Below, piece by piece: positions 1 to 63,795 of a stretch of DNA of 63,795 bases (the stretch's first letter is position 1; the number at the start of each line of letters is the position of its first letter). The translations under genes were made by a program, and so were the position numbers. The DNA comes from Sporichthyaceae bacterium. Its GTDB lineage: Bacteria > Actinomycetota > Actinomycetes > Sporichthyales > Sporichthyaceae. The notes beneath the pieces were generated by a model. That model was given only the letters and a program-made list of their open reading frames with translations, had not been told where the DNA came from and ran no database searches. Where the stretch lies: positions 1-63,795 of the forward strand of contig DASXPS010000165.1 in the NCBI GenBank assembly GCA_036493475.1, read 5' to 3'.

Positions 1-1077
1 CAGCACCGGCAGCGCGGTGCCCGCGTAGGCGAACACCAGCGTGTACACCGTCGAGGCGATGTGGTCGCGGCCGATACGCATACCCGCGGCGAACAATCGG
101 GCCCGCGACTGCGTCGGGTCCGTCTGATACAACTCCCACACCGCGGAGGCCTGGGTCACCGTGACGTCGTTGAGCACACCCAACGAGGCGATCACCAGCC
201 CGCACAGCAGCAGTCCGGACAGTTGGATCTGCCCGGCGAACGCGGACAGGTACTGATCGTCCTCGCTGCCCAACCCGGACAGGTGGAAGCCGGCCACCGC
301 CACCCAGCCGAGCAAGGCGGTGGTGGCCAGGCCGAGCAGCGTGCCCAGCAGCGCGGTGGTGGTGCGTACCGAGACGCCGTGCGCCACGTAGAGCACCACG
401 AACAGAATTGCCGCGCCGCCGACCACGCCCACGGCCAACGCGGAGCGCCCGTCAAGTAAGGCGGGCAGCATGAACTTGGTGAGGACCAGGGCGGCGACGC
501 CGAGGCCGGCCAGTGCGGCCAGCCCGCGCAGTCGGGCTACCGCGACCACCAGCACCGCGAACAGCACCCCGAGGGCGACCATCGGGGTGCTGCGGGCGAA
601 GTCGGCGAACGCGTAGCTGTCCGCAGGTGCGACATCCGCACCCTGGTCGACCTTCGACACCAGCAGGTCGTCACCGGGGTGCACACCGGCGCGGTAGATC
701 TCCGGTTGCACCAGCACGGTGGCCTGCCGGCCGGCGTCGGCGCCGTGCCGAATACGCACCACCACCTTGCCGCAGCGCACCTGCGTGGGCTTCCCGTCCG
801 GGCCGATGGTGCTGCCGGTGCTCTCGCAGTCGTACGGCGTCACGCTGAGCGCGGTGGCGTGCACCAGGTGGGCAGGTTGCTCGTCGGGGGACAGCGGCAG
901 CGCGGCCCGCGGACCGTGCGGCCACAGCACGATCATCGCGACCACGGTGACGGCCGCCAGCCCGCCGACCAGTGCGGTCAGCCAGATGACCAGACGGCGA
1001 TCCGCCGGACTCGCGGATCGCCGGTGTTCGTGGCCATGACCGTGTCCGGATCCGTGGTCGTGCCGCCTGGCGCTCAC
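1..1077 (-). CDS. YibE/F-family multipass membrane protein (3' end outside window)
   Basis: A YibE/F-like membrane protein; 359 codons are visible and the gene runs off the left edge. The N terminus is His-rich (HDHGSGHGHGHEHRR), followed by one transmembrane helix, an extracytoplasmic segment of about 100 residues with two Cys, then closely spaced hydrophobic helices (TPMVALGVLFAVLVVAVARL onward). The GLVIASLGVLNDVTVTQA stretch is typical of the family. The GTG start was chosen because the His-rich segment follows directly. The only SD-like GGAG lies just 2 nt upstream, so the mRNA may be leaderless, with TATCAT (1088-1093, minus strand) as a -10. A Zur-like box covers that -10. The function of YibE/F proteins is poorly known; the His-rich tail and box suggest a metal-related role (inference). 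Confidence 0.8.
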   Translation of the reverse strand, partial: MSARRHDHGSGHGHGHEHRRSASPADRRLVIWLTALVGGLAAVTVVAMIVLWPHGPRAALPLSPDEQPAHLVHATALSVTPYDCESTGSTIGPDGKPTQVRCGKVVVRIRHGADAGRQATVLVQPEIYRAGVHPGDDLLVSKVDQGADVAPADSYAFADFARSTPMVALGVLFAVLVVAVARLRGLAALAGLGVAALVLTKFMLPALLDGRSALAVGVVGGAAILFVVLYVAHGVSVRTTTALLGTLLGLATTALLGWVAVAGFHLSGLGSEDDQYLSAFAGQIQLSGLLLCGLVIASLGVLNDVTVTQASAVWELYQTDPTQSRARLFAAGMRIGRDHIASTVYTLVFAYAGTALPVL

Positions 1078-1087
1078 AGCTCCGAAA

Positions 1088-1102
1088 TGATAATCGTTGT
1101 CA
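1088..1102. promoter_or_regulatory. Zur/Fur-like operator
   Basis: TGATAATCGTTGTCA is a 7-1-7 imperfect inverted repeat. It resembles the Fur-superfamily consensus TGAWAATNATTWTCA and the actinobacterial Zur box. It lies 10 nt before the YibE/F start, over its probable -10 element, and 45 nt before the divergent zinc metalloprotease start. The choice of Zur over Fur rests on the zinc- and histidine-related neighbours. Confidence 0.45.
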
Positions 1103-1147
1103 AACAGGTCACGGCCACCGGCACGGCCGCGGCGGAAGGAGAAATCG

Positions 1148-3049
1148 GTGAACTCTCGGTGGTGGTGCACCAGACGCGTCGGGTTGTGGTCGGTGATCGG
1201 TGCTCTTCTACTGGCCGGTTTCGGTGCCGGCCCCGCGCGGGCCGGCGCGACCACTCCGTCGACGCCGGTGACCGACCCGGCCGGTCAGCCGGGGATTCCT
1301 GTGCTGTCCGAGCACACGACGTACTCCCTCTCCCCGCAATTGGCCGCAATGCTCGGCACCGATCGATTGACCCCGGAGGGGGTGGCCAGGCTGCGCGCCG
1401 CAGCGCGGCCCGAACTGGCGGGGGAGAAGACCCCACCGATCGGCACCACGCTGCTGTGGCCGGCGCTGGACATCGTCAAGGGCATCCCGCCGGGCATCTA
1501 CCTGAAGCCGTACACACTGCGTGGCATCGGGGACAAGATTGAGGTCTGGGTGGCGTCGGGCTGCGACCTGACGTCCTGCGGCACCGCGTTCCCCGCCGGT
1601 GACTGTCGCGACCGGGACGTGCCGGGCTCCACCACGATCACCGACGATCAGGTGCAGTACCTGATCCACACCTTCGACGGGACCATCTACCCGAAGGAGA
1701 CCAAGGCCTTCTCCACCCCGCCGGACCACAACGGCAGCTCCACCATCCCCGGACTGGTCCCGCTGGGTCTGGACTTCTCCGGCAACGGCGAGCACACGGT
1801 CACGCTGGTGGACAACGTCCGCGACGAGAACTTCTACGACTTCCCGAAGAACCAGACCTACATCGCGGGCTTCTTCGCCCCGGTGTTCAACCAGCTCACC
1901 GACCGCAACGTGATGACCATCGACGCCTTCGACTGGGTGCACCGCACCGGCGCACACCCCAAGGACGAGCCGAACGACGACCCGTGCAAGTCCCGACCCG
2001 CACACCCGTTCACCTATGAAGGGGTCTTCGGGCATGAGTGGCAACACCTGCTGGAGCACTATCAGGACCCGAACGAGTTCACCTGGGTGAACGAGGGGCT
2101 GTCCATGTTCGCCGAGGCACTCGATCACTTCGCCGACGTGCGGCCGCGGGTCAACGAAGTCAACGGTCAATCTCAGATGCTGTGCTTCCAGGGGTGGGGC
2201 ACTGTCAAGGGCAAGTCCAACCACAACCCACGTCCGTGCGGTGGACCGCAGAACTCATTGACCGTCTGGGGTGATGAGAACTCCGTCGACCCGGATTCGA
2301 TCCTCGCCGACTACGGCAACGCGTGGTCGTTCATGCTCTACCTCTACGACCACTACGGGTTGGCCTTCATGTCGGCCCTGCACCGCGACGCCGCCCACCA
2401 GGGTCTGGCCAGTGTCCAGTTCCTGCTGAACACCTACGCCCCCGGCACCAAGGTCGCTGACCTGCTGCACGACTTCCAACTGGGCAACCTGCTCGGGGGA
2501 TTCCTCGACCACCGGGGAAAGAAGATCGCCACCGTGTCCGGCATCGCCCGGGACAAGCTGCTGAGCACGGACCTGGACGCGACGCTGAATCTGGACGACG
2601 ACACCTGCTACGCGTTGCCCGGCGCGTCGCCCAACGGTGCGGACTACGTGCGGCTGCGCGGCGCCAACGCCGGGGAATATCTGACGGGTGCCCAGCTACG
2701 GTCACTGCAGTTCACCGGCGACGCCAAGACGATCGCGGCCTCCTCTGCTGCCTCAGACCAACCGTTGAACCTCGGCGGGGATGACGCCGGGGGCCCGGCC
2801 GCGGTGGAAGGTTGGTACATCAGCCTGGTCGGGATTGACGTCAAGGACCACCGGGCGTTGGTGCTCTCCCACCCCGGCTTCTCGTGGACCCCCTCGGCCA
2901 GACAGCTCAAGCGCTTCGCGGCCTACTCCGAGGTGGTCGCGGTGGTCGCGCACGATGCCACCGCGGACGCGACCGACGACACCGGCGGTGGCGAGCAATC
3001 CGCGGACTACCAGCTGACGGCCGACGGCACGGCCCAGCCGGGCGGCTGA
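1148..3049 (+). CDS. Secreted zinc metalloprotease (HEWQH motif)
   Basis: A 633-residue exported protein. The GTG start is set by AAGGAG 6 nt upstream; an open frame extends further upstream but lacks an SD. A signal peptide (NSRWWCTRRVGLWSVIGALL, then LAGFGAGPARAG) ends near residue 34. The gluzincin-type HEXXH is H296-E-W-Q-H300, followed about 20 residues on by WVNEGLSMFAE, which offers the third zinc ligand. It resembles M6-like or uncharacterised neutral metalloproteases; the exact MEROPS family is uncertain. The C-terminal 200 residues probably form a beta-rich accessory domain. It is divergent from the YibE/F gene across a Zur-like box, so both may respond to zinc. Confidence 0.75.
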   Translation: MNSRWWCTRRVGLWSVIGALLLAGFGAGPARAGATTPSTPVTDPAGQPGIPVLSEHTTYSLSPQLAAMLGTDRLTPEGVARLRAAARPELAGEKTPPIGTTLLWPALDIVKGIPPGIYLKPYTLRGIGDKIEVWVASGCDLTSCGTAFPAGDCRDRDVPGSTTITDDQVQYLIHTFDGTIYPKETKAFSTPPDHNGSSTIPGLVPLGLDFSGNGEHTVTLVDNVRDENFYDFPKNQTYIAGFFAPVFNQLTDRNVMTIDAFDWVHRTGAHPKDEPNDDPCKSRPAHPFTYEGVFGHEWQHLLEHYQDPNEFTWVNEGLSMFAEALDHFADVRPRVNEVNGQSQMLCFQGWGTVKGKSNHNPRPCGGPQNSLTVWGDENSVDPDSILADYGNAWSFMLYLYDHYGLAFMSALHRDAAHQGLASVQFLLNTYAPGTKVADLLHDFQLGNLLGGFLDHRGKKIATVSGIARDKLLSTDLDATLNLDDDTCYALPGASPNGADYVRLRGANAGEYLTGAQLRSLQFTGDAKTIAASSAASDQPLNLGGDDAGGPAAVEGWYISLVGIDVKDHRALVLSHPGFSWTPSARQLKRFAAYSEVVAVVAHDATADATDDTGGGEQSADYQLTADGTAQPGG

Positions 3050-3150
3050 TCCCTCGCAGGTGGGCGGTACCGTCGCGACAAGCCACGATTGTGTTTCCGC
3101 CCGGCCGGGTAGCAGGGCTGACAATCGTTTCCCACCAACGAGGTACCCGA

Positions 3151-4047
3151 ATGACAGTTCTGGCAACCGGCCAGTTCACCGACGCCAATCGCTGGGTCCG
3201 CGGCGACGGGCTGCAGATCGTCATGGTCGTGCTCGGGGTGATCCTGCTGTCGCGCGCGGTCGGCGCGTTCGGCCGGTTGATCACCGGACGCATCGACTCC
3301 GGCACCGAACAGCAGCAGGCCGATTCCGTCAGCAAGTCCGAAGATCTGCGGCACCGCCACTCGGTGGCCCAGGTGCTCACCTGGCTGGCCAATGTGCTGC
3401 TGATGAGCATCGGCGCGGTGCGGGTGGTGAACCTGCTCGGCTTCTCCATCACCGGACTGGTCGCCCCGGCCGCGGTGCTCGGCGTCGCGCTGGGCTTCGG
3501 TGCCCAGCGCATCGTGCAGGACCTGCTGGCCGGCTTCTTCATCATCACCGAGCGGCAGTACGGGTTCGGCGACGTGATCCGCATCGCGGCGCTCGGCGAC
3601 GCCAAGGGCGTGGAGGGCACCGTAGAGGAAATCTCGCTGCGCATCACCCGGATGCGCTCGGTCGACGGTGAAGTGATCATCGTGCCGAACGGACAGATCG
3701 TGCAGGTCACGAACCTGTCCCGGGACTGGGCGCGGGCCGTGGTGGACATCCCGCTGTTGCCGTCCACGGACATCGCCGAGGCCAACCGGATCCTCCAGGA
3801 GGTGACCGCGGCCGCCTGGGAGGACGAACGGCTGCGCACGCTGATGTACGACAAGCCCACGGTCATCGGTGTGGAACGCATCGACGTGCGGCAGGTGACT
3901 GTGCGGATCGTCGCGCGCACCGTGCCGGACAAGCATTGGGAGGTGCAACGCGCCCTGCGCGCTCGGGTGATCACCGCGTTCCGCAAGCACGGCATCATGC
4001 TGCCCTCGGAGGCCATCCTGCTGCCCAACCCGGTGGCGGCCCCATGA
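3151..4047 (+). CDS. MscS-family mechanosensitive channel
   Basis: A 298-residue small-conductance mechanosensitive channel. It has one early helix (LQIVMVVLGVILLSRAVGAF), a second (VLTWLANVLLMSIGAVRVVN) and the pore-lining TM3-like helix (LVAPAAVLGVALGFGAQRIV) followed by QDLLAGFFIITERQYGFGDV, the family's most conserved block. The beta domain carries VEEISLRITRMRSVDGEVII and VPNGQI. The ATG start has GAGG about 8 nt upstream. It would release solutes during hypo-osmotic shock. Its stop codon overlaps the ATG of a 12-codon mini-ORF that couples to the next gene. Confidence 0.9.
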   Translation: MTVLATGQFTDANRWVRGDGLQIVMVVLGVILLSRAVGAFGRLITGRIDSGTEQQQADSVSKSEDLRHRHSVAQVLTWLANVLLMSIGAVRVVNLLGFSITGLVAPAAVLGVALGFGAQRIVQDLLAGFFIITERQYGFGDVIRIAALGDAKGVEGTVEEISLRITRMRSVDGEVIIVPNGQIVQVTNLSRDWARAVVDIPLLPSTDIAEANRILQEVTAAAWEDERLRTLMYDKPTVIGVERIDVRQVTVRIVARTVPDKHWEVQRALRARVITAFRKHGIMLPSEAILLPNPVAAP

Positions 4048-4082
4048 ACGAGCGCAGCGAGCGAATCATGGGCACGGCATGA
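4044..4082 (+). other. Mini-ORF MNERSERIMGTA bridging two genes (repeat copy 1)
   Basis: A 12-codon reading frame. Its ATG overlaps the MscS stop (ATGA at 4044-4047) and its TGA overlaps the ATG of the next gene (ATGA at 4079-4082). The first 25 nt (4044-4068) match 22 of 25 positions of a second copy at 26882-26906 on the minus strand. That copy begins in the same way at an upstream stop and encodes MSERSERI. It may relay ribosomes between genes (inference). Confidence 0.5.
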
Positions 4083-4510
4083 AGCGGTTGCCCAGCACCC
4101 TGGCCGGCGGGCGAATTCGCACATCGACGGTACTGCTCCTGATCGCCTTTCTCGGCGTGCTGACGCTGTGGGTGTCGGTGCGCCCCACCACCGAGGAACA
4201 GGTTGAACAGGTGGCGGTCCGACACAAGACCACGCACCGCACGGTGACCCGAACGATTCGACCCACGCCGACCCCGACGCCCAGCGCGGTATCCACCGCT
4301 CCGCCGGCCAAGGGCGGGCCGGCAGAGGTCCCCGCGCCACTGCCGGTCGCACCGGCGCCCACCACCACGCCGGGGCAGACGGGCCCGCCCGCCGGGTCGA
4401 TCTCCCACGTGTTGGCGCCCGGCCATTCCGCGCCGGCGGCAACGCCGCCGCCGGACGGCTCAACTCCGGCCCCTCCGCCGCCGGCGCCGAACGCCCAGCC
4501 CGCGCCCTGA
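4079..4510 (+). CDS. Proline-rich membrane-anchored protein, unknown function
   Basis: 143 residues. A basic N terminus (MKRLPSTLAGGRIR) is followed by one transmembrane helix (TVLLLIAFLGVLTLWVSV), then an extracytoplasmic tail of about 110 residues rich in Pro, Thr and Ala (TPTPTPS, APLPVAPAPTTT, APPPPAPNAQPAP). No domain is recognised; the composition fits a cell-wall-spanning tether. It is translationally linked to MscS through the mini-ORF. It ends 1 nt from the convergent amidotransferase gene. Confidence 0.65.
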   Translation: MKRLPSTLAGGRIRTSTVLLLIAFLGVLTLWVSVRPTTEEQVEQVAVRHKTTHRTVTRTIRPTPTPTPSAVSTAPPAKGGPAEVPAPLPVAPAPTTTPGQTGPPAGSISHVLAPGHSAPAATPPPDGSTPAPPPPAPNAQPAP

Positions 4511-4511
4511 A

Positions 4512-5171
4512 CTACAGCACGAGGTCGAATAGCCGGCCCAGCGCGGCGCGCCCACCTTCCTCCACGGCCTGCCGGTCGGCCTCCCGGATCTGCACGCCCG
4601 CCGGCAGGTGCGGCGCCCAGGCCGTAGCCAATGCCGCGTCCAACTCGACGTGGAACTGCAGGCCCCAGGCCCGCTCGCCGACCCGGAACGCCTGGTGCGG
4701 GTAGTGCGCGGAGCGAGCCAACAGCCGCGCGCCGGCCGGTAGGTCGAACGTGTCGTGGTGCCAGTGCATGACCGGCAGCATCGCGCCCGCGGGCCCCAGC
4801 ACCGGGTCGTCGGCGAGCACCTCGACCTCGCCCAACCCCACCTCGTACACCGGCCCCCGATATACCCGCGCACCCAGCGCGGCGGCCAGCAATTGCGCAC
4901 CCAGACACACCCCGAGCACCGGAATGCCGCAGGCCACCGCGGCGGCGATCAGCGCCCGCTCGGCCGGCAGGTTCGGGTGGTCGGTGTCGTCGTTCGCGCC
5001 CATCGGGCCGCCCATCACGACCAGGCCGTCAAGCTCCTCGGCGGCGGGCAGCGGATCGCCGTTCGGAATCACCCGCACGTCCACGGTGATGCCACGTTCC
5101 GTGGCCAGGCTGCTGATCAGCGCGCCGGGTTCGTGTCTCACGTGCTGGATGAAGGCCCAGGTGGGGGTCAT
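4512..5171 (-). CDS. Class I glutamine amidotransferase domain protein
   Basis: 219 residues in one GATase type 1 domain. It has the oxyanion-strand region VVMGGPMGAND, the nucleophile elbow GVCLGAQLLAAALGA (Cys89) and a C-terminal LQFHVEL with the catalytic His and the Glu nearby. Such stand-alone GMP-synthase-like domains hydrolyse glutamine or gamma-glutamyl compounds; the partner and substrate are unknown. The ATG at 5171 was preferred over a GTG at 5207 that has no SD. It is divergent from the MFS gene over a 122-bp gap. Confidence 0.8.
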   Translation of the reverse strand: MTPTWAFIQHVRHEPGALISSLATERGITVDVRVIPNGDPLPAAEELDGLVVMGGPMGANDDTDHPNLPAERALIAAAVACGIPVLGVCLGAQLLAAALGARVYRGPVYEVGLGEVEVLADDPVLGPAGAMLPVMHWHHDTFDLPAGARLLARSAHYPHQAFRVGERAWGLQFHVELDAALATAWAPHLPAGVQIREADRQAVEEGGRAALGRLFDLVL

Positions 5172-5293
5172 GCTGCCGGACCCGATGTGCCGGATTCCGG
5201 CGGCCACACAAGCGTCGGCATGGCCGCATCCTGCCGGCCGGTCGTCGCGGTTACCGTTGCGGGCGTGACGATGTCGGGCGCCGGGACCGCAAT

Positions 5294-6664
5294 GTGACGC
5301 AGCGTCGGGTAATCGTCGCGCTGCTGGCGCTGACCGCAGCCACGGTGCTGGCCGACTCGGCGGTGGTCACGCTGGCGCTGCCGCAGATACTCCGCGAACT
5401 CGGCGGCAGCGTGGCCGGGGTGGCCTGGGTGTTGATCGCGTTCAACTTGGTCCTGGCGGTTGTAGCGGTGCCGGCCGCATGGCTGCTCGCGCGACGTGCG
5501 CCCGGGCCGGGCACGGTGCTGGGCATTGCGGTGTTCGCGGGTGCCTCGGTCGCGTGCGCGTCGGCTTCCGGGTTGGGCGTGCTGATCGCGGCGCGGTGTG
5601 CGCAGGCCGGTGGCGGAGCGGTGGCGTTGGTGGGCTGCCTGGAGTTGCTGGTGGCGGTCACCGACGAACGTCGCGGGGTGCGGCTGTGGACCGTGTCCGG
5701 CGTGGTCGGCACCGCAGCCGGTCCGATGCTCGGCGGGCTGCTCACCGAGGCGTTCTCCTGGCAGTCCATCTTCATCGTGCAGGTGCCCCTGACTCTCGTC
5801 GCCATCCCCGCGGCCCTCATGGCAGGACGCACCCAACCGCACGCCGAGTGTGTTGGCTTCGCCCCACGCTCGACCGGGTTGCGGCCGGCGATCGCGCCCA
5901 ATGTGGCGTTGGCGTTGCTGTCCGCGGCGTTGACCGCGGCGCTGTTCCTGCTCGTGCTGTTGTTGGTGGAGGGCTGGCGTACCGAACCGGCGACCGCCGC
6001 GGTGACCGTTTCGGTGATCCCGGTGGCGGCCTTCCTCGCGCCGTGGATCGCCCGGGCGGCCGGGGCCGGACCGCAGTCGGAGAACATCGCGGGTTGCCTG
6101 TTGGTGGCCGGTGGGCTGTGCGGGCTGGCGTTACTGGCCGGCACCGATGCGGTCGCGACGCTGGCCCCGCAGGCCTTGATCGGCCTGGGCCTGGGGTTGA
6201 CGGTGGATTCTCTCACCGGGCAGGCGCTGCACGAACGGTTACCCCGAGCCCACCACGGCGCAGGCACCATCACCGCGCGGCACGCCGGGGTGGTGCTCGG
6301 CCTGGCCTTGCTCACCCCGATCATCACCGTCGATCTGAGGGATGCTCAGCTGCCGGCGCAGGAGGCGATGACCGCGGCCGTGTTGGATGCCCCGTTGCCC
6401 GGCACCACAAAGATCGCACTGGCCCAACAACTCGGGGACCGGCTGCTCGCCGAGCGCGGGCGAGTGCCCGACCTGCACCCGGCCTTCGCGGCGCTGCATT
6501 CGCCGGCGGACCAGCAACCTGCCGCAGCGGCACTGGAAACGAAACTCGACGAGCAACTCGACCGGGCCGCGCTACGTGCCTTCCGGCATTCCTTCCTGGC
6601 CGCCGCGGGGTTGGCCGCGCTGGCCCTGGTGCCGTTGTTGGCCACCCGCAGGAGGGCGGCATGA
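5294..6664 (+). CDS. MFS transporter
   Basis: 456 residues with 12-14 hydrophobic helices. The N terminus (VIVALLALTAATVLADSAVV, TLALPQILRELGG) is like the drug:H+ antiporter families that carry a D in TM1. TM5 has the antiporter-like GTAAGPMLGGLLTEAFSW segment. A hydrophilic stretch near residues 345-430 (RLLAERGRVPDLHPAF) comes before the last helix and is somewhat unusual. Substrate unknown; efflux is likely. The GTG start has only a weak SD. Its stop overlaps the next ATG (ATGA). Confidence 0.8.
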   Translation: MTQRRVIVALLALTAATVLADSAVVTLALPQILRELGGSVAGVAWVLIAFNLVLAVVAVPAAWLLARRAPGPGTVLGIAVFAGASVACASASGLGVLIAARCAQAGGGAVALVGCLELLVAVTDERRGVRLWTVSGVVGTAAGPMLGGLLTEAFSWQSIFIVQVPLTLVAIPAALMAGRTQPHAECVGFAPRSTGLRPAIAPNVALALLSAALTAALFLLVLLLVEGWRTEPATAAVTVSVIPVAAFLAPWIARAAGAGPQSENIAGCLLVAGGLCGLALLAGTDAVATLAPQALIGLGLGLTVDSLTGQALHERLPRAHHGAGTITARHAGVVLGLALLTPIITVDLRDAQLPAQEAMTAAVLDAPLPGTTKIALAQQLGDRLLAERGRVPDLHPAFAALHSPADQQPAAAALETKLDEQLDRAALRAFRHSFLAAAGLAALALVPLLATRRRAA

Positions 6665-7269
6665 CTGTCCCGCCGTTCGTGTTGCCGATGGGGGCTGCGG
6701 TGCTGGTCGCGGTGGTGCTCGGCGGTCAGGTCGCGGCCGGTGGATGGGACCTCGGTCCGGACCGCGCCGTCAACCCGTGCCGGGTGCGCGCCGTCGCCGC
6801 GGTGTCGCCCGGCCTGGAGGGCCTCGGGGAGGCCCTGGTGTTGCTCGGGTTGGACGGCGCCGCCTGTCGACTGCACATCACCCGGGAGACGCTGGTGCTG
6901 GGTCTGGCCCAGCCGGGTGCCCGCACCGACGCGGAGGTGAACGCGGTGCGCGGCGGCCTGCGGGACGCGGTGGACCGGATGGATGTCGAGGGCAAGCTGC
7001 CGCCCGCCTCGTCGTTGCTGGACGAGGTACTGGACAGCTCCGGCCTACCGACGCTGGCCAGAACCGCGGTCCGCGCTCTGCCGGACAGCCTGATCAACAA
7101 CCGGTTGCCCACTGCGGACGTTTTGCGACGCGCGGTGGCCGACCTCGACGTGCGCGCGCTGCTGACCCGGGTCAGCGATCCGACCGAGGTGCAGTCCCTG
7201 GTGGTGGCCGCGGTGCGCAAGGCGGTCAAGGAGCAGTTGCTCGCCGGCCTCCCGCACCCGTTCGGCTGA
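6661..7269 (+). CDS. Hypothetical protein with N-terminal hydrophobic segment
   Basis: 202 residues, no family recognised. A hydrophobic N terminus (VLPMGAAVLVAVVLGGQVAA) could be a signal peptide or anchor. Two Cys sit at NPCRVRA and AACRLHI. The rest is mostly helical, with repeated LARTAVRALPDSLI and VRALLTRV-type amphipathic stretches. It is coupled to the MFS gene by an ATGA overlap, so a role alongside that transporter is plausible but unproven. It is followed by a strong hairpin terminator. Confidence 0.6.
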   Translation: MTVPPFVLPMGAAVLVAVVLGGQVAAGGWDLGPDRAVNPCRVRAVAAVSPGLEGLGEALVLLGLDGAACRLHITRETLVLGLAQPGARTDAEVNAVRGGLRDAVDRMDVEGKLPPASSLLDEVLDSSGLPTLARTAVRALPDSLINNRLPTADVLRRAVADLDVRALLTRVSDPTEVQSLVVAAVRKAVKEQLLAGLPHPFG

Positions 7270-7304
7270 CGCGGCGGTTGGCGATCATGCGCCGGTCGTG
7301 AAGT

Positions 7305-7345
7305 GCAGGCGTGGGCCGCACAGCGGTGTGTCGGCCCACGCCTGC
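7305..7345. terminator. Bidirectional intrinsic terminator hairpin
   Basis: A perfect 13-bp stem, GCAGGCGTGGGCC (7305-7317) with GGCCCACGCCTGC (7333-7345). The 15-nt loop contains a further CACA/TGTG pairing. It lies between the converging gene at 6661-7269 and the Liv binding-protein gene ending at 7364. A short T-rich stretch (TTGTT) follows on the plus strand. Confidence 0.8.
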
Positions 7346-7363
7346 TTGTTCGATGGCGTGCGA

Positions 7364-8974
7364 CTAGCGCTTCGCCTGGGGGTCGTTCGCCGCAACCATG
7401 TCCGTGCAGACCGGGCTGTGCGTCACGGCCTTCCACCCCGAGTCGTCGTCACTCGACACTGCCGAGAACAGGCAGTACGGCACCCGCGGGTTCTGGTCCT
7501 TGCCGAAGGTCCGGGGACCGGTCAGGCCGCCGAGTTCGGTGAACTTCTGGCCCTTGAACTGCCACAGTGTGTCGAGCAGTTGTTGGGTGGTCGGCTTGTC
7601 GGGGGACAGTCCGGCGGAGGCGGCGACGAGCATGGCGCCCGCTGTCCAGCCGAGGCTGGCCGCACCGCCGGTCGTGAAGCCGGGGTCGAATTTCGCAACC
7701 TGTGCCTGGTAGTACTTCTCGGCCGGTGTCGAGTCCGCCATCCAGCCGAAGACGTTAAGCGGGATGTACGTGTTGCCGAGCCACTTGCTACCGAGGAACT
7801 GCTTTTCATTGCCGACGCCGAGCGGATGCCCCAGCACCTTCGGGAAGAACCCGACTTGCTCGCAGGACCGGCCGATCCGCTTCATCGACGCGGCGTCCAT
7901 GTTGAGGGCGACCGCCTCCACGCCGGCGTTCTTCATCTGCAGGCACTGTTGAACGAACGAGGGCGCGGTCAGCGAGACCTGGGCGTCGACCTTGTCAACG
8001 AGCCCCATCTTGGGCGCGAGGTCCTTGAACGCGTTGTAGGTGTCCGTGCAGGAGCGGGGCACCTCGATGCAGTAGAACAGGCCGACGTTCTTGACGTGGA
8101 AGTAGTTCTTGGCTCCGTACAGGAACCCGTAGGCCAGTGATTGCTGGGGGGCGCCCTGCGGGAACATCAACGGGTTGGTGAACCAGGTGCTGTTGGTGAT
8201 GTCCGAGCCTATGATCGGGATGCCGGTGCGCCGGATGATCGGGGCCACCGCGTCGATGGTGAGGACCTCGATGTTGCCGACGAAGGCCAGGATCTTTTTA
8301 TCCTGGATCATGTTCTGGACCTTCGTGGCCGCCGTCGACGGATCGCCCTGGTCGTCATCGAAGTACATGTGAATCTTGTGTCCGTTGAGCCCGCCGCACG
8401 CGTTGGTCGCGGCGACGAAGACGTTGAGCGCGTTGACCACGGGTCCGAAAAGCTCACCGAGTACGCCGGAGAGCGTGCTCACGTTCCCGATCGGAACCTC
8501 GGAAAGAGTCGCCGGCTTGCAAGGTGCGTTACCGCCGAAGATCCGGTTGCCGGAGACCAGATTCTGCACAGCGGCTGCTGAGGACGAGGTGGTTTGCCCG
8601 GTGCCGACGGCAGCCGGGGCCACCCCGGCGGCCGGCTTGCCGGCGTCGGCCGGCTTGGCGGCCTTACCGGTCGTTCCGGGGGCCTTGTTGTTCTTCTCCG
8701 GCGCCGCCGCAACCCCGCCGGCTGCCGCCGCGGCCTTGCCGGCGGTAGCAGCCGTGGCATTCGTCGGGTCTGCTGCCGTACCCGCCGCGGGTGCGGCTGG
8801 CGCGGCGGCAGCGTCGGGTGATCCGGCGGCTGTGCCCTGATCTGTTTGCGCGACCGGGGCGCCGGCGCTGGTTGCAGTGTCGGTGACGGGTTTGCCGCAG
8901 CCCGCGACGAGCGTGAGCGCGGCCACACCGGCGACCACAGTGGTCGTCAGCCTCCGCCAGGTGGGCGTGGTCAT
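7364..8974 (-). CDS. Branched-chain amino acid-type ABC transporter substrate-binding lipoprotein
   Basis: 536 residues, last gene of the Liv-type operon. The signal ends in a lipobox (LTLVAGC), so the mature protein should be lipidated. An Ala/Pro/Lys-rich linker of about 120 residues separates the lipid anchor from a Leu/Ile/Val-type periplasmic-binding-protein fold (NVFVAATNACGGLNGHKIHM, DDQGDPSTAATKVQNMI, LAFVGNIEVLTIDAVAPIIR). The ATG has AAGGAG 6 nt upstream. The ligand need not be an amino acid: the operon shares operator-like sites with the adjacent ketone/terpenoid catabolic genes, which suggests uptake of that substrate or a breakdown product. Confidence 0.85.
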   Translation of the reverse strand: MTTPTWRRLTTTVVAGVAALTLVAGCGKPVTDTATSAGAPVAQTDQGTAAGSPDAAAAPAAPAAGTAADPTNATAATAGKAAAAAGGVAAAPEKNNKAPGTTGKAAKPADAGKPAAGVAPAAVGTGQTTSSSAAAVQNLVSGNRIFGGNAPCKPATLSEVPIGNVSTLSGVLGELFGPVVNALNVFVAATNACGGLNGHKIHMYFDDDQGDPSTAATKVQNMIQDKKILAFVGNIEVLTIDAVAPIIRRTGIPIIGSDITNSTWFTNPLMFPQGAPQQSLAYGFLYGAKNYFHVKNVGLFYCIEVPRSCTDTYNAFKDLAPKMGLVDKVDAQVSLTAPSFVQQCLQMKNAGVEAVALNMDAASMKRIGRSCEQVGFFPKVLGHPLGVGNEKQFLGSKWLGNTYIPLNVFGWMADSTPAEKYYQAQVAKFDPGFTTGGAASLGWTAGAMLVAASAGLSPDKPTTQQLLDTLWQFKGQKFTELGGLTGPRTFGKDQNPRVPYCLFSAVSSDDDSGWKAVTHSPVCTDMVAANDPQAKR

Positions 8975-9045
8975 GTGGACTCCTTCATGCAGGGACGGCC
9001 GCACGGACGGGACGCCGTCGGCACCGGTTCGACGTTCATGAGTTG

Positions 9046-10389
9046 TCAGGCTCCTCTGCGCGCGACGGCGAAACGACCGAACAGGAGGTGGCCACCGAGC
9101 ACACCCGCGCCCGCCAGAAGCAACATGGCGTAGAGCCAACCGCTGTTGTTCCCCCGCTGGGCCGCCGCCGAAACGAAGCCGAGCGTCCTCGGTAGCGCCT
9201 GTTCGGCCGTGGTGTTCACGATTCCGTCGGTAGCGGGGGCCACCGTTCCGCTCTCGGTGATGGCCGAGACAGTGGTGGGAACATTCGCTGCCTGCGAGGC
9301 AAGGCTCGGCGGGAGCGCTGCGGCGTCGAGCCCGGTTGGGATCGCGTCGGCGCCGGTGTGCGTGGTCGAGGCCCTGGCGCTGTGATCCACACCGGCGGAG
9401 GTGGTGCCCCGGGAGGACCCGTAGCCCAGCGCGGCCACGACCGCGCCCACCTGCGCGCGGCCCAGGATGTATTTGTACGTGTAGTTGCCGGCGCCGCTCG
9501 GGCTGGCCTGAGTAGTAGTCACTTCCAGGCCACCGATGGAGTACGTGGTTCGGCCGCTGGGGTCTTTGGCCGTGGTGACCGGCGCGAGACCGATCTGGAT
9601 GTGCGCGTTCTGCAGCGCGGTGTTGGCCTGACTGAGCGCGTCCTGGCCGGACACGTCCTGGCCCAGGTAGTGGAAGCCGCTCTGATCGAAGCCGAACTGT
9701 TGCCCGTTGACCGCGAACCGACCGAAGGTCTTGCTGTTGATCGTCGCGGGCTGGCCGACTGCTTGCGTGATGGAGGCCACCGCGGTGGAGTTGGCGACCT
9801 CGAGCGGACCTTGAACGAAACCGGCGGAACTGCCGGACGCCACGGCGGACACCGAGTCGCCCTTGCTCTCGGTGGTCGCGTCCGCGGTCTGTTGCTGGTT
9901 CGGCGCCGGGATGCTGCCGGGCGCACCGTATGAGGCGGACGAGATGGCGCCGGTGTCGGCGCTGGTGGATTTCACCCGGCCGTAGCCGAAGTCCTGCTCG
10001 GCCTGCGGGGTGCCCTTGGATGAGCTGGACACGTAGCCCGGCAGCTGGGAGATCGGCAGCTGCACCTGGCCCAGGCCGAACTGATTCGGCACGCCGTTCA
10101 CGGTGCCCGGCGCGTTCTGCGTGGTACTTCCGTAATACGGCATGCCCGCAAAACCCTCGCTCCCACCGGCGTTGGAGGTCTTGGCCGAGGCGGTCAGCGA
10201 GCCTGCGTCGTTGTTCGGCGAGACGGGAATCTCGTCGCCGTCAACCTCGAAATACCAGGCATCACCGCGGGCCTCCAGGCTGTACCGCGTGTCATCGGCG
10301 GCCGCCGAACCCGGCAGGCCGAAGACGGCTGCAGCAGTACCAACGGCAGCCAAGGCGGTGAAAGAGGCTGCCCATCGTGGCGCCTTCAT
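9046..10389 (-). CDS. Exported, C-terminally membrane-anchored protein of the Liv operon
   Basis: 447 residues with a signal peptide (ASFTALAAVGTAAAVFGLPG, then SAAA) and one C-terminal helix (GWLYAMLLLAGAGVLGGHLL) with a short basic tail (FGRFAVARRGA). The body is Ser/Thr/Ala/Gly-rich with no recognised family. It includes AWYFEVDGDEIPVSPNNDAG and a region FGRFAVNGQQFGFDQSGFHY. Its ATG overlaps the livF stop (ATGA). Its place between the ATPase and the binding-protein genes, and its topology, suggest a surface component aiding substrate capture. That is inference only. Confidence 0.7.
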   Translation of the reverse strand: MKAPRWAASFTALAAVGTAAAVFGLPGSAAADDTRYSLEARGDAWYFEVDGDEIPVSPNNDAGSLTASAKTSNAGGSEGFAGMPYYGSTTQNAPGTVNGVPNQFGLGQVQLPISQLPGYVSSSSKGTPQAEQDFGYGRVKSTSADTGAISSASYGAPGSIPAPNQQQTADATTESKGDSVSAVASGSSAGFVQGPLEVANSTAVASITQAVGQPATINSKTFGRFAVNGQQFGFDQSGFHYLGQDVSGQDALSQANTALQNAHIQIGLAPVTTAKDPSGRTTYSIGGLEVTTTQASPSGAGNYTYKYILGRAQVGAVVAALGYGSSRGTTSAGVDHSARASTTHTGADAIPTGLDAAALPPSLASQAANVPTTVSAITESGTVAPATDGIVNTTAEQALPRTLGFVSAAAQRGNNSGWLYAMLLLAGAGVLGGHLLFGRFAVARRGA

Positions 10390-11084
10390 GACGCCAACGA
10401 CCCGAGGTAGCTGTTCAAAATGGTCTCCTCACTGATTTCCTTGGGGTCGCCCGCGAAGGTGATGCGTCCGCGATCGAGGATGTAGACGTAGTCGGCCATC
10501 TTCAGGGCCTTCGCGACGTACTGTTCGACGAGCAACTGCGCGATGCCTTGATTTGCGAGTTCGGTCAGATGGTGAAAGATCTCTTCCACGATCTTCGGCG
10601 CCAGCCCCATCGACACTTCGTCGAGCAGCACGACGCGCGGATCGCCGACGTATGCGTGCGACAGCGCGAGCATCTGTTGTTCGCCACCGCTCATGGTCCG
10701 GGCGATCTGGCGGGCCCGTTGCCCCAATTTCGGGAACGTCGCCGTCGCCGTCCGGAAGCCCTTCTTGAACTCGCCGGGCCGGCACTGCAACAAGAGGTTG
10801 TCCGCCACGTTCAGCGACGGGAATATCCCCCGGCCCTCGGGGACGTGGACGATCCCCTTCCTGGCCATCTTGTACGGCGGATAGCCGGTCACGTCCTGAC
10901 CATCAATCAGAATCTGACCGGAGTAGGGTTTCAACAGGCCGGACGCCACCCGCAACAGCGTCGTCTTGCCGGCGCCGTTCGGTCCCAACAGCGCCACGGT
11001 GGCGTTGTCCGGCACTATCAGCGAGACGTCACGCAGAACGGACCCGGTGGAGTAGCCGGCGCTGATGTTCCGCAACTCAAGCAA
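10386..11084 (-). CDS. livF: Liv-type ABC transporter ATP-binding protein (LivF-like)
   Basis: 232 residues, the usual LivF size. Walker A is LLGPNGAGKTT, the signature is MSGGEQQMLALSHAY, Walker B is VVLLDEVSMGLAP, and the family's VPEGRGIFPSLNVADNL is present. A TTG start at 11084 is chosen: GGGGAGG lies 6 nt upstream, the frame then begins LLELRNISAGY as in homologues, and it overlaps the livG stop by 8 nt. It powers import with LivG and the fused permease. It is coupled downstream to the exported anchor protein by ATGA. Confidence 0.9.
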   Translation of the reverse strand: MLELRNISAGYSTGSVLRDVSLIVPDNATVALLGPNGAGKTTLLRVASGLLKPYSGQILIDGQDVTGYPPYKMARKGIVHVPEGRGIFPSLNVADNLLLQCRPGEFKKGFRTATATFPKLGQRARQIARTMSGGEQQMLALSHAYVGDPRVVLLDEVSMGLAPKIVEEIFHHLTELANQGIAQLLVEQYVAKALKMADYVYILDRGRITFAGDPKEISEETILNSYLGSLAS

Positions 11085-11844
11085 CGGAGACCTCCCCAAG
11101 GTAGGCGGCCTTGACCAGGTCACTACTCAGGGCGTCTTTCGTGGCGCCTTGATAGATGATCTTGCCGAAGTCCAGCACGTAGATCTGCCGGCAGATCTCC
11201 GAGACGAGCGCCATGTCGTGCTCGACAATCAGAATTCCGCAGCCGGTCTGCGAAACCCAGTCCGTCAGGACCTTGCCGAAGGCGTGAGTTTCGGCAACGT
11301 CCAGGCCGGACGACGGCTCGTCGAGCAGCAGAAACTTGAAGGGTGTGGCGATGACGCGGGCCAATTCGATCAGCCGTCGCTGACCGGTCGAGAGGTTGCC
11401 TACCACCTCGTTCGCCAGCCCGGCGATACCGCACCGATGCATGGCCTCGTCGGCCCGGCGGTTGACCTCTCTGGTCTCCTTGCGGGTGGAGTACACCAGA
11501 CCGAGCGGTCGAAAGCTGCTGTAGTAGGCCGACGGACCACAACGCACGTTGTCGGCCACGGTCATGCTCTCGAACAACTCCATGCGCTGGAATGTCCGAC
11601 CGAGCCCGTGATGCGCGCGGTTCGAGGCCCGGTGGCCGTGCAGGTCGTGGTCGCCCAGTCGTACGGTCCCTGACTGCGGGCGGTTGCGCCCGGTGCAGGC
11701 GTTGAAGAACGTCGTCTTGCCCGCACCGTTCGGACCGATCAGACCGGTGATCTCACCGGCCTTGGCATACAAGGTCGCGTCGTCGACCGCCACCACGCCG
11801 CCGAATCGGACGGTGACGTTGCGGGCGTCGAGGTCGATACTCAT
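11077..11844 (-). CDS. livG: Liv-type ABC transporter ATP-binding protein (LivG-like)
   Basis: 255 residues. Walker A is LIGPNGAGKTTFFN, the LivG hallmark GLGRTFQRMELF is present, the signature reads LSTGQRRLIELARV (T in place of the usual S/Y), and Walker B is FLLLDEPSSGLD. The ATG at 11844 overlaps the permease stop (ATGA). It acts as the second ATPase of the importer, with LivF, at the cytoplasmic face of the LivHM permease. Confidence 0.92.
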   Translation of the reverse strand: MSIDLDARNVTVRFGGVVAVDDATLYAKAGEITGLIGPNGAGKTTFFNACTGRNRPQSGTVRLGDHDLHGHRASNRAHHGLGRTFQRMELFESMTVADNVRCGPSAYYSSFRPLGLVYSTRKETREVNRRADEAMHRCGIAGLANEVVGNLSTGQRRLIELARVIATPFKFLLLDEPSSGLDVAETHAFGKVLTDWVSQTGCGILIVEHDMALVSEICRQIYVLDFGKIIYQGATKDALSSDLVKAAYLGEVSVA

Positions 11845-13919
11845 GACCGCGCGCCTCCCGCCCCGGTCAGCGCGGGCTCCCGGTGGTCCGGACGAACCAC
11901 GGGGCGAAGCGCCGTGGCGTCGAGTCGGTCCTGCAGTCGACTGCCCGCGTCCGGGTCTTCTCGCTCCCGAGCTCGGCTGCCCAACAGCCCGTCTAGCTTC
12001 AGCGCCGGCCAGATCGCCACCAGGATCGCGAGCGCCCCGAACATGACGCCGCGGTACTTGATCATGGTCGGGTCGTCGAACGGCGGGTAGATCTTCACCA
12101 CCTGGAAGGCGAACGCGGCCAACAACGGCGACAGGATGGAACGGCGGCCACAGAACCCGAGCACCGCGACCAGGATCAGCGAGCTTGTGTAGTCGAACGT
12201 CCCGCCCGGCACGCCACTCGCCGATTGGGTCACGCCCGCGAGCACACCGCCGCCAACGCCGGCCATGAACGCCGACAGACAGAACACGGCGATGCGCATG
12301 GCTTGTGTGTTCGCGCCGTGGGCCTCCAGCGCAGCCGGTGAATCGGCCATGGCGCGCAACAGCACGCCCAACCGGAGCCGGCGCACCAACAACACGATCG
12401 CTGCCATCAGCGCGAGCACGGTCAGGGCGAGGTAGTAGTAACTCTTCTCATTGTTGAAGTCGATGCCGAACAGGCCGGTCGTCTTGCCCTGCACCGGTTC
12501 CGCAGTCCCGGCGCCAGGGATGTAGAACTCCGTGCCCGGCCGGGGATGCTGGACGAGCGCGCTGGAGCTGAACATGACCGGCGCCAGGTAGAACGCCTGC
12601 TGCAGGAGGATGCCGAACCCGAATGTCGCGACCGCGACGTAGATGCCGGCCAACCGGATGGCGGGAATGGCGACGATCGCACCGAACGGCACCGCCATCA
12701 CGCCGCCCAACAAAATGGCGATCGGCCAGGAGACCGTCTTGCCACCGATGCCGGGCAGCCAGTGGAAGAACCCGAGCGTCATCAGCTTGCCCGAGACCGT
12801 GGCCCCGATGGCCGCGAAACCCATGTGGGCCAGGGAAATAAGCCCGGAGGAGTACAGGAGCATGCCGAGCGACAAGAAGATGATCGCGTAGGCGAGGAAG
12901 GCGCTGTAGGTCGTGACATCGCTGCCGTGGACGATCTGTGGGATTGCGATCAGCAGTAGGACAAGTGCGCCGAGACCACCGGTGGTGACGGGCCGGGAGA
13001 ACGACGTCGGTGGCTTGAACCGCCGGGCGTTGCGCACCCCGCGCTCGGTGAGCATGCGAGCGGGGACGAACAAGAACACCAACAGCAGCACCAGGAACGG
13101 GATGTTCCGGGGCAGGCTCTGCAGGAACAGCGAGTGGGTCTTCTGTGCCTGCGAGGGGAAGTAGTTGACCATGATGCCGATGGCGAACGCGCCGGCGACG
13201 GTCAGTGGCAAGTTCTCGAACAGGCCGATAGCGGCCGCCCCATAGGCCGCGATCACGATCAGCACGAGGACGTTGACCGAGACCCCGAGGTTCGGCGCCA
13301 ACAGCATGCCGGAGATTGAGGCGAAGCAGGCCCCGAGCACCCAGGACAACCGTCGCACCACGGTTGGGTTGGACCTCTGCAGCCCGAGGAGATTGGGGTC
13401 GTCGACGACGGCGGTCATCGCCTTGCCCATCCGAGTGCGGCCGAAGTAGAGGAACAACAGGATCGATGCGCCGATGCAGAATCCGGTGACCATCATGTCG
13501 CCGTAGGAGACGGTTACGTCGCCGACCGTGGGACCGTTGGTGGGCAGGAAGTCGCCGCTCTTCTTGTCTGCGGACCCGAAGATCGCCGTCATCAACGACT
13601 GCAGTAGCACCAACAGACCAACCGTGGCCACCACGGTCGTCACGGTGGGCGCCGCGGCCAGCAATGTCGCCAACCGCTCCAGGAGCAGGCCGCCCACAAC
13701 GCCGACCAGCAACAGGCTGAGCAGGAAGGCCACCGGCCAGGGCCAGTGCTGGTTGACGTAGCCCTCGTAGAAGAGGTAGGCGGCGGTGGCCGCGAGCGCC
13801 CCGTGCGCGAAGTTGAACACGCCGGAGGTCTTGTAGGTAAGGACCAGACCCAGCGCCGCCAGGGCGTACACCGAGCCGTCGGAGATGCCGGGGATCAAGT
13901 AGTTGAAGAACTGGTTCAT
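11841..13919 (-). CDS. Fused LivH-LivM branched-chain-type ABC permease
   Basis: 692 residues, both permease halves in one chain. Residues 1-290 are LivH-like (LIPGISDGSVYALAALGLVL, TYKTSGVFNFAHGALA). A basic linker (RMLTERGVRNARRFKPPTSF) leads to a LivM-like half with FLSLGMLLYSSGLISLAHMG and VVKIYPPF. Canonical systems use two separate genes; the fusion occurs in actinobacteria. The ATG at 13919 overlaps the stop of the preceding membrane-protein gene, and the stop overlaps livG. About 16 hydrophobic helices are visible. Confidence 0.9.
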   Translation of the reverse strand: MNQFFNYLIPGISDGSVYALAALGLVLTYKTSGVFNFAHGALAATAAYLFYEGYVNQHWPWPVAFLLSLLLVGVVGGLLLERLATLLAAAPTVTTVVATVGLLVLLQSLMTAIFGSADKKSGDFLPTNGPTVGDVTVSYGDMMVTGFCIGASILLFLYFGRTRMGKAMTAVVDDPNLLGLQRSNPTVVRRLSWVLGACFASISGMLLAPNLGVSVNVLVLIVIAAYGAAAIGLFENLPLTVAGAFAIGIMVNYFPSQAQKTHSLFLQSLPRNIPFLVLLLVFLFVPARMLTERGVRNARRFKPPTSFSRPVTTGGLGALVLLLIAIPQIVHGSDVTTYSAFLAYAIIFLSLGMLLYSSGLISLAHMGFAAIGATVSGKLMTLGFFHWLPGIGGKTVSWPIAILLGGVMAVPFGAIVAIPAIRLAGIYVAVATFGFGILLQQAFYLAPVMFSSSALVQHPRPGTEFYIPGAGTAEPVQGKTTGLFGIDFNNEKSYYYLALTVLALMAAIVLLVRRLRLGVLLRAMADSPAALEAHGANTQAMRIAVFCLSAFMAGVGGGVLAGVTQSASGVPGGTFDYTSSLILVAVLGFCGRRSILSPLLAAFAFQVVKIYPPFDDPTMIKYRGVMFGALAILVAIWPALKLDGLLGSRAREREDPDAGSRLQDRLDATALRPVVRPDHREPALTGAGGARS

Positions 13920-14410
13920 GGTGTGCACACTCCGCAGGGCCGCCGCCCGGCACGCTGATGGGCAGCCAGGTTGCCGGCGGGCCAGTTGCGGTCCGCGGCC
14001 ATCGGGCAGTCGGAGCGGTGGAAGTGAGTGAGACCCTCGCCGCCCACCAGGGTGGCGGAACTCGCCGGTCCAATAAGGACCTGCACCCGATTCGGCTCGG
14101 CAGCCGCGGCGCCCAACACCGCAACCCTACGGGCCGTGACGGATCGGCGGCCGGCCAGCAGCAGTAGTGCGCCCGCGGCGTTCGCCAGGACGGCACCGGC
14201 GATGGCGGCGTTGATGCCGGGCACCTGATCGTCGTAGACCGTCTTGTCCGCGACGACGCCGATGCCGATCAGGTAAACCACGGCGCCGAGGGCGGCCAGA
14301 GCCCCGTAGCCGACGTAGATCTGCGGCTGCCACGGAGAGAGCGACACCGAAGTGGGCGAGGCAATATTCCGGCGGGAGGAACGGCCTCGCTGCTGGCTAC
14401 GCGTGCTCAC
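13916..14410 (-). CDS. Small membrane protein with C-terminal Cys/His (Ada/HRxxC-like) motif
   Basis: 164 residues. A basic N terminus is followed by two helices (VGYGALAALGAVVYLIGIGV and AAIAGAVLANAAGALLLLAG), then a tail ending HFHRSDCPMAADRNW and GRRPCGVCTP. The H-x3-C ... G-x2-P-C-x2-C-x-P pattern matches the short metal-binding element seen in Ada-type domains and at the C termini of some nucleases and ComEC-like proteins. The GTG start overlaps the previous gene's end by 14 nt, and the stop overlaps the permease ATG. An accessory role in the importer is possible; function unknown. Confidence 0.65.
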   Translation of the reverse strand: MSTRSQQRGRSSRRNIASPTSVSLSPWQPQIYVGYGALAALGAVVYLIGIGVVADKTVYDDQVPGINAAIAGAVLANAAGALLLLAGRRSVTARRVAVLGAAAAEPNRVQVLIGPASSATLVGGEGLTHFHRSDCPMAADRNWPAGNLAAHQRAGRRPCGVCTP

Positions 14411-14798
14411 GGGAGTACGCCACAGGAGCCAGTCCGTTGCTGTCGGCCGGAGCTTGGTGCGGCTTGACGCTCTGGTGTGCGCCTGATTGCGCAACTCGCA
14501 CGTCGGCACCGGCGGACGGCTCGTTCGGTCGGGCCACAACGCCGACACTCAACGTCCGCTCGATCCGGTCCAGTTTGCGCCATTCGTCGCGCAGGTCCGC
14601 CGAGATCCACAACGTGGCACCGAGGCCGAGCAGGAAAATGCCGCCGATTCCGCCCGTCGTGATGTACCGGGTCTGTTCGGCGAGAAGTACCGAGTTGTTG
14701 ACGCCCAGACAACCGCCGATCAGGAACGCCACGCCCGCGATAGTCAGGCAGATGGCGACGACGCGATCCCACTGAGCCTTGAGGGCTCTCAAGTTCAT
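14397..14798 (-). CDS. Small two-helix membrane protein, first gene of the Liv operon
   Basis: 133 residues. Two transmembrane helices are visible (VVAICLTIAGVAFLIGGCLG and TTGGIGGIFLLGLGATLWIS), followed by a charged segment (LRDEWRKLDRIERTL) and a polar tail. The ATG has GGAG 5 nt upstream. No family is recognised. It opens the seven-gene minus-strand transporter operon and lies directly behind a promoter region carrying an operator-like repeat, so it is probably induced with the catabolic genes. Confidence 0.6.
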   Translation of the reverse strand: MNLRALKAQWDRVVAICLTIAGVAFLIGGCLGVNNSVLLAEQTRYITTGGIGGIFLLGLGATLWISADLRDEWRKLDRIERTLSVGVVARPNEPSAGADVRVAQSGAHQSVKPHQAPADSNGLAPVAYSREHA

Positions 14799-14825
14799 GA
14801 CCACTCCGGGATTAGCAGGCCAAGT

Positions 14826-14846
14826 GACGAACGAACGCCCGTTAGG
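14826..14846. promoter_or_regulatory. TetR-type operator-like site before the Liv operon
   Basis: A 21-bp stretch holding ACGAACGAACG and CCCGTTAGG half-sites, 28 nt before the first Liv-operon start. A minus-strand TTGACA (14873-14878) with a weak AAAACT 17 nt further would place transcription start at or near this site. It is related to six other sites at catabolic promoters in this window. Confidence 0.5.
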
Positions 14847-14917
14847 TGGAGTTTTGCCGACGAATCCGCCCGTGTCAACACAAGTCGGGCACCCAGAGCG
14901 CCGCCGACGCCACGGAG

Positions 14918-14946
14918 TTGCGCCCATAACAATCGTTCGTTAGCTT
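14918..14946 (+). promoter_or_regulatory. Promoter and operator-like site before the PHA-like operon
   Basis: TTGCGC (14918-14923), 17 nt, then TAGCTT (14941-14946). The spacer and -10 are covered by ACAATCGTTCGTTAG (14929-14943), a 15-mer repeated exactly at 29795-29809. It drives the plus-strand operon starting at 14986. Overlap of the motif with the promoter elements fits repression. Confidence 0.55.
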
Positions 14947-14985
14947 AATGGTAGCGCCGCTGGCACTCCCGACCCGAGGTGACCG

Positions 14986-15747
14986 ATGTCCGTGCTGGAA
15001 CTGTTTCGGCTCGACGGCAAGGTGGCCGTCGTAACCGGCGCATCGGCAGGCTTGGGCGTCGCGATCGCCCGGGCCCTGGCCGAGGCAGGCGCGGACGTCG
15101 GCCTGGGCGCCAGGCGCATGGACGGCCTGGAGACCACCGCGGACCTGGTGCGGGCGGCCGGCCGGAACGCGCATTGCGTCGTCGCCGACATCGCCGAGCC
15201 CGGCGACTGCCAACGTCTGGTCGCCGAAACGGTCGAGCGGTTCGGGCGGGTCGACGTGCTGGTGAACAACGCCGGTGTGGGCCGTGCCATCCCCGCCTCG
15301 CGGGAGACACCGGACAGCTTCGATGAGGTCATGCGGATCAATGTCCGCGGCAGCTTCTTGATGGCGCAGGCGGCCGCCGCCGCGATGGCGGACGGCGGCT
15401 CGATCATAAATATCTCCAGCATCATGGCGTTCTGGTCGGTTGGGATGCCGCAGGCCTCCTACATGGCCAGCAAGGCGGCCTTACTGGGGATGACGCGCGA
15501 TCTGGCCCAGCAGTGGGGTGGCCGTAAGCGCATCCGCGTCAACGCGATCGCGCCGGGCATCTTCCGGACCGAGATGACCGGGCACTTCTTCGACGAACTC
15601 ATGACAGCGCAGGGTCCGCGGATCCCGCTGGGCCGGGCCGGTGACCCGGCGGAACTGGCCGCCGCGGTGCTGTTCCTGGCGAGCGACGCCGCGTCCTACA
15701 TCACCGGTGAGACCTTGGTCGTCGACGGTGGCCGAACCGTTCTCTAG
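14986..15747 (+). CDS. SDR oxidoreductase (3-oxoacyl reductase-like)
   Basis: 253-residue classical SDR. The cofactor motif is TGASAGLG, then NNAG (VLVNNAGVG), catalytic Ser in IINISSIMAF, YxxxK in ASYMASKAAL, and the usual C-terminal ITGETLVVDGG. The ATG is preceded by GAGG 7 nt upstream. It is the first gene of a seven-gene operon with a PhaC-like synthase, so a PhaB-like 3-ketoacyl-CoA reductase role is plausible. Sequence alone cannot tell this from a dehydrogenase acting on the catabolic substrate. Confidence 0.8.
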   Translation: MSVLELFRLDGKVAVVTGASAGLGVAIARALAEAGADVGLGARRMDGLETTADLVRAAGRNAHCVVADIAEPGDCQRLVAETVERFGRVDVLVNNAGVGRAIPASRETPDSFDEVMRINVRGSFLMAQAAAAAMADGGSIINISSIMAFWSVGMPQASYMASKAALLGMTRDLAQQWGGRKRIRVNAIAPGIFRTEMTGHFFDELMTAQGPRIPLGRAGDPAELAAAVLFLASDAASYITGETLVVDGGRTVL

Positions 15748-15761
15748 CAAGGGAGTTATTC

Positions 15762-16109
15762 ATGGCAACGGCATTGCTGGTCGTGCTGACGAGCCCCGTC
15801 GAGGGCCGCGAGGACGAGTACAACGACTGGTACACGAACGACCACCTTTCCGACGTCCTGAAGGCGGCGGGCTTCACCGCCGCGCAACGCTTCCGGTTCA
15901 CCCCCTCCAAACTCTCCCGCCACCCCGTGGCGCCCTACCTCGCCATCTATGAGGTGGACGCCGCCGATCGCGAACAGGCGGAGAAGCTGCTCCTGGAAAC
16001 TGCCATGACCCCGGCCATGCCGATCAGTGACGCCCTCGGGCCGCGCCCGATCACCTGGTGGTTCGAGAGCCTCTGCGACCGGGTCGAGGCCGTCGCGGAT
16101 TCTTCCTGA
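15762..16109 (+). CDS. Small dimeric alpha/beta-barrel-like protein
   Basis: 115 residues. The start (ALLVVLTSPVEGREDEYNDW) followed by YTNDHLSDVLKAAGFTAAQR matches the short ferredoxin-like (dimeric alpha/beta barrel, EthD/DUF4286-type) proteins often found beside catabolic SDRs. The ATG has AAGGGAG 7 nt upstream. The enzymatic role is unknown; related folds bind hydrophobic ligands or act as small isomerases and monooxygenases. Confidence 0.6.
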   Translation: MATALLVVLTSPVEGREDEYNDWYTNDHLSDVLKAAGFTAAQRFRFTPSKLSRHPVAPYLAIYEVDAADREQAEKLLLETAMTPAMPISDALGPRPITWWFESLCDRVEAVADSS

Positions 16110-16123
16110 AGGTCGGGTCAATC

Positions 16124-16486
16124 ATGGGCCTTCCGGGTTGGCGCGAGGTGTTCGACAAGGTCGAGCGGGCGATCGGGGCTCCGCTCGAGGACGCGGTGGC
16201 ATCACCGCGCTACGGGACGGCGGTGTCCTTCTGGGTGAAGGGGCCGGCTGCGGTCCAGCGAGCGGTGCGCCGGCAGATCGACAACAAGCTGGCCGCTGTC
16301 CTCCATCTGTTGAACGTACCGGCCCACACCGACGTGCAACGGCTGAGCAAGCAGCTGACCGTGTTGGCCTCCGAGGTGCGTGCCCTCTCGCTCCCCGCCG
16401 ACCGGATCTCGACCTACGTCGAGCAGCGGCAGGCCGAACTCGACGCGCCGAAGAAGCGGGCGATCGGATCGGTCGATGGCGCCTAG
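16124..16486 (+). CDS. Small partner protein of PhaC-like synthase
   Basis: 120 residues, mostly helical and charged, with WREVFDKVERAIGAPLEDAV at the start and a long amphipathic helix (TDVQRLSKQLTVLASEVRAL) that could form a coiled coil. The stop overlaps the synthase start by 11 nt. The position, size and helical make-up resemble PhaE/PhaM/PhaR-type activator or granule-attachment subunits, but there is no clear sequence match, so this assignment is contextual. Confidence 0.5.
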   Translation: MGLPGWREVFDKVERAIGAPLEDAVASPRYGTAVSFWVKGPAAVQRAVRRQIDNKLAAVLHLLNVPAHTDVQRLSKQLTVLASEVRALSLPADRISTYVEQRQAELDAPKKRAIGSVDGA

Positions 16487-17594
16487 GCTCCCGACGCCCA
16501 AGCTCGGACTGCCGTCGGTCTTCGACGACGTCCGCAAGGACCTCGAGCGCAACGCGCTCCGCGTGCGCAACGGGATCAAGTGGGTGGCGGGCGCGGAGTT
16601 CGCGCCGCCCGCTCCCACGCCCAGCGACTTGATCTGGTCGGACGGACCGGTCCACGTTCGCCGCTATCGGCGGGGGACGCCGGCCCGGTGGGCGCCACCG
16701 TTGGTGACCTTCGTGGGTCTGGTCGGGCGCTCGTATGTCTTCGACCTGTGGAAGGGCAACAGCGTCGTCCAACTCCAGATGGACCACGGCTTCGACGCCT
16801 TCGTTTTGGACTGGGGCGTACCCGGCGAGCTGGACTCCGGCAACACGCTGGAGACCTACCTGCAGGGCTACCTGCCCCGGGCGATCCGCGCGGTGCTCGC
16901 CGAAACCGGCGCCGACGAGGTGAACCTGATGACCTACTGCATGGGCGGCGCCATGGCGCTGCACGCGTTGGCGGCGCAGCCGTCGCTGCCCGTCCGCTCG
17001 TTGGTCACGATGGCGACGCCGGTCAACTTCGCGAACCTCGGGCCGCTGATCGACGCGCTCCGCAGCGGCGACATCAACCCGGACGATGTGCTCGACTCGA
17101 CCGGCAATCTGCCGGGCTCGGTGGTCCGGGAGAGCTTCAAGTCCCGCAAACCGACCGGGGATCTGGTCAACTACGCCAACCTGTTGCAGAACCTCTGGAA
17201 CGACGAGTATCTGGAGGGTCACCAGGCGATCGGGCGGTGGCTGCACGACCACATCCCGCTGCCTGGCGCGCTGTTCAAGCAGGTCGTGCCGATGTGGCTG
17301 CAGGCCAACGGTTTCGTCGCCGACTCGCTGCGCCTGGGCGGGCGACCGGCTCCGTTGTCGAACATCACGGCGCCGGTTCTCGGTGTGGTGGCGACCCGCG
17401 ACGACATCGCCACCGAGCCCTCCACCTCGGCGATCACCGACATCCTGCCCGCGGCCGCCGTCGAGCTGATGCGGGTCGACGCCGGTCACGCCAGCCTGTT
17501 CAGCGGACGGCGGGCGGCCAAGACCGTGCTGCCCGGCGTCTTCGACTGGATCAGTTCTCACTGCGAGGAGATTGCGTCCCATGCCGCTTCGTGA
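16476..17594 (+). CDS. PHA synthase-like alpha/beta hydrolase (PhaC-like)
   Basis: 372 residues, near the size of class III PhaC. The lipase-box-like element is T-Y-C-M-G-G with Cys155 as nucleophile (Cys instead of Ser, as in PHA synthases). FVLDWGVPGELDSGNTLETY is typical of PhaC, and Asp309/Asp310 (VATRDDIA) and His338 (DAGHASLF) complete the triad. It would polymerise hydroxyacyl-CoA into polyhydroxyalkanoate. The start overlaps the upstream helical partner gene and the stop overlaps a GNAT gene, so the three are co-translated. Confidence 0.75.
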   Translation: MAPRLPTPKLGLPSVFDDVRKDLERNALRVRNGIKWVAGAEFAPPAPTPSDLIWSDGPVHVRRYRRGTPARWAPPLVTFVGLVGRSYVFDLWKGNSVVQLQMDHGFDAFVLDWGVPGELDSGNTLETYLQGYLPRAIRAVLAETGADEVNLMTYCMGGAMALHALAAQPSLPVRSLVTMATPVNFANLGPLIDALRSGDINPDDVLDSTGNLPGSVVRESFKSRKPTGDLVNYANLLQNLWNDEYLEGHQAIGRWLHDHIPLPGALFKQVVPMWLQANGFVADSLRLGGRPAPLSNITAPVLGVVATRDDIATEPSTSAITDILPAAAVELMRVDAGHASLFSGRRAAKTVLPGVFDWISSHCEEIASHAAS

Positions 17595-18111
17595 CGTGAC
17601 CGGCGACGACACTGTCGCCGTGGGTGCATTTTTCGCCGCCCTGACCGACGGGGACCGGACCTTCTTCTGGGACGACATCACCGACCCCGCGGTGGCCGCC
17701 CGGTGGGTGGGAGATCCTCGCCGCAACCCGATGTGCGCCGTCGACGACGACGGCATCGCCGCGTTCGCGGCCCTCGTGCCCATGACGAACTGGAGCGACC
17801 ACGTCGCCGAACTGGTGCTCGTCGTGGGTGGCTGGGCGCGGCGGCGCGGGCACGGTCGGGCCTTGGCGAGCGCCATGCTGCTCGGGGCATTGCGCGGGGG
17901 CTTTTCCAAGGTGACCGTCAACGTGGTCGCCGACCGGCCCGGTGCGATCGCCATGTTCCAGGGCCTCGGGTTCCAGGCCGAGGCGCTGCTGCGTGACCAC
18001 CTGCGCACCCCGGCGACCGGGGAGCTGCACGACCTGATCGTCCTGTCCCACCTGGCGGAGGAGACCTACGCAACCATGGTCACCGCAGGCCTCGATTCGG
18101 TGACCGAATGA
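17581..18111 (+). CDS. GNAT-family N-acetyltransferase
   Basis: 176 residues. The acetyl-CoA loop is RRRGHGRALASAML, preceded by the strand VAELVLVVGGWA. The C-terminal FQGLGFQAEALLRDH is typical of GNATs. The gene overlaps the PhaC-like gene by 14 nt, and its stop overlaps the next ATG (ATGA). The substrate is unknown. Protein-lysine acetylation of the neighbouring CoA ligase is a known theme in such operons, but this ligase lacks the target lysine. Confidence 0.75.
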   Translation: MPLRDVTGDDTVAVGAFFAALTDGDRTFFWDDITDPAVAARWVGDPRRNPMCAVDDDGIAAFAALVPMTNWSDHVAELVLVVGGWARRRGHGRALASAMLLGALRGGFSKVTVNVVADRPGAIAMFQGLGFQAEALLRDHLRTPATGELHDLIVLSHLAEETYATMVTAGLDSVTE

Positions 18112-19061
18112 CCGCCGTGGCCACCGAGGAACGGGTCGCCTTCGGGCGGGAGCAGATCTTGGTCCGCGAGGTGGGCGAAGGCCCGCCGGTCCTGCTGATC
18201 AACGGCATCGGCGCCCACACCCGGATGTGGGGGTTGATGGAGCGAACACTCACCGGATTCCGCGTGATCTCCTTCGACGCGCCCGGGGCAGGGCAGTCGT
18301 CCACGCCGTGCGGGCTGACCTCGATCTCCCGCCTCGCGGTGCTGGCAACCAAGGTGCTGGACCATTTCGGGATCTCCCGGGCCGACGTGGTGGGCTACTC
18401 GATGGGCGGCATCGTTCTCCAGCAGCTGTGCGTTGATGCGCCCTCCCGGGTCCGACGCGCCGTCCTGGTGTCGACCACGCCCGGCGTCGGTGCGGTGTAC
18501 GGCAGGACGCGGGACGTGCTCAACGTCAGCACCCCGGTTCGCTTCCTGTCCGACCGGTTGTACCTGCGGACCGTCGGGTCGCTCCTGGGCGGTCGGGCCC
18601 GGACCGACCGGGATTGGGTCGCCGAACATCTCCCCGTGCGGCTGCTGCACAAGCCCGGCCTCCTGGGTTACAGCCAGCAAATCCTCTCGCTCGCCACCTG
18701 GTCCGGACTCGGGCTGCTCGAGCGGATCCACCACCCCGTGCTGGTCATGGTCGGGGACGACGATCCGCTCGCGCCGGTGGCCAACTCGATGCTGATGGCG
18801 CACCTGTTGCCGGACGCGCGCCTGTACGTGCTTCCCGGCGAGGGTCACCTGATGCCGCTCGATGAGAACAGTGCTACCCCCGGCCTCATCCGGGACTTCC
18901 TGGCTGCGCCCGACCACACGAGTGCCTCCGGGTGGGCCCGCGGGGAGGTGGTCAGCGCCGCGGATCTGGACTCGGCATTGGCCGGTAAACGGATGCAGAT
19001 TCAGCCGCTGCCCTGGGGAGCGATCAGCACGTTGGTTCGCCGGCGCCGGCTCGGCCGCTGA
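18108..19061 (+). CDS. Alpha/beta hydrolase, PHA depolymerase-like (PhaZ-like)
   Basis: 317 residues. The oxyanion region is LLINGIGAHTRMW, the nucleophile elbow GYSMGGIVLQQ with Ser, the acid is in MVGDDDPLAPV, and the His is in LPGEGHLMPLDE. The order and the INGIG...WG pattern resemble intracellular medium-chain-length PHA depolymerases. Its place after the PhaC-like gene supports mobilisation of stored polymer. A general esterase is the alternative. It is joined to its neighbours by ATGA and TGATG junctions. Confidence 0.7.
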   Translation: MTAVATEERVAFGREQILVREVGEGPPVLLINGIGAHTRMWGLMERTLTGFRVISFDAPGAGQSSTPCGLTSISRLAVLATKVLDHFGISRADVVGYSMGGIVLQQLCVDAPSRVRRAVLVSTTPGVGAVYGRTRDVLNVSTPVRFLSDRLYLRTVGSLLGGRARTDRDWVAEHLPVRLLHKPGLLGYSQQILSLATWSGLGLLERIHHPVLVMVGDDDPLAPVANSMLMAHLLPDARLYVLPGEGHLMPLDENSATPGLIRDFLAAPDHTSASGWARGEVVSAADLDSALAGKRMQIQPLPWGAISTLVRRRRLGR

Positions 19062-20794
19062 TGACCCCCTCGACCACGGCGCGCCGGGCCGCCCTGGAAG
19101 GCCGTCATGCGACCTGGGTGCCGCGCACCATCTCCGGCCACTTCGACCACGCCGCGGCGCAGTTCCCGGACCGGCCGTACCTGATGACCGCGGACCGCAT
19201 CTACAGCTACGCCGAAATCCGGGAGTGGTCGCGCACCATCGCCTCGGGGCTCATCGCCCGCGGCATCGCGCCCGGCGATCACGTCGCGATGGCCCTCGCG
19301 AACCTTCCGGAGTTCGTCGCCATCAAGCTGGCGATCTCCCGGGTCGGCGCCGTCGCCGTCCCGATCAACTACAACCTGCGGCGCAACGAACTCGCCTACA
19401 TCCTCGACCAGTCCAAGGCCCGCGCCCTGTTCGTCATGGACCAGTTGCGCGACATCGACTACCTGACCGAGCTTGACGCGATGGTGCCCGGTTGGGAAAG
19501 CGCCGCGGGCGGCGGCGTCCTGCCGGAACTCGCGCACGTGTTCGTGATCGCAACCGCCGGTGGCGAGCCGGCCCGCGGCACGGGAATCAAGGCCCTGACG
19601 CAGAGCCGGACCGCGGGCAGCGACGTCGTGCTGTCGGCTCGCGAAGCCGTCGGGGATCCGCACTTCCGATCGGACGTGATCTACACGTCGGGGACCACGG
19701 GGCGTCCGAAGGGCTCGATGTGCACGCACGACATGGTGGCGCGGATCGCCTACGCCTCGGCCTACACGCGGGCCTTCGACGACGGTCGGCGGATCATCTT
19801 CGCGCTGCCGCTGTACCACGTCTTCGGATACGTCGAGTGCATGATCGCGACGACGTTCGTCGGGGGCGCGATCATCCCGCACGTGGCTTTCGACGCTGAG
19901 CGGATGCTCGCCGAGACAGAGCGATTCCGGGCTACCGAGTGGGTCGGCGTGCCGCTGATGACGATGGCAATGCTCGACCTCCTGAAGAACCGGACGTTCG
20001 ACCTGTCGAGCCTGGTCGCGGTCTTCAACTCCGGTGGGCTGTCCCCGGCCTGGATCTGGGGGCAAATCCGCACCGCCTTCGGCGTCGACGAGATCTGCAC
20101 CGCGTACGGCATGACCGAAACCACTGCGTCGACCACCTGCGTCATGCCCGAGGATCCCGACGAGCGCTTGCAGAACAGCCACGGCCGGATGAAGCTCGGC
20201 GGCGTCGCCGGTGACCCGTCCCTCGGCGGAGCGCTGGCGGAGTACCGCGTGGTCGAGCCGGACACCGGGCAGGACGTGACCTCCGGGGAGCCGGGCGAGC
20301 TGATCTGTCGAGGTCCGGTCGTCACCCTCGGCTACTACAACAAACCGGAGGAGACCGCCGAGGCCTTCACGGCCGACGGTTGGTTCCGCACCGGTGACAT
20401 CGGCCGGATCGACGCCGACGGCTATCTCACACTGACCGGTCGGCTCAAGGAGTCCTACCGCTGCAACGGGGAGATGGTCATGCCGAAGGAGATCGAGGAT
20501 CTCCTCAACGAACACCCCCTGGTCGCCACGTCCTACGTGGTTGGCATCCCGCACGAGAAGATGGGCGAGGTCGGCTGCGTCTGTGTCGTCCCCGCGGGCC
20601 GCACCCGGGTGGACCCCGAGGAACTCATCGAGCTGTGCCGGGCCAACCTCGCCAGGTTCAAGGTGCCGCGCCACGTGGTGTTCGTGACCGCCGACGAGAT
20701 CCCGATGACTGCGACCGGCCGGCCGCAGAAGTTCAAGCTGATCGAGTTGGCGAAGACTCGGCTCGCAGAGCTCCCGCCGGACTCGGTGCGGTGA
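19061..20794 (+). CDS. Acyl-CoA synthetase with Arg in place of the catalytic Lys
   Basis: 577-residue ANL-superfamily enzyme. The P-loop-like A3 motif is YTSGTTGRPKGSM, A5 is AYGMTETTAS, A7 GWFRTGDIG and A8 RLKESYRCNGE. In the C-terminal A10 motif, homologues have TGKxQK, with the Lys needed for adenylation; here it is TATGRPQKFKL, with Arg554. It would activate a carboxylate to its CoA thioester, but the substitution may reduce or change the first half-reaction. It is last in the PHA-like operon. Its 3' end overlaps the convergent CoA-transferase gene by 62 bp. Confidence 0.85.
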   Translation: MTPSTTARRAALEGRHATWVPRTISGHFDHAAAQFPDRPYLMTADRIYSYAEIREWSRTIASGLIARGIAPGDHVAMALANLPEFVAIKLAISRVGAVAVPINYNLRRNELAYILDQSKARALFVMDQLRDIDYLTELDAMVPGWESAAGGGVLPELAHVFVIATAGGEPARGTGIKALTQSRTAGSDVVLSAREAVGDPHFRSDVIYTSGTTGRPKGSMCTHDMVARIAYASAYTRAFDDGRRIIFALPLYHVFGYVECMIATTFVGGAIIPHVAFDAERMLAETERFRATEWVGVPLMTMAMLDLLKNRTFDLSSLVAVFNSGGLSPAWIWGQIRTAFGVDEICTAYGMTETTASTTCVMPEDPDERLQNSHGRMKLGGVAGDPSLGGALAEYRVVEPDTGQDVTSGEPGELICRGPVVTLGYYNKPEETAEAFTADGWFRTGDIGRIDADGYLTLTGRLKESYRCNGEMVMPKEIEDLLNEHPLVATSYVVGIPHEKMGEVGCVCVVPAGRTRVDPEELIELCRANLARFKVPRHVVFVTADEIPMTATGRPQKFKLIELAKTRLAELPPDSVR

Positions 20795-21980
20795 TCAGGG
20801 CAATCTCGTCGGCCGAGTAGCCGGCTTCGGCGAGTACTTCCTCGGTGTGCTCCCCGACGGCGGGCGGCTGTCGCATCGGCGCAGTCCGTGCCACGTCCAT
20901 CGGCAGATGGAGTTGTTGGAGGCCGGGGATCCGGCCGGGTTCGGCGTCGACCACCAGCTGACGTTCGCCGGTCAGCGGGTCCGCCAGCGCCGCGGCAAGG
21001 TCGTGCACGGGGCTCGCCGGAACGCCCGCGGACCACAGCGCGTCCAGCCATTCCCGGCCGCCGCGAGCCTTCAGCCGGCTGCCGATCAGCTCGGCGAGTT
21101 CATCGCGGCGAGCAATGCGGTCAGCCAGGGAGTGGAACCGGGGATCGTCCGCCAAGTCCAACGCCCCGAGAACCTCGCACAGCGTTCGAAAAGTGCGGTC
21201 CGTGGAGGTGGCGATCATGATCGGGGAGTCGGCCGTATCCCAGACCTGGTAGGGCGCGGCGCTCGGGGCGGCCGAACCGAGCCGACCGGGGAATTGCCCA
21301 CTGCCGAGATAGCCCATGATCTGATGACTCATCAGAAACAAGCCACTGTCGACGAGGCTCGCTTCGAGGGACTGCGGCCCGCACGCCGGGTCGGCGCTGC
21401 GTCGGCGAAGCGCCGCTTGGATGGACAGCGCTGCCCACATCCCCGTCGTCATGTCGATGATGGAGGGAGCGGCACGGCAGGGACCGCCGTTGGGCTCCCC
21501 CGTGGCCTCCAGGATTCCGGTGTACGCCTGAATCAGCGCGTCGTAACCGGCCCGGCCGTACCCAATGGGGCCGGTGCCGAAGGCACTGACCGCACAGTGC
21601 ACAACGCTGGGATTGACGGCGGCCAGCGCGGCGAAATCCAGCCCCAGTCGGCCGGCGACCCCTGGCCGGAACGATTCGACGACCACATCTGCGCGCGAGG
21701 CCAGCCGCAGGACGGCGTCGCGGCCTTCCGGGCGGCGCGTGTCGACGGCAAGACTGCGCTTGTTGCGATTGAACGCCAGGAAGACCGTCGCCTCGTCGGG
21801 CTGCCCCGGACGGCCGGACCAGCGGGGCGGCAGACTCCGGGTCGCCTCACCCACCCCGGGGCGCTCGACCTTGATGACGTCGGCGCCCAGGTCGGCCAGG
21901 ATGAGGCAGGCGAGGGGGCCGGCGATGTTCTCGCTCATGTCCAATACGCGGACATCGGCGTACGTCTCCTCGAAACGCAT
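20733..21980 (-). CDS. Family III CoA transferase (CaiB/BaiF-like)
   Basis: 415 residues. The N terminus (VRVLDMSENIAGPLACLILA) and LGADVIKVERPGVGEATR are family hallmarks, as are FNRNKRSLAVD and VVESFRPGVAGRLGLDF. The catalytic Asp is in APSIIDMTTGMWA. It moves CoA between an acyl donor and a carboxylate intermediate. The ATG at 21980 has GGAGG 8 nt upstream. It is monocistronic on the minus strand behind an operator-like repeat, and divergent from the thiolase-tetR pair. Confidence 0.87.
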   Translation of the reverse strand: MRFEETYADVRVLDMSENIAGPLACLILADLGADVIKVERPGVGEATRSLPPRWSGRPGQPDEATVFLAFNRNKRSLAVDTRRPEGRDAVLRLASRADVVVESFRPGVAGRLGLDFAALAAVNPSVVHCAVSAFGTGPIGYGRAGYDALIQAYTGILEATGEPNGGPCRAAPSIIDMTTGMWAALSIQAALRRRSADPACGPQSLEASLVDSGLFLMSHQIMGYLGSGQFPGRLGSAAPSAAPYQVWDTADSPIMIATSTDRTFRTLCEVLGALDLADDPRFHSLADRIARRDELAELIGSRLKARGGREWLDALWSAGVPASPVHDLAAALADPLTGERQLVVDAEPGRIPGLQQLHLPMDVARTAPMRQPPAVGEHTEEVLAEAGYSADEIALITAPSPAGALRAESSPTRSA

Positions 21981-21990
21981 CGGGGGGCCT

Positions 21991-22010
21991 CCGAACGGAC
22001 GGTCGTTAGG
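21991..22010. promoter_or_regulatory. TetR-type operator-like site before the CoA transferase
   Basis: CCGAACGGACGGTCGTTAGG is a 20-bp imperfect palindrome (7 of 10 positions pair), 10 nt before the CoA-transferase ATG. It shares CGTTAGG with the site at 14826-14846. On the minus strand it overlaps a TAACGA hexamer that could be a -10 element. Confidence 0.5.
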
Positions 22011-22073
22011 TGGTGATGTCGCGATGGTGCCACACCACCACGTCTCGGGGAAGTCGCAGCCGGTCGGCCACGA

Positions 22074-22110
22074 TTGACACGTCCGCAACCTGCCAACTAA
22101 CGTTCGTTCG
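22074..22110 (+). promoter_or_regulatory. Promoter with operator-like site before thiolase-tetR
   Basis: TTGACA (22074-22079), 18 nt, TAACGT (22098-22103). The -10 is embedded in CTAACGTTCGTTCG (22097-22110), related to the CGTTCGTTAG motif of other sites in the window. This would make the thiolase and tetR genes self-regulated by the TetR protein (inference). Confidence 0.55.
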
Positions 22111-22143
22111 GTGGCGGTGGTTCTGCCGCGAAGGGGGTGCGGA

Positions 22144-23358
22144 GTGGCCGATACGTATCTCGCCGGTGCTGCCATGACCCGCTTTGGCAAAGCTGTCGGC
22201 ACGATCCCCGAGATGGCCGGCGCGGTCGTCCGGGACGCCCTGGCCGACGCGGGCGCGACGCCGGCGGAGGTGCAGCAGGTTTTCTTCGGCAACTCCGCCG
22301 CCGGCCTGCTGCAGGGTCAGGAGATGATCCGCGGGCAGGTCTACCTCGCCGAGACCGGGTTGCTCGGGGCCTCGATCGTCAACGTGGAAAACGCCTGCGC
22401 GGCCTCCTCGTCGGCGTTCGCGCTCGCCTGCGCTGCGGTCTCCTCCGGACAGGCTGACATTGCCCTGGCGGTCGGCGCCGAAAGGCTGATGGTTCCGGAC
22501 AAGGTGCGGGCCTTCGCGGCGTTGGTGTCGGCCACCGACCTGGAGCGGCGCCCGGAGATGCGCGAGCTGGTCTGGGACCTGGCGCTGGGCGGCAGCCCGG
22601 AGCCGGTGATGCCGTCGAGCTCGCCGCTGATGGTCCACTACGCGGAGAAGGCAGCCGCGTACCTGGAACGGGCCGGCGGCAGCGTCGAGGACCTGGCGCG
22701 CGTCGTGGTGAAGAGCCGTCAGGCCGGTTCACTGAACCCCAATGCCCAGTTCCGGACCCCGGCCACCGTGGACGAGGTCCTGGCCGGTCGACTCATCCAC
22801 CCGCCGCTGCACATGGCCATGTGCTCACCGCTTTCTGACGGTGCAGCAGCACTGGTGGTGATGAGCGAACGCGCCGCCCGCAGCCGCGGCCGGACCGGCC
22901 TACGGGTGCGCGCCACCTGCATCGCTTCCAACAATCCGCTGGCCGGGGTGACCCCGACGCAGGCCGCCTCCGCCGCCGCCTACCAGCGCGCGGGCCTTGG
23001 ACCGGACGACATCGACGTGGTCGAGGTACACGATGCGGCGGCCTCCGCCGAGCTGATGCTGGTGGAAGAACTCGGGCTCACCCCACCCGGAACCGCCATC
23101 AAGCTGCTTCGCGACGGCGAAATCTCCTTGGGTGGTCGGCTCCCGGTGAATACCGGTGGCGGCCTGCTCTCGCGCGGACACCCCATCGGCGCCACCGGCG
23201 CGGCACAGCTCGTGGAGCTCGCCGACCAGCTTCGCGGGCGCGCCGGAGCACGCCAGGTCCTAGGAGCGCGGATCGGATTGGCGCAGAATGGTGGCGGGGT
23301 TTTCTACGGTGACGAAGCAACTGTCACCGTCACTATCCTCGAAGCGAGCGCCGGTTGA
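22144..23358 (+). CDS. Thiolase (acetyl-CoA acetyltransferase / SCP2-type)
   Basis: 404 residues. The acyl-accepting Cys85 is in NVENACAASSSAF, the HD motif in VEVHDAAASAEL, and the active-site His in GGGLLSRGHPIGATG. All three are intact, so thiolytic cleavage of 3-ketoacyl-CoA is likely. The GTG at 22144 was chosen; an in-frame GTG at 22111 lies inside the operator region and is less likely. It is 14 nt upstream of the tetR gene and probably co-transcribed with it. Confidence 0.85.
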   Translation: MADTYLAGAAMTRFGKAVGTIPEMAGAVVRDALADAGATPAEVQQVFFGNSAAGLLQGQEMIRGQVYLAETGLLGASIVNVENACAASSSAFALACAAVSSGQADIALAVGAERLMVPDKVRAFAALVSATDLERRPEMRELVWDLALGGSPEPVMPSSSPLMVHYAEKAAAYLERAGGSVEDLARVVVKSRQAGSLNPNAQFRTPATVDEVLAGRLIHPPLHMAMCSPLSDGAAALVVMSERAARSRGRTGLRVRATCIASNNPLAGVTPTQAASAAAYQRAGLGPDDIDVVEVHDAAASAELMLVEELGLTPPGTAIKLLRDGEISLGGRLPVNTGGGLLSRGHPIGATGAAQLVELADQLRGRAGARQVLGARIGLAQNGGGVFYGDEATVTVTILEASAG

Positions 23359-23372
23359 CGAGAGGAGGACGT

Positions 23373-24020
23373 ATGGCGGCCATGGCAAACGGTTCGGCAG
23401 CCGGGGCGTCCAACCGGTCTGTGGTGCCCGAAGCGATCGTGCGGGAGTCGATCCGGCTCTTCGCGGAGCACAGCTACCCGGTCGTGGGCATGCGCGACCT
23501 GAGCAAAGCAGTCGGCCTGCAGCCGGGCAGCCTCTACGCGCACATCAGCAGCAAGGAAGACCTGCTGATGCTGATCGTGGAGGAGGGCATCACCAACTAC
23601 ATCGATGCCATCTCGGCGGCAATCGACACCGACGAGCCCGCGGACGTGCGCCTACGTGCGGCCATCCACGCGCACATGCGGGTACTCGCGGATACGCTCG
23701 AACAGACGAAAGTCACCTTCAACCAGTGGCGTTATCTCGGCCCCGAAAACCGTGAGCGAGTGGTCGGTCTGCGGCACCAGTACGAGGATCTCTTCTTCTC
23801 GGTCACTGCGCAGGGCATCAAGAACGGCGAGCTACGCCCCCTGCCACACCTCAAGGCCTCGCTGCTCTCCGTGATCGGTGGGCTCAACTTCGCCGCGGAA
23901 TGGTACTCGCCCGATAAGCCGGAGACGCCGGAATCCTTGGGCGACGCGATAGCAGACCTGCTGTTGGAGGGGATTGTCACGACCCGAAGGACGACACCTA
24001 CTCGTCGAGCCCGACGTTGA
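23373..24020 (+). CDS. TetR-family transcriptional regulator
   Basis: 215 residues. The N-terminal helix-turn-helix is MRDLSKAVGLQPGSLYAHIS followed by SKEDLLMLIVEEG. The remainder is the helical ligand-binding domain. The start is set by GAGGAGG 4 nt before the ATG. It is the only regulator found between 7 and 41 kb, so it is the best candidate to bind the repeated ACGAACG/CGTTCGT sites. Ligands of related regulators in catabolic clusters are often acyl-CoA intermediates. Its last 23 nt overlap the convergent enoyl-CoA hydratase gene. Confidence 0.88.
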   Translation: MAAMANGSAAGASNRSVVPEAIVRESIRLFAEHSYPVVGMRDLSKAVGLQPGSLYAHISSKEDLLMLIVEEGITNYIDAISAAIDTDEPADVRLRAAIHAHMRVLADTLEQTKVTFNQWRYLGPENRERVVGLRHQYEDLFFSVTAQGIKNGELRPLPHLKASLLSVIGGLNFAAEWYSPDKPETPESLGDAIADLLLEGIVTTRRTTPTRRARR

Positions 24021-24819
24021 ATCGTGGAGATCTCTTCTCGAGAAACGCCGTCACGGCCTCGAGCAGGTCGGGCTGCCGGTGCAGCGCGTCCGTGACCTGG
24101 TAGCTGGTGTTCATCGCGGTCGGGAAGTCCTGAGTCCAGGACGCCCGTAGCGCCTGCTTGGTGGCCTCCAGCGCGCGCCACGGCTTGTTGGCGATCTTTG
24201 CCGCGAGTTCCAACGCGGTGGGCACCAGGTCGTCGGGCTCGACGACGCGGGAGACCAAGCCCAGGGTGAGCGCCCGCTGCGCGTCGATGACCTCACCGGT
24301 CAGGGCCAGCTCGGCGGCGATGCCCGCGCCGACCACTTTCGGTAACAGCCAACTCCCACCGTTGCCGGGCGCGAGCCCCATGTTGATGTAGGTCTCCCCC
24401 AGCTTGGCCGCGGTCGAGGCAATGCGCAGGTCGCAGGCCAGCGCGAAATCCAGGCCGCCCGCCGTCGCGCCGCCGTTGATGGCGGCGAGGAACACCAGCC
24501 GGGAGGCGACGATGCGCTGGGTGAGCGGGAAGAGCGCGCGTGCGTTGAACGGCTCGCTGCGTATGGGTAGCTCGTTGATCAGGTAGTCGCGCATGGCGAC
24601 CAGGTCGGCCCCGGCGCAGAACTGCTTACCCGCTCCCGTGAGGACCACGACCCGCACCGACGGATCGGGCTCCCACGCGTCGAGCAGGCCGAACAGGTCA
24701 CGGACGAACTCGACGACCACGCCGTTGCCGCGATCCGGCCGGTTCAGCGTCACCAGGGCCACGCCCGGCGCGGGCCGCTGGTAGTAGAGCGTCTCGAGAT
24801 CAACGCGATCGTCCGCCAT
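23998..24819 (-). CDS. Enoyl-CoA hydratase/isomerase family protein (atypical active site)
   Basis: 273 residues, crotonase fold. The oxyanion-hole regions are GKQFCAGADLVAM and NGGATAGGLDFALACD. By eye, the first catalytic Glu of hydratases (GGGxE) is Asp here (AGGLD). The second position (PEIxxG) is Tyr (TYINMGLAPGNGG). So simple hydration may not be its reaction; isomerase or C-C hydrolase roles are open. It is the last gene of the six-gene minus-strand operon beginning with the acyl-CoA dehydrogenase. Confidence 0.8.
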   Translation of the reverse strand: MADDRVDLETLYYQRPAPGVALVTLNRPDRGNGVVVEFVRDLFGLLDAWEPDPSVRVVVLTGAGKQFCAGADLVAMRDYLINELPIRSEPFNARALFPLTQRIVASRLVFLAAINGGATAGGLDFALACDLRIASTAAKLGETYINMGLAPGNGGSWLLPKVVGAGIAAELALTGEVIDAQRALTLGLVSRVVEPDDLVPTALELAAKIANKPWRALEATKQALRASWTQDFPTAMNTSYQVTDALHRQPDLLEAVTAFLEKRSPRFNVGLDE

Positions 24820-24830
24820 CTGACCCACTC

Positions 24831-26402
24831 TCAGGCCCCCGCGCCACCGGCGATGGCGCGATCTGTGGCCCAGTATCGGGCGCGGACCTCGCGCCGCAGG
24901 ATCTTGCCGTAGGCGCTGGTGGGCAGATCGTCGACGAAGTCAACGTCCTTGGGCTTCTTGTAGCCCGCCAGGTACCCGGCGCAGTAGTCGATCAACTCGT
25001 TGGCCGTCGGCGCGGTGCCCCCCTCCGCCACCACGACGGCCCGCACCGCCTCGCCCCAGTATTCGTCGGGAACGCCGACCACGCAGACGCCGGCCACCGA
25101 TGGATGGGTGATCAGCACCTCCTCGACCTCGCGAGGGTAGACGTTGTTGCCGCCGGAAATGATCATGTCCTTGGTCCGGTCGAGCAGGAAGAGGTAGCCG
25201 CCGGCATCGAACTGCCCGACATCGCCGGTGTGCAACCAGCCGCCGCGCAGCGTCTCGGCAGAGGCCTCCGGGTTGTTCCAGTAACCGGTCATCACAATGT
25301 CCCCGCGCACCACGATTTCGCCGCTGACGCCGGGCGGGCATTCGTTGTCCTGCTCGTCGAAGATCTTCACCTCGACGTCGGTTCGGGTGAACCCCGCCGA
25401 GGCCAGCCGAGGGTCGTCGTTCTTCACCAATTCCACATGCTCTGAGCGCGGGAGCACGGTGGCGGTGATCGGGCACTCGCCCTGGCCGTAGATCTGCACG
25501 AAGACCGGGCCGAACGTTTCGACCGCTTTCTTCAGATGCTCGACGTAGATGGGGCCGCCGCCGTAGCAGACGGCCTGCCACGACGACAGGTCGTACTTGC
25601 CGGGTTCGAATTCCTCCAGGCATTTCACGATCTGCGTGGGCGCCATGAACGCGATGTGGGTGACCCCGAGGCGCTCGACGTCAGCGAAGGTGGCGTCCGG
25701 AGAGAAGCCGGTCGCGGTGCAGATCGCGTTGTTCGCACCGCGGGCCACGGCGGGTAGCGCCACGATGCCGCTGCCGTGTGAGAGCGGCGCGACGTGCAGC
25801 ATCACGTCCTCGTGGGTGATGTTGTAGCAGTCGGCCAGATAGTTCATCACGCACACCCGAACCACGCGGTGGGTCCAGGTCGCGCCCTTGGGCTTGCCGG
25901 TCGTGCCCGAGGTGTAAAAAAGCCAGCAGGGGTCGGTCTCGGTGACGTCGATCGGCGCGGACAGGGGATTCTGACTGCCGGTCAGCTCGGTGTAGCTCGC
26001 CAACGCCGCCGAGCAACCGACCCCGAAGCGGTGCTCGATGCCGGCGAACTCTGCCCAATGCTCGTCCAGCGGGCCCTCGAACTCGGCGCTGTGCACCAGC
26101 GCTCTGGCCCCGGAGTTCTGCACCAGGTACGCCATTTCCAGCGGGTGCAGGCGCGCGTTCATCGGCACCACCACCAACCCCGCCGCGAAGCACCCGAAAA
26201 TCACCTCGAGTATCTCGGGCCGGTTCGACATGACGAACGCGACGCGGTCGCCCTTGCGCAGCCCGCGGGCCAGTAGCTCCCCGCCGAGGGCGAGCGAACG
26301 GTCGGCGAATAGACGGTAGGTGGTGATCTCGTCGCCGAATTGCAGCGCCGGCCGGTCCGGGAACCGCACCGCCGACTTGGTCAGGAACGTCGCCGCGTTC
26401 AC
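24831..26402 (-). CDS. Acyl-CoA synthetase (FadD-like)
   Basis: 523 residues. A3 is LFYTSGTTGKPKGATW, A5 is QIYGQGECPITA (a G-Q-G-E variant of the usual YGxTE), A7 is GWLHTGDVG and A8 RTKDMIISGGNNVYPREVEE. The A10 motif YGKILRREVRARY keeps the catalytic Lys, unlike the other synthetase in this cluster. The GTG start lies 4 nt after the DUF35 stop. It probably activates a carboxylic acid released by ring opening, feeding the dehydrogenase, MaoC and aldolase/thiolase genes of the same operon. Confidence 0.88.
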   Translation of the reverse strand: MNAATFLTKSAVRFPDRPALQFGDEITTYRLFADRSLALGGELLARGLRKGDRVAFVMSNRPEILEVIFGCFAAGLVVVPMNARLHPLEMAYLVQNSGARALVHSAEFEGPLDEHWAEFAGIEHRFGVGCSAALASYTELTGSQNPLSAPIDVTETDPCWLFYTSGTTGKPKGATWTHRVVRVCVMNYLADCYNITHEDVMLHVAPLSHGSGIVALPAVARGANNAICTATGFSPDATFADVERLGVTHIAFMAPTQIVKCLEEFEPGKYDLSSWQAVCYGGGPIYVEHLKKAVETFGPVFVQIYGQGECPITATVLPRSEHVELVKNDDPRLASAGFTRTDVEVKIFDEQDNECPPGVSGEIVVRGDIVMTGYWNNPEASAETLRGGWLHTGDVGQFDAGGYLFLLDRTKDMIISGGNNVYPREVEEVLITHPSVAGVCVVGVPDEYWGEAVRAVVVAEGGTAPTANELIDYCAGYLAGYKKPKDVDFVDDLPTSAYGKILRREVRARYWATDRAIAGGAGA

Positions 26403-26406
26403 GTCG

Positions 26407-26829
26407 TCAGGCGGCCGTGAACCATGCCGCGGGTCGCTGTGCGACCTCCGCGGCGTCGGCCGGCGCGAAGCTCACCCGCTGGTCGCACACGTAGGAGTTC
26501 CAGGTGCCGTCCGCGCCCGGATGTAACCGGCACATCAGCTGCGGCCCCTCGTCGAGCTTCACGATGCCGATGCAGTACGGCGGTTCGACGTCGAACGCGC
26601 TGGGCGCACCCATGCGCAGAATCGTGAAGGTCTGTAGTTGACCGGCGCCGCTCACCTGCTGCCAGTCGAGGCTGCCACTGAAGCAGTTCGGGCAGCGGTA
26701 CTTCGGGTACATGATCGCCGTCGCGCAGTCGTTGCATTTCTGCACGATCAACCGGCCCTCGGCCAACGCGGCCGCGAACGGCCCCGTCAGCTCGTCGGCA
26801 TTTTGGATGTAACCAGTGTCGACGCTCAT
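26407..26829 (-). CDS. DUF35 OB-fold / zinc-ribbon protein
   Basis: 140 residues. The rubredoxin-like zinc ribbon has four Cys, CNDC and CPNC (CNDCATAIMYPKYRCPNC), followed by the OB-fold (GQLQTFTILRMG, YCIGIVKLDEGP). DUF35 proteins partner with thiolase-fold enzymes; in the steroid Ltp2-ChsH2 complex the DUF35 part is needed for aldolase activity. It sits next to a Cys-less thiolase-like gene, to which it is linked by a 26-codon mini-ORF. Confidence 0.85.
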   Translation of the reverse strand: MSVDTGYIQNADELTGPFAAALAEGRLIVQKCNDCATAIMYPKYRCPNCFSGSLDWQQVSGAGQLQTFTILRMGAPSAFDVEPPYCIGIVKLDEGPQLMCRLHPGADGTWNSYVCDQRVSFAPADAAEVAQRPAAWFTAA

Positions 26830-26906
26830 CGCTGCACCCTCGATCGCCCGCGCGGGCCGTAGGTGGCGGGCACTGTGACATTGATTCGTTCGCTACGCTC
26901 GCTCAT
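26826..26906 (-). other. Mini-ORF starting MSERSERI bridging two genes (repeat copy 2)
   Basis: A 26-codon frame. Its ATG overlaps the thiolase-like stop (ATGA) and its TGA overlaps the DUF35 ATG (ATGA). Its first 25 nt are the second copy of the element at 4044-4068, with 3 mismatches. After MSERSERI the peptide is unrelated (NVTVPATYGPRGRSRVQR). The same double overlap in both copies suggests a translational relay (inference). Confidence 0.5.
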
Positions 26907-28123
26907 CGGGTCGCCCTCTCCAGCATCATGATCTGCGCGTCCATGTACGAGCCGCCGCTGCCGCCGACGATGCACCGTTGCGCATTCGGCACCTGGCGCT
27001 CCGGGCCGGCCCGATGCAGCAGTTGGCGGATACCTTCAATCAGCAGCGCGGTGCCGCCGCCGACGCCGGTGTGCCCGGCGGAGAGCAGACCACCGTTGGT
27101 GTTCAACGGGAACTGCCCACCCGGGGAGAACCGGCCCTTGTAGAACTCCCGCGCCGCCTCGCCCTTCGGGGAAATGCGCAGGCCTTCCACGGCGATGGCG
27201 AGCACGGCGGCGTAGGAGTCGTAGACCTCGCCGAGGTCGGCGTCCTCCGGACCCCAGCTCGCCGCCTCGTAGGCCTCCTTCGCCGCTTCCACCCAACCGA
27301 GCACGCCCAAGTCCGCGTCCTGACCGGCGGAGTAGTGCGACACGCAACCGCCGGAGCCGCCGATGCGCACCCACGCGTCGTGGCGCTTCGCGGCCTCCGT
27401 CGCGCTGGTCATCACGAACGCACCGGCGCCGTCGGCGAGGAACGGGCATTCGTAGGCGTGAATCGGGTCGGAGATCAACTTGGAGGCGAGAATCTTTTCC
27501 GCGGTCAGCGCCTTCTCGTAGTACATGGCGTTCGGGTTCAGGTTCGCCCAGGCGCGCAGCGCGACGCAGATGGCGGCCATTTCCTCGGCGCTCGATCCGG
27601 ACTGGTGCATGTACCGCTGGGTGATCAGACCGCCGATCGCGTTGAATTGCAGGCCGGTCGGCGCCTCCCACTCCTTCGGAATGCCGTTGACCGAGAGCAT
27701 GTCGATCATTGCCTGCAGATCGGCCGAGCCCCACCGCTCGGAGTACACGACGAGCACGTTACGGGCCTGCCCCGAGGCAACCAGGCCGGCGGCCATCCGG
27801 GTGGCGTTGTCCGAGGTGGAACCCCCGGAGTGCACCATCACCGAGCTCTTCACCCGGCCGTGCAGACCGAGCTCCTCGGCGACCCGGCTGAAGATCAGGT
27901 CGGCCTGGTCCGCAATGCCGTGCAGACAGGGAATGAGCACGATCTGGTCGATGTCCGTGTGCGCCAACTGCGCGTCGGAGATCGCCCGCGCGGAGGCCTC
28001 GACGATTTGCGCCATGAAGCCGCGTTCGCGGTACACCCCGGACGGGATCTCTCCGATGCCGATGAATGCGGCGTCGTTGGCGCTGCCCGGCTCTGGATAG
28101 GGCGGGGTCCACACTTCGGTCAT
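26903..28123 (-). CDS. Cys-less thiolase-like protein, candidate Ltp2-type aldolase
   Basis: 406 residues, thiolase fold. Where thiolases have the nucleophilic Cys (N-x3-A-C-A), this protein reads MVHSGGSTSDNA, with Ser99 at that place. The HD motif is replaced by VYDSYAAV (Tyr301, Tyr304), while the C-terminal His is kept (GGLLSAGHTGVGGG). Loss of the Cys plus tyrosines in the pocket is the pattern described for the steroid side-chain aldolase Ltp2. The adjacent DUF35 and MaoC genes match the partners of that system. A retro-aldol C-C cleavage of a beta-hydroxyacyl-CoA is predicted; thiolysis is unlikely. Confidence 0.75.
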   Translation of the reverse strand: MTEVWTPPYPEPGSANDAAFIGIGEIPSGVYRERGFMAQIVEASARAISDAQLAHTDIDQIVLIPCLHGIADQADLIFSRVAEELGLHGRVKSSVMVHSGGSTSDNATRMAAGLVASGQARNVLVVYSERWGSADLQAMIDMLSVNGIPKEWEAPTGLQFNAIGGLITQRYMHQSGSSAEEMAAICVALRAWANLNPNAMYYEKALTAEKILASKLISDPIHAYECPFLADGAGAFVMTSATEAAKRHDAWVRIGGSGGCVSHYSAGQDADLGVLGWVEAAKEAYEAASWGPEDADLGEVYDSYAAVLAIAVEGLRISPKGEAAREFYKGRFSPGGQFPLNTNGGLLSAGHTGVGGGTALLIEGIRQLLHRAGPERQVPNAQRCIVGGSGGSYMDAQIMMLERATR

Positions 28124-28126
28124 GTC

Positions 28127-28606
28127 TCAGCCCTCCAGGGGCGTGCGGCGGCGGGCGAGCATGATCCAGTGGAACGTCATCACCGTCTCGTCCTTCTGAT
28201 TGATCACGTCGTAGTCGACGTGGAGAACTCCGTACTTCGGGCTCTTGTGCGCCTGGACCTCGGAGACCGTGGCCCGTACCCGCAGCGTGTCGCCGGAGAT
28301 GACCGGCGCAGTGGCCTTCAACGAGCGGCACTCCAGCAGCGCCTCGATGCAGGTGCCGTACCAACCGCTGGTGCCGACCAGGCCGACCGCGATGCACATG
28401 GTCAGCGGACCGTGTGCGATTCGAGTGCCGAATCGGGTCCCGGAGGCGTACATCTCGTCCACGTGCAACGGATACTGATCACCCGTCAGACCCGCGAACA
28501 GGTTAATGTCGGCGGTGTCCACGGTCCGGCCGTTGGTGATGATGAAGTCGCCCGCCGCGAAGTCCTCGAAGGCGCGCTGCGGTGGCGCCCACTGGCGTTC
28601 GGTCAT
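28127..28606 (-). CDS. MaoC-type (R)-specific enoyl-CoA hydratase
   Basis: 159 residues in a single hot-dog domain with the hydratase-2 motif intact: FAGLTGDQYPLHVDEMYA holds the catalytic Asp and His, followed by IAHGPLTM. It would hydrate a 2-enoyl-CoA to the (R)-3-hydroxyacyl-CoA, the right substrate for the neighbouring aldolase-like protein. It could also supply PHA synthase, as PhaJ does. The start overlaps the dehydrogenase stop (ATGA), and 3 nt separate it from the next gene. Confidence 0.85.
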   Translation of the reverse strand: MTERQWAPPQRAFEDFAAGDFIITNGRTVDTADINLFAGLTGDQYPLHVDEMYASGTRFGTRIAHGPLTMCIAVGLVGTSGWYGTCIEALLECRSLKATAPVISGDTLRVRATVSEVQAHKSPKYGVLHVDYDVINQKDETVMTFHWIMLARRRTPLEG

Positions 28607-29745
28607 CCGGACAGCCCCATGTGGCGCGCGATCACGGTCTTCTGGATCTCGTTGGCCCCGCCGCCGACCATGCCGTGCTTGGCCTCGCGGAAGTACCGCT
28701 CCATGTCGTACTCCGGCAGTTGGGCGTAGCCGCCGTAGGCCTGCATGCCGTTGGTGGCGATCCGGAACGCGGTCTCGGCAGCGAACACCTTCGCCATTGA
28801 CACCTCCTTGGAGGCCTTTTCGCCGCGCTGCATCTTGGTCGCCGCGTTGAAGACCAACAAGCGGGCGGCAGTCAGCGCCGTTTCGTCCTCGGCCATCCGG
28901 TGCTTGAGCACCTGCAGGCTCGACAGCGGCCGGCCGAAGGCGATCCGCTCTTTCGTGTACTTGATGGTGTCGTCCAAGGCAGTGCGCGCGTTGCCGACAT
29001 AGCTGGCGGCCAGGCCGAGGCGCTCGTAGTCAAGGTGCTCGCCGATGTACTTCCAGCCCTCGCCGATCGCGCCGACGACGTTCGAGTCCGGCACCCGCAC
29101 GTCGGTCAGGAAAATCTCGGTGGTGCCCAAGCTCCGTCGCACCATCGTGGGCATCTTGCGGATGTCCAGCCCTTCGGACGTGTTCGGCATCAGGAACGTG
29201 CTGAGCCCGCCGTGGCGGTCCGGCCCGGTGCGGGCGAGCATGAAGATCCAGGCGCCGGGCAGATGGGCACCCGAGCACCACGTCTTGTTCCCGTTGAGCA
29301 CCCAGTCCCGGCCGTCGTGCTCGGCTTTGGTGCTGACGTTGGCAGCGTCCGACCCGGCTTCCGGCTCACTGATCGAGATCGAGAACCGCCGCTCGCCGCT
29401 CAGGAACGCCGGGATGTGCTCGGCCCGCTGCTCCGGTGTGCCATGCGCCACGACGTTGCTGATGGTGAACATTGACGTCATCAGGCAGGCGGCGGTGTCC
29501 AGGCTGTACTTGGCGATGGCCTCGCAGAAGATCGCGTACATCACCGGGTCCGCGTCGACCCCGCCCAGCTCCTCGGGGACCAACATCCCGAGCCAGCCGT
29601 TGGCGGCGGCCTTGCCGTAGATCTCGTCGGGAAAATCCCGGTTCTGGTCGTGCTCGCGGGTGTACTCGCGCCCCACCTCTTTCTCCATGAAGCGGTGGAG
29701 TGTGTCCTTCCACGCGATCTGTTCGTCGGTGTGCCGGAAGTCCAC
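28603..29745 (-). CDS. Acyl-CoA dehydrogenase
   Basis: 380 residues. FAD/substrate motifs are [17 protein letters not shown] and [20 protein letters not shown]. The usual catalytic Glu in YEGT is absent (VGGGANEIQ). Instead a Glu lies in LDYERLGLA (Glu241), the position used by isovaleryl-CoA and long-chain dehydrogenases, which suggests a branched or bulky substrate. It is the first gene of the operon MaoC, thiolase-like, DUF35, acyl-CoA synthetase, crotonase. It is divergent from the 6-oxocamphor hydrolase-like gene over an operator-like repeat. Confidence 0.9.
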
Positions 29746-29794
29746 AGCAACTCCTCGCGATGGGGGCGGGATGGAGATCTACCGCCCACCCTAG

Positions 29795-29809
29795 ACAATC
29801 GTTCGTTAG
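29795..29809. promoter_or_regulatory. TetR-type operator-like site between divergent catabolic genes
   Basis: ACAATCGTTCGTTAG, identical over 15 nt to the site at 14929-14943. It lies in the 80-bp gap between the acyl-CoA dehydrogenase operon and the 6-oxocamphor hydrolase-like gene, 16 nt before the latter's ATG, so one site could control both directions. Confidence 0.55.
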
Positions 29810-29825
29810 AGGGGAAGAGTGGACC

Positions 29826-30647
29826 ATGACAACCCGTACGCCGCCGCCCGGAGGACGCCCAATGACGCGCATCGCCCCGACCTTCGACGACTACAAGGAC
29901 TCCTTCGCGAACGTCGAGTTCGAACGTCACGACGGCGTCCTCGAGATGACGCTGCACACCGAGGGCAAGCCGCTGGTGTGGAGTTCGACCTCGCACGACG
30001 AGATCGCTTATGCCTTCGACAATGTGGCGAACGACCCCGACAACAAGGTCGTGATCCTCACCGGCTCCGGTGATGCGTGGTGTCCGGAGATCGACTTCAG
30101 TTCGTTCGACCTCTCGACGGCCGGCGCCTGGGCGGAGGTCATCCACGAGGGTCAGCGCCTGCTCAATTGCATGCTGGCGATCCAGGTGCCGATCATCGCC
30201 GCGGTCAATGGGCCAGTGCTCAACCACCCGGAGATCCCGGTGCTGGCTGACATCGTGCTGGCCTCGGAAACGGCGACTTTCAGCGACTCCCCGCACTTCG
30301 CCTCCGGCATCGTCCCCGGCGATGGCGCCCACATCGTGTGGACCCATGTGCTGGGCCCCAACCGCGGCCGATACTTCTTGCTCACCGGGCAGGAACTGAA
30401 CGCCCGACAGGCGCTGGAGTACGGCGTCGTGTCGGAGGTGCTGTCGCCGGATGCCCTGCTGCCGCGCGCCCGCGAGCACGCCGCCAACATCGCGGCCAAG
30501 ACGCCCCTGGCCCGTCGCTACGCGCGGGCTGTGCTCACCCGCGAATGGAAGCGACTCATGCACGACAACCTGGGCTTCGGCATCGCGCACGAGGCGCTCG
30601 GGGTGCTCGATCTGATGGACCACATGAAGGCACAGGCAGACGCCTGA
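29826..30647 (+). CDS. 6-oxocamphor hydrolase-like crotonase (beta-diketone hydrolase)
   Basis: 273 residues, crotonase superfamily. From memory of the Rhodococcus 6-oxocamphor hydrolase (CamK/OCH), blocks such as VNGPVxNHPEIPV, [10 protein letters not shown] and [14 protein letters not shown] match closely. The four residues known to matter there (His122, His145, Asp154, Glu244) all have equivalents at a constant +12 offset: His134, His157, Asp166, Glu256. OCH cleaves a carbon-carbon bond of a bicyclic 1,3-diketone by a retro-Claisen reaction. The same reaction type on a related cyclic diketone is likely; the substrate is not proven. It is monocistronic and ends at a strong hairpin. Confidence 0.85.
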
Positions 30648-30658
30648 TCGGCACTGAT

Positions 30659-30696
30659 GCCGCGGCCCCCACACGGTGACGTGTGGGGGCCGCGGC
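30659..30696. terminator. Bidirectional intrinsic terminator hairpin
   Basis: A perfect 17-bp stem, GCCGCGGCCCCCACACG (30659-30675) with CGTGTGGGGGCCGCGGC (30680-30696), and a GTGA loop. It sits between the converging ends of the 6-oxocamphor hydrolase-like gene and the SDR that ends the Baeyer-Villiger operon. There is no marked T-run. Confidence 0.85.
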
Positions 30697-30701
30697 GTTG
30701 C

Positions 30702-31538
30702 TCACAGCTTGGCCATGAATCCCGCGTCGACGGGCAGGGTCACCCCGGTCACATAGCGCGCCTCGTCCGAGGCGAGCCACAACACCGCGTTGGAGATGTC
30801 GACGGCCTGCATCCACGGGATCGGCAGCAGGTTCATCGCGGTGAAGGTGTCGCCGAAGTCCTCGAGGCGCGGGTTTTCCACGCCGGGCGCGAACGCGGCG
30901 TGGATGGCCGCGTTGTCGATCATCTTGGTGAACGTGGAACTCGGGTGCACGCTGTTCACCCGGATGAAGTGCGGCGCGAGCTCGTTGGCCAGCGTGCGCA
31001 TCAAACCGACCACCGCATGCTTGGCCATGTTGTAGTGCACCTGGTTCGGGAAACCCTTCAGGCCGGCGACCGAGCTGGTGAGCACAATCGACCCGCCGGT
31101 CCCCTGCTCGATGAGCCGCGGCACGGTGGCCTTGCAGGCGTAGTACGCGCCGTGCATCTGCACGTCGATCATGTCGCGGTAGGTGTCCTCGGGCAGCTCG
31201 GTGAAAAGCCCGGCGGACCAGATCCCGGCATTCGAGCTGACGATGTCCAGTCGGCCGAGTTCGGCGATGCCGGAGTCGACGGCGGCCTGCAACTGACCGA
31301 GATCTCGGACGTCGGCCTTGGCGATCACCATGCGGCGGTCGAGCTTCTCGACCAGCGCCGCGGTTTCCTCGAGCTCGTCCAAAGTGCCCAGCTCGTAGGG
31401 GACGGACCCGATCGGCTCGCAGATGTCGACGCCGATGATGTCGGCGCCCTCTTCGGCCATGCGGATGGCGTGAGCGCGGCCTTGGCCCCGCGCAGCCCCG
31501 GTGATGAAAGCGACCTTGCCCTTAAGACGTCCAGCCAC
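30702..31538 (-). CDS. Mycofactocin-type SDR (carveol dehydrogenase-like)
   Basis: 278 residues. The start GRLKGKVAFITGAARGQGRA, the motif VDICEPIGSVPYELGT and the inserted LDELEETAALVEKLDRRMVI mark the mycofactocin-associated SDR subfamily, whose members hold NAD tightly and include carveol dehydrogenase of limonene-degrading Rhodococcus. The active site is SSNAGIWS, SIVLTSSVAG, HYNMAKHAV. It oxidises alcohols, often terpenoid, with mycofactocin as acceptor. No mycofactocin biosynthesis genes lie in this window. It is the last gene of the operon starting at 34926. Confidence 0.85.
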   Translation of the reverse strand: MAGRLKGKVAFITGAARGQGRAHAIRMAEEGADIIGVDICEPIGSVPYELGTLDELEETAALVEKLDRRMVIAKADVRDLGQLQAAVDSGIAELGRLDIVSSNAGIWSAGLFTELPEDTYRDMIDVQMHGAYYACKATVPRLIEQGTGGSIVLTSSVAGLKGFPNQVHYNMAKHAVVGLMRTLANELAPHFIRVNSVHPSSTFTKMIDNAAIHAAFAPGVENPRLEDFGDTFTAMNLLPIPWMQAVDISNAVLWLASDEARYVTGVTLPVDAGFMAKL

Positions 31539-31565
31539 GTGTGTGCTCCTTGTGATAGAGGTCGG

Positions 31566-32534
31566 TCAGGAATTGCGCCAATGCTCCATGGGCGACCCGG
31601 CGACCGGAGATCGCAACACGTAGACGGCCGGGTTGCCCAGGCCGCCCAGGTACAGCGTCTTCAGGTCCGGTCCGCCGAAAGCAAGGCTGGACAGGTTGGC
31701 CATCCGGGACCCACGGCTCTGCGCGATCTGATCGAAGGTCAGATCGCCCATGGCGTAGGCCGCGACCGCCTCGTGGGCCCGGGGACCGACGTCGGAGAAC
31801 ACAACGCTCCACGTCAGATCCGCTGCCACGCGGATCAGGCGGTTGGTGATGACGCTGGTGACCCAGAGGGCACCCTCGGCGTCGAATGCCAGGCCGTCGG
31901 GGAAGGTGTCCCCGCCGAAATTGATCGGAACCGGATTGGACAACGCGCTGTCCGGCGCCACGTCGAAGCGCGTGGTTCGGCACGCGAAGGTCTCGTTGAC
32001 GAACAGGTGCCGGCCGTCGGGTGAGATCCGCAGCTCGTTCGTCCAGTTCAACCCGTCGGCCGCCACGCTGACCGTGCCGTCCTGCACCAGCAGGATCTGG
32101 CCGCTGTTCTCCTCGGCGGTGTAGTGCTGGTGGTTGCGCGTCCGGGCACTGATGGTGATCCAGGCCCGGTCGCCGTCCAGCAACACGAAGTTGGTGTGGG
32201 GGACCCGGCGGCCGTCGAGCTCCGTCGCAAACGGGCGGGCCTCGCCGTGGCGGCCAACCCGCCAGACACCGCCGCCCCTGCCCAAGTTGGCGAACAGGAA
32301 GTCGCCCCCGGGCGTCAGCGCGAACCCGTTCGGGCGGAAGCCCTGTCCGATGAGATCCGCCTCCACGGCGGGACCGGTCGTCCCGTCGGGTGCGATCCGC
32401 GCGATGCCCAACGTCCAGTCGCAGGTGTAGAGCGCACCGTCGGGCGCGGCCAGTACGCACTCCGGCCGGTTCAGTCCGTGCCCAAGTGGCGCGAGGTCCT
32501 CGAGCCGGAACGGCTCGATCTCGGTCAGGGTCAT
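31566..32534 (-). CDS. SMP-30/gluconolactonase-like beta-propeller lactonase
   Basis: 322 residues. Metal-ligand motifs of the SMP-30 family are visible: NRPECVLAAPDG (Glu), GLNWTNELRISPDG (Asn) and FPDGLAFDAEG (Asp). Such calcium-dependent enzymes hydrolyse lactones. Its ATG overlaps the stop of the SDR that follows the Baeyer-Villiger monooxygenase, which supports the role of opening the lactone that enzyme would form. The stop lies 27 nt before the next SDR. Confidence 0.82.
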   Translation of the reverse strand: MTLTEIEPFRLEDLAPLGHGLNRPECVLAAPDGALYTCDWTLGIARIAPDGTTGPAVEADLIGQGFRPNGFALTPGGDFLFANLGRGGGVWRVGRHGEARPFATELDGRRVPHTNFVLLDGDRAWITISARTRNHQHYTAEENSGQILLVQDGTVSVAADGLNWTNELRISPDGRHLFVNETFACRTTRFDVAPDSALSNPVPINFGGDTFPDGLAFDAEGALWVTSVITNRLIRVAADLTWSVVFSDVGPRAHEAVAAYAMGDLTFDQIAQSRGSRMANLSSLAFGGPDLKTLYLGGLGNPAVYVLRSPVAGSPMEHWRNS

Positions 32535-33277
32535 AGCGCCAGGTAGCCGCCGTCGACGGGGATCGTGACCCCGGTGACGTAGGTGGACATGTCGGAGGCC
32601 AGAAAGAGGGCGGGACCGGCGATCTCGTGCGTCTCCCCCACCCGGCCCAGTGGCACTCGCTGGAGGAACTTCGCGTTGCCGTCCCCCTCGACCGTCATCA
32701 GGCCGCTCTTCATCCGCCCCGGTGCCAGCCCGTTCGCTCGCCCGCCGGTCGGCCCCAGAGTGCGGGCGAAATATTGCACCAGGGAGCGGATGGCCGCCTT
32801 GGTGGCGCCGTAGGCGGCGCTGGACCGCGGCGCCGAGAACCCGGCGATCGACGACAGGAAGATCATGCTGGCGCCGGGGTGCTTCATGGCGTCCAGCACC
32901 GAGACGGACATGTCCCACTGCCCGGTGAGATTGACGCTGAGAACTTGGTCCCACACCTGCATCTGATCGGGATCGCCCGGTCGGCTGCGGGGCGATATGC
33001 CGGCGTTGTTGACCAGCACGTCGATCTTGCCGTGATACTGCTCGGAAATCCGGGCACCGAACGCCATGACGGCCTCGCGATCACCGATGTCGAGGGTCTC
33101 GGCAACGGCGGAACCACCATCGGCCACGATCTTGGCGGCCATCGTCTCGGCGGCGTCGGCGTGCCGATCGACGACCACGACGTGCGCCCCTTCGCCGGCC
33201 AGGGCGATCGAGATGGCCGAGCCCAATCCGCCACCGCCGCCGGTCACCACCGCCGTCTTGCCGGCCAACGAAATCAT
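32531..33277 (-). CDS. SDR oxidoreductase
   Basis: 248-residue classical SDR. The cofactor motif is TGGGGGLG, then VLVNNAGIS, catalytic Ser in IFLSSIAGF, AAYGATKAA, and C-terminal YVTGVTIPVDGGY. In the catalytic neighbourhood the usual RVNxxxPG is RANGLAPGR, a small deviation. ATGA overlaps join it to both the Baeyer-Villiger monooxygenase before it and the lactonase after it. It probably oxidises the alcohol that gives the ketone substrate, or a hydroxy acid after lactone opening. Confidence 0.82.
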   Translation of the reverse strand: MISLAGKTAVVTGGGGGLGSAISIALAGEGAHVVVVDRHADAAETMAAKIVADGGSAVAETLDIGDREAVMAFGARISEQYHGKIDVLVNNAGISPRSRPGDPDQMQVWDQVLSVNLTGQWDMSVSVLDAMKHPGASMIFLSSIAGFSAPRSSAAYGATKAAIRSLVQYFARTLGPTGGRANGLAPGRMKSGLMTVEGDGNAKFLQRVPLGRVGETHEIAGPALFLASDMSTYVTGVTIPVDGGYLAL

Positions 33278-34926
33278 CGGAGTTCCCGGCCCGACATGAG
33301 GTAGCCCTTGTAGTCGTGCTCGCGCACGTCGTCGCAATATTCCCGGAACCGTGGATTGCCACCGACGAACAGCAGCACCTCTCGCTTGTCGCGGCCCTCG
33401 AGGTTCTGGTTGACCCCGGTGAACCAGGAGTTGGTCTGACCCAGGAGCAGCTTGCTCTGCAGCTTCCCGGCGTAGGCCGTAAAGGCCTCAGCGGCGGCGA
33501 CCTCTGCTTCGATGCGCTCGACACCGTTCTTCTGCGCGTGCTCCATCATTTCGCTGAGCCAGTCGACGGCCAGCGCCGAGCAGCGCGGGATGTTGCAGAA
33601 GGTGGCACCGCTCTGCGGTCCGACCAGCGTGAAGAAGTTGGGGAAGCCGGGAGTCTGCATGCCCATGTAGGTCCTGATGCCCTGGTCCCAGTCATCCTTC
33701 AGCGCGGTGCCGCCCGTCCCGCGGATGTCGATGTGGTTCCACGATCCCTTGATCGCATCGAAGCCAGTGGCGTAGATGATGACGTCGAGCTCGTGCAGGC
33801 CTTCCGGGGTCTCGATGCCGTCGGGGGTGATGCGGGTGATCGACGTTGAGTGCAGGTCGACAGCCGTGACGTTGTCCTGGTTGTAGACCTCGTAATAGTT
33901 GGTCTCGAGTGGGACCCGCTTCATCCCGAACCCGTGGTCCTTGGGGATCAGGATGTCGGCGACCCGGGGGTCGTTGACCCGATCCCGGATCTTCTGCGCC
34001 ACGAACTCGGACACGTACTTGTTCGCCTCGGGGTCGGACAGAACGTCCTGATAATTCCCGAGCCACAGCGAGAAGCCGGGTCCCTGATAGAGCTCCTCCA
34101 GCTTGGCGTCGCGCTCCTCTTTGGGGACGTCGAACAGGTTCTGCAGGATGAACTCGTGCCGGTAGCCGGCGAGGGACGCATCGCACTGGGCAATGAACTC
34201 GGGATAGTTGGACTTGATGTCGTCCATCCGCTCCTGCGTCATGGGCCCGTTGCCAAGAGGCGTGCACCAGCTGGGGTCACGCACGAACACCGTCAGGTGC
34301 CCGGCGACCTTTGCCAGCTCCTGGATCACCTGCACGCCGGTCGATCCCACGCCGACCACGGCCACGCGCTTGCCGGTGAAGTCCCGTTCGGCAGGACCCA
34401 GCCCGTTGGGGTCGCGCGGCCAGGCAGCCGTGTGAATGCTCTCGCCCTTGAAGGTGTTGATGCCGGGGATCTTGGGCATCTGGGGCCAGGACAGGGGCCC
34501 GAGTGCCGAGAAGACGAAGCGCGCCGTCACCGGCGAGCGGTGCGGCTGCACGAAACCCAGTGTCCAGTGGTTGTTCTCCTCGTCCCAGATCGCGCTGTTG
34601 ACCTTGGCGTTGAAGATGAAGTCCTTGCGGATATCCATGATCTCGGCAGCGCGATGGATGTACGCCAGGACGTCGGGCTGGGCAGCAAAACGCTCCGGCC
34701 AATCCCACTCCTGCATGAGCTGGTCGTTCCAGAAGTAGCCGTAGATTTCGCTCTCGGAGTCGGTGCGGCAACCGGGGTAGCGGTTGTGGTGCCAGACCCC
34801 GCCGATGTCGTCAGAACCCTCGACCCCGAGCACCCGATAGCCCATCTCGCGCAGTCGGTAGGCCTGGTAGAGCCCGGTCAGCCCGGCGCCGATCACGACG
34901 GCGTCGAAGTCTGCGGCTTTCGTCAT
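33274..34926 (-). CDS. Type I Baeyer-Villiger monooxygenase
   Basis: 550 residues with two Rossmann motifs, GAGLTGLYQAYRL for FAD and GVGSTGVQVIQEL for NADPH. Between them is the BVMO fingerprint F-x-G-x3-H-x3-W-P as FKGESIHTAAWP (from Phe159). The N-terminal GGVWHHNRYPGCRTDSESE is also typical of cyclohexanone-monooxygenase relatives. It inserts oxygen beside a ketone to give an ester or lactone. AAGGAAG precedes the ATG. It leads the operon BVMO-SDR-lactonase-SDR, behind a perfect 16-bp palindromic operator-like site. Confidence 0.92.
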   Translation of the reverse strand: MTKAADFDAVVIGAGLTGLYQAYRLREMGYRVLGVEGSDDIGGVWHHNRYPGCRTDSESEIYGYFWNDQLMQEWDWPERFAAQPDVLAYIHRAAEIMDIRKDFIFNAKVNSAIWDEENNHWTLGFVQPHRSPVTARFVFSALGPLSWPQMPKIPGINTFKGESIHTAAWPRDPNGLGPAERDFTGKRVAVVGVGSTGVQVIQELAKVAGHLTVFVRDPSWCTPLGNGPMTQERMDDIKSNYPEFIAQCDASLAGYRHEFILQNLFDVPKEERDAKLEELYQGPGFSLWLGNYQDVLSDPEANKYVSEFVAQKIRDRVNDPRVADILIPKDHGFGMKRVPLETNYYEVYNQDNVTAVDLHSTSITRITPDGIETPEGLHELDVIIYATGFDAIKGSWNHIDIRGTGGTALKDDWDQGIRTYMGMQTPGFPNFFTLVGPQSGATFCNIPRCSALAVDWLSEMMEHAQKNGVERIEAEVAAAEAFTAYAGKLQSKLLLGQTNSWFTGVNQNLEGRDKREVLLFVGGNPRFREYCDDVREHDYKGYLMSGRELR

Positions 34927-34993
34927 GTGCACTTCCTTTTCAGCAGCTGGGCGCCGCGCTCCCGACCGAAGGAGGAGTGCAAGTCGCAGCCTC

Positions 34994-35041
34994 ACGAACG
35001 ATCGTTCGTCTTACGGTACACGGGCAGGTGGCCATGCTCAA
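34994..35041 (-). promoter_or_regulatory. Promoter and perfect palindromic operator before the BVMO operon
   Basis: ACGAACGATCGTTCGT (34994-35009) is a perfect 16-bp palindrome, the best copy of the motif in the window. Upstream on the minus strand are TTGAGC (35036-35041), 17 nt, then TACCGT (35013-35018). Transcription would start inside the palindrome, a classical repressor arrangement. Confidence 0.65.
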
Positions 35042-35057
35042 GTGGCTTGCGTGACCC

Positions 35058-35090
35058 TTGACACAACAATACAAACGAACGTACGTTCAG
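35058..35090 (+). promoter_or_regulatory. Promoter and operator-like site before the SDR-P450 operon
   Basis: TTGACA (35058-35063), 18 nt, TACGTT (35082-35087). ACGAACGTACGTTCAG (35075-35090), with the perfect 12-bp core GAACGTACGTTC, covers the -10. It starts the operon at 35130 and lies 48 bp from the divergent BVMO promoter. Confidence 0.65.
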
Positions 35091-35129
35091 ACGCGGATCG
35101 TCCCCCATTGAACGAGTGGAGTACAGCCC

Positions 35130-35870
35130 ATGTCCGGACGCCTGGACGGCAAGGTTTCGATCGTCACTGGCGCGGGGTCCGGCATTGGCGCCGCGACCGC
35201 CCGCCGCTTCCACGCCGAGGGCGCCAAGGTCGTCCTCGCCGACATCTCCGGCAACCAGGAGACCATCGCGAAGGAGCTCGGCGACGGTGCACTGTCCGTC
35301 CACGCCGACGTCTCCCAGGGTGAGAGCGTGCAGGGCATGATCCGCGCCGCGCTCGACAACTTCGGCCGCCTGGACGTGCTTTACAACAACGCCGGCATTG
35401 ACGGCGAGATCGCCAAGGTTGCGGACATGACCGAAGAGGGCTGGGACAAGGTCCAGTCCATCAATCTCCGGGGCGTCTTCCTCGGGATCAAGTACGCGGT
35501 CCCGGCCATGTTGGGCACCGGTGGCGGTTCGATCATCAACACCGCCTCGATGGCGGCCACCGTCGCCTTCCCGCAGATGGCCAGTTACTGCGCGGCCAAG
35601 GGCGGGATCGTGATGCTGACCAAGACCGCCGCCGCGGAATACGCGGCCGACGGCATCCGGGTCAATTCGATCAGCCCCGGCACCATTCAGACCGCGATTA
35701 CCGACAGCCTGCCGCAGGACATGATCAAGGCCATCATCGCGGCGAATCCGGTCGGCCGCATCGCGCAAGCGAGCGAGGTCGCCAGCCTGGCGCTGTTCCT
35801 CGCCAGTGACGAATCGAGCTTCATCACCGGTTCCGATTACCTCATCGACGGCGGCTACACGCTGCTCTGA
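35130..35870 (+). CDS. SDR oxidoreductase, first gene of the P450 operon
   Basis: 246-residue classical SDR. TGAGSGIG, the LADIS stretch that favours NAD(H), VLYNNAGID, IINTASMAA, SYCAAKGGIV and a C-terminal ITGSDYLIDGGYTLL are visible. Its place just before the P450 suggests it oxidises the alcohol made by that enzyme to a ketone. That would parallel hydroxycamphor dehydrogenase feeding 6-oxocamphor hydrolase, although the specificity is inferred. Confidence 0.82.
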   Translation: MSGRLDGKVSIVTGAGSGIGAATARRFHAEGAKVVLADISGNQETIAKELGDGALSVHADVSQGESVQGMIRAALDNFGRLDVLYNNAGIDGEIAKVADMTEEGWDKVQSINLRGVFLGIKYAVPAMLGTGGGSIINTASMAATVAFPQMASYCAAKGGIVMLTKTAAAEYAADGIRVNSISPGTIQTAITDSLPQDMIKAIIAANPVGRIAQASEVASLALFLASDESSFITGSDYLIDGGYTLL

Positions 35871-35938
35871 CCGATTGTCCCGACCCCGCACTCAGTGAAC
35901 CGCTCGGGCTCGCCCCGGCCAGAGGAGGACTGACCTAC

Positions 35939-37189
35939 ATGGGATTCAAGGCACAGGAAACTGACTTCCACCCGCCGTCACAGGCCGACATCGAGGAATC
36001 GATCGCCAAGTACGGCCGGGACATTTACAACGACTTCGACCTCGACGCTCCCATCTTCAACGAAAAGCATGTGGAGATCATCGACGACCTCGTCGAGAAG
36101 TGCCCGGTCGCGCACAGCAAGATCGGCGAGGGGTACTACCTCGTCGCGCAGAACAAGCTGGTGCGTGAGGTCGGCCAGAACTGGCGCACGTTCTCGGCGG
36201 CCAAGGGCTACATGCCCAATCGCCCGGACGGGCTGCCCTACCTCTACCCCGAGGAGTCGGACCCGCCCCTGCACACCGCATGGCGAACCGCGCTCAACCC
36301 CTTCATGGGTCCGGGGACGATCGCGCCGTACGAGGACACCATCCGCGCGGACGCCAATGCACTGATCGACCGATTCATCGACCGGGGTGAGTGCGACTTC
36401 GTCTCCGAGTTCGCCGCCCTGCTTCCGGGGTGGGCGTTCTTCAAGAACGTGCTCGGCGTGCCGATCGACGACCTCGACCGTCTGGTGGACGGGGTCGAGG
36501 ACGGGACGTTCAACCCCGACCCGGAGGTGCGCGGCCAGAAGTTCGGCTTCGTTTTCCAGTACCTGGGTGACTACCTCAAGAAGCGCTCCGAGGAGCCGCC
36601 GCGCGGCGACATGGTGGACATGATCGCGGCCGGCGTGACCTACGAGGACGGCAGCGACTCAGCCTGGGCGGACCGGGTGTCTGTGCTGGTCGACATGACT
36701 TTCGGTGGGATCGCGACGACGACCTACGTCATGGCCTCGGGGATGAACTGGTTGGCCGAGAACCCCGAGGCGCGCAAGCTCCTGATCTCCGACCCGGAGA
36801 CCTACATGCCGCGGGCCATCGAGGAGTTCGCCCGGGTGTACGCGCCGGTGGTCGCGCTGGGCCGAACCTGCACGCGGGACGTGGAGATCGGCGGTCGCGA
36901 GCTCAAAGAGGGCGACTTCATCATGATGCTTTACGCGGGTGCCTCCCGCGATCCGCGCGTGGTGGATGACCCGAAGCGGATCGATATCACCCGGGAGACC
37001 GTGCTGCACTCCGCCTTCGGGGTCGGTATCCATCGCTGCATCGGATCCAACCTGGCTCGGTTGGAGTTGCGGGCGACCTTCGAGGAGTTCCTGCGTCGGA
37101 TTCCCGAGTACAAGGTGAAGCCCGGCGGCGAACCGAAATATGTGTCGGGCTTCCTGCGGTCCATGCGTTCTGTGACCTTCGAGTGGTGA
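35939..37189 (+). CDS. Cytochrome P450 monooxygenase (acid residue of I-helix replaced)
   Basis: 416 residues. The heme-binding loop is FGVGIHRCIG with Cys367 as ligand. ExxR is within RAIEEFARVYAP, and the start IYNDFDLDAPIFN resembles bacterial camphor/terpene-type P450s. In the I-helix, P450s usually read (A/G)G-x-(D/E)-T; here it is GGIATTT, with Ala259 where the acid should be and Thr260 kept. This may alter proton delivery. GAGGAGG lies about 10 nt before the ATG. A 3Fe-4S ferredoxin follows 41 nt downstream, and a ferredoxin reductase is encoded at 38350-39546. Confidence 0.92.
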   Translation: MGFKAQETDFHPPSQADIEESIAKYGRDIYNDFDLDAPIFNEKHVEIIDDLVEKCPVAHSKIGEGYYLVAQNKLVREVGQNWRTFSAAKGYMPNRPDGLPYLYPEESDPPLHTAWRTALNPFMGPGTIAPYEDTIRADANALIDRFIDRGECDFVSEFAALLPGWAFFKNVLGVPIDDLDRLVDGVEDGTFNPDPEVRGQKFGFVFQYLGDYLKKRSEEPPRGDMVDMIAAGVTYEDGSDSAWADRVSVLVDMTFGGIATTTYVMASGMNWLAENPEARKLLISDPETYMPRAIEEFARVYAPVVALGRTCTRDVEIGGRELKEGDFIMMLYAGASRDPRVVDDPKRIDITRETVLHSAFGVGIHRCIGSNLARLELRATFEEFLRRIPEYKVKPGGEPKYVSGFLRSMRSVTFEW

Positions 37190-37230
37190 CCAAGGCTGAC
37201 GCCCCCGGACCACGGAACGAGGTGACTGTC

Positions 37231-37446
37231 ATGAAAGCCCACGTCGCATTGGGCATCGACGGCGGCCAACAGGGCTGCACCGGCCACGGGCGGTGTGCCG
37301 TGATGGCCGGTGACGTCTACGAGCTCGACGACAACGGATACAACGTCGCGCGCGGCACCTACGTGGAGGTCGCGCCTGGCCTGGAAGCCACGGCGCGACT
37401 GGGTGCAAAAGTCTGCCCGGAACGAGTAATCACGATCGAGGAATGA
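37231..37446 (+). CDS. P450-associated 3Fe-4S ferredoxin
   Basis: 71 residues. The cluster pattern is CTGHGRC followed by a distant C-P (AKVCPERVI): three Cys, with a His at the usual fourth-ligand site, as in single-cluster 3Fe-4S ferredoxins of actinobacterial P450 systems. The ATG was chosen because it puts the family start (KAHVALGIDGGQQGC) at the N terminus, and GAGG lies 8 nt upstream. It should carry electrons from the reductase at 38350-39546 to the P450. Confidence 0.9.
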   Translation: MKAHVALGIDGGQQGCTGHGRCAVMAGDVYELDDNGYNVARGTYVEVAPGLEATARLGAKVCPERVITIEE

Positions 37447-37516
37447 GCCGTCGGCCCGGTCCCACCGTCAGGGGGACGTGACGGGGTGCCGGGCCGACAT
37501 TCTGAAGGGCGGCGAC

Positions 37517-37810
37517 GTGAGCGTCACCGAAAAGGCTGAGATCGTGGTGGTCGAGGGCCGCGCTGAGGAGTTCGAGTCGGTGTTGCCCAAGGCACTCCCG
37601 CTGGTGCGAGAGGCCGACGGTTGCACGGGTGCCACCATCGGCCGCGGCGTCGAGTACCCGAACACCTTCTTGTTGTTGATTGAATGGTCTTCTCGAGAAG
37701 CGCACACCGCTTTCACCGGTACGAGCGAGTTCAGCGAATTTGTCGGTCTGATCAAGGAATTCTTCGCCGCCTCGCCCGGCACCGTGCACTACGCGCCGCT
37801 GAGCGTGTGA
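37517..37810 (+). CDS. Antibiotic biosynthesis monooxygenase (ABM)-fold small protein
   Basis: 97 residues. AEIVVVEGRAEEFESVLPKA at the start and TFLLLIEWSSREAHTAF in the middle are typical of ABM-domain, ferredoxin-like dimers. Some are cofactor-free oxygenases and others are ligand-binding. The GTG start has AAGGG 7 nt upstream. Its stop overlaps the next gene's GTG (GTGA). Its role in the P450 operon is unknown. Confidence 0.7.
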   Translation: MSVTEKAEIVVVEGRAEEFESVLPKALPLVREADGCTGATIGRGVEYPNTFLLLIEWSSREAHTAFTGTSEFSEFVGLIKEFFAASPGTVHYAPLSV

Positions 37811-38340
37811 CAGCCTCCCGCATGCGAACGTTGGTGTCCGGTGTCGCGCCGCGCATCCAACGCGTCGACCACGTGGCCCTCGCCTTGCCCGACATCGCTC
37901 CCGCCGTTCCGCTGTTCTGCGATGCGTTGGGCGCCACCTTCATCGCCGGCGGCGACAACCCGCTCAACGGCTTGCGCACCGTGCATCTGCAACTGCCGGG
38001 GATGAAACTCGAGTTGCTCGCGCCGATCGGGGAGCACTCGATCTTGACCCGCGGTCTGGCAGAGCGCGGACCCGGCCTGCACCACATCACGTTCTTCGTC
38101 GACGACCTGGCCGCGACGATCGACGCCTGGTCCCAACAAGGCCTGTCTACGGTGGGTACCAACGACAGTCAGCCGAACTGGCAGGAGACCTTCCTGCGCC
38201 CCACGGACACCTTCGGTGCGCTCCTACAGTTCGTGCAGACCACCCGCGACTGGAGCACGCCGACAACAGAGTTCGGCATCGACGACGTGTTGGCCGGCCG
38301 CGTGCAGTGGCGGGACCACGTACCGTGCCTCGACCCGTGA
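37807..38340 (+). CDS. VOC-superfamily (glyoxalase/methylmalonyl-CoA epimerase-like) protein
   Basis: 177 residues. Two VOC half-modules are visible: VDHVALALPDIAPAVPLFCD with a metal-binding His, and GLHHITFFVDDLAATIDAW with a second His. KLELLAPIG fits methylmalonyl-CoA epimerase-like proteins. The last ligand position appears as LLQFV (Gln instead of Glu), so the metal site may be altered. A GTG start coupled to the ABM stop was chosen; an ATG at 37822 is an alternative. It ends 9 nt from the convergent ferredoxin reductase gene. Confidence 0.7.
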   Translation: MTASRMRTLVSGVAPRIQRVDHVALALPDIAPAVPLFCDALGATFIAGGDNPLNGLRTVHLQLPGMKLELLAPIGEHSILTRGLAERGPGLHHITFFVDDLAATIDAWSQQGLSTVGTNDSQPNWQETFLRPTDTFGALLQFVQTTRDWSTPTTEFGIDDVLAGRVQWRDHVPCLDP

Positions 38341-38349
38341 CCGTCGCGG

Positions 38350-39546
38350 TCAGCTCACGCCGGCAAAGGCGAGCGCGTCGGCCCAGCTGCCGTGTTTGCC
38401 GATCATCCGTCGGTACTTCATGATCTCCGACGGCCGGTCGATGGTCAGCGCCCCGGTGATCCGCTCGCCGCGTCGATACAACGCGAGGAACGGCTCCTCC
38501 GCGACCACCAGGATCTCCTCCGCCGCGGGGATCCCGACGAACTGGATGCGCGAGTCGTACCAGTCCGACCAGAAGTAGGGCACCGCGGCGGACGCCTTCG
38601 CCTCGGCCGGGTTCAGCGCGTTACGCGCGGCCAACTGACCTTGCTCGGCGGCGTTCGTCCAGTGCTCCAGGCGCATCAACACCCCGTCGAACAGGGCGCT
38701 GGGGAAGCGCGCCACATCCCCGGCCGCCCACACGCCTGCCAGGCTGGTGGCCAGCGTCTCGTCGCAGACGATTGCGCCGTCCTCGTAGAGCGCCATGCCG
38801 GAGGACGCCAGCCACTCGGTGGCCGGGCGCACCCCGATACCCACCACGACCAACTCCGCGGGCAGCACCTCACCGTCGGCCAGGCGCACCCCGGTGACCC
38901 GCCCACCATCGGAGACCAGCCCATCGATGGCCACCCCGCAGCGCAGATCCAAACCGTGCTTGAGATGCAGGGCCGTCGCGGCCCGCCCGGTGGCCTCACC
39001 CACCGAGCGCACCAGTGGCACCGGCAGTGCCTCCAACACGGTCACCGGGACGCCGCGCTTGTGCGCCCCGGCCGCGATCTCCGAGCCGATGAACCCGGCC
39101 CCGATCACCACGGTGCGTCGACCGGCGTCCAACGCGGCGCGGATGGCCACGGCGTCGTCCAGCGTGCGCAGCGTGTGTACCCCGGACAGATCGTCGGCGC
39201 CGGGCAGGGTGCGGGGCGTGCAGCCGGTGGCCACGATGAGCCGGTCGTAGTTGACCGCGTCGCCACCCAGCAATACCTGAGTCGGCGTCAGGTCCGTGGC
39301 GGGCTTGCCCAACCGCAGCTCAATGCGCGACTCGGCGAAAAACGCCTCGTCCCGGAAGTGGCCCGGATCCGGAACACCCTCCACGTCCTCCTCGGGATTC
39401 AGGTACGCCTTGGACAACGGCGGCCGGTCGTAGGGCAGGTGCGGTTCGGCCCCGATCAGCGTGATCTCGACGTCCGCGTCGGCCTTGCGCGCTGCCTCCG
39501 CCGCCCGTAACCCGGCCAGCGAGGCGCCGACAATGACCAGCCTCAT
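38350..39546 (-). CDS. Ferredoxin reductase (FAD, NAD(P)H), P450 electron-transfer partner
   Basis: 398 residues. The FAD motif VIVGASLAGLRAAEAARKAD, the conserved EPHLPYDRPPLSK, the NAD motif VVIGAGFIGSEIAAGA and WAAGDVARFPS match the putidaredoxin-reductase/BphA4-type family. FWSDWYDSRIQFVG is typical of the C-terminal domain. It would reduce the 3Fe-4S ferredoxin. Its ATG overlaps the stop of the alcohol dehydrogenase gene, so the two are co-translated; that operon converges on the P450 operon. Confidence 0.9.
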   Translation of the reverse strand: MRLVIVGASLAGLRAAEAARKADADVEITLIGAEPHLPYDRPPLSKAYLNPEEDVEGVPDPGHFRDEAFFAESRIELRLGKPATDLTPTQVLLGGDAVNYDRLIVATGCTPRTLPGADDLSGVHTLRTLDDAVAIRAALDAGRRTVVIGAGFIGSEIAAGAHKRGVPVTVLEALPVPLVRSVGEATGRAATALHLKHGLDLRCGVAIDGLVSDGGRVTGVRLADGEVLPAELVVVGIGVRPATEWLASSGMALYEDGAIVCDETLATSLAGVWAAGDVARFPSALFDGVLMRLEHWTNAAEQGQLAARNALNPAEAKASAAVPYFWSDWYDSRIQFVGIPAAEEILVVAEEPFLALYRRGERITGALTIDRPSEIMKYRRMIGKHGSWADALAFAGVS

Positions 39547-40601
39547 CGGGTCGGGTCCAAGATGATTTTGGTCGCCTGTCGTTCGTAGAACATCCGGTAC
39601 GCCTCCGCGGCCTGCGACATCGGCATCCGGTGGGAGATCATCCGTGCTGGGTTGAGCTTGCCGGCCGCGATCAGGGCCAGCGTCTCGTCCATGTAGCGCG
39701 GGATGTTCATCGCGCCGCTGCCGTTCAGCCGGATGCCCTTGAGCCAGATCTCGCCCCACGGCAGGTCCAGCGACTCGTCGACGTAAACCGCGGGCACACT
39801 CAGCGACCCACCCGGCCGCGGTAGTCGGAACGCGGTCTGCAATGCCGACGGGTGACCGGCGGCGTCCACCACAATGTCCGCGCCGCGCCAGTCGGTGAGG
39901 TCGAGCACCGCGTCGACCGGGTCGGTCTCGTCGGGGTTGACGGTGATTGCGCCGTAGGTCTCGGCCTCCTTGAGTCGCTCGGCGACCTTGTCGATCACCA
40001 CGACCTGACGGGCGCCCAGCGCCACCGCGGACATCGCCGCGGCGAGGCCAACCGGACCGGCCCCAACGATGGCGACGGTGTCGCCGGGTTCGAAGGACGT
40101 GCGCACCGCCTCGTAGCCGGTGGTCATGATGTCGCCGACGAGCAGGTAGTCCTCGTCGGTGCCCGCCCCGCCCTGCGGGATGCGCCGGCAGCAGATATCC
40201 GCGTTGGGCACCACCACGTACTCGGCCTGCCCTCCGTCGAGGTCGCCGAAGGTCAGGCCCAGTCCGAAGATCATCACCCCCGCGCACTTGCCCGGCAGTT
40301 GCTTGCGGCAGAAGTAGCAGTGCCCGCAGTTGACCACGCAGGACACCACGACGCGGTCGCCCGCCTCGAACAGGTTCACCCCGGCGCCGACGTCGGTGAT
40401 GGTGCCGAAGAACTCGTGCCCCAGGCGCACGTCGTCCTCGAGTTCCAGCTTGCCGGTGTAGGGGCCCAGGTCGGTGCCGCAGATCGCGGTCTGCTCGACC
40501 TTCAGCAACACCTCGCCGGAGCCCAGCTCCGAGGGCCTGGCGACTTCTTGGACGGCGATCTCATAAGCCTTCTTCAGCACCACGGCCTGCATCGTCGCCA
40601 C
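39543..40601 (-). CDS. Zinc-dependent alcohol dehydrogenase (MDR family)
   Basis: 352 residues. Catalytic-zinc ligands are in AICGTDLG and RLGHEFFG; the structural zinc Cys cluster is NCGHCYFCRKQLPGKC; the cofactor loop is VAIVGAGPVGLAAA. The GTG start has CGGAGG 6 nt upstream. Together with the ferredoxin reductase it forms a two-gene operon. It probably oxidises a hydroxylated intermediate of the pathway. Confidence 0.9.
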   Translation of the reverse strand: MATMQAVVLKKAYEIAVQEVARPSELGSGEVLLKVEQTAICGTDLGPYTGKLELEDDVRLGHEFFGTITDVGAGVNLFEAGDRVVVSCVVNCGHCYFCRKQLPGKCAGVMIFGLGLTFGDLDGGQAEYVVVPNADICCRRIPQGGAGTDEDYLLVGDIMTTGYEAVRTSFEPGDTVAIVGAGPVGLAAAMSAVALGARQVVVIDKVAERLKEAETYGAITVNPDETDPVDAVLDLTDWRGADIVVDAAGHPSALQTAFRLPRPGGSLSVPAVYVDESLDLPWGEIWLKGIRLNGSGAMNIPRYMDETLALIAAGKLNPARMISHRMPMSQAAEAYRMFYERQATKIILDPTR

Positions 40602-40644
40602 GGTACGCCTCCGTTCAGATGGGAACGGAGGTGAGTTTGCCGGC

Positions 40645-42753
40645 TTACTGGTAGCTGATCATCACCGGCGTCGGCTTCTTGGACATGGTGGCCTCGGGCG
40701 AGATCATCGGATGGTCCTTGGTGTAGAAGTCCTTCCACCCCAGCCACTTCACACCCGGCGGGATCACGCTCTTCACCACCTTCCAGGTGGCGTCCTTGTC
40801 GTACGGGAAGCCCTGACCGTCCATGTGCACGAGCACCGCGAGGTTGTCGTGCGAGGTGTTCAGGTCGGACTCGTCGAGGACCATCGACTTGCGGAACTGG
40901 TGCACCACGAACAGCTTCTGCGGCAGGTCATAACGGGCCGTCAGATCCGAGAGCCAAGCGCTCACCGAGTTCAACTCCCAGGAGTAGATGGAGCCGATCT
41001 GCCCCAGCGGGTGCTGACCGGGCTGCAGTTTCCACTCCGGGTCCACCGCCAGACCCACGTAGGGCAGCTTGAGCAGGTCGGTGTAGATCTTCGCCTGGCT
41101 CAACGCATTGGCCCGACCCGGCTGCAGGTCCAGCACCACGTACATGCCGGCGGCGCCGGCCTGCTCCACCCACGGGCGTAACTGCTCCACCGTGGACTCA
41201 CCGGAGTAGTCGCCGTCCGTGCCGGGCACGCCCTGGGCGGTGGTCGCGATGATCTCGAAGGTCGGCACCACGGGCACGTCGGACAGGTGGGTGTACTGAT
41301 CGGCGACCCGCTTGGCCCGGGCGATGCTGGCCTCCAGACCCTGCGCACCCAGCACACCCAACTCCGGGGCGCCCGGATGCCCGTACAGCGCGACCAAGCG
41401 GCGACCCGGGAAGAACAGCGCGCCGCCGCCGGGGATCTGCAGACCGGTCTCCGCGGTGGCCAACCGGGTGGCCATCAGCGATGCCGAGCCGAATGCCCCG
41501 CCCACGCCGAGGATCTGCGTGGGCGGCTTGGAGGACAGCGTCTGCACTGCGCAGAACCCGGCCCGCGGGTCGGCCACCGGCACCGTGACCACGCGGGCAC
41601 CGGCGGCCAACGCGGTCGCGGTGGTCGCGATGTTCACCGCCCGGTCCACGCTCGGCGCGACGTCGGTGGCCTGCTGCACGAACACGGTCAATCCGTCCAG
41701 GGCCTTGCCGGGCTGGGCCTGCGGCAGTGCCTCGGCGTTGTCCACCACCTGAACCTCGGGCACCGCGGCGGCCAGGTCCGCGGCCACCGCAGGGTCGGTG
41801 GCCAGCACGGCCTGCGGGTGCAGCCGACGGATCTCCTGCGCCCATGCGCTGTCGGACAACGACCGCGCCGATGCAGTGGCACTGGGGGTGGCCGACGCGG
41901 TTTCACTCGGCGTTGCGGTATCGGTCGGGCTGGTCGACGCCACGTCGCTCGGCGTGGTCGACGGCGACGGGGATGACGACGGGGCCGAACCCGGGGTCGG
42001 GCTCTGCGTCGGCTCCGGCGCAGTGAGCGGGATCGAGGTCGGCACGCAGTCGTCGGCGGAACCGTCGGTCGGTGCGGCCACCGCCACCGACGGCATGTCG
42101 CTGGGCTCCGGGCTCTCGGTGGGCTCCGTCTCGGTGGCACCGTCCGATGGCTCCGCGGTGGCACCCGGCGTGACGTCGGACGGGCTCAGCCCCGATGTCA
42201 GGTCGGTGTTCTCCTGCGCGCTGGCGCCGGGCGTGGGGGTGGGTCCCGCGGTCTGCTCGTCGGTCGGCTGCGTCGTCGGCGACACACACGGCGCGGAGCT
42301 GTTCGCGGTCGGCACCGCGGACGCGGTCGTGCTCGGGGTGGGCGTCGGCGAGGCGGTCTGCGACCTGCCCGGCGTCGACGTCGGCGACGCCGAGTCGGCC
42401 GGCACGGCGTTGGTGTCCAACAACACCGGGGCGCCGATGGTCCGGGCCTTGTCCGCAGCCGCGCGCAACGCGGCGCCATCCGCGGCCGCGGCGAGCACCA
42501 CCACCGGGGCGCTGTCGAACAACTGGGTGGACAGTCCGGCGGTCACCAGCTCAGGGTCGGCGCCGCCGACCACGGTGGAGCAGTCCGTGGGCAGGTGCAG
42601 CGACGCGGCGACACCCTTCGCCGACAGGCCCTGCTGCTTGTCCGGGGCGCCGGAGTCGCTGCCGCCGCAGCCGGCCAGGGCCAGCGCGACCACCGCGCAA
42701 CCGGCAGCGGCGCGCAACCGGCGGGCCTTCCCGAACGCAGACCCGGTCGACAC
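40645..42753 (-). CDS. Large lipoprotein with Ser/Thr/Pro-rich insert in a cell-wall-binding-like domain
   Basis: 702 residues. A lipobox (LALAGC) follows the signal peptide. Residues of about 50-115 (ADPELVTAGLSTQLFDSAPV, VVLAAAADGAAL, APVLLDTN) look like the first part of a cell-wall-binding repeat 2 unit. About 185 residues of Ser, Thr, Pro, Glu and Asp then follow, with repeats such as SPTPTPSTT and PSETASATPSATAS. The unit then seems to resume (WAQEIRRLHPQAVLAT). A second globular part, from about residue 390, has no recognised family. It probably sits at the cell surface. It is divergent from a GNAT gene. Confidence 0.7.
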   Translation of the reverse strand: MSTGSAFGKARRLRAAAGCAVVALALAGCGGSDSGAPDKQQGLSAKGVAASLHLPTDCSTVVGGADPELVTAGLSTQLFDSAPVVVLAAAADGAALRAAADKARTIGAPVLLDTNAVPADSASPTSTPGRSQTASPTPTPSTTASAVPTANSSAPCVSPTTQPTDEQTAGPTPTPGASAQENTDLTSGLSPSDVTPGATAEPSDGATETEPTESPEPSDMPSVAVAAPTDGSADDCVPTSIPLTAPEPTQSPTPGSAPSSSPSPSTTPSDVASTSPTDTATPSETASATPSATASARSLSDSAWAQEIRRLHPQAVLATDPAVAADLAAAVPEVQVVDNAEALPQAQPGKALDGLTVFVQQATDVAPSVDRAVNIATTATALAAGARVVTVPVADPRAGFCAVQTLSSKPPTQILGVGGAFGSASLMATRLATAETGLQIPGGGALFFPGRRLVALYGHPGAPELGVLGAQGLEASIARAKRVADQYTHLSDVPVVPTFEIIATTAQGVPGTDGDYSGESTVEQLRPWVEQAGAAGMYVVLDLQPGRANALSQAKIYTDLLKLPYVGLAVDPEWKLQPGQHPLGQIGSIYSWELNSVSAWLSDLTARYDLPQKLFVVHQFRKSMVLDESDLNTSHDNLAVLVHMDGQGFPYDKDATWKVVKSVIPPGVKWLGWKDFYTKDHPMISPEATMSKKPTPVMISYQ

Positions 42754-42853
42754 GCAGCCCCCACCCTAGGAAATTTTCAAGATCGTTCACGTCACGGTAC
42801 TGGTGTGCCGACCCCTGCGCGGCCCATCCGCCGGCGACGGTCAGGATTGCGGC

Positions 42854-43399
42854 GTGTCGCCCCAACCGTTCCCCGTCCGTGCCGCCGACCTCCGCGATGT
42901 GCCGGCGTTGTTGGCGCTGGTGCACTCCGCCTACCGGGGCGAGTCCTCCCGGGTCGGCTGGACCACCGAGGCCGACCTGTTGGATGGCCCGCGCCTGGAT
43001 GCCGACCTGTTGCTGGCGGAACTGACCGACCCGGCGACCACGGTCCTGCTGACCGCGGACGAGCACGGGCCGGCGGGCTGTGCAACGGTCACCGACCGCG
43101 GGGACGGGTTGTTCTACTTCGGCCTGTTCGCGGTGCGCCCCGGCGCCCAGGGCCGCGGCATCGGCTCGGCGCTGCTGGACGCCGCCGAGGCGCACGGTCG
43201 TGTCCGCGGCGGCACGACGATGGAGATGACGGTGATCAGCGTGCGGGCCGACCTGATCGCCTGGTACGCCCGCCGCGGCTACCGCGGCACCGGCGAACTT
43301 CGCCCTTTCCCGTACGGCGATGAGCGGTACGGACTGCCGCGCCGCGACGACCTCGAGTTCAGCGTGCTGCGCAAGCAGCTGGCCGCTAGCGTGCAGTAA
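42854..43399 (+). CDS. GNAT-family N-acetyltransferase
   Basis: 181 residues. VRAADLRDVPALLALVHSAY at the start and the acetyl-CoA motif FAVRPGAQGRGIGSALLDAA are clear GNAT features; AWYARRGYRGTGELRPF is the C-terminal element. The GTG at 42854 was preferred to an upstream in-frame start because the domain begins right after it. The stop codon overlaps the next ATG (TAATG). Substrate unknown. Confidence 0.8.
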   Translation: MSPQPFPVRAADLRDVPALLALVHSAYRGESSRVGWTTEADLLDGPRLDADLLLAELTDPATTVLLTADEHGPAGCATVTDRGDGLFYFGLFAVRPGAQGRGIGSALLDAAEAHGRVRGGTTMEMTVISVRADLIAWYARRGYRGTGELRPFPYGDERYGLPRRDDLEFSVLRKQLAASVQ

Positions 43400-44139
43400 T
43401 GAGGTTGCCGGCGGTCGCGGTGGCGACCGCCGTGCTGGCCGCGCCGAGCCTGGCGCCGTCCGGTGTCCCGGCCTCCTCGGTTGGCTGCCCGAAGCCGGCC
43501 ACGCACACGGTGCGCGCGGCGCCCGGCTCCGGGCACACGGTGGCGCTCACCTTCGACGACGGGCCCAGTGACTGGACGCCGAAGATCCTCGCGGTGCTCG
43601 CCCGGAAGAAGGTGCACGCCACGTTCTTCGACACCGGCAAGCACGCCGCGCAGTACCCGCATTACGTGCGCGCCGAGCTCGCCGCCGGACACGTCGTCGG
43701 CGACCACACCTGGGACCACCGCTATCCGCGCACCACCCCGTGGACCGAGGCATACCTGCGTGACCAAATCGGCCGCACGGCCAAAGAGCTGCACGAGATC
43801 ACCGACGCCCCGGTGTGTCTGTTCCGCCCGCCCGGCGGGTTCTCGTCGCGCACCCTGGCGCCGGTCGCGCGCGAGTTCCGGATGAGCGTCATCGACTGGA
43901 GCGTCGACCCGCAGGACTGGAGGCAACCCGGTTACCGCTCGGCCGCGGCGACCGACCGCATCGCCACCGCCGCCCGGCCCGGCGGCCTGGCCCACCCCAT
44001 CGTGATTCTGCACGCGGGCAAGGCAAGCCACGAGCCGGACTCGCAGGTGTCGTCCTACCGCGGCAACACTGTCGCTGCGCTACCGACGATCATCGACTGG
44101 TACCGCGCGCACCACTACCGGTTCGTCACGCTGCACTGA
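43399..44139 (+). CDS. Secreted polysaccharide deacetylase (NodB/CE4 domain)
   Basis: 246 residues with a signal peptide (LPAVAVATAVLAAPSLAPSG). CE4 motifs are in order: TFDDGP (Asp-Asp), GDHTWDHRYP with the H-x3-H zinc site, LFRPPGGFSS, SVIDWSVDPQDW and IVILHAG. It would remove N-acetyl groups from cell-wall or external polysaccharide in a metal-dependent way. Its ATG overlaps the GNAT stop, and it ends 7 nt from a convergent SRPBCC gene. Confidence 0.9.
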   Translation: MRLPAVAVATAVLAAPSLAPSGVPASSVGCPKPATHTVRAAPGSGHTVALTFDDGPSDWTPKILAVLARKKVHATFFDTGKHAAQYPHYVRAELAAGHVVGDHTWDHRYPRTTPWTEAYLRDQIGRTAKELHEITDAPVCLFRPPGGFSSRTLAPVAREFRMSVIDWSVDPQDWRQPGYRSAAATDRIATAARPGGLAHPIVILHAGKASHEPDSQVSSYRGNTVAALPTIIDWYRAHHYRFVTLH

Positions 44140-44146
44140 GGCGGCG

Positions 44147-44614
44147 TCAAATCGCTTCCACCACGGCCCGAATACGCTCCAACGTCTGGCGCATGCCCCG
44201 CACGTTGGTCTTCGTGCGCCTGGCCCCGAACAGCGTCCAGTACGCCCGGATGATCAGCGAGTCGGACAACGCGAACGACTCGGTGACCTCGGTTGCGGCC
44301 TCGTTCGCGCGCAGCGCGTAGCGCCAGGTGTTCACCCCGGAGGTGCCCGGGGCCTCGACCACGAACGCAAACACCCGTTCCGGCTCGCACTCCACCACCC
44401 GGCAGCTGGTCCAATACATGGGGCCGCGGCCGTTGCGCTTGACGTGACCCTGGAACTTCGCCCCGACCGCAGGGCCGGTGGCCCCGCCGATCCAACGACC
44501 CGCCAGTGTCTCCGGGGAGAACTCACCGATCCGGGTGACGTCGCTGACCAACGCCCACACTTCGCGCGCCGGTGCACGCATGCTCACCGTCACCGATTCC
44601 GCCAGGGGCATCAT
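44147..44614 (-). CDS. SRPBCC-family (polyketide cyclase/START-like) protein
   Basis: 155 residues. MRAPAREVWALVSDVTRIGE followed by FSPETL is the hallmark N terminus, with FQGHVKRNGRGPMYWTSCRV and GVNTWRYALRANEAATEVTE in the sheet region. These helix-grip proteins bind hydrophobic ligands. The function here is unknown. It is divergent from the LLM oxidoreductase gene over 93 bp. Confidence 0.78.
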   Translation of the reverse strand: MMPLAESVTVSMRAPAREVWALVSDVTRIGEFSPETLAGRWIGGATGPAVGAKFQGHVKRNGRGPMYWTSCRVVECEPERVFAFVVEAPGTSGVNTWRYALRANEAATEVTESFALSDSLIIRAYWTLFGARRTKTNVRGMRQTLERIRAVVEAI

Positions 44615-44707
44615 GCTGCCACCCTATGAAGCATCGCTTCGGAAGATCCGGGAAGTCTGTCGACTTGGACCGGAAAACAGCCCTCCAGCACGGTTGAAGG
44701 AGCACTG

Positions 44708-45487
44708 GTGACGCGAGAAGTCCGCATCGGCATCCAACTGCAACCGCAGCACGCCAGCTATCGGCAGATCCGCGACGCGGTGGCCCGGGTGGAGGACCTC
44801 GGCACCGACGTCGTCTACAACTGGGACCACTTCTATCCGTTGTACGGCGAGCCCGACGGGCTGCACTTCGAGGGCTGGACGATGCTCGGCGCCTGGGCCG
44901 AGGCCACCTCCCGCATCGAGATCGGCTGCCTGGTCACCTGCAACAGCTACCGCAATCCCGAACTGCTCGCGGACATGGCGCGCACCGTCGACCACATCTC
45001 CGACGGCCGGCTGGTGCTGGGCATCGGCTCGGGTTGGTTCCAGCGGGACTACGACGAGTACGGATACGAGTTCGGCACGGTCGGGTCGCGACTGGATGTG
45101 CTCGCCGAATCGCTGCCCCGTATCCAATCCCGGCTCAACAAACTCAACCCCGCGCCAACCCGACGCATCCCGATCCTCATCGGTGGCGGTGGAGAACGCA
45201 AAACGTTGCGTCTGGTCGCCAAGCATGCCGACATCTGGCACGGCTTCGGCTCACCCGACGAGATCGCGCACAAGTGCAAGGTCCTCGACGGCTGGTGCGC
45301 CGAGGTCGGTCGCGATCCGGCGGACATCGAGCGCTCGGTCGGGGTGGGGGAGAAGGACCCGACCGAGGTCGCCGATGACCTGCTGGCCGCCGGGGTCACC
45401 CTGTTCACCGTGGCCGCCGGCGGCCCGGACTACGACCTGAGCAGGCTCAAGGAGTGGATCCACTTCCGGGACGCCCACAACGGCTGA
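44708..45487 (+). CDS. LLM-class F420-dependent oxidoreductase
   Basis: 259 residues, luciferase-like TIM barrel. NWDHFYPLYGEPDGLHFEGW, IEIGCLVTCNSYRNPELLAD and GRLVLGIGSGWFQRDYDEYG match the actinobacterial F420-dependent LLM family. PILIGGGGERKTLRLVAKHA, followed by ADIWHGFG, is the typical cofactor-phosphate region. The GTG start has GAAGGAG with a short spacer. The substrate is unknown; the family reduces or oxidises diverse small molecules. Confidence 0.88.
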   Translation: MTREVRIGIQLQPQHASYRQIRDAVARVEDLGTDVVYNWDHFYPLYGEPDGLHFEGWTMLGAWAEATSRIEIGCLVTCNSYRNPELLADMARTVDHISDGRLVLGIGSGWFQRDYDEYGYEFGTVGSRLDVLAESLPRIQSRLNKLNPAPTRRIPILIGGGGERKTLRLVAKHADIWHGFGSPDEIAHKCKVLDGWCAEVGRDPADIERSVGVGEKDPTEVADDLLAAGVTLFTVAAGGPDYDLSRLKEWIHFRDAHNG

Positions 45488-45592
45488 CCGCGGCAAAATC
45501 GCCCGCGACACGTTCGGCCGTTTGACCCGCGGATGTCCGTTTGGTCCGTTACTTTGAAGCGAACGTCACATCTGATACCCGGGGAGAGGTCG

Positions 45593-45793
45593 ATGCGTCG
45601 AGCGTTCGGGACTTTGATGGCCGCAATGATGCTCGCGGTGCTGGCGGCCGGCTCGGCGATGGCCGCGACCGCTCCGGCGGGGCCACCTGCGGCCCCCGGT
45701 GGCCCGTCGCTCCCGTTGTGCCTAGGCGTCGACGTGCTCGGTCTCGACCTAGGCCAGGGCAGCGCGTGTGCCTCCGGAGTCGCCCCGGCCTGA
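45593..45793 (+). CDS. Small exported protein
   Basis: 66 residues. A signal peptide (RRAFGTLMAAMMLAVLAAGS, then AMA) is followed by a short Pro/Gly/Ala stretch (PAGPPAAPGGPS) and a tail with two Cys (LPLCLGVDVLGLDLGQGSAC) that could form a disulphide. The ATG at 45593 has GGGGAGAG just upstream. No family is recognised. It comes 1 nt before the methyltransferase start. Confidence 0.6.
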   Translation: MRRAFGTLMAAMMLAVLAAGSAMAATAPAGPPAAPGGPSLPLCLGVDVLGLDLGQGSACASGVAPA

Positions 45794-45794
45794 G

Positions 45795-46679
45795 GTGAGC
45801 GTTCCCCCGGACCCCTGGGCGGAGTGGCTGCTCCACCGACGCGACGGTGATGACCCGGCCACCCGGGAGGTCACCGCACGCGCGCTCGCGCGTATTCGGG
45901 ACAAGGTGCTCAACGATGCGGCGGTCGCCCCCGGCGATCGCGTGCTCGACGTCGGCTGCGGCGACGGGCTGATCGGGTTGCGCGCGGCCGAGCTGGTCGG
46001 CCCCGACGGACATGTGACGTTCACTGATGTGTCCGCGTTTTTGTTGCGTCATGCCGCGGACGCCGCCGCGGCAGCCGGTCTGGACAAGCGCTGCTCGTTC
46101 GTGCAGAGCGCCTTGCCGGACCTGGCGGAGCTGCCGGACGCGTCCTTCGACGTGGTGACCATCCGCTCGGTGCTCATCTACGTCGCGGACAAGGCCGCCG
46201 CGCTGGCCGCGGTGCACCGGGTGCTGCGACCCGGCGGTCGAGTGGCGCTGTTCGAGCCGATCAACAGCTTCGGGCAGCCCGCCGACCCGAACCGGCTGTG
46301 GGGCTTCGCGGTGGACGGTGCGCTGGCCGAGGCGGCTGCGGTGAGTCGGGCCGCCGCGGCCAATGCGCCGGAGCACGCCACCATGCTGAACTTCGACGAA
46401 CGTGACCTGTTCCGGCTCGTGCAGCAGGCCGGGCTGGTCGATGTGCGGATGGATTACCACGCCGAGGTCGGCGCGGGCACGCCGCCCGCCACGGACGTCG
46501 ATTCCTTTCTGGCCACCGCGCCGAACCCGTTGGCGAGCAGCTACGGCGAACTGCTTGCCGCTGCGCTTGCCCCGGACGCGGCCGGCCGACTGCGTGCGCG
46601 GTTGGCCCGCGCGCTCATCGAACGCGACTTCGTGCGTCGGGCCGCCGTGGTCCACCTGGCCGCCCGCCGGCCCAGCTGA
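45795..46679 (+). CDS. SAM-dependent methyltransferase
   Basis: 294 residues, class I Rossmann methyltransferase. SAM motif I is VLDVGCGDGLIGLRA, motif II is near VTFTDVS, the post-II region is FDVVTIRSVLIYV, and motif III is RVLRPGGRVALFEP. The acceptor is unknown; the 60-residue helical C terminus may define it. The GTG start is uncertain because its SD is weak. It ends 20 nt from the convergent recD gene. Confidence 0.8.
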   Translation: MSVPPDPWAEWLLHRRDGDDPATREVTARALARIRDKVLNDAAVAPGDRVLDVGCGDGLIGLRAAELVGPDGHVTFTDVSAFLLRHAADAAAAAGLDKRCSFVQSALPDLAELPDASFDVVTIRSVLIYVADKAAALAAVHRVLRPGGRVALFEPINSFGQPADPNRLWGFAVDGALAEAAAVSRAAAANAPEHATMLNFDERDLFRLVQQAGLVDVRMDYHAEVGAGTPPATDVDSFLATAPNPLASSYGELLAAALAPDAAGRLRARLARALIERDFVRRAAVVHLAARRPS

Positions 46680-46699
46680 GCCGAGGGTCTGACGCCGCC

Positions 46700-48508
46700 T
46701 CAGTGCAGGCGCAACCGGGCGCCCAACCCACTGGCCCGGGCGGCCGGGTGCTGGACCGCGCGGGCAACCGCGTCCGCGGACCCGATCAAGCGCACCGAAT
46801 CGGTGGCCCGGGTGATCGCGGTGTAGAGCGTCTGTCGGGTGGCCAGCGGAGAACTCGCCGCGGGCAGCAGCACGCTGACCGAGGCGAACTCGCTGCCCTG
46901 AGCGCGGTGCACGGTCATCGCATGCACGGGACGGTGGGCCGGCAGCCGGCCCAGCGGCACCAGGCGCACCGCGTTGCCGCGACGGAAAGCCACCCGCGGC
47001 CCGTCCTCGGTGGCCACCACCACGCCGGTGTCGCCGTTGAACAGCCCGAGATCGGCGTCGTTCTCGGTGATCAGCAACGGCTCTCCCACCCGGTGCGCGG
47101 CCACCCGCCCCGCCTCGGTCAACCAGCCGCTGACCCGTGCCGTCCAGTGCCGCACCCCGCGTGGTCCCAACCGGTGCGCGCACAACACGCGGTGCGCGTC
47201 GGCCGCCGCCAACGCCGCCGCGCCGTCGCCCGCGGTGGCGGCGTCGAACATGGCCGCGCCGGTGGTCAGCACGTCCGCGCGCAGGTCGGCCAGTACGGCC
47301 TCGGGCAGGTCGGCGTCATCGGCGACCTCCACGAACGCCACCGTGCCCGCGCCGTCCCGCAGTGCGTCCAGCGTGGCCTGTGCATCACCCCGGCGCACCG
47401 CCGCGGCCAGCGCGGCGATCTCCCCGTGTTCGTGAAACCGTCGGGTGCGGCGCAACCGCACTACATGTCCGCCGAGGGCGGAGGATTCCGGGTCGGCGGT
47501 GAGGTCGCCGAGCACGGCGCCGGCCTCCACCGACGCCAGTTGATCGGCGTCGCCGACCAGCACCAGTCGTGCGGTGGGCCGCACCGCCTCGATCAGTCGG
47601 GCCATCAGCGTCAGGGACACCATCGAGGTCTCATCGACGATCACCACGTCGTGCGGCAGGCGGTTGTCCCGGTCGTGGGAGAACCGGCTGCGGCTACCGG
47701 GCCGGAACCCGAGCAGCCGGTGCACGGTGGTGGCCGCGGGCTCGCCGACCCGGCTGCGGTCGTCCTCGCCGAACCCGGCGACCGCGCCGCGCACCGCCTC
47801 GGTCAACCGGGCCGCGGCCTTGCCGGTGGGGGCGGCCAACGCAATGCGGGGGGTGGGCCCCGGTTGGTCGTGCAGCAGCGCGAGCAGCCGGGCCACCGTG
47901 GTGGTCTTGCCGGTGCCGGGCCCACCGACGATCACCGCCAGCCGGCTGCGCACCGCCTGTTCGGCGGCCGCGCGTTGGTCGGCGTCCGCCTCCGCGCCGA
48001 ACAGCCGGGCCAGCCCGGCGGCCAACCGTGCCTCGTCGAGGTCCGGAGCTGCCGCGGCGGCGCGGCTCAACAACCCGTCGGCCACCTCGCGCTCCTGGCC
48101 GAAGTAGCGGTCCAACCACATCGAGGTGCCGACCAGGCGCAGCGGCCGACCGGGCGGGTCCTCCTCGCCGGCGACCAGTGGGCTGGCCGCGCACCGCGTC
48201 ACCCAGTCCGCCGGGTCCGGCCAGGGCAGCGGGATCGGCTCGAGCAGGACGCCGGTCTCCTCGCTGTCCGGGCTGGTGGTCTCCGCGGCGGTGGCCAGAT
48301 CCACCACCACCGAACCCTGTCGGGTACTGCGAACGACCAGCGCCGCGGCCAGCAGCACGACCTGGTCGGTCTCCCCGCCCAGCCGGCCCAGCGTGCTCGC
48401 CACGTGCACATCCGCGGCGGTCAGCACGCCCGCGGCGTTGAACTGCGCGAGCAGGCCATCGGCCCGGCGTGCGGTGTCCGGGTGGTGTTCGGGCAGGGTG
48501 CCGATCAT
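46700..48508 (-). CDS. recD: Exodeoxyribonuclease V alpha subunit RecD
   Basis: 602 residues, superfamily 1B helicase. Walker A is VIVGGPGTGKTTTVARLLAL, motif II is VIVDETSMVSL, and motif III reads LVLVGDADQLASVEAGAVLG. The UvrD-like C-terminal region is HAMTVHRAQGSEFASVSVLL, with YTAITRA. It is the 5'-3' motor of RecBCD. Its ATG overlaps the recB stop (ATGA), the last link in a tightly coupled recC-recB-recD operon. Confidence 0.93.
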   Translation of the reverse strand: MIGTLPEHHPDTARRADGLLAQFNAAGVLTAADVHVASTLGRLGGETDQVVLLAAALVVRSTRQGSVVVDLATAAETTSPDSEETGVLLEPIPLPWPDPADWVTRCAASPLVAGEEDPPGRPLRLVGTSMWLDRYFGQEREVADGLLSRAAAAAPDLDEARLAAGLARLFGAEADADQRAAAEQAVRSRLAVIVGGPGTGKTTTVARLLALLHDQPGPTPRIALAAPTGKAAARLTEAVRGAVAGFGEDDRSRVGEPAATTVHRLLGFRPGSRSRFSHDRDNRLPHDVVIVDETSMVSLTLMARLIEAVRPTARLVLVGDADQLASVEAGAVLGDLTADPESSALGGHVVRLRRTRRFHEHGEIAALAAAVRRGDAQATLDALRDGAGTVAFVEVADDADLPEAVLADLRADVLTTGAAMFDAATAGDGAAALAAADAHRVLCAHRLGPRGVRHWTARVSGWLTEAGRVAAHRVGEPLLITENDADLGLFNGDTGVVVATEDGPRVAFRRGNAVRLVPLGRLPAHRPVHAMTVHRAQGSEFASVSVLLPAASSPLATRQTLYTAITRATDSVRLIGSADAVARAVQHPAARASGLGARLRLH

Positions 48509-51500
48509 CTTTCACCCGCCAGGAACTCCGAGGTGGCCACCACGGCTGCCGGGGCGGGCCGCCAGGCATACACGCCGGGGACGTCCGGGCCCGCGTCCGC
48601 GCCGGACATGCCGCGTAGGAACAGGTACAGCGCACCGCGTAGGTGCCGAGCCGGGTCGTAACCAGGCTGACGCCACGTCAGATAGCGGTGCAGCGCGACC
48701 TGGTAGAGCAGCGCCTGCAGCGGGTAGTCCGCGGCGAACATGGCCGTCTGCATGGCCTCGGTGCGGTAGTGCCAGAGGTTCGGCTCCTCCTCGGCGGGAT
48801 GCAGCCGGTTGGTCTTGTAGTCCACCACCAGGTAGCCCGGCGCCTCGGGGTCCGAAACCCGCAGCACCACATCGATACTGCCGGTCAGATATCCGCGCAG
48901 CGGCTGGTCGGCGAGATCGGGCGAGCTGAGCCGCGGTAGCCAGGCGCGCACCGGGTCCGCGGCGGCCAGGTGCGTCTCCAGCACCGGAGCCAGCTCGGCC
49001 AACCGGATCAACCGTCCGGGCCGGTCGCCGCCGGCCAACGGCAACTCGAACTCCAGCTCAGAAAGCCGATCGGCGGCGAAGGCACGCAGTGCCCGCCCGC
49101 TCGCGCTCACGCCCAACGGGGTGTGCAGCGCGGGCAGCAGCGCGGTCCCGAGCTCGTTCCCGGTCAACTCCGCGATCGGGGTGCGGGCCAGCGCGACGGT
49201 CGCCGCGGTCACCAGCGCGGCCACCGGGTCGGCCGCGGCCAGATCGACGGTCTCCAGCACGGTGTGCACCACCGTGCCGAACGCGGCACCGGCGGGCAGC
49301 AGGGCGAACGCCGGCGCCGGCACCACCGCGACGGGCTCGACCGGTGGGACGGCGGTGTCATCGGCGTCGGTGGGTTCGTCGACGGTGCCGGGGGATTCGG
49401 CCTCGGCGAGCCCGGCGAACAACGCCGGCCCGGCCTCGTGCGCGACCGCGGTCAACGAGCTGTACGAGCTACGCCGCCACGCGGTGTCCAGGGTGCGGTC
49501 GAAGCGGGCCGCCACCGGCTCGCCCACCGGCGCCGCGGCCGGGGTCCACCGTGGCGTCGCGGAGAGCACCGCGGTGACCACCGCCAGGCTGCCGGCGGAC
49601 GCCGCCGCGCGTTCGCCGATCAGCGTGCGGGCGCCGGACTCGTCGGGCACCGGCACCCGGGCCGGTGGACTGCCGGGGCCGCGCGGGCGGCACAACAAGC
49701 GGTGCACCGCGGACTCCGCGGTGATCGTGGATCGGGCCCACCACACGGTCAACGCGGACCGCGCCCTGGTCGTCGCGACGTAGAGCAGTCGCAGGTCCTC
49801 CCCGGCGTCCTCCCGCTGGTGCGCCCGCACCGCCTCGACCCAGCCCGCTCCGCTCGGCCCGCCGACGTCGCGGCAGCGGCGACCCTGCTTGTCGTGGAAC
49901 AGCGCCACCGCCGGTTCGCTCACGTTGCGGTCCCAGCCGAACGGCACGTACACCAGCGGGAACTCCAAGCCCTTGCTGGCATGCACCGTGACCACCTGCA
50001 CCGCGGCCGCGTCGGAGTCCAACCGGCGGCTGCGTTCCGGGTTGCCCTGCGGTGTCGCCGCCTCCTCGATGCGGCGGCGTAGCCAGGTCAGCAGAGCGGG
50101 CAGGCCCAGCCCGTCGCGCAGCGCGGCCGCGTGCAGGATCTCCCCGACGTGACGCAGATCGGTGGCGTGCCGTTCCCCCCCGACCTGGCCGAGCAAACCG
50201 GCCATCGTGGCGTGGGCGGCGTCCACCGCGGTGAGCAACGCGGCCACCCCACGCTCGGCCAGCACTGCGCTCCACCCGCGCAGCTGGTGCGCCAGGACGT
50301 CGTGCGCCGCTTCGCCACCGGCGTCCAACGCGGCCGCGTCCCAACCGATGAACGCGGAGACCGCCAACCGGCGCACCCGACCGACCCGATGCGGTTGTTC
50401 CACTGCCTCCAGCAACACCAGCCAGTCCCGCGCGGCCGCGGTGGCGAACACGTTGCTGGTGGCCCGCAGCACGCTGGGCACTCCGACCGCGACCAACGCG
50501 TCGCGCGCCTGCTCGGCCTGCAGATTGCTGCGCACCAGCACCGCGATGTCGCCCGGCCGCACCGGCCGCCATGGACCTGACGGGTCATCAGCGATGGTGC
50601 TGCCCTCGCCGAGCACCTCGACGATGGCGGCCACCAGATCGCGGATCACCAACGGGCGCACGCCGTCCACCAGCGGCGCACCGTTGCTCTTGGTGGGCAG
50701 CCCGGCGGTGGGCACGATGCGCACCTGCACGGGTGGGCGGGCATCGGGGGTGCGCAGCAACGGTGCCGGTCGCCCGGCGGCCACCGGGCCGACCACGATC
50801 TCGTCCTCGCCCAACGCGGCGCCGTCGAACAGCGTGTCCAGGCCGCGCAGCAGCGCGGCGTCGCTGCGCCAGTTGAAGTGCAGCGTGGCACGGGTGTCCG
50901 CGACCGTGGCGGCGGCGAGGTAGCTGTGCACGTCCCCGCCGCGGAAGGCATAGATGGCCTGCTTCGGGTCGCCGATCAACACCAATGTGGCGTGGCCGTG
51001 GAAGGCGCGGTGCAGGATCTCCCATTGCACCGGGTCGGTGTCCTGAAACTCGTCGACCAGCACGAATCGGTAGCGGCCACGCAGCCGCGCGGCCACGGTC
51101 GGGCCGTCCTCGGAGTGCGCGAGCACCGCGGCCAGGTGGGCCAATAGGTCGTCGAAGCTCATCGCCCGACGCTCGCGCAATCGGCGGGCGACTTCGGTGC
51201 GTACCGCGGTGGCGAACCGGGACCGGGTGCCGGCCCGCTCGTCCGGCTCGTCGCCGTCGGGCAGCAGTCGGGCATGGGTGTCCGTCGCGGCCTCGCGGGC
51301 GATGGCCAGGGCGTCCTTGGCACCGAACAATGGATCCCCGGTCGGTGCCCAGCGCCGTAGGTACAGGTCGAGAGCGACCTCCTGGACCAGATCGCCGAGA
51401 TCCTCGAGCAACTCCGTCGAGGGATCCGCGTCCGCCGCGGTGCCCAGCGAGCGGATCACCAACTGGCAGAAGCCGTGCGTGGTGGCGATGGTGGCCGCGT

Positions 51501-51858
51501 CGAAGTCCACGCACGCCCGGGCCAACCGGACCTGCCGGGCGGCCACCTCCGGCGGGCTGCCCGCGGCCAGGTGGGCCAACAACGGATCGGGGTGCGGGCC
51601 GGGTCCCAGCGCCAGCACGTCGCGTGCTTCGCTCAACCGTTCGCGGACCCGCTCGCGCAGCTCGCGGGTGGCGGCGCGGCCGAAGGTGATGAGCAGGACG
51701 TCGCGCAGGTCGGCCGCACCTTCCGCGACGAACCGGGTCAGCAGTGCGGCGATCGTCCAGGTCTTACCGGTGCCCGCGGAGGCCTCCAACAGCGTGGTGC
51801 CGGTGGGCAAGGCACCGAGCACGTCGAACGGCACCGGGGAAGGTGAGTGTGTGGTCAT
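48505..51858 (-). CDS. recB: Exodeoxyribonuclease V beta subunit RecB
   Basis: 1117 residues, UvrD-like helicase with C-terminal nuclease. Walker A is LLEASAGTGKTWTIAALLTR, motif II is FVLVDEFQDTDPVQWEILHR, motif III is LVLIGDPKQAIYAFRGGDVH, and motif V is VVTVHASKGLEFPLVYVPFG. The nuclease motif near the C terminus is YLVVDYKTN. The ATG at 51858 overlaps the recC stop. RecB unwinds and degrades broken DNA ends and loads RecA in enteric bacteria. Confidence 0.93.
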   Translation of the reverse strand: MTTHSPSPVPFDVLGALPTGTTLLEASAGTGKTWTIAALLTRFVAEGAADLRDVLLITFGRAATRELRERVRERLSEARDVLALGPGPHPDPLLAHLAAGSPPEVAARQVRLARACVDFDAATIATTHGFCQLVIRSLGTAADADPSTELLEDLGDLVQEVALDLYLRRWAPTGDPLFGAKDALAIAREAATDTHARLLPDGDEPDERAGTRSRFATAVRTEVARRLRERRAMSFDDLLAHLAAVLAHSEDGPTVAARLRGRYRFVLVDEFQDTDPVQWEILHRAFHGHATLVLIGDPKQAIYAFRGGDVHSYLAAATVADTRATLHFNWRSDAALLRGLDTLFDGAALGEDEIVVGPVAAGRPAPLLRTPDARPPVQVRIVPTAGLPTKSNGAPLVDGVRPLVIRDLVAAIVEVLGEGSTIADDPSGPWRPVRPGDIAVLVRSNLQAEQARDALVAVGVPSVLRATSNVFATAAARDWLVLLEAVEQPHRVGRVRRLAVSAFIGWDAAALDAGGEAAHDVLAHQLRGWSAVLAERGVAALLTAVDAAHATMAGLLGQVGGERHATDLRHVGEILHAAALRDGLGLPALLTWLRRRIEEAATPQGNPERSRRLDSDAAAVQVVTVHASKGLEFPLVYVPFGWDRNVSEPAVALFHDKQGRRCRDVGGPSGAGWVEAVRAHQREDAGEDLRLLYVATTRARSALTVWWARSTITAESAVHRLLCRPRGPGSPPARVPVPDESGARTLIGERAAASAGSLAVVTAVLSATPRWTPAAAPVGEPVAARFDRTLDTAWRRSSYSSLTAVAHEAGPALFAGLAEAESPGTVDEPTDADDTAVPPVEPVAVVPAPAFALLPAGAAFGTVVHTVLETVDLAAADPVAALVTAATVALARTPIAELTGNELGTALLPALHTPLGVSASGRALRAFAADRLSELEFELPLAGGDRPGRLIRLAELAPVLETHLAAADPVRAWLPRLSSPDLADQPLRGYLTGSIDVVLRVSDPEAPGYLVVDYKTNRLHPAEEEPNLWHYRTEAMQTAMFAADYPLQALLYQVALHRYLTWRQPGYDPARHLRGALYLFLRGMSGADAGPDVPGVYAWRPAPAAVVATSEFLAGER

Positions 51859-54800
51859 GGCGACCCGCGCCGTTCCGCGGCGAACACCGGCGCCCACACG
51901 GTGGCAGCCATCGTCGCCAACCGCGCGATGCCGAGGTCGGCCAAGGTCGCGTCCCGACCCCAGACCAGTCGGTGCGCGTCCTCGACGACCTCCCCGCCCC
52001 AGCGGGTACGCCATTCCCGTTCCGCCGCGGCCAACGCGTTGTCCGGGTTCATGCCGCGGTGCACGGCGAGGGCGTAGGCGTGCGCGGTGTTCACCGGCAA
52101 CGGCAGCGGAGCGCGGCGGCCCTCGTCGGCGAGCGCGATCAACTCGGCCAACGCCGCGGTGGCCACCTCGGCGGACACCGGTCCGAACACCTTGCGTGCG
52201 GCGTCCTTACGGTCCCGACCGGCCACCACGGCCTGCCAGGCCCGGCCGGGTCGCGACACGGTCAATGCCAGCAGGTCCATCCACGCGCCGAGCAGATGCT
52301 TGGCCGCCACCTTCGAGTACGAGACCCGCAGCACCGTGTCCCCGCGCACGCCACCGACCGTGCCGCGTAGCGTGCGTGCGACGCCGACCACGCGCAGGTC
52401 CACGTCGACGTCCAGGTTCTCCGCGGAGACCGCCAGGTAGGGCCGGGCCAGCACCGCGACGGTCTCCGCCGTGCTGCCGATGCGTTTCGCCTCCCGCTCG
52501 CCCAATGCGGCCGGCGGCAACGCGCCCCGGCGTTGCTCGATCGCGATGCAGTGACCCGGTGGTACGTCCCGCAACCGGGCGGCCAAAAACCGATCGCCGA
52601 TCTCCCACTCGGCCAGCCCGCTGAGCTCCACCGGCAGCGTCGCGGGTGGTTCGGGGTCCTCGGTGGACAACCGCACGCCGAGGCGTTGCTCCAGGAATCC
52701 GCGCGCCGGGCTGAGCAGCATGCGGCGCAGGTCGTTCAGCTCCACGTCGCCCGCGGGCAAAGCCGGCAACGGCTCGGCGACCAGCCGGGGCCGGGGGCGG
52801 CGTTCGGAGAGCATCGCCCGGGCGCCGGCCAACGCGGCGGGGTCAAAGCTGACGGTACGTCGGATCGTGCCGCCGGCGCCCACCCCAAAGTTGCGTGGGT
52901 CGAACGGCTGCAGCGGGTGACGCACCGTCACGGCATCGCGTACCCGGCCGCCATCGGGCAGCCGGGCCACGGTGCCCAGTGCATCCGCCAGTTCACCCAG
53001 CGGAACGGCGGGCGGCACCGCCAAGCCGGTGCGTTCGTCGGCCCCGGTGTACAGCACGATCAGGTGCTCGCCGGCCGCACACACCGCGTCCAGCAACAGT
53101 TGGCGGTCCTCCGCCCGCGGGTCGCGTTCCCCATCGCGCGGGGCGCGGGCCAGCAGGTCGTCGCCGTCCACCACCCCCGCCCGGGGGAACGCCGCGTCGT
53201 CCAGTCCGAGCAGCACCACCACCCGGTGCGGTACCGAGCGCATCGGCACCAACGTGCAGACAGTCAAGGTGCCGGTGCGGAACCCGGATCGAGTGGGCCG
53301 GCCGGAGGCGCGGGCGGCCCACAACGCGGTCATGTCCTTCAGGCTCAGCTCGATGTCGGAATCGCCCGCCGCTTCGGCGATCTCGGCCACCTCGGTGGTG
53401 AGCGCCGCGCCCTGCCAGGACTCCAGCGGCGCGGCCACCGCGAGTACCGCGTCGGCGAGTGACCGGGTCCATTCGGCCACCGGCTGCGCAGACGTGAACG
53501 CGAGCACCGCGGCATGCACCCGGTCAATGAATTCGGCGAACCGGCCGAGGCGGTCCAGGTCCGCGGAGTCCACGTCGTCCACCGGGACCGCGTCGGCCAG
53601 CCACCCGCTGCCGTCCTCCATGGCGGCGCCGAGCAACAACCGGTCCAGCCCGTCCCGCCAGGTGCCCTGCGCGGTGTTGGACAGCTTGTACCGCGCGCGG
53701 TGTGGGCCGTCGAGCCCCCAACAGATGCACGCATCGGCGACCCAGCCGCGCAGCCGCGCGACGTCGTCATCATCGAAACCGAAGCGGCGGCGCACCGCGG
53801 GGGAGGAGGCCAGGTCCAACATGTCCGGCACGGTGACCCGACCGGCGGCCAGCCGTAGCAACGTCGCGGCCACCGCGAACAACGGATTTGCGCTGTGCGC
53901 GGACCGGTCGGCCAGCCGCACCGCGAGTGCGGCGGCCGGGTGCGCGAGCGCCGCGTGCTCCTCGGCGTCGACCCCGCCGCCGAACGCCGCGGCGATCAAC
54001 GGCGCGAACTCCTCCACGTCCGGGCACATCACCACGATGTCCCGTGGCTGCAGACTCGCATCGGCCGCCAGCCGTTCCAACACCACCTCGCGCAGCACCT
54101 CGACCTGCCGGGTGCGGCCGTGGCAGGCGTGGAAGGCGACGCTGGTGTCGTCGCGATCCAACGGCAGGGCAGTGGCGGGCACCGCGTCCAGGGCCAGCGC
54201 CACCTGTAACCGGCCGAGCAGGGTGTCCGGCCGGGGCGGCGCCGGAAGCACGTGATCGACCAGGTCCGGCGCGAGCGCCAACAATCGTCGCTGCAACGCC
54301 TGGACATCGCGGGACAACGAGATCAGCAACGGGTGGTGGCCCTCCCGGCCCTCGGCCACCGCGGCCCACAACGCCGGGGAGGCGTGGTTCAGCCACAGGT
54401 GCACCTCGCGGTGCCCGGCCAACGCGGCCAGCACCTGCAGCCGGGAGGTCGACAACCGGTTCGCGCCATAGACGGAGAACCGCTCCGGCAACGCCGCCAG
54501 CTCCGGGTGTGCGTGCAACCGGGCCAACGCCGCGGGCAGTTGCTCGGCCGGCGCCGGCCCACCGATCCGCTCCCGCAGCATCCGCCAGATCCGCGGCTGC
54601 CAGCGCAGATCCGGCGGCAATGGGTCGGTCTCGGTGTCGTCCAGCCCGGCCGCCCAGCCGGCCAGCATCCCCGGCCGCTCGCGGCCGTAGCGCACGAACG
54701 TCGCGGCCAACCGCGCCGCGGCGGGGAACCGGCGGTCGCCCTCGGCGAGCCGGCGGGCGAGTCGTTCGTCGGCGCCGTCCAGCACCGCGAGCAGCGGCCA

Positions 54801-55097
54801 CACCAACCGCTCGGCGTCCCACGGATCCCCGTCATCGGCGGCATCCGGCAGGGCCGCGGCCAATGCCGCGTCCAGCAGCGGACCGGGCGCGGGGAACAGC
54901 ACGTTCGCGCACACCCCCGCCCCGCCGTCGCCCGCACCGAGCACGTGCGACAGCCGCTGGGCGAGCCAGCGCTCCACACCCTTGGCGGGCACCGCGACGA
55001 TCTCCGCGGCGAACACATCGCCGACCGGAGTGCCGAGCAACGCGGCCAGGCCCTCGACCAGAACGTCCGCATCCGCGGACCGGTGCACGTGCAACAT
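51855..55097 (-). CDS. recC: Exodeoxyribonuclease V gamma subunit RecC
   Basis: 1080 residues, the usual RecC length. The N terminus MLHVHRSADADVLVEGLAAL, IVAVPAKGVERWLAQRLSH and FSVYGANRLSTSRLQVLAAL are diagnostic, as are RDIVVMCPDVEEFAPLIAAA and VVVLLGLDDAAFPRAGVVDG. The ATG has AAGGTGAG 5 nt upstream. RecC holds the complex together and reads Chi in E. coli; the recognition sequence here is unknown. It is first in the operon. Confidence 0.92.
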   Translation of the reverse strand: MLHVHRSADADVLVEGLAALLGTPVGDVFAAEIVAVPAKGVERWLAQRLSHVLGAGDGGAGVCANVLFPAPGPLLDAALAAALPDAADDGDPWDAERLVWPLLAVLDGADERLARRLAEGDRRFPAAARLAATFVRYGRERPGMLAGWAAGLDDTETDPLPPDLRWQPRIWRMLRERIGGPAPAEQLPAALARLHAHPELAALPERFSVYGANRLSTSRLQVLAALAGHREVHLWLNHASPALWAAVAEGREGHHPLLISLSRDVQALQRRLLALAPDLVDHVLPAPPRPDTLLGRLQVALALDAVPATALPLDRDDTSVAFHACHGRTRQVEVLREVVLERLAADASLQPRDIVVMCPDVEEFAPLIAAAFGGGVDAEEHAALAHPAAALAVRLADRSAHSANPLFAVAATLLRLAAGRVTVPDMLDLASSPAVRRRFGFDDDDVARLRGWVADACICWGLDGPHRARYKLSNTAQGTWRDGLDRLLLGAAMEDGSGWLADAVPVDDVDSADLDRLGRFAEFIDRVHAAVLAFTSAQPVAEWTRSLADAVLAVAAPLESWQGAALTTEVAEIAEAAGDSDIELSLKDMTALWAARASGRPTRSGFRTGTLTVCTLVPMRSVPHRVVVLLGLDDAAFPRAGVVDGDDLLARAPRDGERDPRAEDRQLLLDAVCAAGEHLIVLYTGADERTGLAVPPAVPLGELADALGTVARLPDGGRVRDAVTVRHPLQPFDPRNFGVGAGGTIRRTVSFDPAALAGARAMLSERRPRPRLVAEPLPALPAGDVELNDLRRMLLSPARGFLEQRLGVRLSTEDPEPPATLPVELSGLAEWEIGDRFLAARLRDVPPGHCIAIEQRRGALPPAALGEREAKRIGSTAETVAVLARPYLAVSAENLDVDVDLRVVGVARTLRGTVGGVRGDTVLRVSYSKVAAKHLLGAWMDLLALTVSRPGRAWQAVVAGRDRKDAARKVFGPVSAEVATAALAELIALADEGRRAPLPLPVNTAHAYALAVHRGMNPDNALAAAEREWRTRWGGEVVEDAHRLVWGRDATLADLGIARLATMAATVWAPVFAAERRGSP

Positions 55098-55168
55098 CGC
55101 CGCTCACCTTCTCAGCAGCCACCGACAACTCCTACGTCGCATCCACCACCCACCCCCCGTCCGCCCTT

Positions 55169-55210
55169 GGCGTGTGGGGCTATCACGCGCCGTGGATAGC
55201 CCCACACGCC
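55169..55210. other. Strong hairpin in the recC / PLP-enzyme divergent region
   Basis: A perfect 16-bp inverted repeat, GGCGTGTGGGGCTATC (55169-55184) and GATAGCCCCACACGCC (55195-55210), with a 10-nt loop that can extend the stem past a 1-nt bulge. It lies in the 152-bp gap between divergent gene starts, ending 40 nt before the plus-strand ATG. It looks like a terminator but there is no gene 3' end on either side. Confidence 0.75.
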
Positions 55211-55249
55211 ATGAGAGGTGTGGTGTTGGCGGGGTGGAACGATGCGCGG

Positions 55250-56311
55250 ATGCTGCTGCCCGACGGACTGCGCACCCCGGCGCTGCTGGTCGACCTGGAC
55301 CGGCTGGAGGCCAACGTGGCGGGCATGGCCGCTCGGGCGGCCGAGGCCGGCTTCGCGCTGCGCCCGCACGCCAAGACCCACAAGTGTCTGCAGGTCGGGC
55401 AGCGACAACTGGCCGCCGGCGCCGCTGGACTGACCGTGGCCACGGTCGCCGAGGCCGAGGTGTTCGCGACGATCTGCCCGGACCTTTTCATTGCCTATCC
55501 GCTCTGGGTGGACGCCGAGCGCGGCGCCCGGCTGCGCGGGCTGCGCGAGCGGGTCAGGTTGTCGGTGGGCGTGGACTCCGCGGAGGGCGCCGCGGCCCTG
55601 GCCCGGCAGGCCGGCGCCGGCCTGGACGTCCTGGTGGAGATCGACAGCGGTCATCACCGCACCGGGGTCACGCCCGACCGGGCCGGTGAGGTAGCGGCCG
55701 CTGCGGCCCGGGCTGGGCTGGTGGTGCGCGGGGTGTTCACCTTCCCCGGCCATTCCTACGCGCCCGGCGCGGGCGCGCCCGCCGCGCATGACGAAGCGCA
55801 GGCGTTGGCGGCCGCAGCCGCGGCGCTGCACGCCGTGGGCCTGGACGCGGTGATCCGCAGCGGCGGCTCCACCCCGAGCATCGGCCACACCTCGGGTGGG
55901 ACGGTCACCGAGGCCCGCCCCGGTGTCTATGTATTCGGTGACACCCAGCAGCTCGAACTCGGCGCGATCGGTCCGGACCACCTCGCGTTGGTCGCGGTCG
56001 GCACCGTCGTGCACCGCGGCCCGGAGAAGGTGGTGCTGGACGCGGGCAGCAAAGTGTTGGGCGCGGACCGACCGGCGTGGGCGTCCGGATTCGGTTACCT
56101 GCCGGCCCACCCCGAGGCCGCGGTCATTGGATTGTCCGAACACCACGCGACATTGCGCTGGCCGGGTGAACTTCCGGAGCTCGGCAGCCCGGTTGCGGTG
56201 GTCCCGAACCACGTCTGCAACGCGGTGAACCTGGCCGATGAGCTGCTGATCACGCGTGCGGGCCGCGTGATCGAGGCCTGGCCGGTCGCCGCACGCGGGG
56301 CAAATACCTGA
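55250..56311 (+). CDS. Fold-type III PLP enzyme, D-threonine aldolase / D-serine dehydratase (DSD1)-like
   Basis: 353 residues. The N terminus (LRTPALLVDLDRLEANVAGM) and FALRPHAKTHKC, with the PLP lysine, are typical of the alanine-racemase-fold D-threonine aldolase/DSD1 group. VEIDSGHHRTGV and the C-terminal zinc motif VPNHVCNAVNLADE (His and Cys) support it. The reaction is either aldol cleavage of D-3-hydroxyamino acids or dehydration of D-serine. The ATG at 55250 was chosen; starts at 55211-55226 are in frame and cannot be excluded. Confidence 0.8.
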   Translation: MLLPDGLRTPALLVDLDRLEANVAGMAARAAEAGFALRPHAKTHKCLQVGQRQLAAGAAGLTVATVAEAEVFATICPDLFIAYPLWVDAERGARLRGLRERVRLSVGVDSAEGAAALARQAGAGLDVLVEIDSGHHRTGVTPDRAGEVAAAAARAGLVVRGVFTFPGHSYAPGAGAPAAHDEAQALAAAAAALHAVGLDAVIRSGGSTPSIGHTSGGTVTEARPGVYVFGDTQQLELGAIGPDHLALVAVGTVVHRGPEKVVLDAGSKVLGADRPAWASGFGYLPAHPEAAVIGLSEHHATLRWPGELPELGSPVAVVPNHVCNAVNLADELLITRAGRVIEAWPVAARGANT

Positions 56312-56482
56312 CGGGACGAAAACTCGGGCGCCGCGCCCTTGCCGGGTCCGAACGGGGCAATCCCGGACCGCTTTCCACAATTCGTCATTCCACGACGGTG
56401 CCCACATTTGCGCGCATAGCCTGCGCGCACGGTTCAGGGCAGTTGAGGGGATGTCGCGACACCGGGGGGAGCGGGATGCAAC

Positions 56483-58408
56483 GTGGCCATTGAGCGCGTG
56501 CGGGTGCGTCTGGTCGCCCTTGCGGCATTTGCCGCGCTCGGCGTCGCCGCGTTCGGCCCGGCCGCGGCCGCGACCCGGGCGGTGCCCGGCCCGCGCTGGG
56601 TGCAGGTACAGGCCGCGCAGCGCGCGGATGCGCACCCGTTCCGCTCGGAGGTGCTGCACAACCGGTACCTGATCACGTTCGACCCCCGGACCAGCAACGA
56701 CGAGGTGGGCAGCGCGCTGCGGCACGCCGAGGCGGCGGGTGGCGAGGCCTACTACCGCTACTCCCGCGCGGTGAAGGGCTTCGCGGCCGAGCTCACGCCG
56801 GAGGCGCTGCGCCGACTGCGCACCGATCCGTCGGTGGCCGGCATCGAGCCGGACGCAACGATCGCCATCGCGTCCAGCGAACCCAACCCGCCCAGCTGGG
56901 GGCTGGACCGCATCGATCAGCACACGCTGCCCCTGGACAACGACTACAGCTGGTCGGAAACCGGTAAGGGCGTCACCGCTTACATCATCGACACCGGCAT
57001 CCGGTCCACCCACCAGGACCTCGCGGGTCGCGTACTACCGGGGTACAACATCGTCGATGACGGCCATGGCACCGAGGACTGCAACGGACACGGCACGCAC
57101 GTCTCCGGCACCGTCGGCGGCACCACCTACGGCGTGGCCAAGCAGATCGATCTGGTGCCGGTGCGCGTGCTGGACTGCGACGGCACCGGGACCATCTCCG
57201 GCGTGGTCAAGGGTGTGGACTGGGTGACGGCTCATCACGACGGTCCGTCGGTGGCCAACATGAGCCTCGGTGGGGTCACCTCCGACACCCTGGACGCCGC
57301 GGTCGCGAACTCGATCGCGCACGGGGTCAACTACGTGGTGGCCGCGGGCAACGACGACGACGAGGCCTGCGCGTACTCACCGGGCCGGGTACCCGCGGTG
57401 ATCACGGTGGGCGCCGTCGGGCGCACCGACGCCCGCGCGGAGTTCTCCAACTACGGCCAGTGTGTGGACCTGTGGGCGCCGGGTGAGGACATCGTGTCCG
57501 ACTACGGCACCGGCGACAGCGACATCTCCACGCTGTCCGGCACCTCGATGGCCTCCCCGCACGTGGCCGGTGTGGTCGCCCAGTACCTGCAGGCCAATCC
57601 GAATGCCACCCCGGCACAGGTGCACGCCGCGATCGTCGGGTCCAGCAGCCCCAACGTGCTCTCCGACCTCGGCGACGGCTCGCCGAACAAAATGTTGTTC
57701 TCGCTGCTGCCCGCGCTGCTGAGCGGGCACGGCCCGACGATCAACCCGCCGCTGATGGTGCTGGGCCCGGCCACGACAAAGTCGGACGTGTCCGCGCCGG
57801 TGCAAATCCTGCTCGGGGCCGGCACCGATCCGGCCGAGGCGATCAAGAGCTACGAACTGCAACGCAGCGATGACGCCGGCAAGACCTGGTCCGACATCCC
57901 GTTGCCACAGCCGTTGGCCCGATCCGTGGTCACCACCATGAACACCCGCACCGTGCTGCTGCGCGCCCGCGCCCTGGATCCCGCGGGTCACGCGGGACCG
58001 TGGGCCACCGGCCCCACGGCGCAGTTCACGCTGTCCGACCAGAACACCCGCACCGCCTACGCGCCGAGCGCTCGGTGGTTCAGCGTCAACGTGCCCGACG
58101 CGCAGGACGGCACCCTGGCGATGAGCAGCGACGACGGTGCCACCGCCACGTTCACCTTCACCGGCACCCAGTTCGCCTGGATCGCCGACGAGTCCAGCGC
58201 CCGCGGCCAGGCCGCGGTGATTATCGATGGTGTGCAACAGGCCGTGGTCGACCTCTACTCGGTCACCCCCGGCGCGCAGCGCGTCGCCTACCTGGGCACC
58301 GGGCTGGCGTCCGGCGCCCACACCGTGATGATCAAGGTTCTGCACCGCAAGAACGCCGCGTCCACCGGCTACCTGGTCGGGGTGGACGGCTGGGCCACCG
58401 CCGGCTGA
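56483..58408 (+). CDS. Secreted subtilisin-like serine protease (S8)
   Basis: 641 residues. A signal peptide ([20 protein letters not shown]) is followed by an inhibitor-I9-like propeptide ([20 protein letters not shown]) and then the S8 domain. The triad is Asp170 (YIIDTGI), His203 ([10 protein letters not shown]) and Ser355 ([12 protein letters not shown]), with AAGND for the oxyanion Asn. The C-terminal 230 residues are a beta-rich extension with two fibronectin-like segments. The GTG start was accepted as the first codon ahead of the signal peptide; the SD is distant. It is an extracellular protease. Confidence 0.92.
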
Positions 58409-58418
58409 CGGCGAGGTA

Positions 58419-59159
58419 TCAGGCGCCGCACGCGGCGGCGTGCCGGACGGCATACCGGTCCGCCAACCCGTGCAGGGCGCCGGCGCAGTCCCCGGAAAAC
58501 GACGAGCCGTGCATGATCGCCAACGTGGTCGGGTTCAGCTCGGCCAGCCGCCGGATGGTCGGCGCGGTGTCCGGGGTCAACGAGGTGCCCCGGAACATGG
58601 TCTCGGCCGCATCGGCCGGCTCGACCACGTCGGATTCGGTCACCGCGGGCCCGCGGCCCAGATGGGCGAACAGGTCGCTGCAGAACAACGTGCCGGTGAC
58701 TTCCTCGTACAGCAACCGCGCGTCCCAGCCGTGCGGCACGTGCGGGGTGTCCAGGTGTCGCACTCGCTTGCCGCCGAGGTCGATCACCTCGCCGTCGGCC
58801 AGTGGTCGGGGCGGGCGGTCGGCGAGGTCGTTGAGCGAGACCATGCAGCCCATCGCGCCGTGCGCCACCTCGGCCTGTGGGGCAGCAGCCAGGAACGCGT
58901 TCATCCCGCCGCTCTCGTCGGCCTCCAGATGGTCGAAGGTGATCCAGCGCAGCGATTCGACCGGCAGCACGGTGGACACCGCGGCGCTGACCAGCGGGAA
59001 CATCGCCCGGTGCCCGCAGTGGAAGAGCAGCGGCTGCTCGGCCCGGATCAGGAACTGGTGGAAGGTGAACCCGGTCGGACCGATGTCCCGGACGAACGTG
59101 GCGATGCGAAATATGTCCTGGGCGATCTCGTCGATCGTGGTGTCCGGTGCGCCGTCCAT
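58419..59159 (-). CDS. Stand-alone diiron MBL-fold protein (flavodiiron/ODP-like, no flavodoxin)
   Basis: 246 residues. The metal motif HLEADESGG is the H-x-E-x-D signature of flavodiiron-type MBL domains, followed by TPHVPHGWDA (His), LFCSDLFAH (bridging Asp) and IMHGSSFSGD (last His). After H-x-E-x-D the usual His is Glu. The flavodoxin domain of true flavodiiron oxygen/NO reductases is missing, so it is closer to oxygen-binding diiron proteins. The ATG at 59159 was preferred for SD spacing; the preceding codon is also ATG. Confidence 0.78.
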   Translation of the reverse strand: MDGAPDTTIDEIAQDIFRIATFVRDIGPTGFTFHQFLIRAEQPLLFHCGHRAMFPLVSAAVSTVLPVESLRWITFDHLEADESGGMNAFLAAAPQAEVAHGAMGCMVSLNDLADRPPRPLADGEVIDLGGKRVRHLDTPHVPHGWDARLLYEEVTGTLFCSDLFAHLGRGPAVTESDVVEPADAAETMFRGTSLTPDTAPTIRRLAELNPTTLAIMHGSSFSGDCAGALHGLADRYAVRHAAACGA

Positions 59160-59309
59160 CATTTCTCCCTACCATGGGTTGCGGGTCCGTACGGGTGCGC
59201 CATGTGTCCCCGGGTCTCATTTGAAAAAGCCGTCGCGGGAACCCAGTTCGGCTGGGGCCGCGTTCGTGCGAAGCGCCGCGAGGCGACCATCGCACCACGA
59301 CGGACCCAG

Positions 59310-59338
59310 CCAGCCCACCGGTAACGCCGGTGGGCTGG
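59310..59338. terminator. Intrinsic terminator hairpin
   Basis: A perfect 12-bp stem, CCAGCCCACCGG (59310-59321) with CCGGTGGGCTGG (59327-59338), and a 5-nt TAACG loop. It lies 5 nt beyond the stop codon of the glycerophosphodiesterase-like gene on the minus strand. The T-rich flank (TGTTCTT) is on the plus-strand side. Confidence 0.75.
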
Positions 59339-59343
59339 TGTTC

Positions 59344-59994
59344 TTAACGGCTCGCGGCCACCCGACGTAACACCTCGACGGAATCCGAGGTGACGCCGTC
59401 CACCCCGAGGTCGATCAGCGCCGTGGCCCGCGCCGAATCGTTCACCGTCCAGGTCATCACCGGTGTCCCGGCCGCGTGCAGCCGCGCCACCACCTCCGCG
59501 GTCAGCAACCGGTGTTGCACGGTCACCGCGGCGTCCGGCACCGGTGCTCCGGACAGCACGGTGGCCAGCGCGGTCGGGTCGGCCACCGTGCGCCAGGTGG
59601 GATAGCCGTGCCCGCGCAATGCCTCCAGCGTGTGCCAGCCCTTGGTGCTGACCAGGCAGCGTGCCGGGTCCAACCCGTCCGCGACGAGATACTCCACGAG
59701 TTCCGCCGCCGCCTCGCCGGTGTCGGTCTTCAGGTCCAGCAGGATCCGCGCCGGTTCCGGCACCATCGCCACCGCGCCGGCCAACGCGATCTCCCGCGCG
59801 GCTCGCCGCCGCACGGTCAGCGACCAGCGATCCCGGCGTAACCGACCCAGCCCGCCGAGCGGCAGGAAGTGCGAGCTGACCAGCACCCCGTCGATGGCCT
59901 GCACATCGATCTCGAACACCGACACCCCGAGCGCCACCAACTCCGCGCACCCGGCGGCCGAGGCCGGCGCGCGGTGCGCGATCGCCGTCACCAC
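59344..59994 (-). CDS. Glycerophosphodiester phosphodiesterase family protein
   Basis: 216 residues, short GDPD-type TIM barrel. VTAIAHRAPASA holds the first catalytic His, VSVFEIDVQAIDG the metal-binding Glu and Asp, and VLVSSHFLPLGG the second His. The family's HD pair is HF here, so one acidic residue is missing. KTDTGEAAAELVEYL and MTWTVNDSARATALIDLGVD, then GVTSD, are typical. It may hydrolyse glycerophosphodiesters from lipids. The GTG at 59994 was picked (an adjacent GTG is equally possible). Confidence 0.78.
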   Translation of the reverse strand: MVTAIAHRAPASAAGCAELVALGVSVFEIDVQAIDGVLVSSHFLPLGGLGRLRRDRWSLTVRRRAAREIALAGAVAMVPEPARILLDLKTDTGEAAAELVEYLVADGLDPARCLVSTKGWHTLEALRGHGYPTWRTVADPTALATVLSGAPVPDAAVTVQHRLLTAEVVARLHAAGTPVMTWTVNDSARATALIDLGVDGVTSDSVEVLRRVAASR

Positions 59995-60087
59995 GCGCCC
60001 AGCCTGCCAAGCCGCTGCGGCTATTCCGACGCCAGGTAGGACAGACTGGACCCAGCCAGCCACCGATCAGGAGAAGGTCAGGCACCC

Positions 60088-60552
60088 ATGTCGTTGCAGA
60101 AGGGCGAGCGAGCCCCGGACTTCGAGCTGCCCGACCAGGCCGGCACGCCGCGTCGGTTGACCGACCTGCTGGCCAGCGGTCCGGTGGTGCTGTTCTGGTT
60201 CCCGGCGGCGATGACCCCGGGGTGCACCAAGGAGGCCTGCCACTTCCGCGACCTCGCCGCGGAGTTCGCGAAGATCGGTGCGCAACGGATCGGCATCAGC
60301 ACCGACGACGTGACCAAGCAGAAGCAGTTTCACGACAAACACGGTTTCGACTACCCATTGTTGTCCGATGCCTCCGGTGCGGTCGCGGCGCAGTACGGGG
60401 TCAAACGTGCCGGGATGCTCGGACGGTTGGCGCCCACCAAGCGGGTCACCTATGTAATCGGCGCGGACCAGACGATCCTGGACGTGATCAGCTCGGAACT
60501 GAAGTTCGCCGACCACGCCGACAAGGCGTTGGCCACGCTCGGCGCCGGCTGA
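60088..60552 (+). CDS. Peroxiredoxin (BCP/AhpC-TSA type)
   Basis: 154 residues, thioredoxin fold. The peroxidatic Cys46 is in FPAAMTPGCTKEACHFRD, with Cys51 five residues on as resolving Cys, the atypical 2-Cys BCP/PrxQ pattern. RAPDFELPDQAGTPRRLTDL and the Arg in VKRAGM-type context are usual. It reduces peroxides with thioredoxin. AGGAGAAGG precedes the ATG. It is followed after 28 nt by two CBS-domain membrane proteins. Confidence 0.92.
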   Translation: MSLQKGERAPDFELPDQAGTPRRLTDLLASGPVVLFWFPAAMTPGCTKEACHFRDLAAEFAKIGAQRIGISTDDVTKQKQFHDKHGFDYPLLSDASGAVAAQYGVKRAGMLGRLAPTKRVTYVIGADQTILDVISSELKFADHADKALATLGAG

Positions 60553-60580
60553 CTTCGGGCCCCGGGAGCCGCGACCGACG

Positions 60581-61918
60581 ATGGCTGACGCCGCCCAACT
60601 GCTGGCCGCATTCGCCCTGGTGCTGGCCTGCGGGGTCTTCGTGTCCGCGGAGTTTGCGCTGCTCTCCGTCAACCGGCCGGCGGTGGAGAAGGCCGCGCGC
60701 GACGGTGATCAGGGCGCCCGCGGGGTGCTCACCGCGCTGCAGTCGCTGACCACGCAACTGTCCGGGGCGCAGGTCGGCATCACGCTGACGAACCTGGCCA
60801 TCGGGTTCCTGGCCGAGCCCGCGGTCTCCGACCTGCTGCGCCCGCCGTTTCTGGACTGGGGCCTGTCCCGCGGTGCGGCGGACACGCTGTCCGCCGCCAC
60901 TGCGCTGGCCGCGGCCACCGTGGTGACCATGGTGATCGGCGAGTTGGTCCCGCAGTATCTGGCGCTGGCCCACCCGACCGCGGTGGCCCGCTTCGTGCAG
61001 CGGCCGCTGCGCGTGTTCACCGTGGTCACCACCCCGCTCTCGCACGGCTTGAACGCGGCCGCCAACCGCGTGGTCCGCTCGTTCGGTGTGGAACCCAGGG
61101 AGGAGTTGGCGCAGGCTCGCAATCCCGAGGAGCTGGTGTTCCTGCTGCAGCACTCCGCCGAGCAGGGCACGCTGCCCGACACCACCGCGGACCTGTTGCG
61201 CAAGGTGCTCACCTTCGACGACAAGCACGCCTCGGATGTGATGACCCCGCGCTTCCGGGTGGCCACGGTCAGCGCCGCGGACACCGTTTCCGAGCTGTTG
61301 GACACCGCCCGGCAGACCGGTCGCAGTCGGTTCCCGGTGGTCGGGGAGACCGTCGATGACGTGCGCGGGGTGGTCAGCCTGCTGGACGCCTACGCGGTGC
61401 CCGTCGAGCGCCGCGCACAGACCCGGGTCGGGGAGATTGCCTCCGCGCCGCACCTGGTGCCCTCCGTGCTGCCGGCGGACGACCTGTTGGCCGGGCTGCT
61501 GGGGGAGTCCCGGCAGTTGGCGATCGTGCTCGACGAGTTCGGCGGTCTGGACGGGGTCGTGTCGTTGGAGGACCTGCTCGAGGAACTCGTCGGTGATGTG
61601 CTCGATGAGCACGAGCACGATCCCTCGCCGTACGGGATGCCCGATCTGAACGCCGAGGGCACCTGGACCCTGTCCGGGCTGCTGCGCCCCGACGAGGTCG
61701 CCGAGCACACCGGGGTCGAGATCCCGGACGGCGGCGCGGTCTACGAAACCTTGGCCGGCCTGGTGATGGCCACCCTGGGCAAGGTGCCCGCCGCGGGCGA
61801 TGAGGTGCAGATCGACGGCGTACGACTGCGGGTGCTGAGCATGGACGGCCGCCGGGTCGACCAGGTCGAGTTGTTCGCCCCGCCGCCCACAGAGCCCGAG
61901 GAGGGGGAGGAGGTATGA
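60581..61918 (+). CDS. CNNM/CorC-type membrane protein (DUF21-CBS-CorC_HlyC)
   Basis: 445 residues. A DUF21 membrane domain (AFALVLACGVFVSAEFALLS, VGITLTNLAIGFLAEP, VTMVIGELVPQYLAL) is followed by a CBS pair (SDVMTPRFRVATVSAADTVS, IVLDEFGGLDGVVSLEDLLE) and a CorC_HlyC-type domain ending in VRLRVLSMDGRRVDQVELFA. The family is linked to magnesium and divalent-cation export. It overlaps the next paralogue by ATGA. Confidence 0.9.
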   Translation: MADAAQLLAAFALVLACGVFVSAEFALLSVNRPAVEKAARDGDQGARGVLTALQSLTTQLSGAQVGITLTNLAIGFLAEPAVSDLLRPPFLDWGLSRGAADTLSAATALAAATVVTMVIGELVPQYLALAHPTAVARFVQRPLRVFTVVTTPLSHGLNAAANRVVRSFGVEPREELAQARNPEELVFLLQHSAEQGTLPDTTADLLRKVLTFDDKHASDVMTPRFRVATVSAADTVSELLDTARQTGRSRFPVVGETVDDVRGVVSLLDAYAVPVERRAQTRVGEIASAPHLVPSVLPADDLLAGLLGESRQLAIVLDEFGGLDGVVSLEDLLEELVGDVLDEHEHDPSPYGMPDLNAEGTWTLSGLLRPDEVAEHTGVEIPDGGAVYETLAGLVMATLGKVPAAGDEVQIDGVRLRVLSMDGRRVDQVELFAPPPTEPEEGEEV

Positions 61919-62940
61919 GCGGGGCGCTGCTGGTGTCGGTGCTGCTGTTGGCCGCCAATGCCTTTTTCGTCGCTGCTTCCTTCGCGCTCGTGTCGGCCCG
62001 ACGCTCGCAGATCGAGCCGTGGGCCGCGGCCGGATCGCGGCGGGCGCGCCGGGCCCTGCACGCGATGGAACACCTGGCCGAGCAGATGGCCGGTGCGCAA
62101 CTGGGCATCACGGTGTGCTCGGTGGGTTTGGGTGCGCTCGCCGAACCTGCGCTGTCCGACCTGCTCGACGGGCCGGTACGTGGCGTCGGCCTGCCCAGCG
62201 GCTCGGTTGAGCCGATCGCGTTCGTGCTGGCGCTGCTGATCGTGGTGTTCGCCCATGTGCTGCTCGGCGAGATGGTGCCGAAGAACTTCACGCTCGCGCT
62301 GCCGGAGCGCACGGTGGTGGCCCTCGGCCCGCCGCTGAGCCGGTTCTCCCGGGCCCTGGGCCCGGTGCTCTTCGCGATCCGGGGCAGCGCCAATGCTGTG
62401 CTGCGGGTGCTGCGGATTTCACCGACCGACGCGGTGGAGCACGCCTTCGGGCTGCCGGAGGTGGCCGCCATGGCCGCCGAGTCGCACCGGGAGGGCCTGC
62501 TGGATGACGAGGAGTACCGCTTGATGGCCCGAGCGCTGGACTTCACCACCGCGCGGGCCGCGGACGTCGCGATCCCGATGGCGAAGCTGCACACCCTGCC
62601 GGTCGGGGCCGGTTCCGCCCGGGTGGAAGAGCTCGCCGTGCGGACCCGACACATGCGCTTCCCGGTACTGGACCCGGCGGGCCGAGTGGTGGGCTATGTA
62701 CACGCGAAAGACCTGTTGCACGGGGTCAATGGGGACGGTCGCGGGACCCCGCAGCTACGCCCACTGCCGGTGATCGCGGCGGAAACCCCATTGCCGGAGG
62801 CGCTGACCATGCTGCGCGAGGCGCGAGCCCCCATGGCGGTGATCGGCAACCGGGCCCGACCGACCGGTGTGCTCACCCTCGACGACGTGGTCGTGGCGCT
62901 CGTTCGAGCGGGTCGGCCGACCCCGCCCGTAGCCCCCTGA
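61915..62940 (+). CDS. CNNM-type membrane protein (DUF21-CBS, lacking CorC_HlyC domain)
   Basis: 341 residues, tandem paralogue of the preceding gene. DUF21 helices (LLVSVLLLAANAFFVAASFA, LGITVCSVGLGALAEPALSD, VVFAHVLLGEMVPKNFTLAL) and a CBS pair (ARAADVAIPMAKLHTLPVGA, VIGNRARPTGVLTLDDVVVA) are present. The C-terminal transporter-associated domain is absent. Paired long and short forms are common in actinobacteria and may form a hetero-oligomer. A 498-bp gene-free region with rRNA promoters follows. Confidence 0.9.
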   Translation: MSGALLVSVLLLAANAFFVAASFALVSARRSQIEPWAAAGSRRARRALHAMEHLAEQMAGAQLGITVCSVGLGALAEPALSDLLDGPVRGVGLPSGSVEPIAFVLALLIVVFAHVLLGEMVPKNFTLALPERTVVALGPPLSRFSRALGPVLFAIRGSANAVLRVLRISPTDAVEHAFGLPEVAAMAAESHREGLLDDEEYRLMARALDFTTARAADVAIPMAKLHTLPVGAGSARVEELAVRTRHMRFPVLDPAGRVVGYVHAKDLLHGVNGDGRGTPQLRPLPVIAAETPLPEALTMLREARAPMAVIGNRARPTGVLTLDDVVVALVRAGRPTPPVAP

Positions 62941-63004
62941 CCTGTATAAATACGGTCATCATTGGACACGACACGCGCGGCCCGGCACGCCACGCGGAAG
63001 CAAT

Positions 63005-63033
63005 TTGACTCTCCTCGGACGCGCTCGTAATGT
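63005..63033 (+). promoter_or_regulatory. rRNA promoter, upstream copy
   Basis: TTGACT (63005-63010), 17 nt, TAATGT (63028-63033). It is the first of two tandem promoter-like elements in the 498-bp region before 16S rRNA. The rest of 62941-63170 shows no coding potential. Confidence 0.6.
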
Positions 63034-63170
63034 TGCGCCGTCGCCTGAACGGGAGCACCGGACACACTGTGGCCGGTCCTTTGGCGGCCCCCGGAAAAGT
63101 CTTCAACCGCGAGGCCACATCGGCTGAGCGGTTGAACTGCTGTGGGGAGCAGGTCCGCGGAAACCCCGAT

Positions 63171-63199
63171 TTGACGGGGTAGAGGCAAATGCGTAAGCT
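63171..63199 (+). promoter_or_regulatory. rRNA promoter, downstream copy
   Basis: TTGACG (63171-63176), 17 nt, TAAGCT (63194-63199). A transcription start is expected near 63206, about 230 nt before 16S rRNA, typical of actinobacterial rrn leaders. Confidence 0.7.
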
Positions 63200-63205
63200 A
63201 GGAGA

Positions 63206-63438
63206 GTTGCCCCGAAAACGGTTGAGAGACCCGAAATCGGTGTGCATCCGTACCTTGAGAACTCAACAGCGTGCCGAAAGTCAATGCCAAATAACCCCGT
63301 GGGTGGGTGCCTTTAGTGCACCCACGAAACGGATTCCTTTGGTCGTCGGAACGGGTTCGTCAGTGGCCCGAACCGACTGCCAGGACACTCCGGTGTCTGC
63401 TCCGCTGCTTCGCCGCAGTGGGGTGCACGACAAAGACA
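63206..63438 (+). other. rRNA leader with antitermination/processing-like elements
   Basis: A non-coding leader. CCTTGAGAACTCAACAGCGTG (63253-63273) belongs to the conserved TTGAGAACTCAACAG element seen in actinobacterial rRNA leaders and thought to act in antitermination or processing. A hairpin GTGGGTGC/GCACCCAC (63303-63310 with 63318-63325) follows. Confidence 0.6.

Positions 63439-63795
<357 letters not shown>

Follow-up and report, generated by a model that had tools for sequence, protein, structure and literature searches.

The locus examined here raises the question of whether a thiolase-fold protein without the nucleophilic Cys, encoded between a DUF35 gene and a MaoC gene, may act as a retro-aldolase outside a steroid locus, and on what kind of acyl-CoA. 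In the window (the whole stretch of 63,795 nucleotides analyzed, from a Sporichthyaceae bacterium), all three genes were intact on the minus strand where a sequence-only reading had placed them. They encode a stand-alone DUF35 protein (26407..26829; zf-ChsH2 and OB_ChsH2_C by Pfam), predicted to be the aldolase partner, a Cys-free thiolase-fold protein of 406 aa (26903..28123; Thiolase_C_1 by Pfam, 1e-39, and alignment), predicted to be the retro-aldolase, and a single-domain MaoC hydratase (28127..28606; MaoC_dehydratas by Pfam), which retains the catalytic hydratase-2 motif FAGLTGDQYPLHVDEMYA. The feature is wider than that reading gave, because the set also includes an acyl-CoA dehydrogenase (ACAD) gene (28603..29745, minus strand), which shares 4 bp with the start of the MaoC gene. 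Downstream of the DUF35 gene, genes for an AMP-dependent acyl-CoA ligase (24831..26402, minus strand) and a crotonase-family protein, ECH1 (23998..24828, minus strand), follow after gaps of 4 bp and 2 bp, respectively. Based on this overlap and these gaps (4, 4, and 2 bp), the six genes from ACAD to ECH1 look like one operon.

The thiolase-fold protein matched four solved structures: 7yvy, CtSal (9myr), 4u4e, and TcLtp2 (6ok1). The DUF35 protein has zinc ligands in a C4 pattern (C32-x2-C35-x10-C46-x2-C49), and its closest solved relatives were the DUF35 partners of CtSal (9myr_B) and TcLtp2 (6ok1_B). Strong purifying selection acts on the thiolase-like gene (dN/dS of 0.05–0.17), and the thiolase-like/DUF35/MaoC set, which recurs in eight genomes or replicons, is more than a chance arrangement.

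Multiple alignment placed Gly101, within the loop S99-G100-G101, in the column of the nucleophilic Cys (NACAS). The sequence-only reading had put Ser99 in place of this Cys and Tyr301/Tyr304 in place of HD. The loss of the Cys was confirmed, but Ser99 lies two positions away from the aligned residue and was discarded as its replacement. At the HDxF position, Y301-D302-S303-Y304 was found; the His is indeed replaced by Tyr301, but the Asp is retained, and Tyr304 occupies the Phe column, where CtSal also has Tyr. The His of the GHP loop, missed in that reading, is retained as H351. All eight inner-clade members had YDSY, the Cys-free loop, and H351, and Y301, H351, G100, and G101 were invariant in all 17 clade members, down to approximately 36% identity. 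The Y301 column also contains Tyr in TcLtp2, CtSal, and 4u4e. In the alignment of the 17 clade members, no Cys was invariant: C66, C186, C226, C260, and C384 are each missing from some deeper members and were rejected as alternative nucleophiles. S303 was downgraded as a candidate general acid because deeper relatives have Ala in this column. In a subclade of relatives from the same phylum (L052, L055, L051, and similar loci), YGSY occurs instead of YDSY, adjoining DUF35 where examined. A 39% identical relative on the Rhizobium etli plasmid pRetNXC12e (L036 11989-13583) has the motifs YDAY and GHTG, and is encoded with DUF35 alongside P450, CoA transferase, and acetoacetate-decarboxylase-like genes. 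The AlphaFold model of the thiolase-like protein, built from an input alignment of four sequences, was of low confidence, with a pLDDT of 44 and a pTM of 0.46.

Mutagenesis supports Y294 in TcLtp2 and Y302 in CtSal as the catalytic base; in CtSal, the nucleophile column is Gly, and the acid Cys304 is essential, with C304S being dead (PMC12329534). The S303 column holds this Cys304 in CtSal and His296 in TcLtp2, and the H351 column holds Gln352 and the acid Tyr344, respectively. Since Ser is the native residue where CtSal needs Cys304, catalysis in the window protein would need H351. Given the invariant Y301, H351, G100, and G101, the variable S303, and the lack of any conserved Cys, we propose that Tyr301 may serve as the base and His351 as the acid, and the Y301/H351 pair is predicted to form a third active site of thiolase-fold retro-aldolases. 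The Tyr/Ser/His residue set was not found in any characterized aldolase and was present in the solved structure 4u4e. It speaks against this assignment that no characterized member uses a His in the manner suggested for H351.

A tree of 58 sequences, including Ltp2, Sal/Atf1, Cys thiolases, and Ltp3/Ltp4-like proteins, grouped the Cys-free proteins (Ltp2, Sal/Atf1, and the 26903-28123 protein) in a superclade apart from the Cys thiolases, with support of 100/99. Within it, the window protein's clade was separate from Ltp2, and CtSal with the Sal/Atf1-like sequences formed its own clade (100/100), with the window protein outside. Forcing the window clade together with Cys thiolases or with Ltp2 was rejected (p-AU of 0.00056 and 3e-6, respectively), these values being somewhat optimistic because the first tree had already been seen when the groups were named. 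The Ltp4-like sequences were retrieved with NF005924, and the Ltp3-like sequences are their neighbors; both names are our own assumed assignments. These proteins lay outside the Cys-free superclade, and hence apart from the window protein, with a long-branch warning attached to this placement. Grouping with active thiolases and an alternative nucleophilic Cys were the two ways in which the sequence-only reading was open to refutation by sequence; both failed, because the protein clustered with Ltp2/Sal-type proteins and no alternative Cys was conserved.

Strict membership in the known groups was rejected. Ltp2 membership was rejected because of YDSY rather than YDHF, His351 rather than the acid Tyr344, and the rejected clade; Sal/Atf1 membership because of Ser303 and His351 in place of Cys304 (YDCY) and Gln352, and the position outside the clade; and SCP2-type thiolase membership because of the missing nucleophilic Cys and HDCF and the AU test. 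The protein does belong to the broad group of DUF35-paired thiolase-fold aldolases, as it has a place in the superclade, the base Tyr, and a linked DUF35. The prediction of a Cys-free, DUF35-paired thiolase-fold retro-aldolase outside a steroid locus was thus borne out as far as inference from sequence can carry it.

One of the closest known systems is Ltp2-ChsH2, an aldolase for steroid C3 side chains (from Thermomonospora curvata, 6ok1, and the igr operon of M. tuberculosis). It shares the Cys-free thiolase fold, the Tyr of YDxx, and a DUF35 partner with a C4 zinc ribbon, and it acts after a dehydrogenase and a MaoC hydratase. However, the window protein is only 24% identical to TcLtp2 and forms a separate clade, with His351 against Tyr344 and Ser303 against His296. 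MaoC and DUF35 are fused in ChsH2, whereas they are separate single-domain proteins in the window, and a steroid pathway lies alongside Ltp2-ChsH2. The claim that the locus reproduces the Ltp2-ChsH2 partner set therefore applies only loosely. Sal-Shy, an aldolase for bile-acid C5 side chains (9myr), and Atf1-ChsH4 (Mycolicibacterium neoaurum) share the Gly in the nucleophile column, YDxY, and a DUF35 partner, which in the case of ChsH4 is also stand-alone. In contrast, CtSal is 28% identical, falls in another clade, and has the essential acid Cys304 and Gln352 where the window protein has Ser303 and His351. The solved "thiolase" 4u4e, which we take to be from Sphaerobacter thermophilus, is 31% identical and has the same YDS...H set without Cys, but it forms its own branch beside Sal/Ltp2. 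A case with a non-steroid substrate is IpfD-IpfE of Sphingomonas/Rhizorhabdus, which removes the side chain of ibuprofen-CoA with proposed release of propionyl-CoA by retro-aldol cleavage (PMC9195938, PMC6063337). The likeness, an SCPx-thiolase-like protein with a partner, was drawn from published descriptions, and the substrate differs in being an aromatic dihydrodiol-CoA. Since Atf1-ChsH4 has a stand-alone DUF35 and IpfD-IpfE is a proposed non-steroid case, the window system is a variant of a known group, not a new group. What appears to be new, judged from sequence, is the distinct clade, the different predicted acid, and the non-steroid, BVMO-linked setting.

Steroid-degradation markers were searched for genome-wide. 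KshA was not found in the host draft genome, an absence that is strong but not absolute, and HsaA gave only weak scores below the cut-off. KshA was also not found in two relatives (G001 and G003) carrying 93–94% identical orthologs of the thiolase-like protein. As a positive control, KshA matches of about 1e-90 were obtained in the Ltp2-bearing genomes G034, G051, and G067. The marker is not perfect, because G100 has an Ltp2 ortholog and gave no KshA_C match; G004, with a 92–93% identical ortholog, gave weak KshA_C-family matches. The sequence-only reading, which had seen no steroid ring-degradation genes, was upheld at the genome scale for the two markers KshA and HsaA. A second thiolase-like/DUF35 pair was observed in the host genome (G000:C32:26666-28080; L001, L012); its thiolase-like protein is nearer to Ltp2 in the tree and 38% identical to TcLtp2, and it has the motif YDGF as well as Arg in the acid column.

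The cassette lies in a wider cluster. To one side are a family III CoA transferase (20733..22064, minus strand), nearest to the succinate-glutarate/HMG type and ruled out as an alpha-methylacyl-CoA racemase on scores, a SCP2/BbsB-like thiolase (22111..23358, plus strand), and a TetR-type regulator (23355..24020, plus strand; family taken from annotations of homologous neighbors). The thiolase provides an internal contrast: as the sequence-only reading had stated, it keeps Cys and HD (VENACAASS, VHD, and GHP), and it was placed among the Cys thiolases. To the other side are a divergent crotonase-family protein, ECH2 (29820..30647, plus strand), a mycofactocin-coupled SDR (30702..31538, minus strand; above the TIGR03971 cut-off), an SMP-30/gluconolactonase-like candidate lactonase (31566..32543, minus strand), an SDR oxidoreductase (32531..33286, minus strand), a type I Baeyer-Villiger monooxygenase (BVMO; 33274..34929, minus strand), an SDR dehydrogenase (35130..35870, plus strand) adjoining a cytochrome P450 (35939..37189, plus strand), and a Fer4_15 ferredoxin for the P450 (37183..37446, plus strand). 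The four closest solved relatives of the mycofactocin SDR were deposited under the name carveol dehydrogenase. The BVMO shares 47% identity with OTEMO of the camphor pathway, its closest match among solved BVMOs (582 bits versus 447 bits for the next), and the top solved match of the P450 was an ancestral CYP125. A Liv-type ABC transporter whose binding protein is of the Peripla_BP_6 family (7364-13928, minus strand) is also conserved close to this cluster in G003 (L041); its role is possibly substrate uptake.

Relatives from the host's family, among them a Sporichthya MAG, also carry the cluster at 19–37 kb, as does plasmid pR8L1 of Rhodococcus sp. 008; Nocardioides gansuensis has part of it. 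The order ACAD-MaoC-aldolase-DUF35 is common to four host-family genomes, N. gansuensis, and pR8L1, and the DUF35 gene adjoins the thiolase-like gene at every clade locus examined. Identities to the pR8L1 proteins were 82% (BVMO), 81% (SDR), 78% (P450), 75% (ACAD), 72% (SMP-30), 68% (thiolase-like), 68% (MaoC), and 57% (DUF35). The neighbors of the cassette differ between lineages. The link to ring opening is not universal, because the cassettes of two 66% identical relatives (G180 and G260) had no BVMO in the 16–20 kb read; near one of them, luciferase-like monooxygenases and an epoxide hydrolase were encoded. On the Rhodococcus ruber YC-YT1 plasmid (L077 15001-19400), an OTEMO-like BVMO (46%) lies beside another Cys-free thiolase-like gene, whose product has YDCF and Tyr at the Ltp2 acid column, with zinc-ribbon DUF35 and AtuA-type genes nearby.

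We consider it likely that the cassette is an igr-like dehydrogenase-hydratase-retroaldolase module acting after ring opening to shorten a branched acyl-CoA. Upstream of the cassette chemistry, the P450, SDRs, OTEMO-like BVMO, and candidate lactonase would open a ring, so that an alicyclic, terpenoid-like compound is the probable source of the acyl-CoA. Dehydrogenation, hydration, and retro-aldol cleavage would follow, on the model of Ltp2 and Sal. The acyl-CoA dehydrogenase would form a 2-enoyl-CoA, and the MaoC hydratase would hydrate it to a 3-hydroxyacyl-CoA that is probably tertiary or for some other reason cannot be converted into a 3-ketoacyl-CoA. A complex of the thiolase-fold protein and DUF35, as we infer, would then cleave this intermediate, releasing a short acyl-CoA (acetyl-CoA, propionyl-CoA, or another) together with either a ketone or an aldehyde. 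Tyr301 would take the 3-hydroxyl proton, His351 would protonate the acyl-CoA enolate, and the G100-G101 loop with backbone amides would form the oxyanion hole. Such a series of steps fits acyl-CoAs that carry a tertiary 3-hydroxyl, as such alcohols cannot be oxidized to 3-ketoacyl-CoA. Baeyer-Villiger opening of p-menthane ketones gives 3-branched acids, and tertiary-3-hydroxyl chains are expected after it. The OTEMO-like BVMO, the carveol-dehydrogenase-type SDR, and the P450 in the conserved cluster make a monoterpenoid source plausible.

Two other readings concern the substrate. The same retro-aldolase might act on a steroid-like C3 or C5 side chain in a cell without ring degradation, as the nearest characterized catalysts work on steroid CoA esters, the partner order is igr-like, and the P450 resembles ancestral CYP125. 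The missing KshA in the host and in two close relatives, the sub-cutoff HsaA scores, the position outside the Ltp2 and Sal/Atf1 clades, and the OTEMO-like BVMO with the carveol-dehydrogenase-type SDR make this quite unlikely. As a special case of the preferred module, we propose a camphor-like lower pathway in which 3-hydroxy-2,2,3-trimethylglutaryl-CoA would be cleaved into isobutyryl-CoA and acetoacetate. The P450, dehydrogenase, BVMO, and CoA-ligase logic of the Pseudomonas putida camphor pathway (OTEMO/CamG) and the dicarboxylate-type CoA transferase fit such a route, and published camphor degradation yields isobutyryl-CoA and three acetyl-CoA, the steps to isobutyryl-CoA being called poorly characterized. 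However, no diketocamphane monooxygenase gene was identified within the core cluster, the OTEMO-like BVMO gene of a Sphingobium plasmid lacks a thiolase-like/DUF35 pair in its vicinity, and cassette neighbors vary by lineage; this specific substrate is therefore improbable, though the module could be a source of isobutyryl-CoA in camphor-type routes.

Other readings concern the reaction itself. With H351 kept as in the GHP motif of thiolases and the Cys-type acetyl-CoA acetyltransferase 7yvy as the top PDB sequence match, the protein might use H351 and Y301 as a Cys-independent thiolase or Claisen-type acyltransferase on a 3-ketoacyl-CoA. The clade has lost both the nucleophilic Cys and the HD His, with no member regaining either, a neighboring gene already supplies a Cys/His thiolase, and the AU test opposes a thiolase grouping, which leaves this reading very unlikely. 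A non-catalytic scaffold or acyl-CoA-binding (lipid-transfer) subunit would agree with the lost nucleophile and with the frequent annotation of the family as lipid-transfer proteins. It is highly improbable given the catalytic Tyr, glycine loop, and His that stay invariant over deep divergence, the low dN/dS, and the fact that the characterized Cys-free relatives with a DUF35 partner are aldolases.

Ordinary beta-oxidation stalls at beta-branched and quaternary acyl-CoAs, and the well-known bacterial bypass is carboxylation followed by an HMG-CoA-lyase-type step (Atu/Liu). The dehydrogenase-hydratase-retroaldolase module, found on chromosomes and on a Rhodococcus plasmid, would offer a testable answer to this problem. 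It is a tentative idea, which may well prove wrong, that in terpenoid catabolism the Tyr/His clade of thiolase-fold retro-aldolases removes tertiary 3-hydroxy branches with no need for carboxylation; if true, the clade would fill the lower steps after Baeyer-Villiger opening and provide a route other than Atu/Liu. The module would also add a small-substrate member to a group of enzymes best known for cleaving steroid and bile-acid side chains, which is of interest for C-C bond biocatalysis. In this soil actinobacterium, the enzyme probably cuts the branched chains that remain once a cyclic compound (perhaps a plant terpenoid) has been opened.
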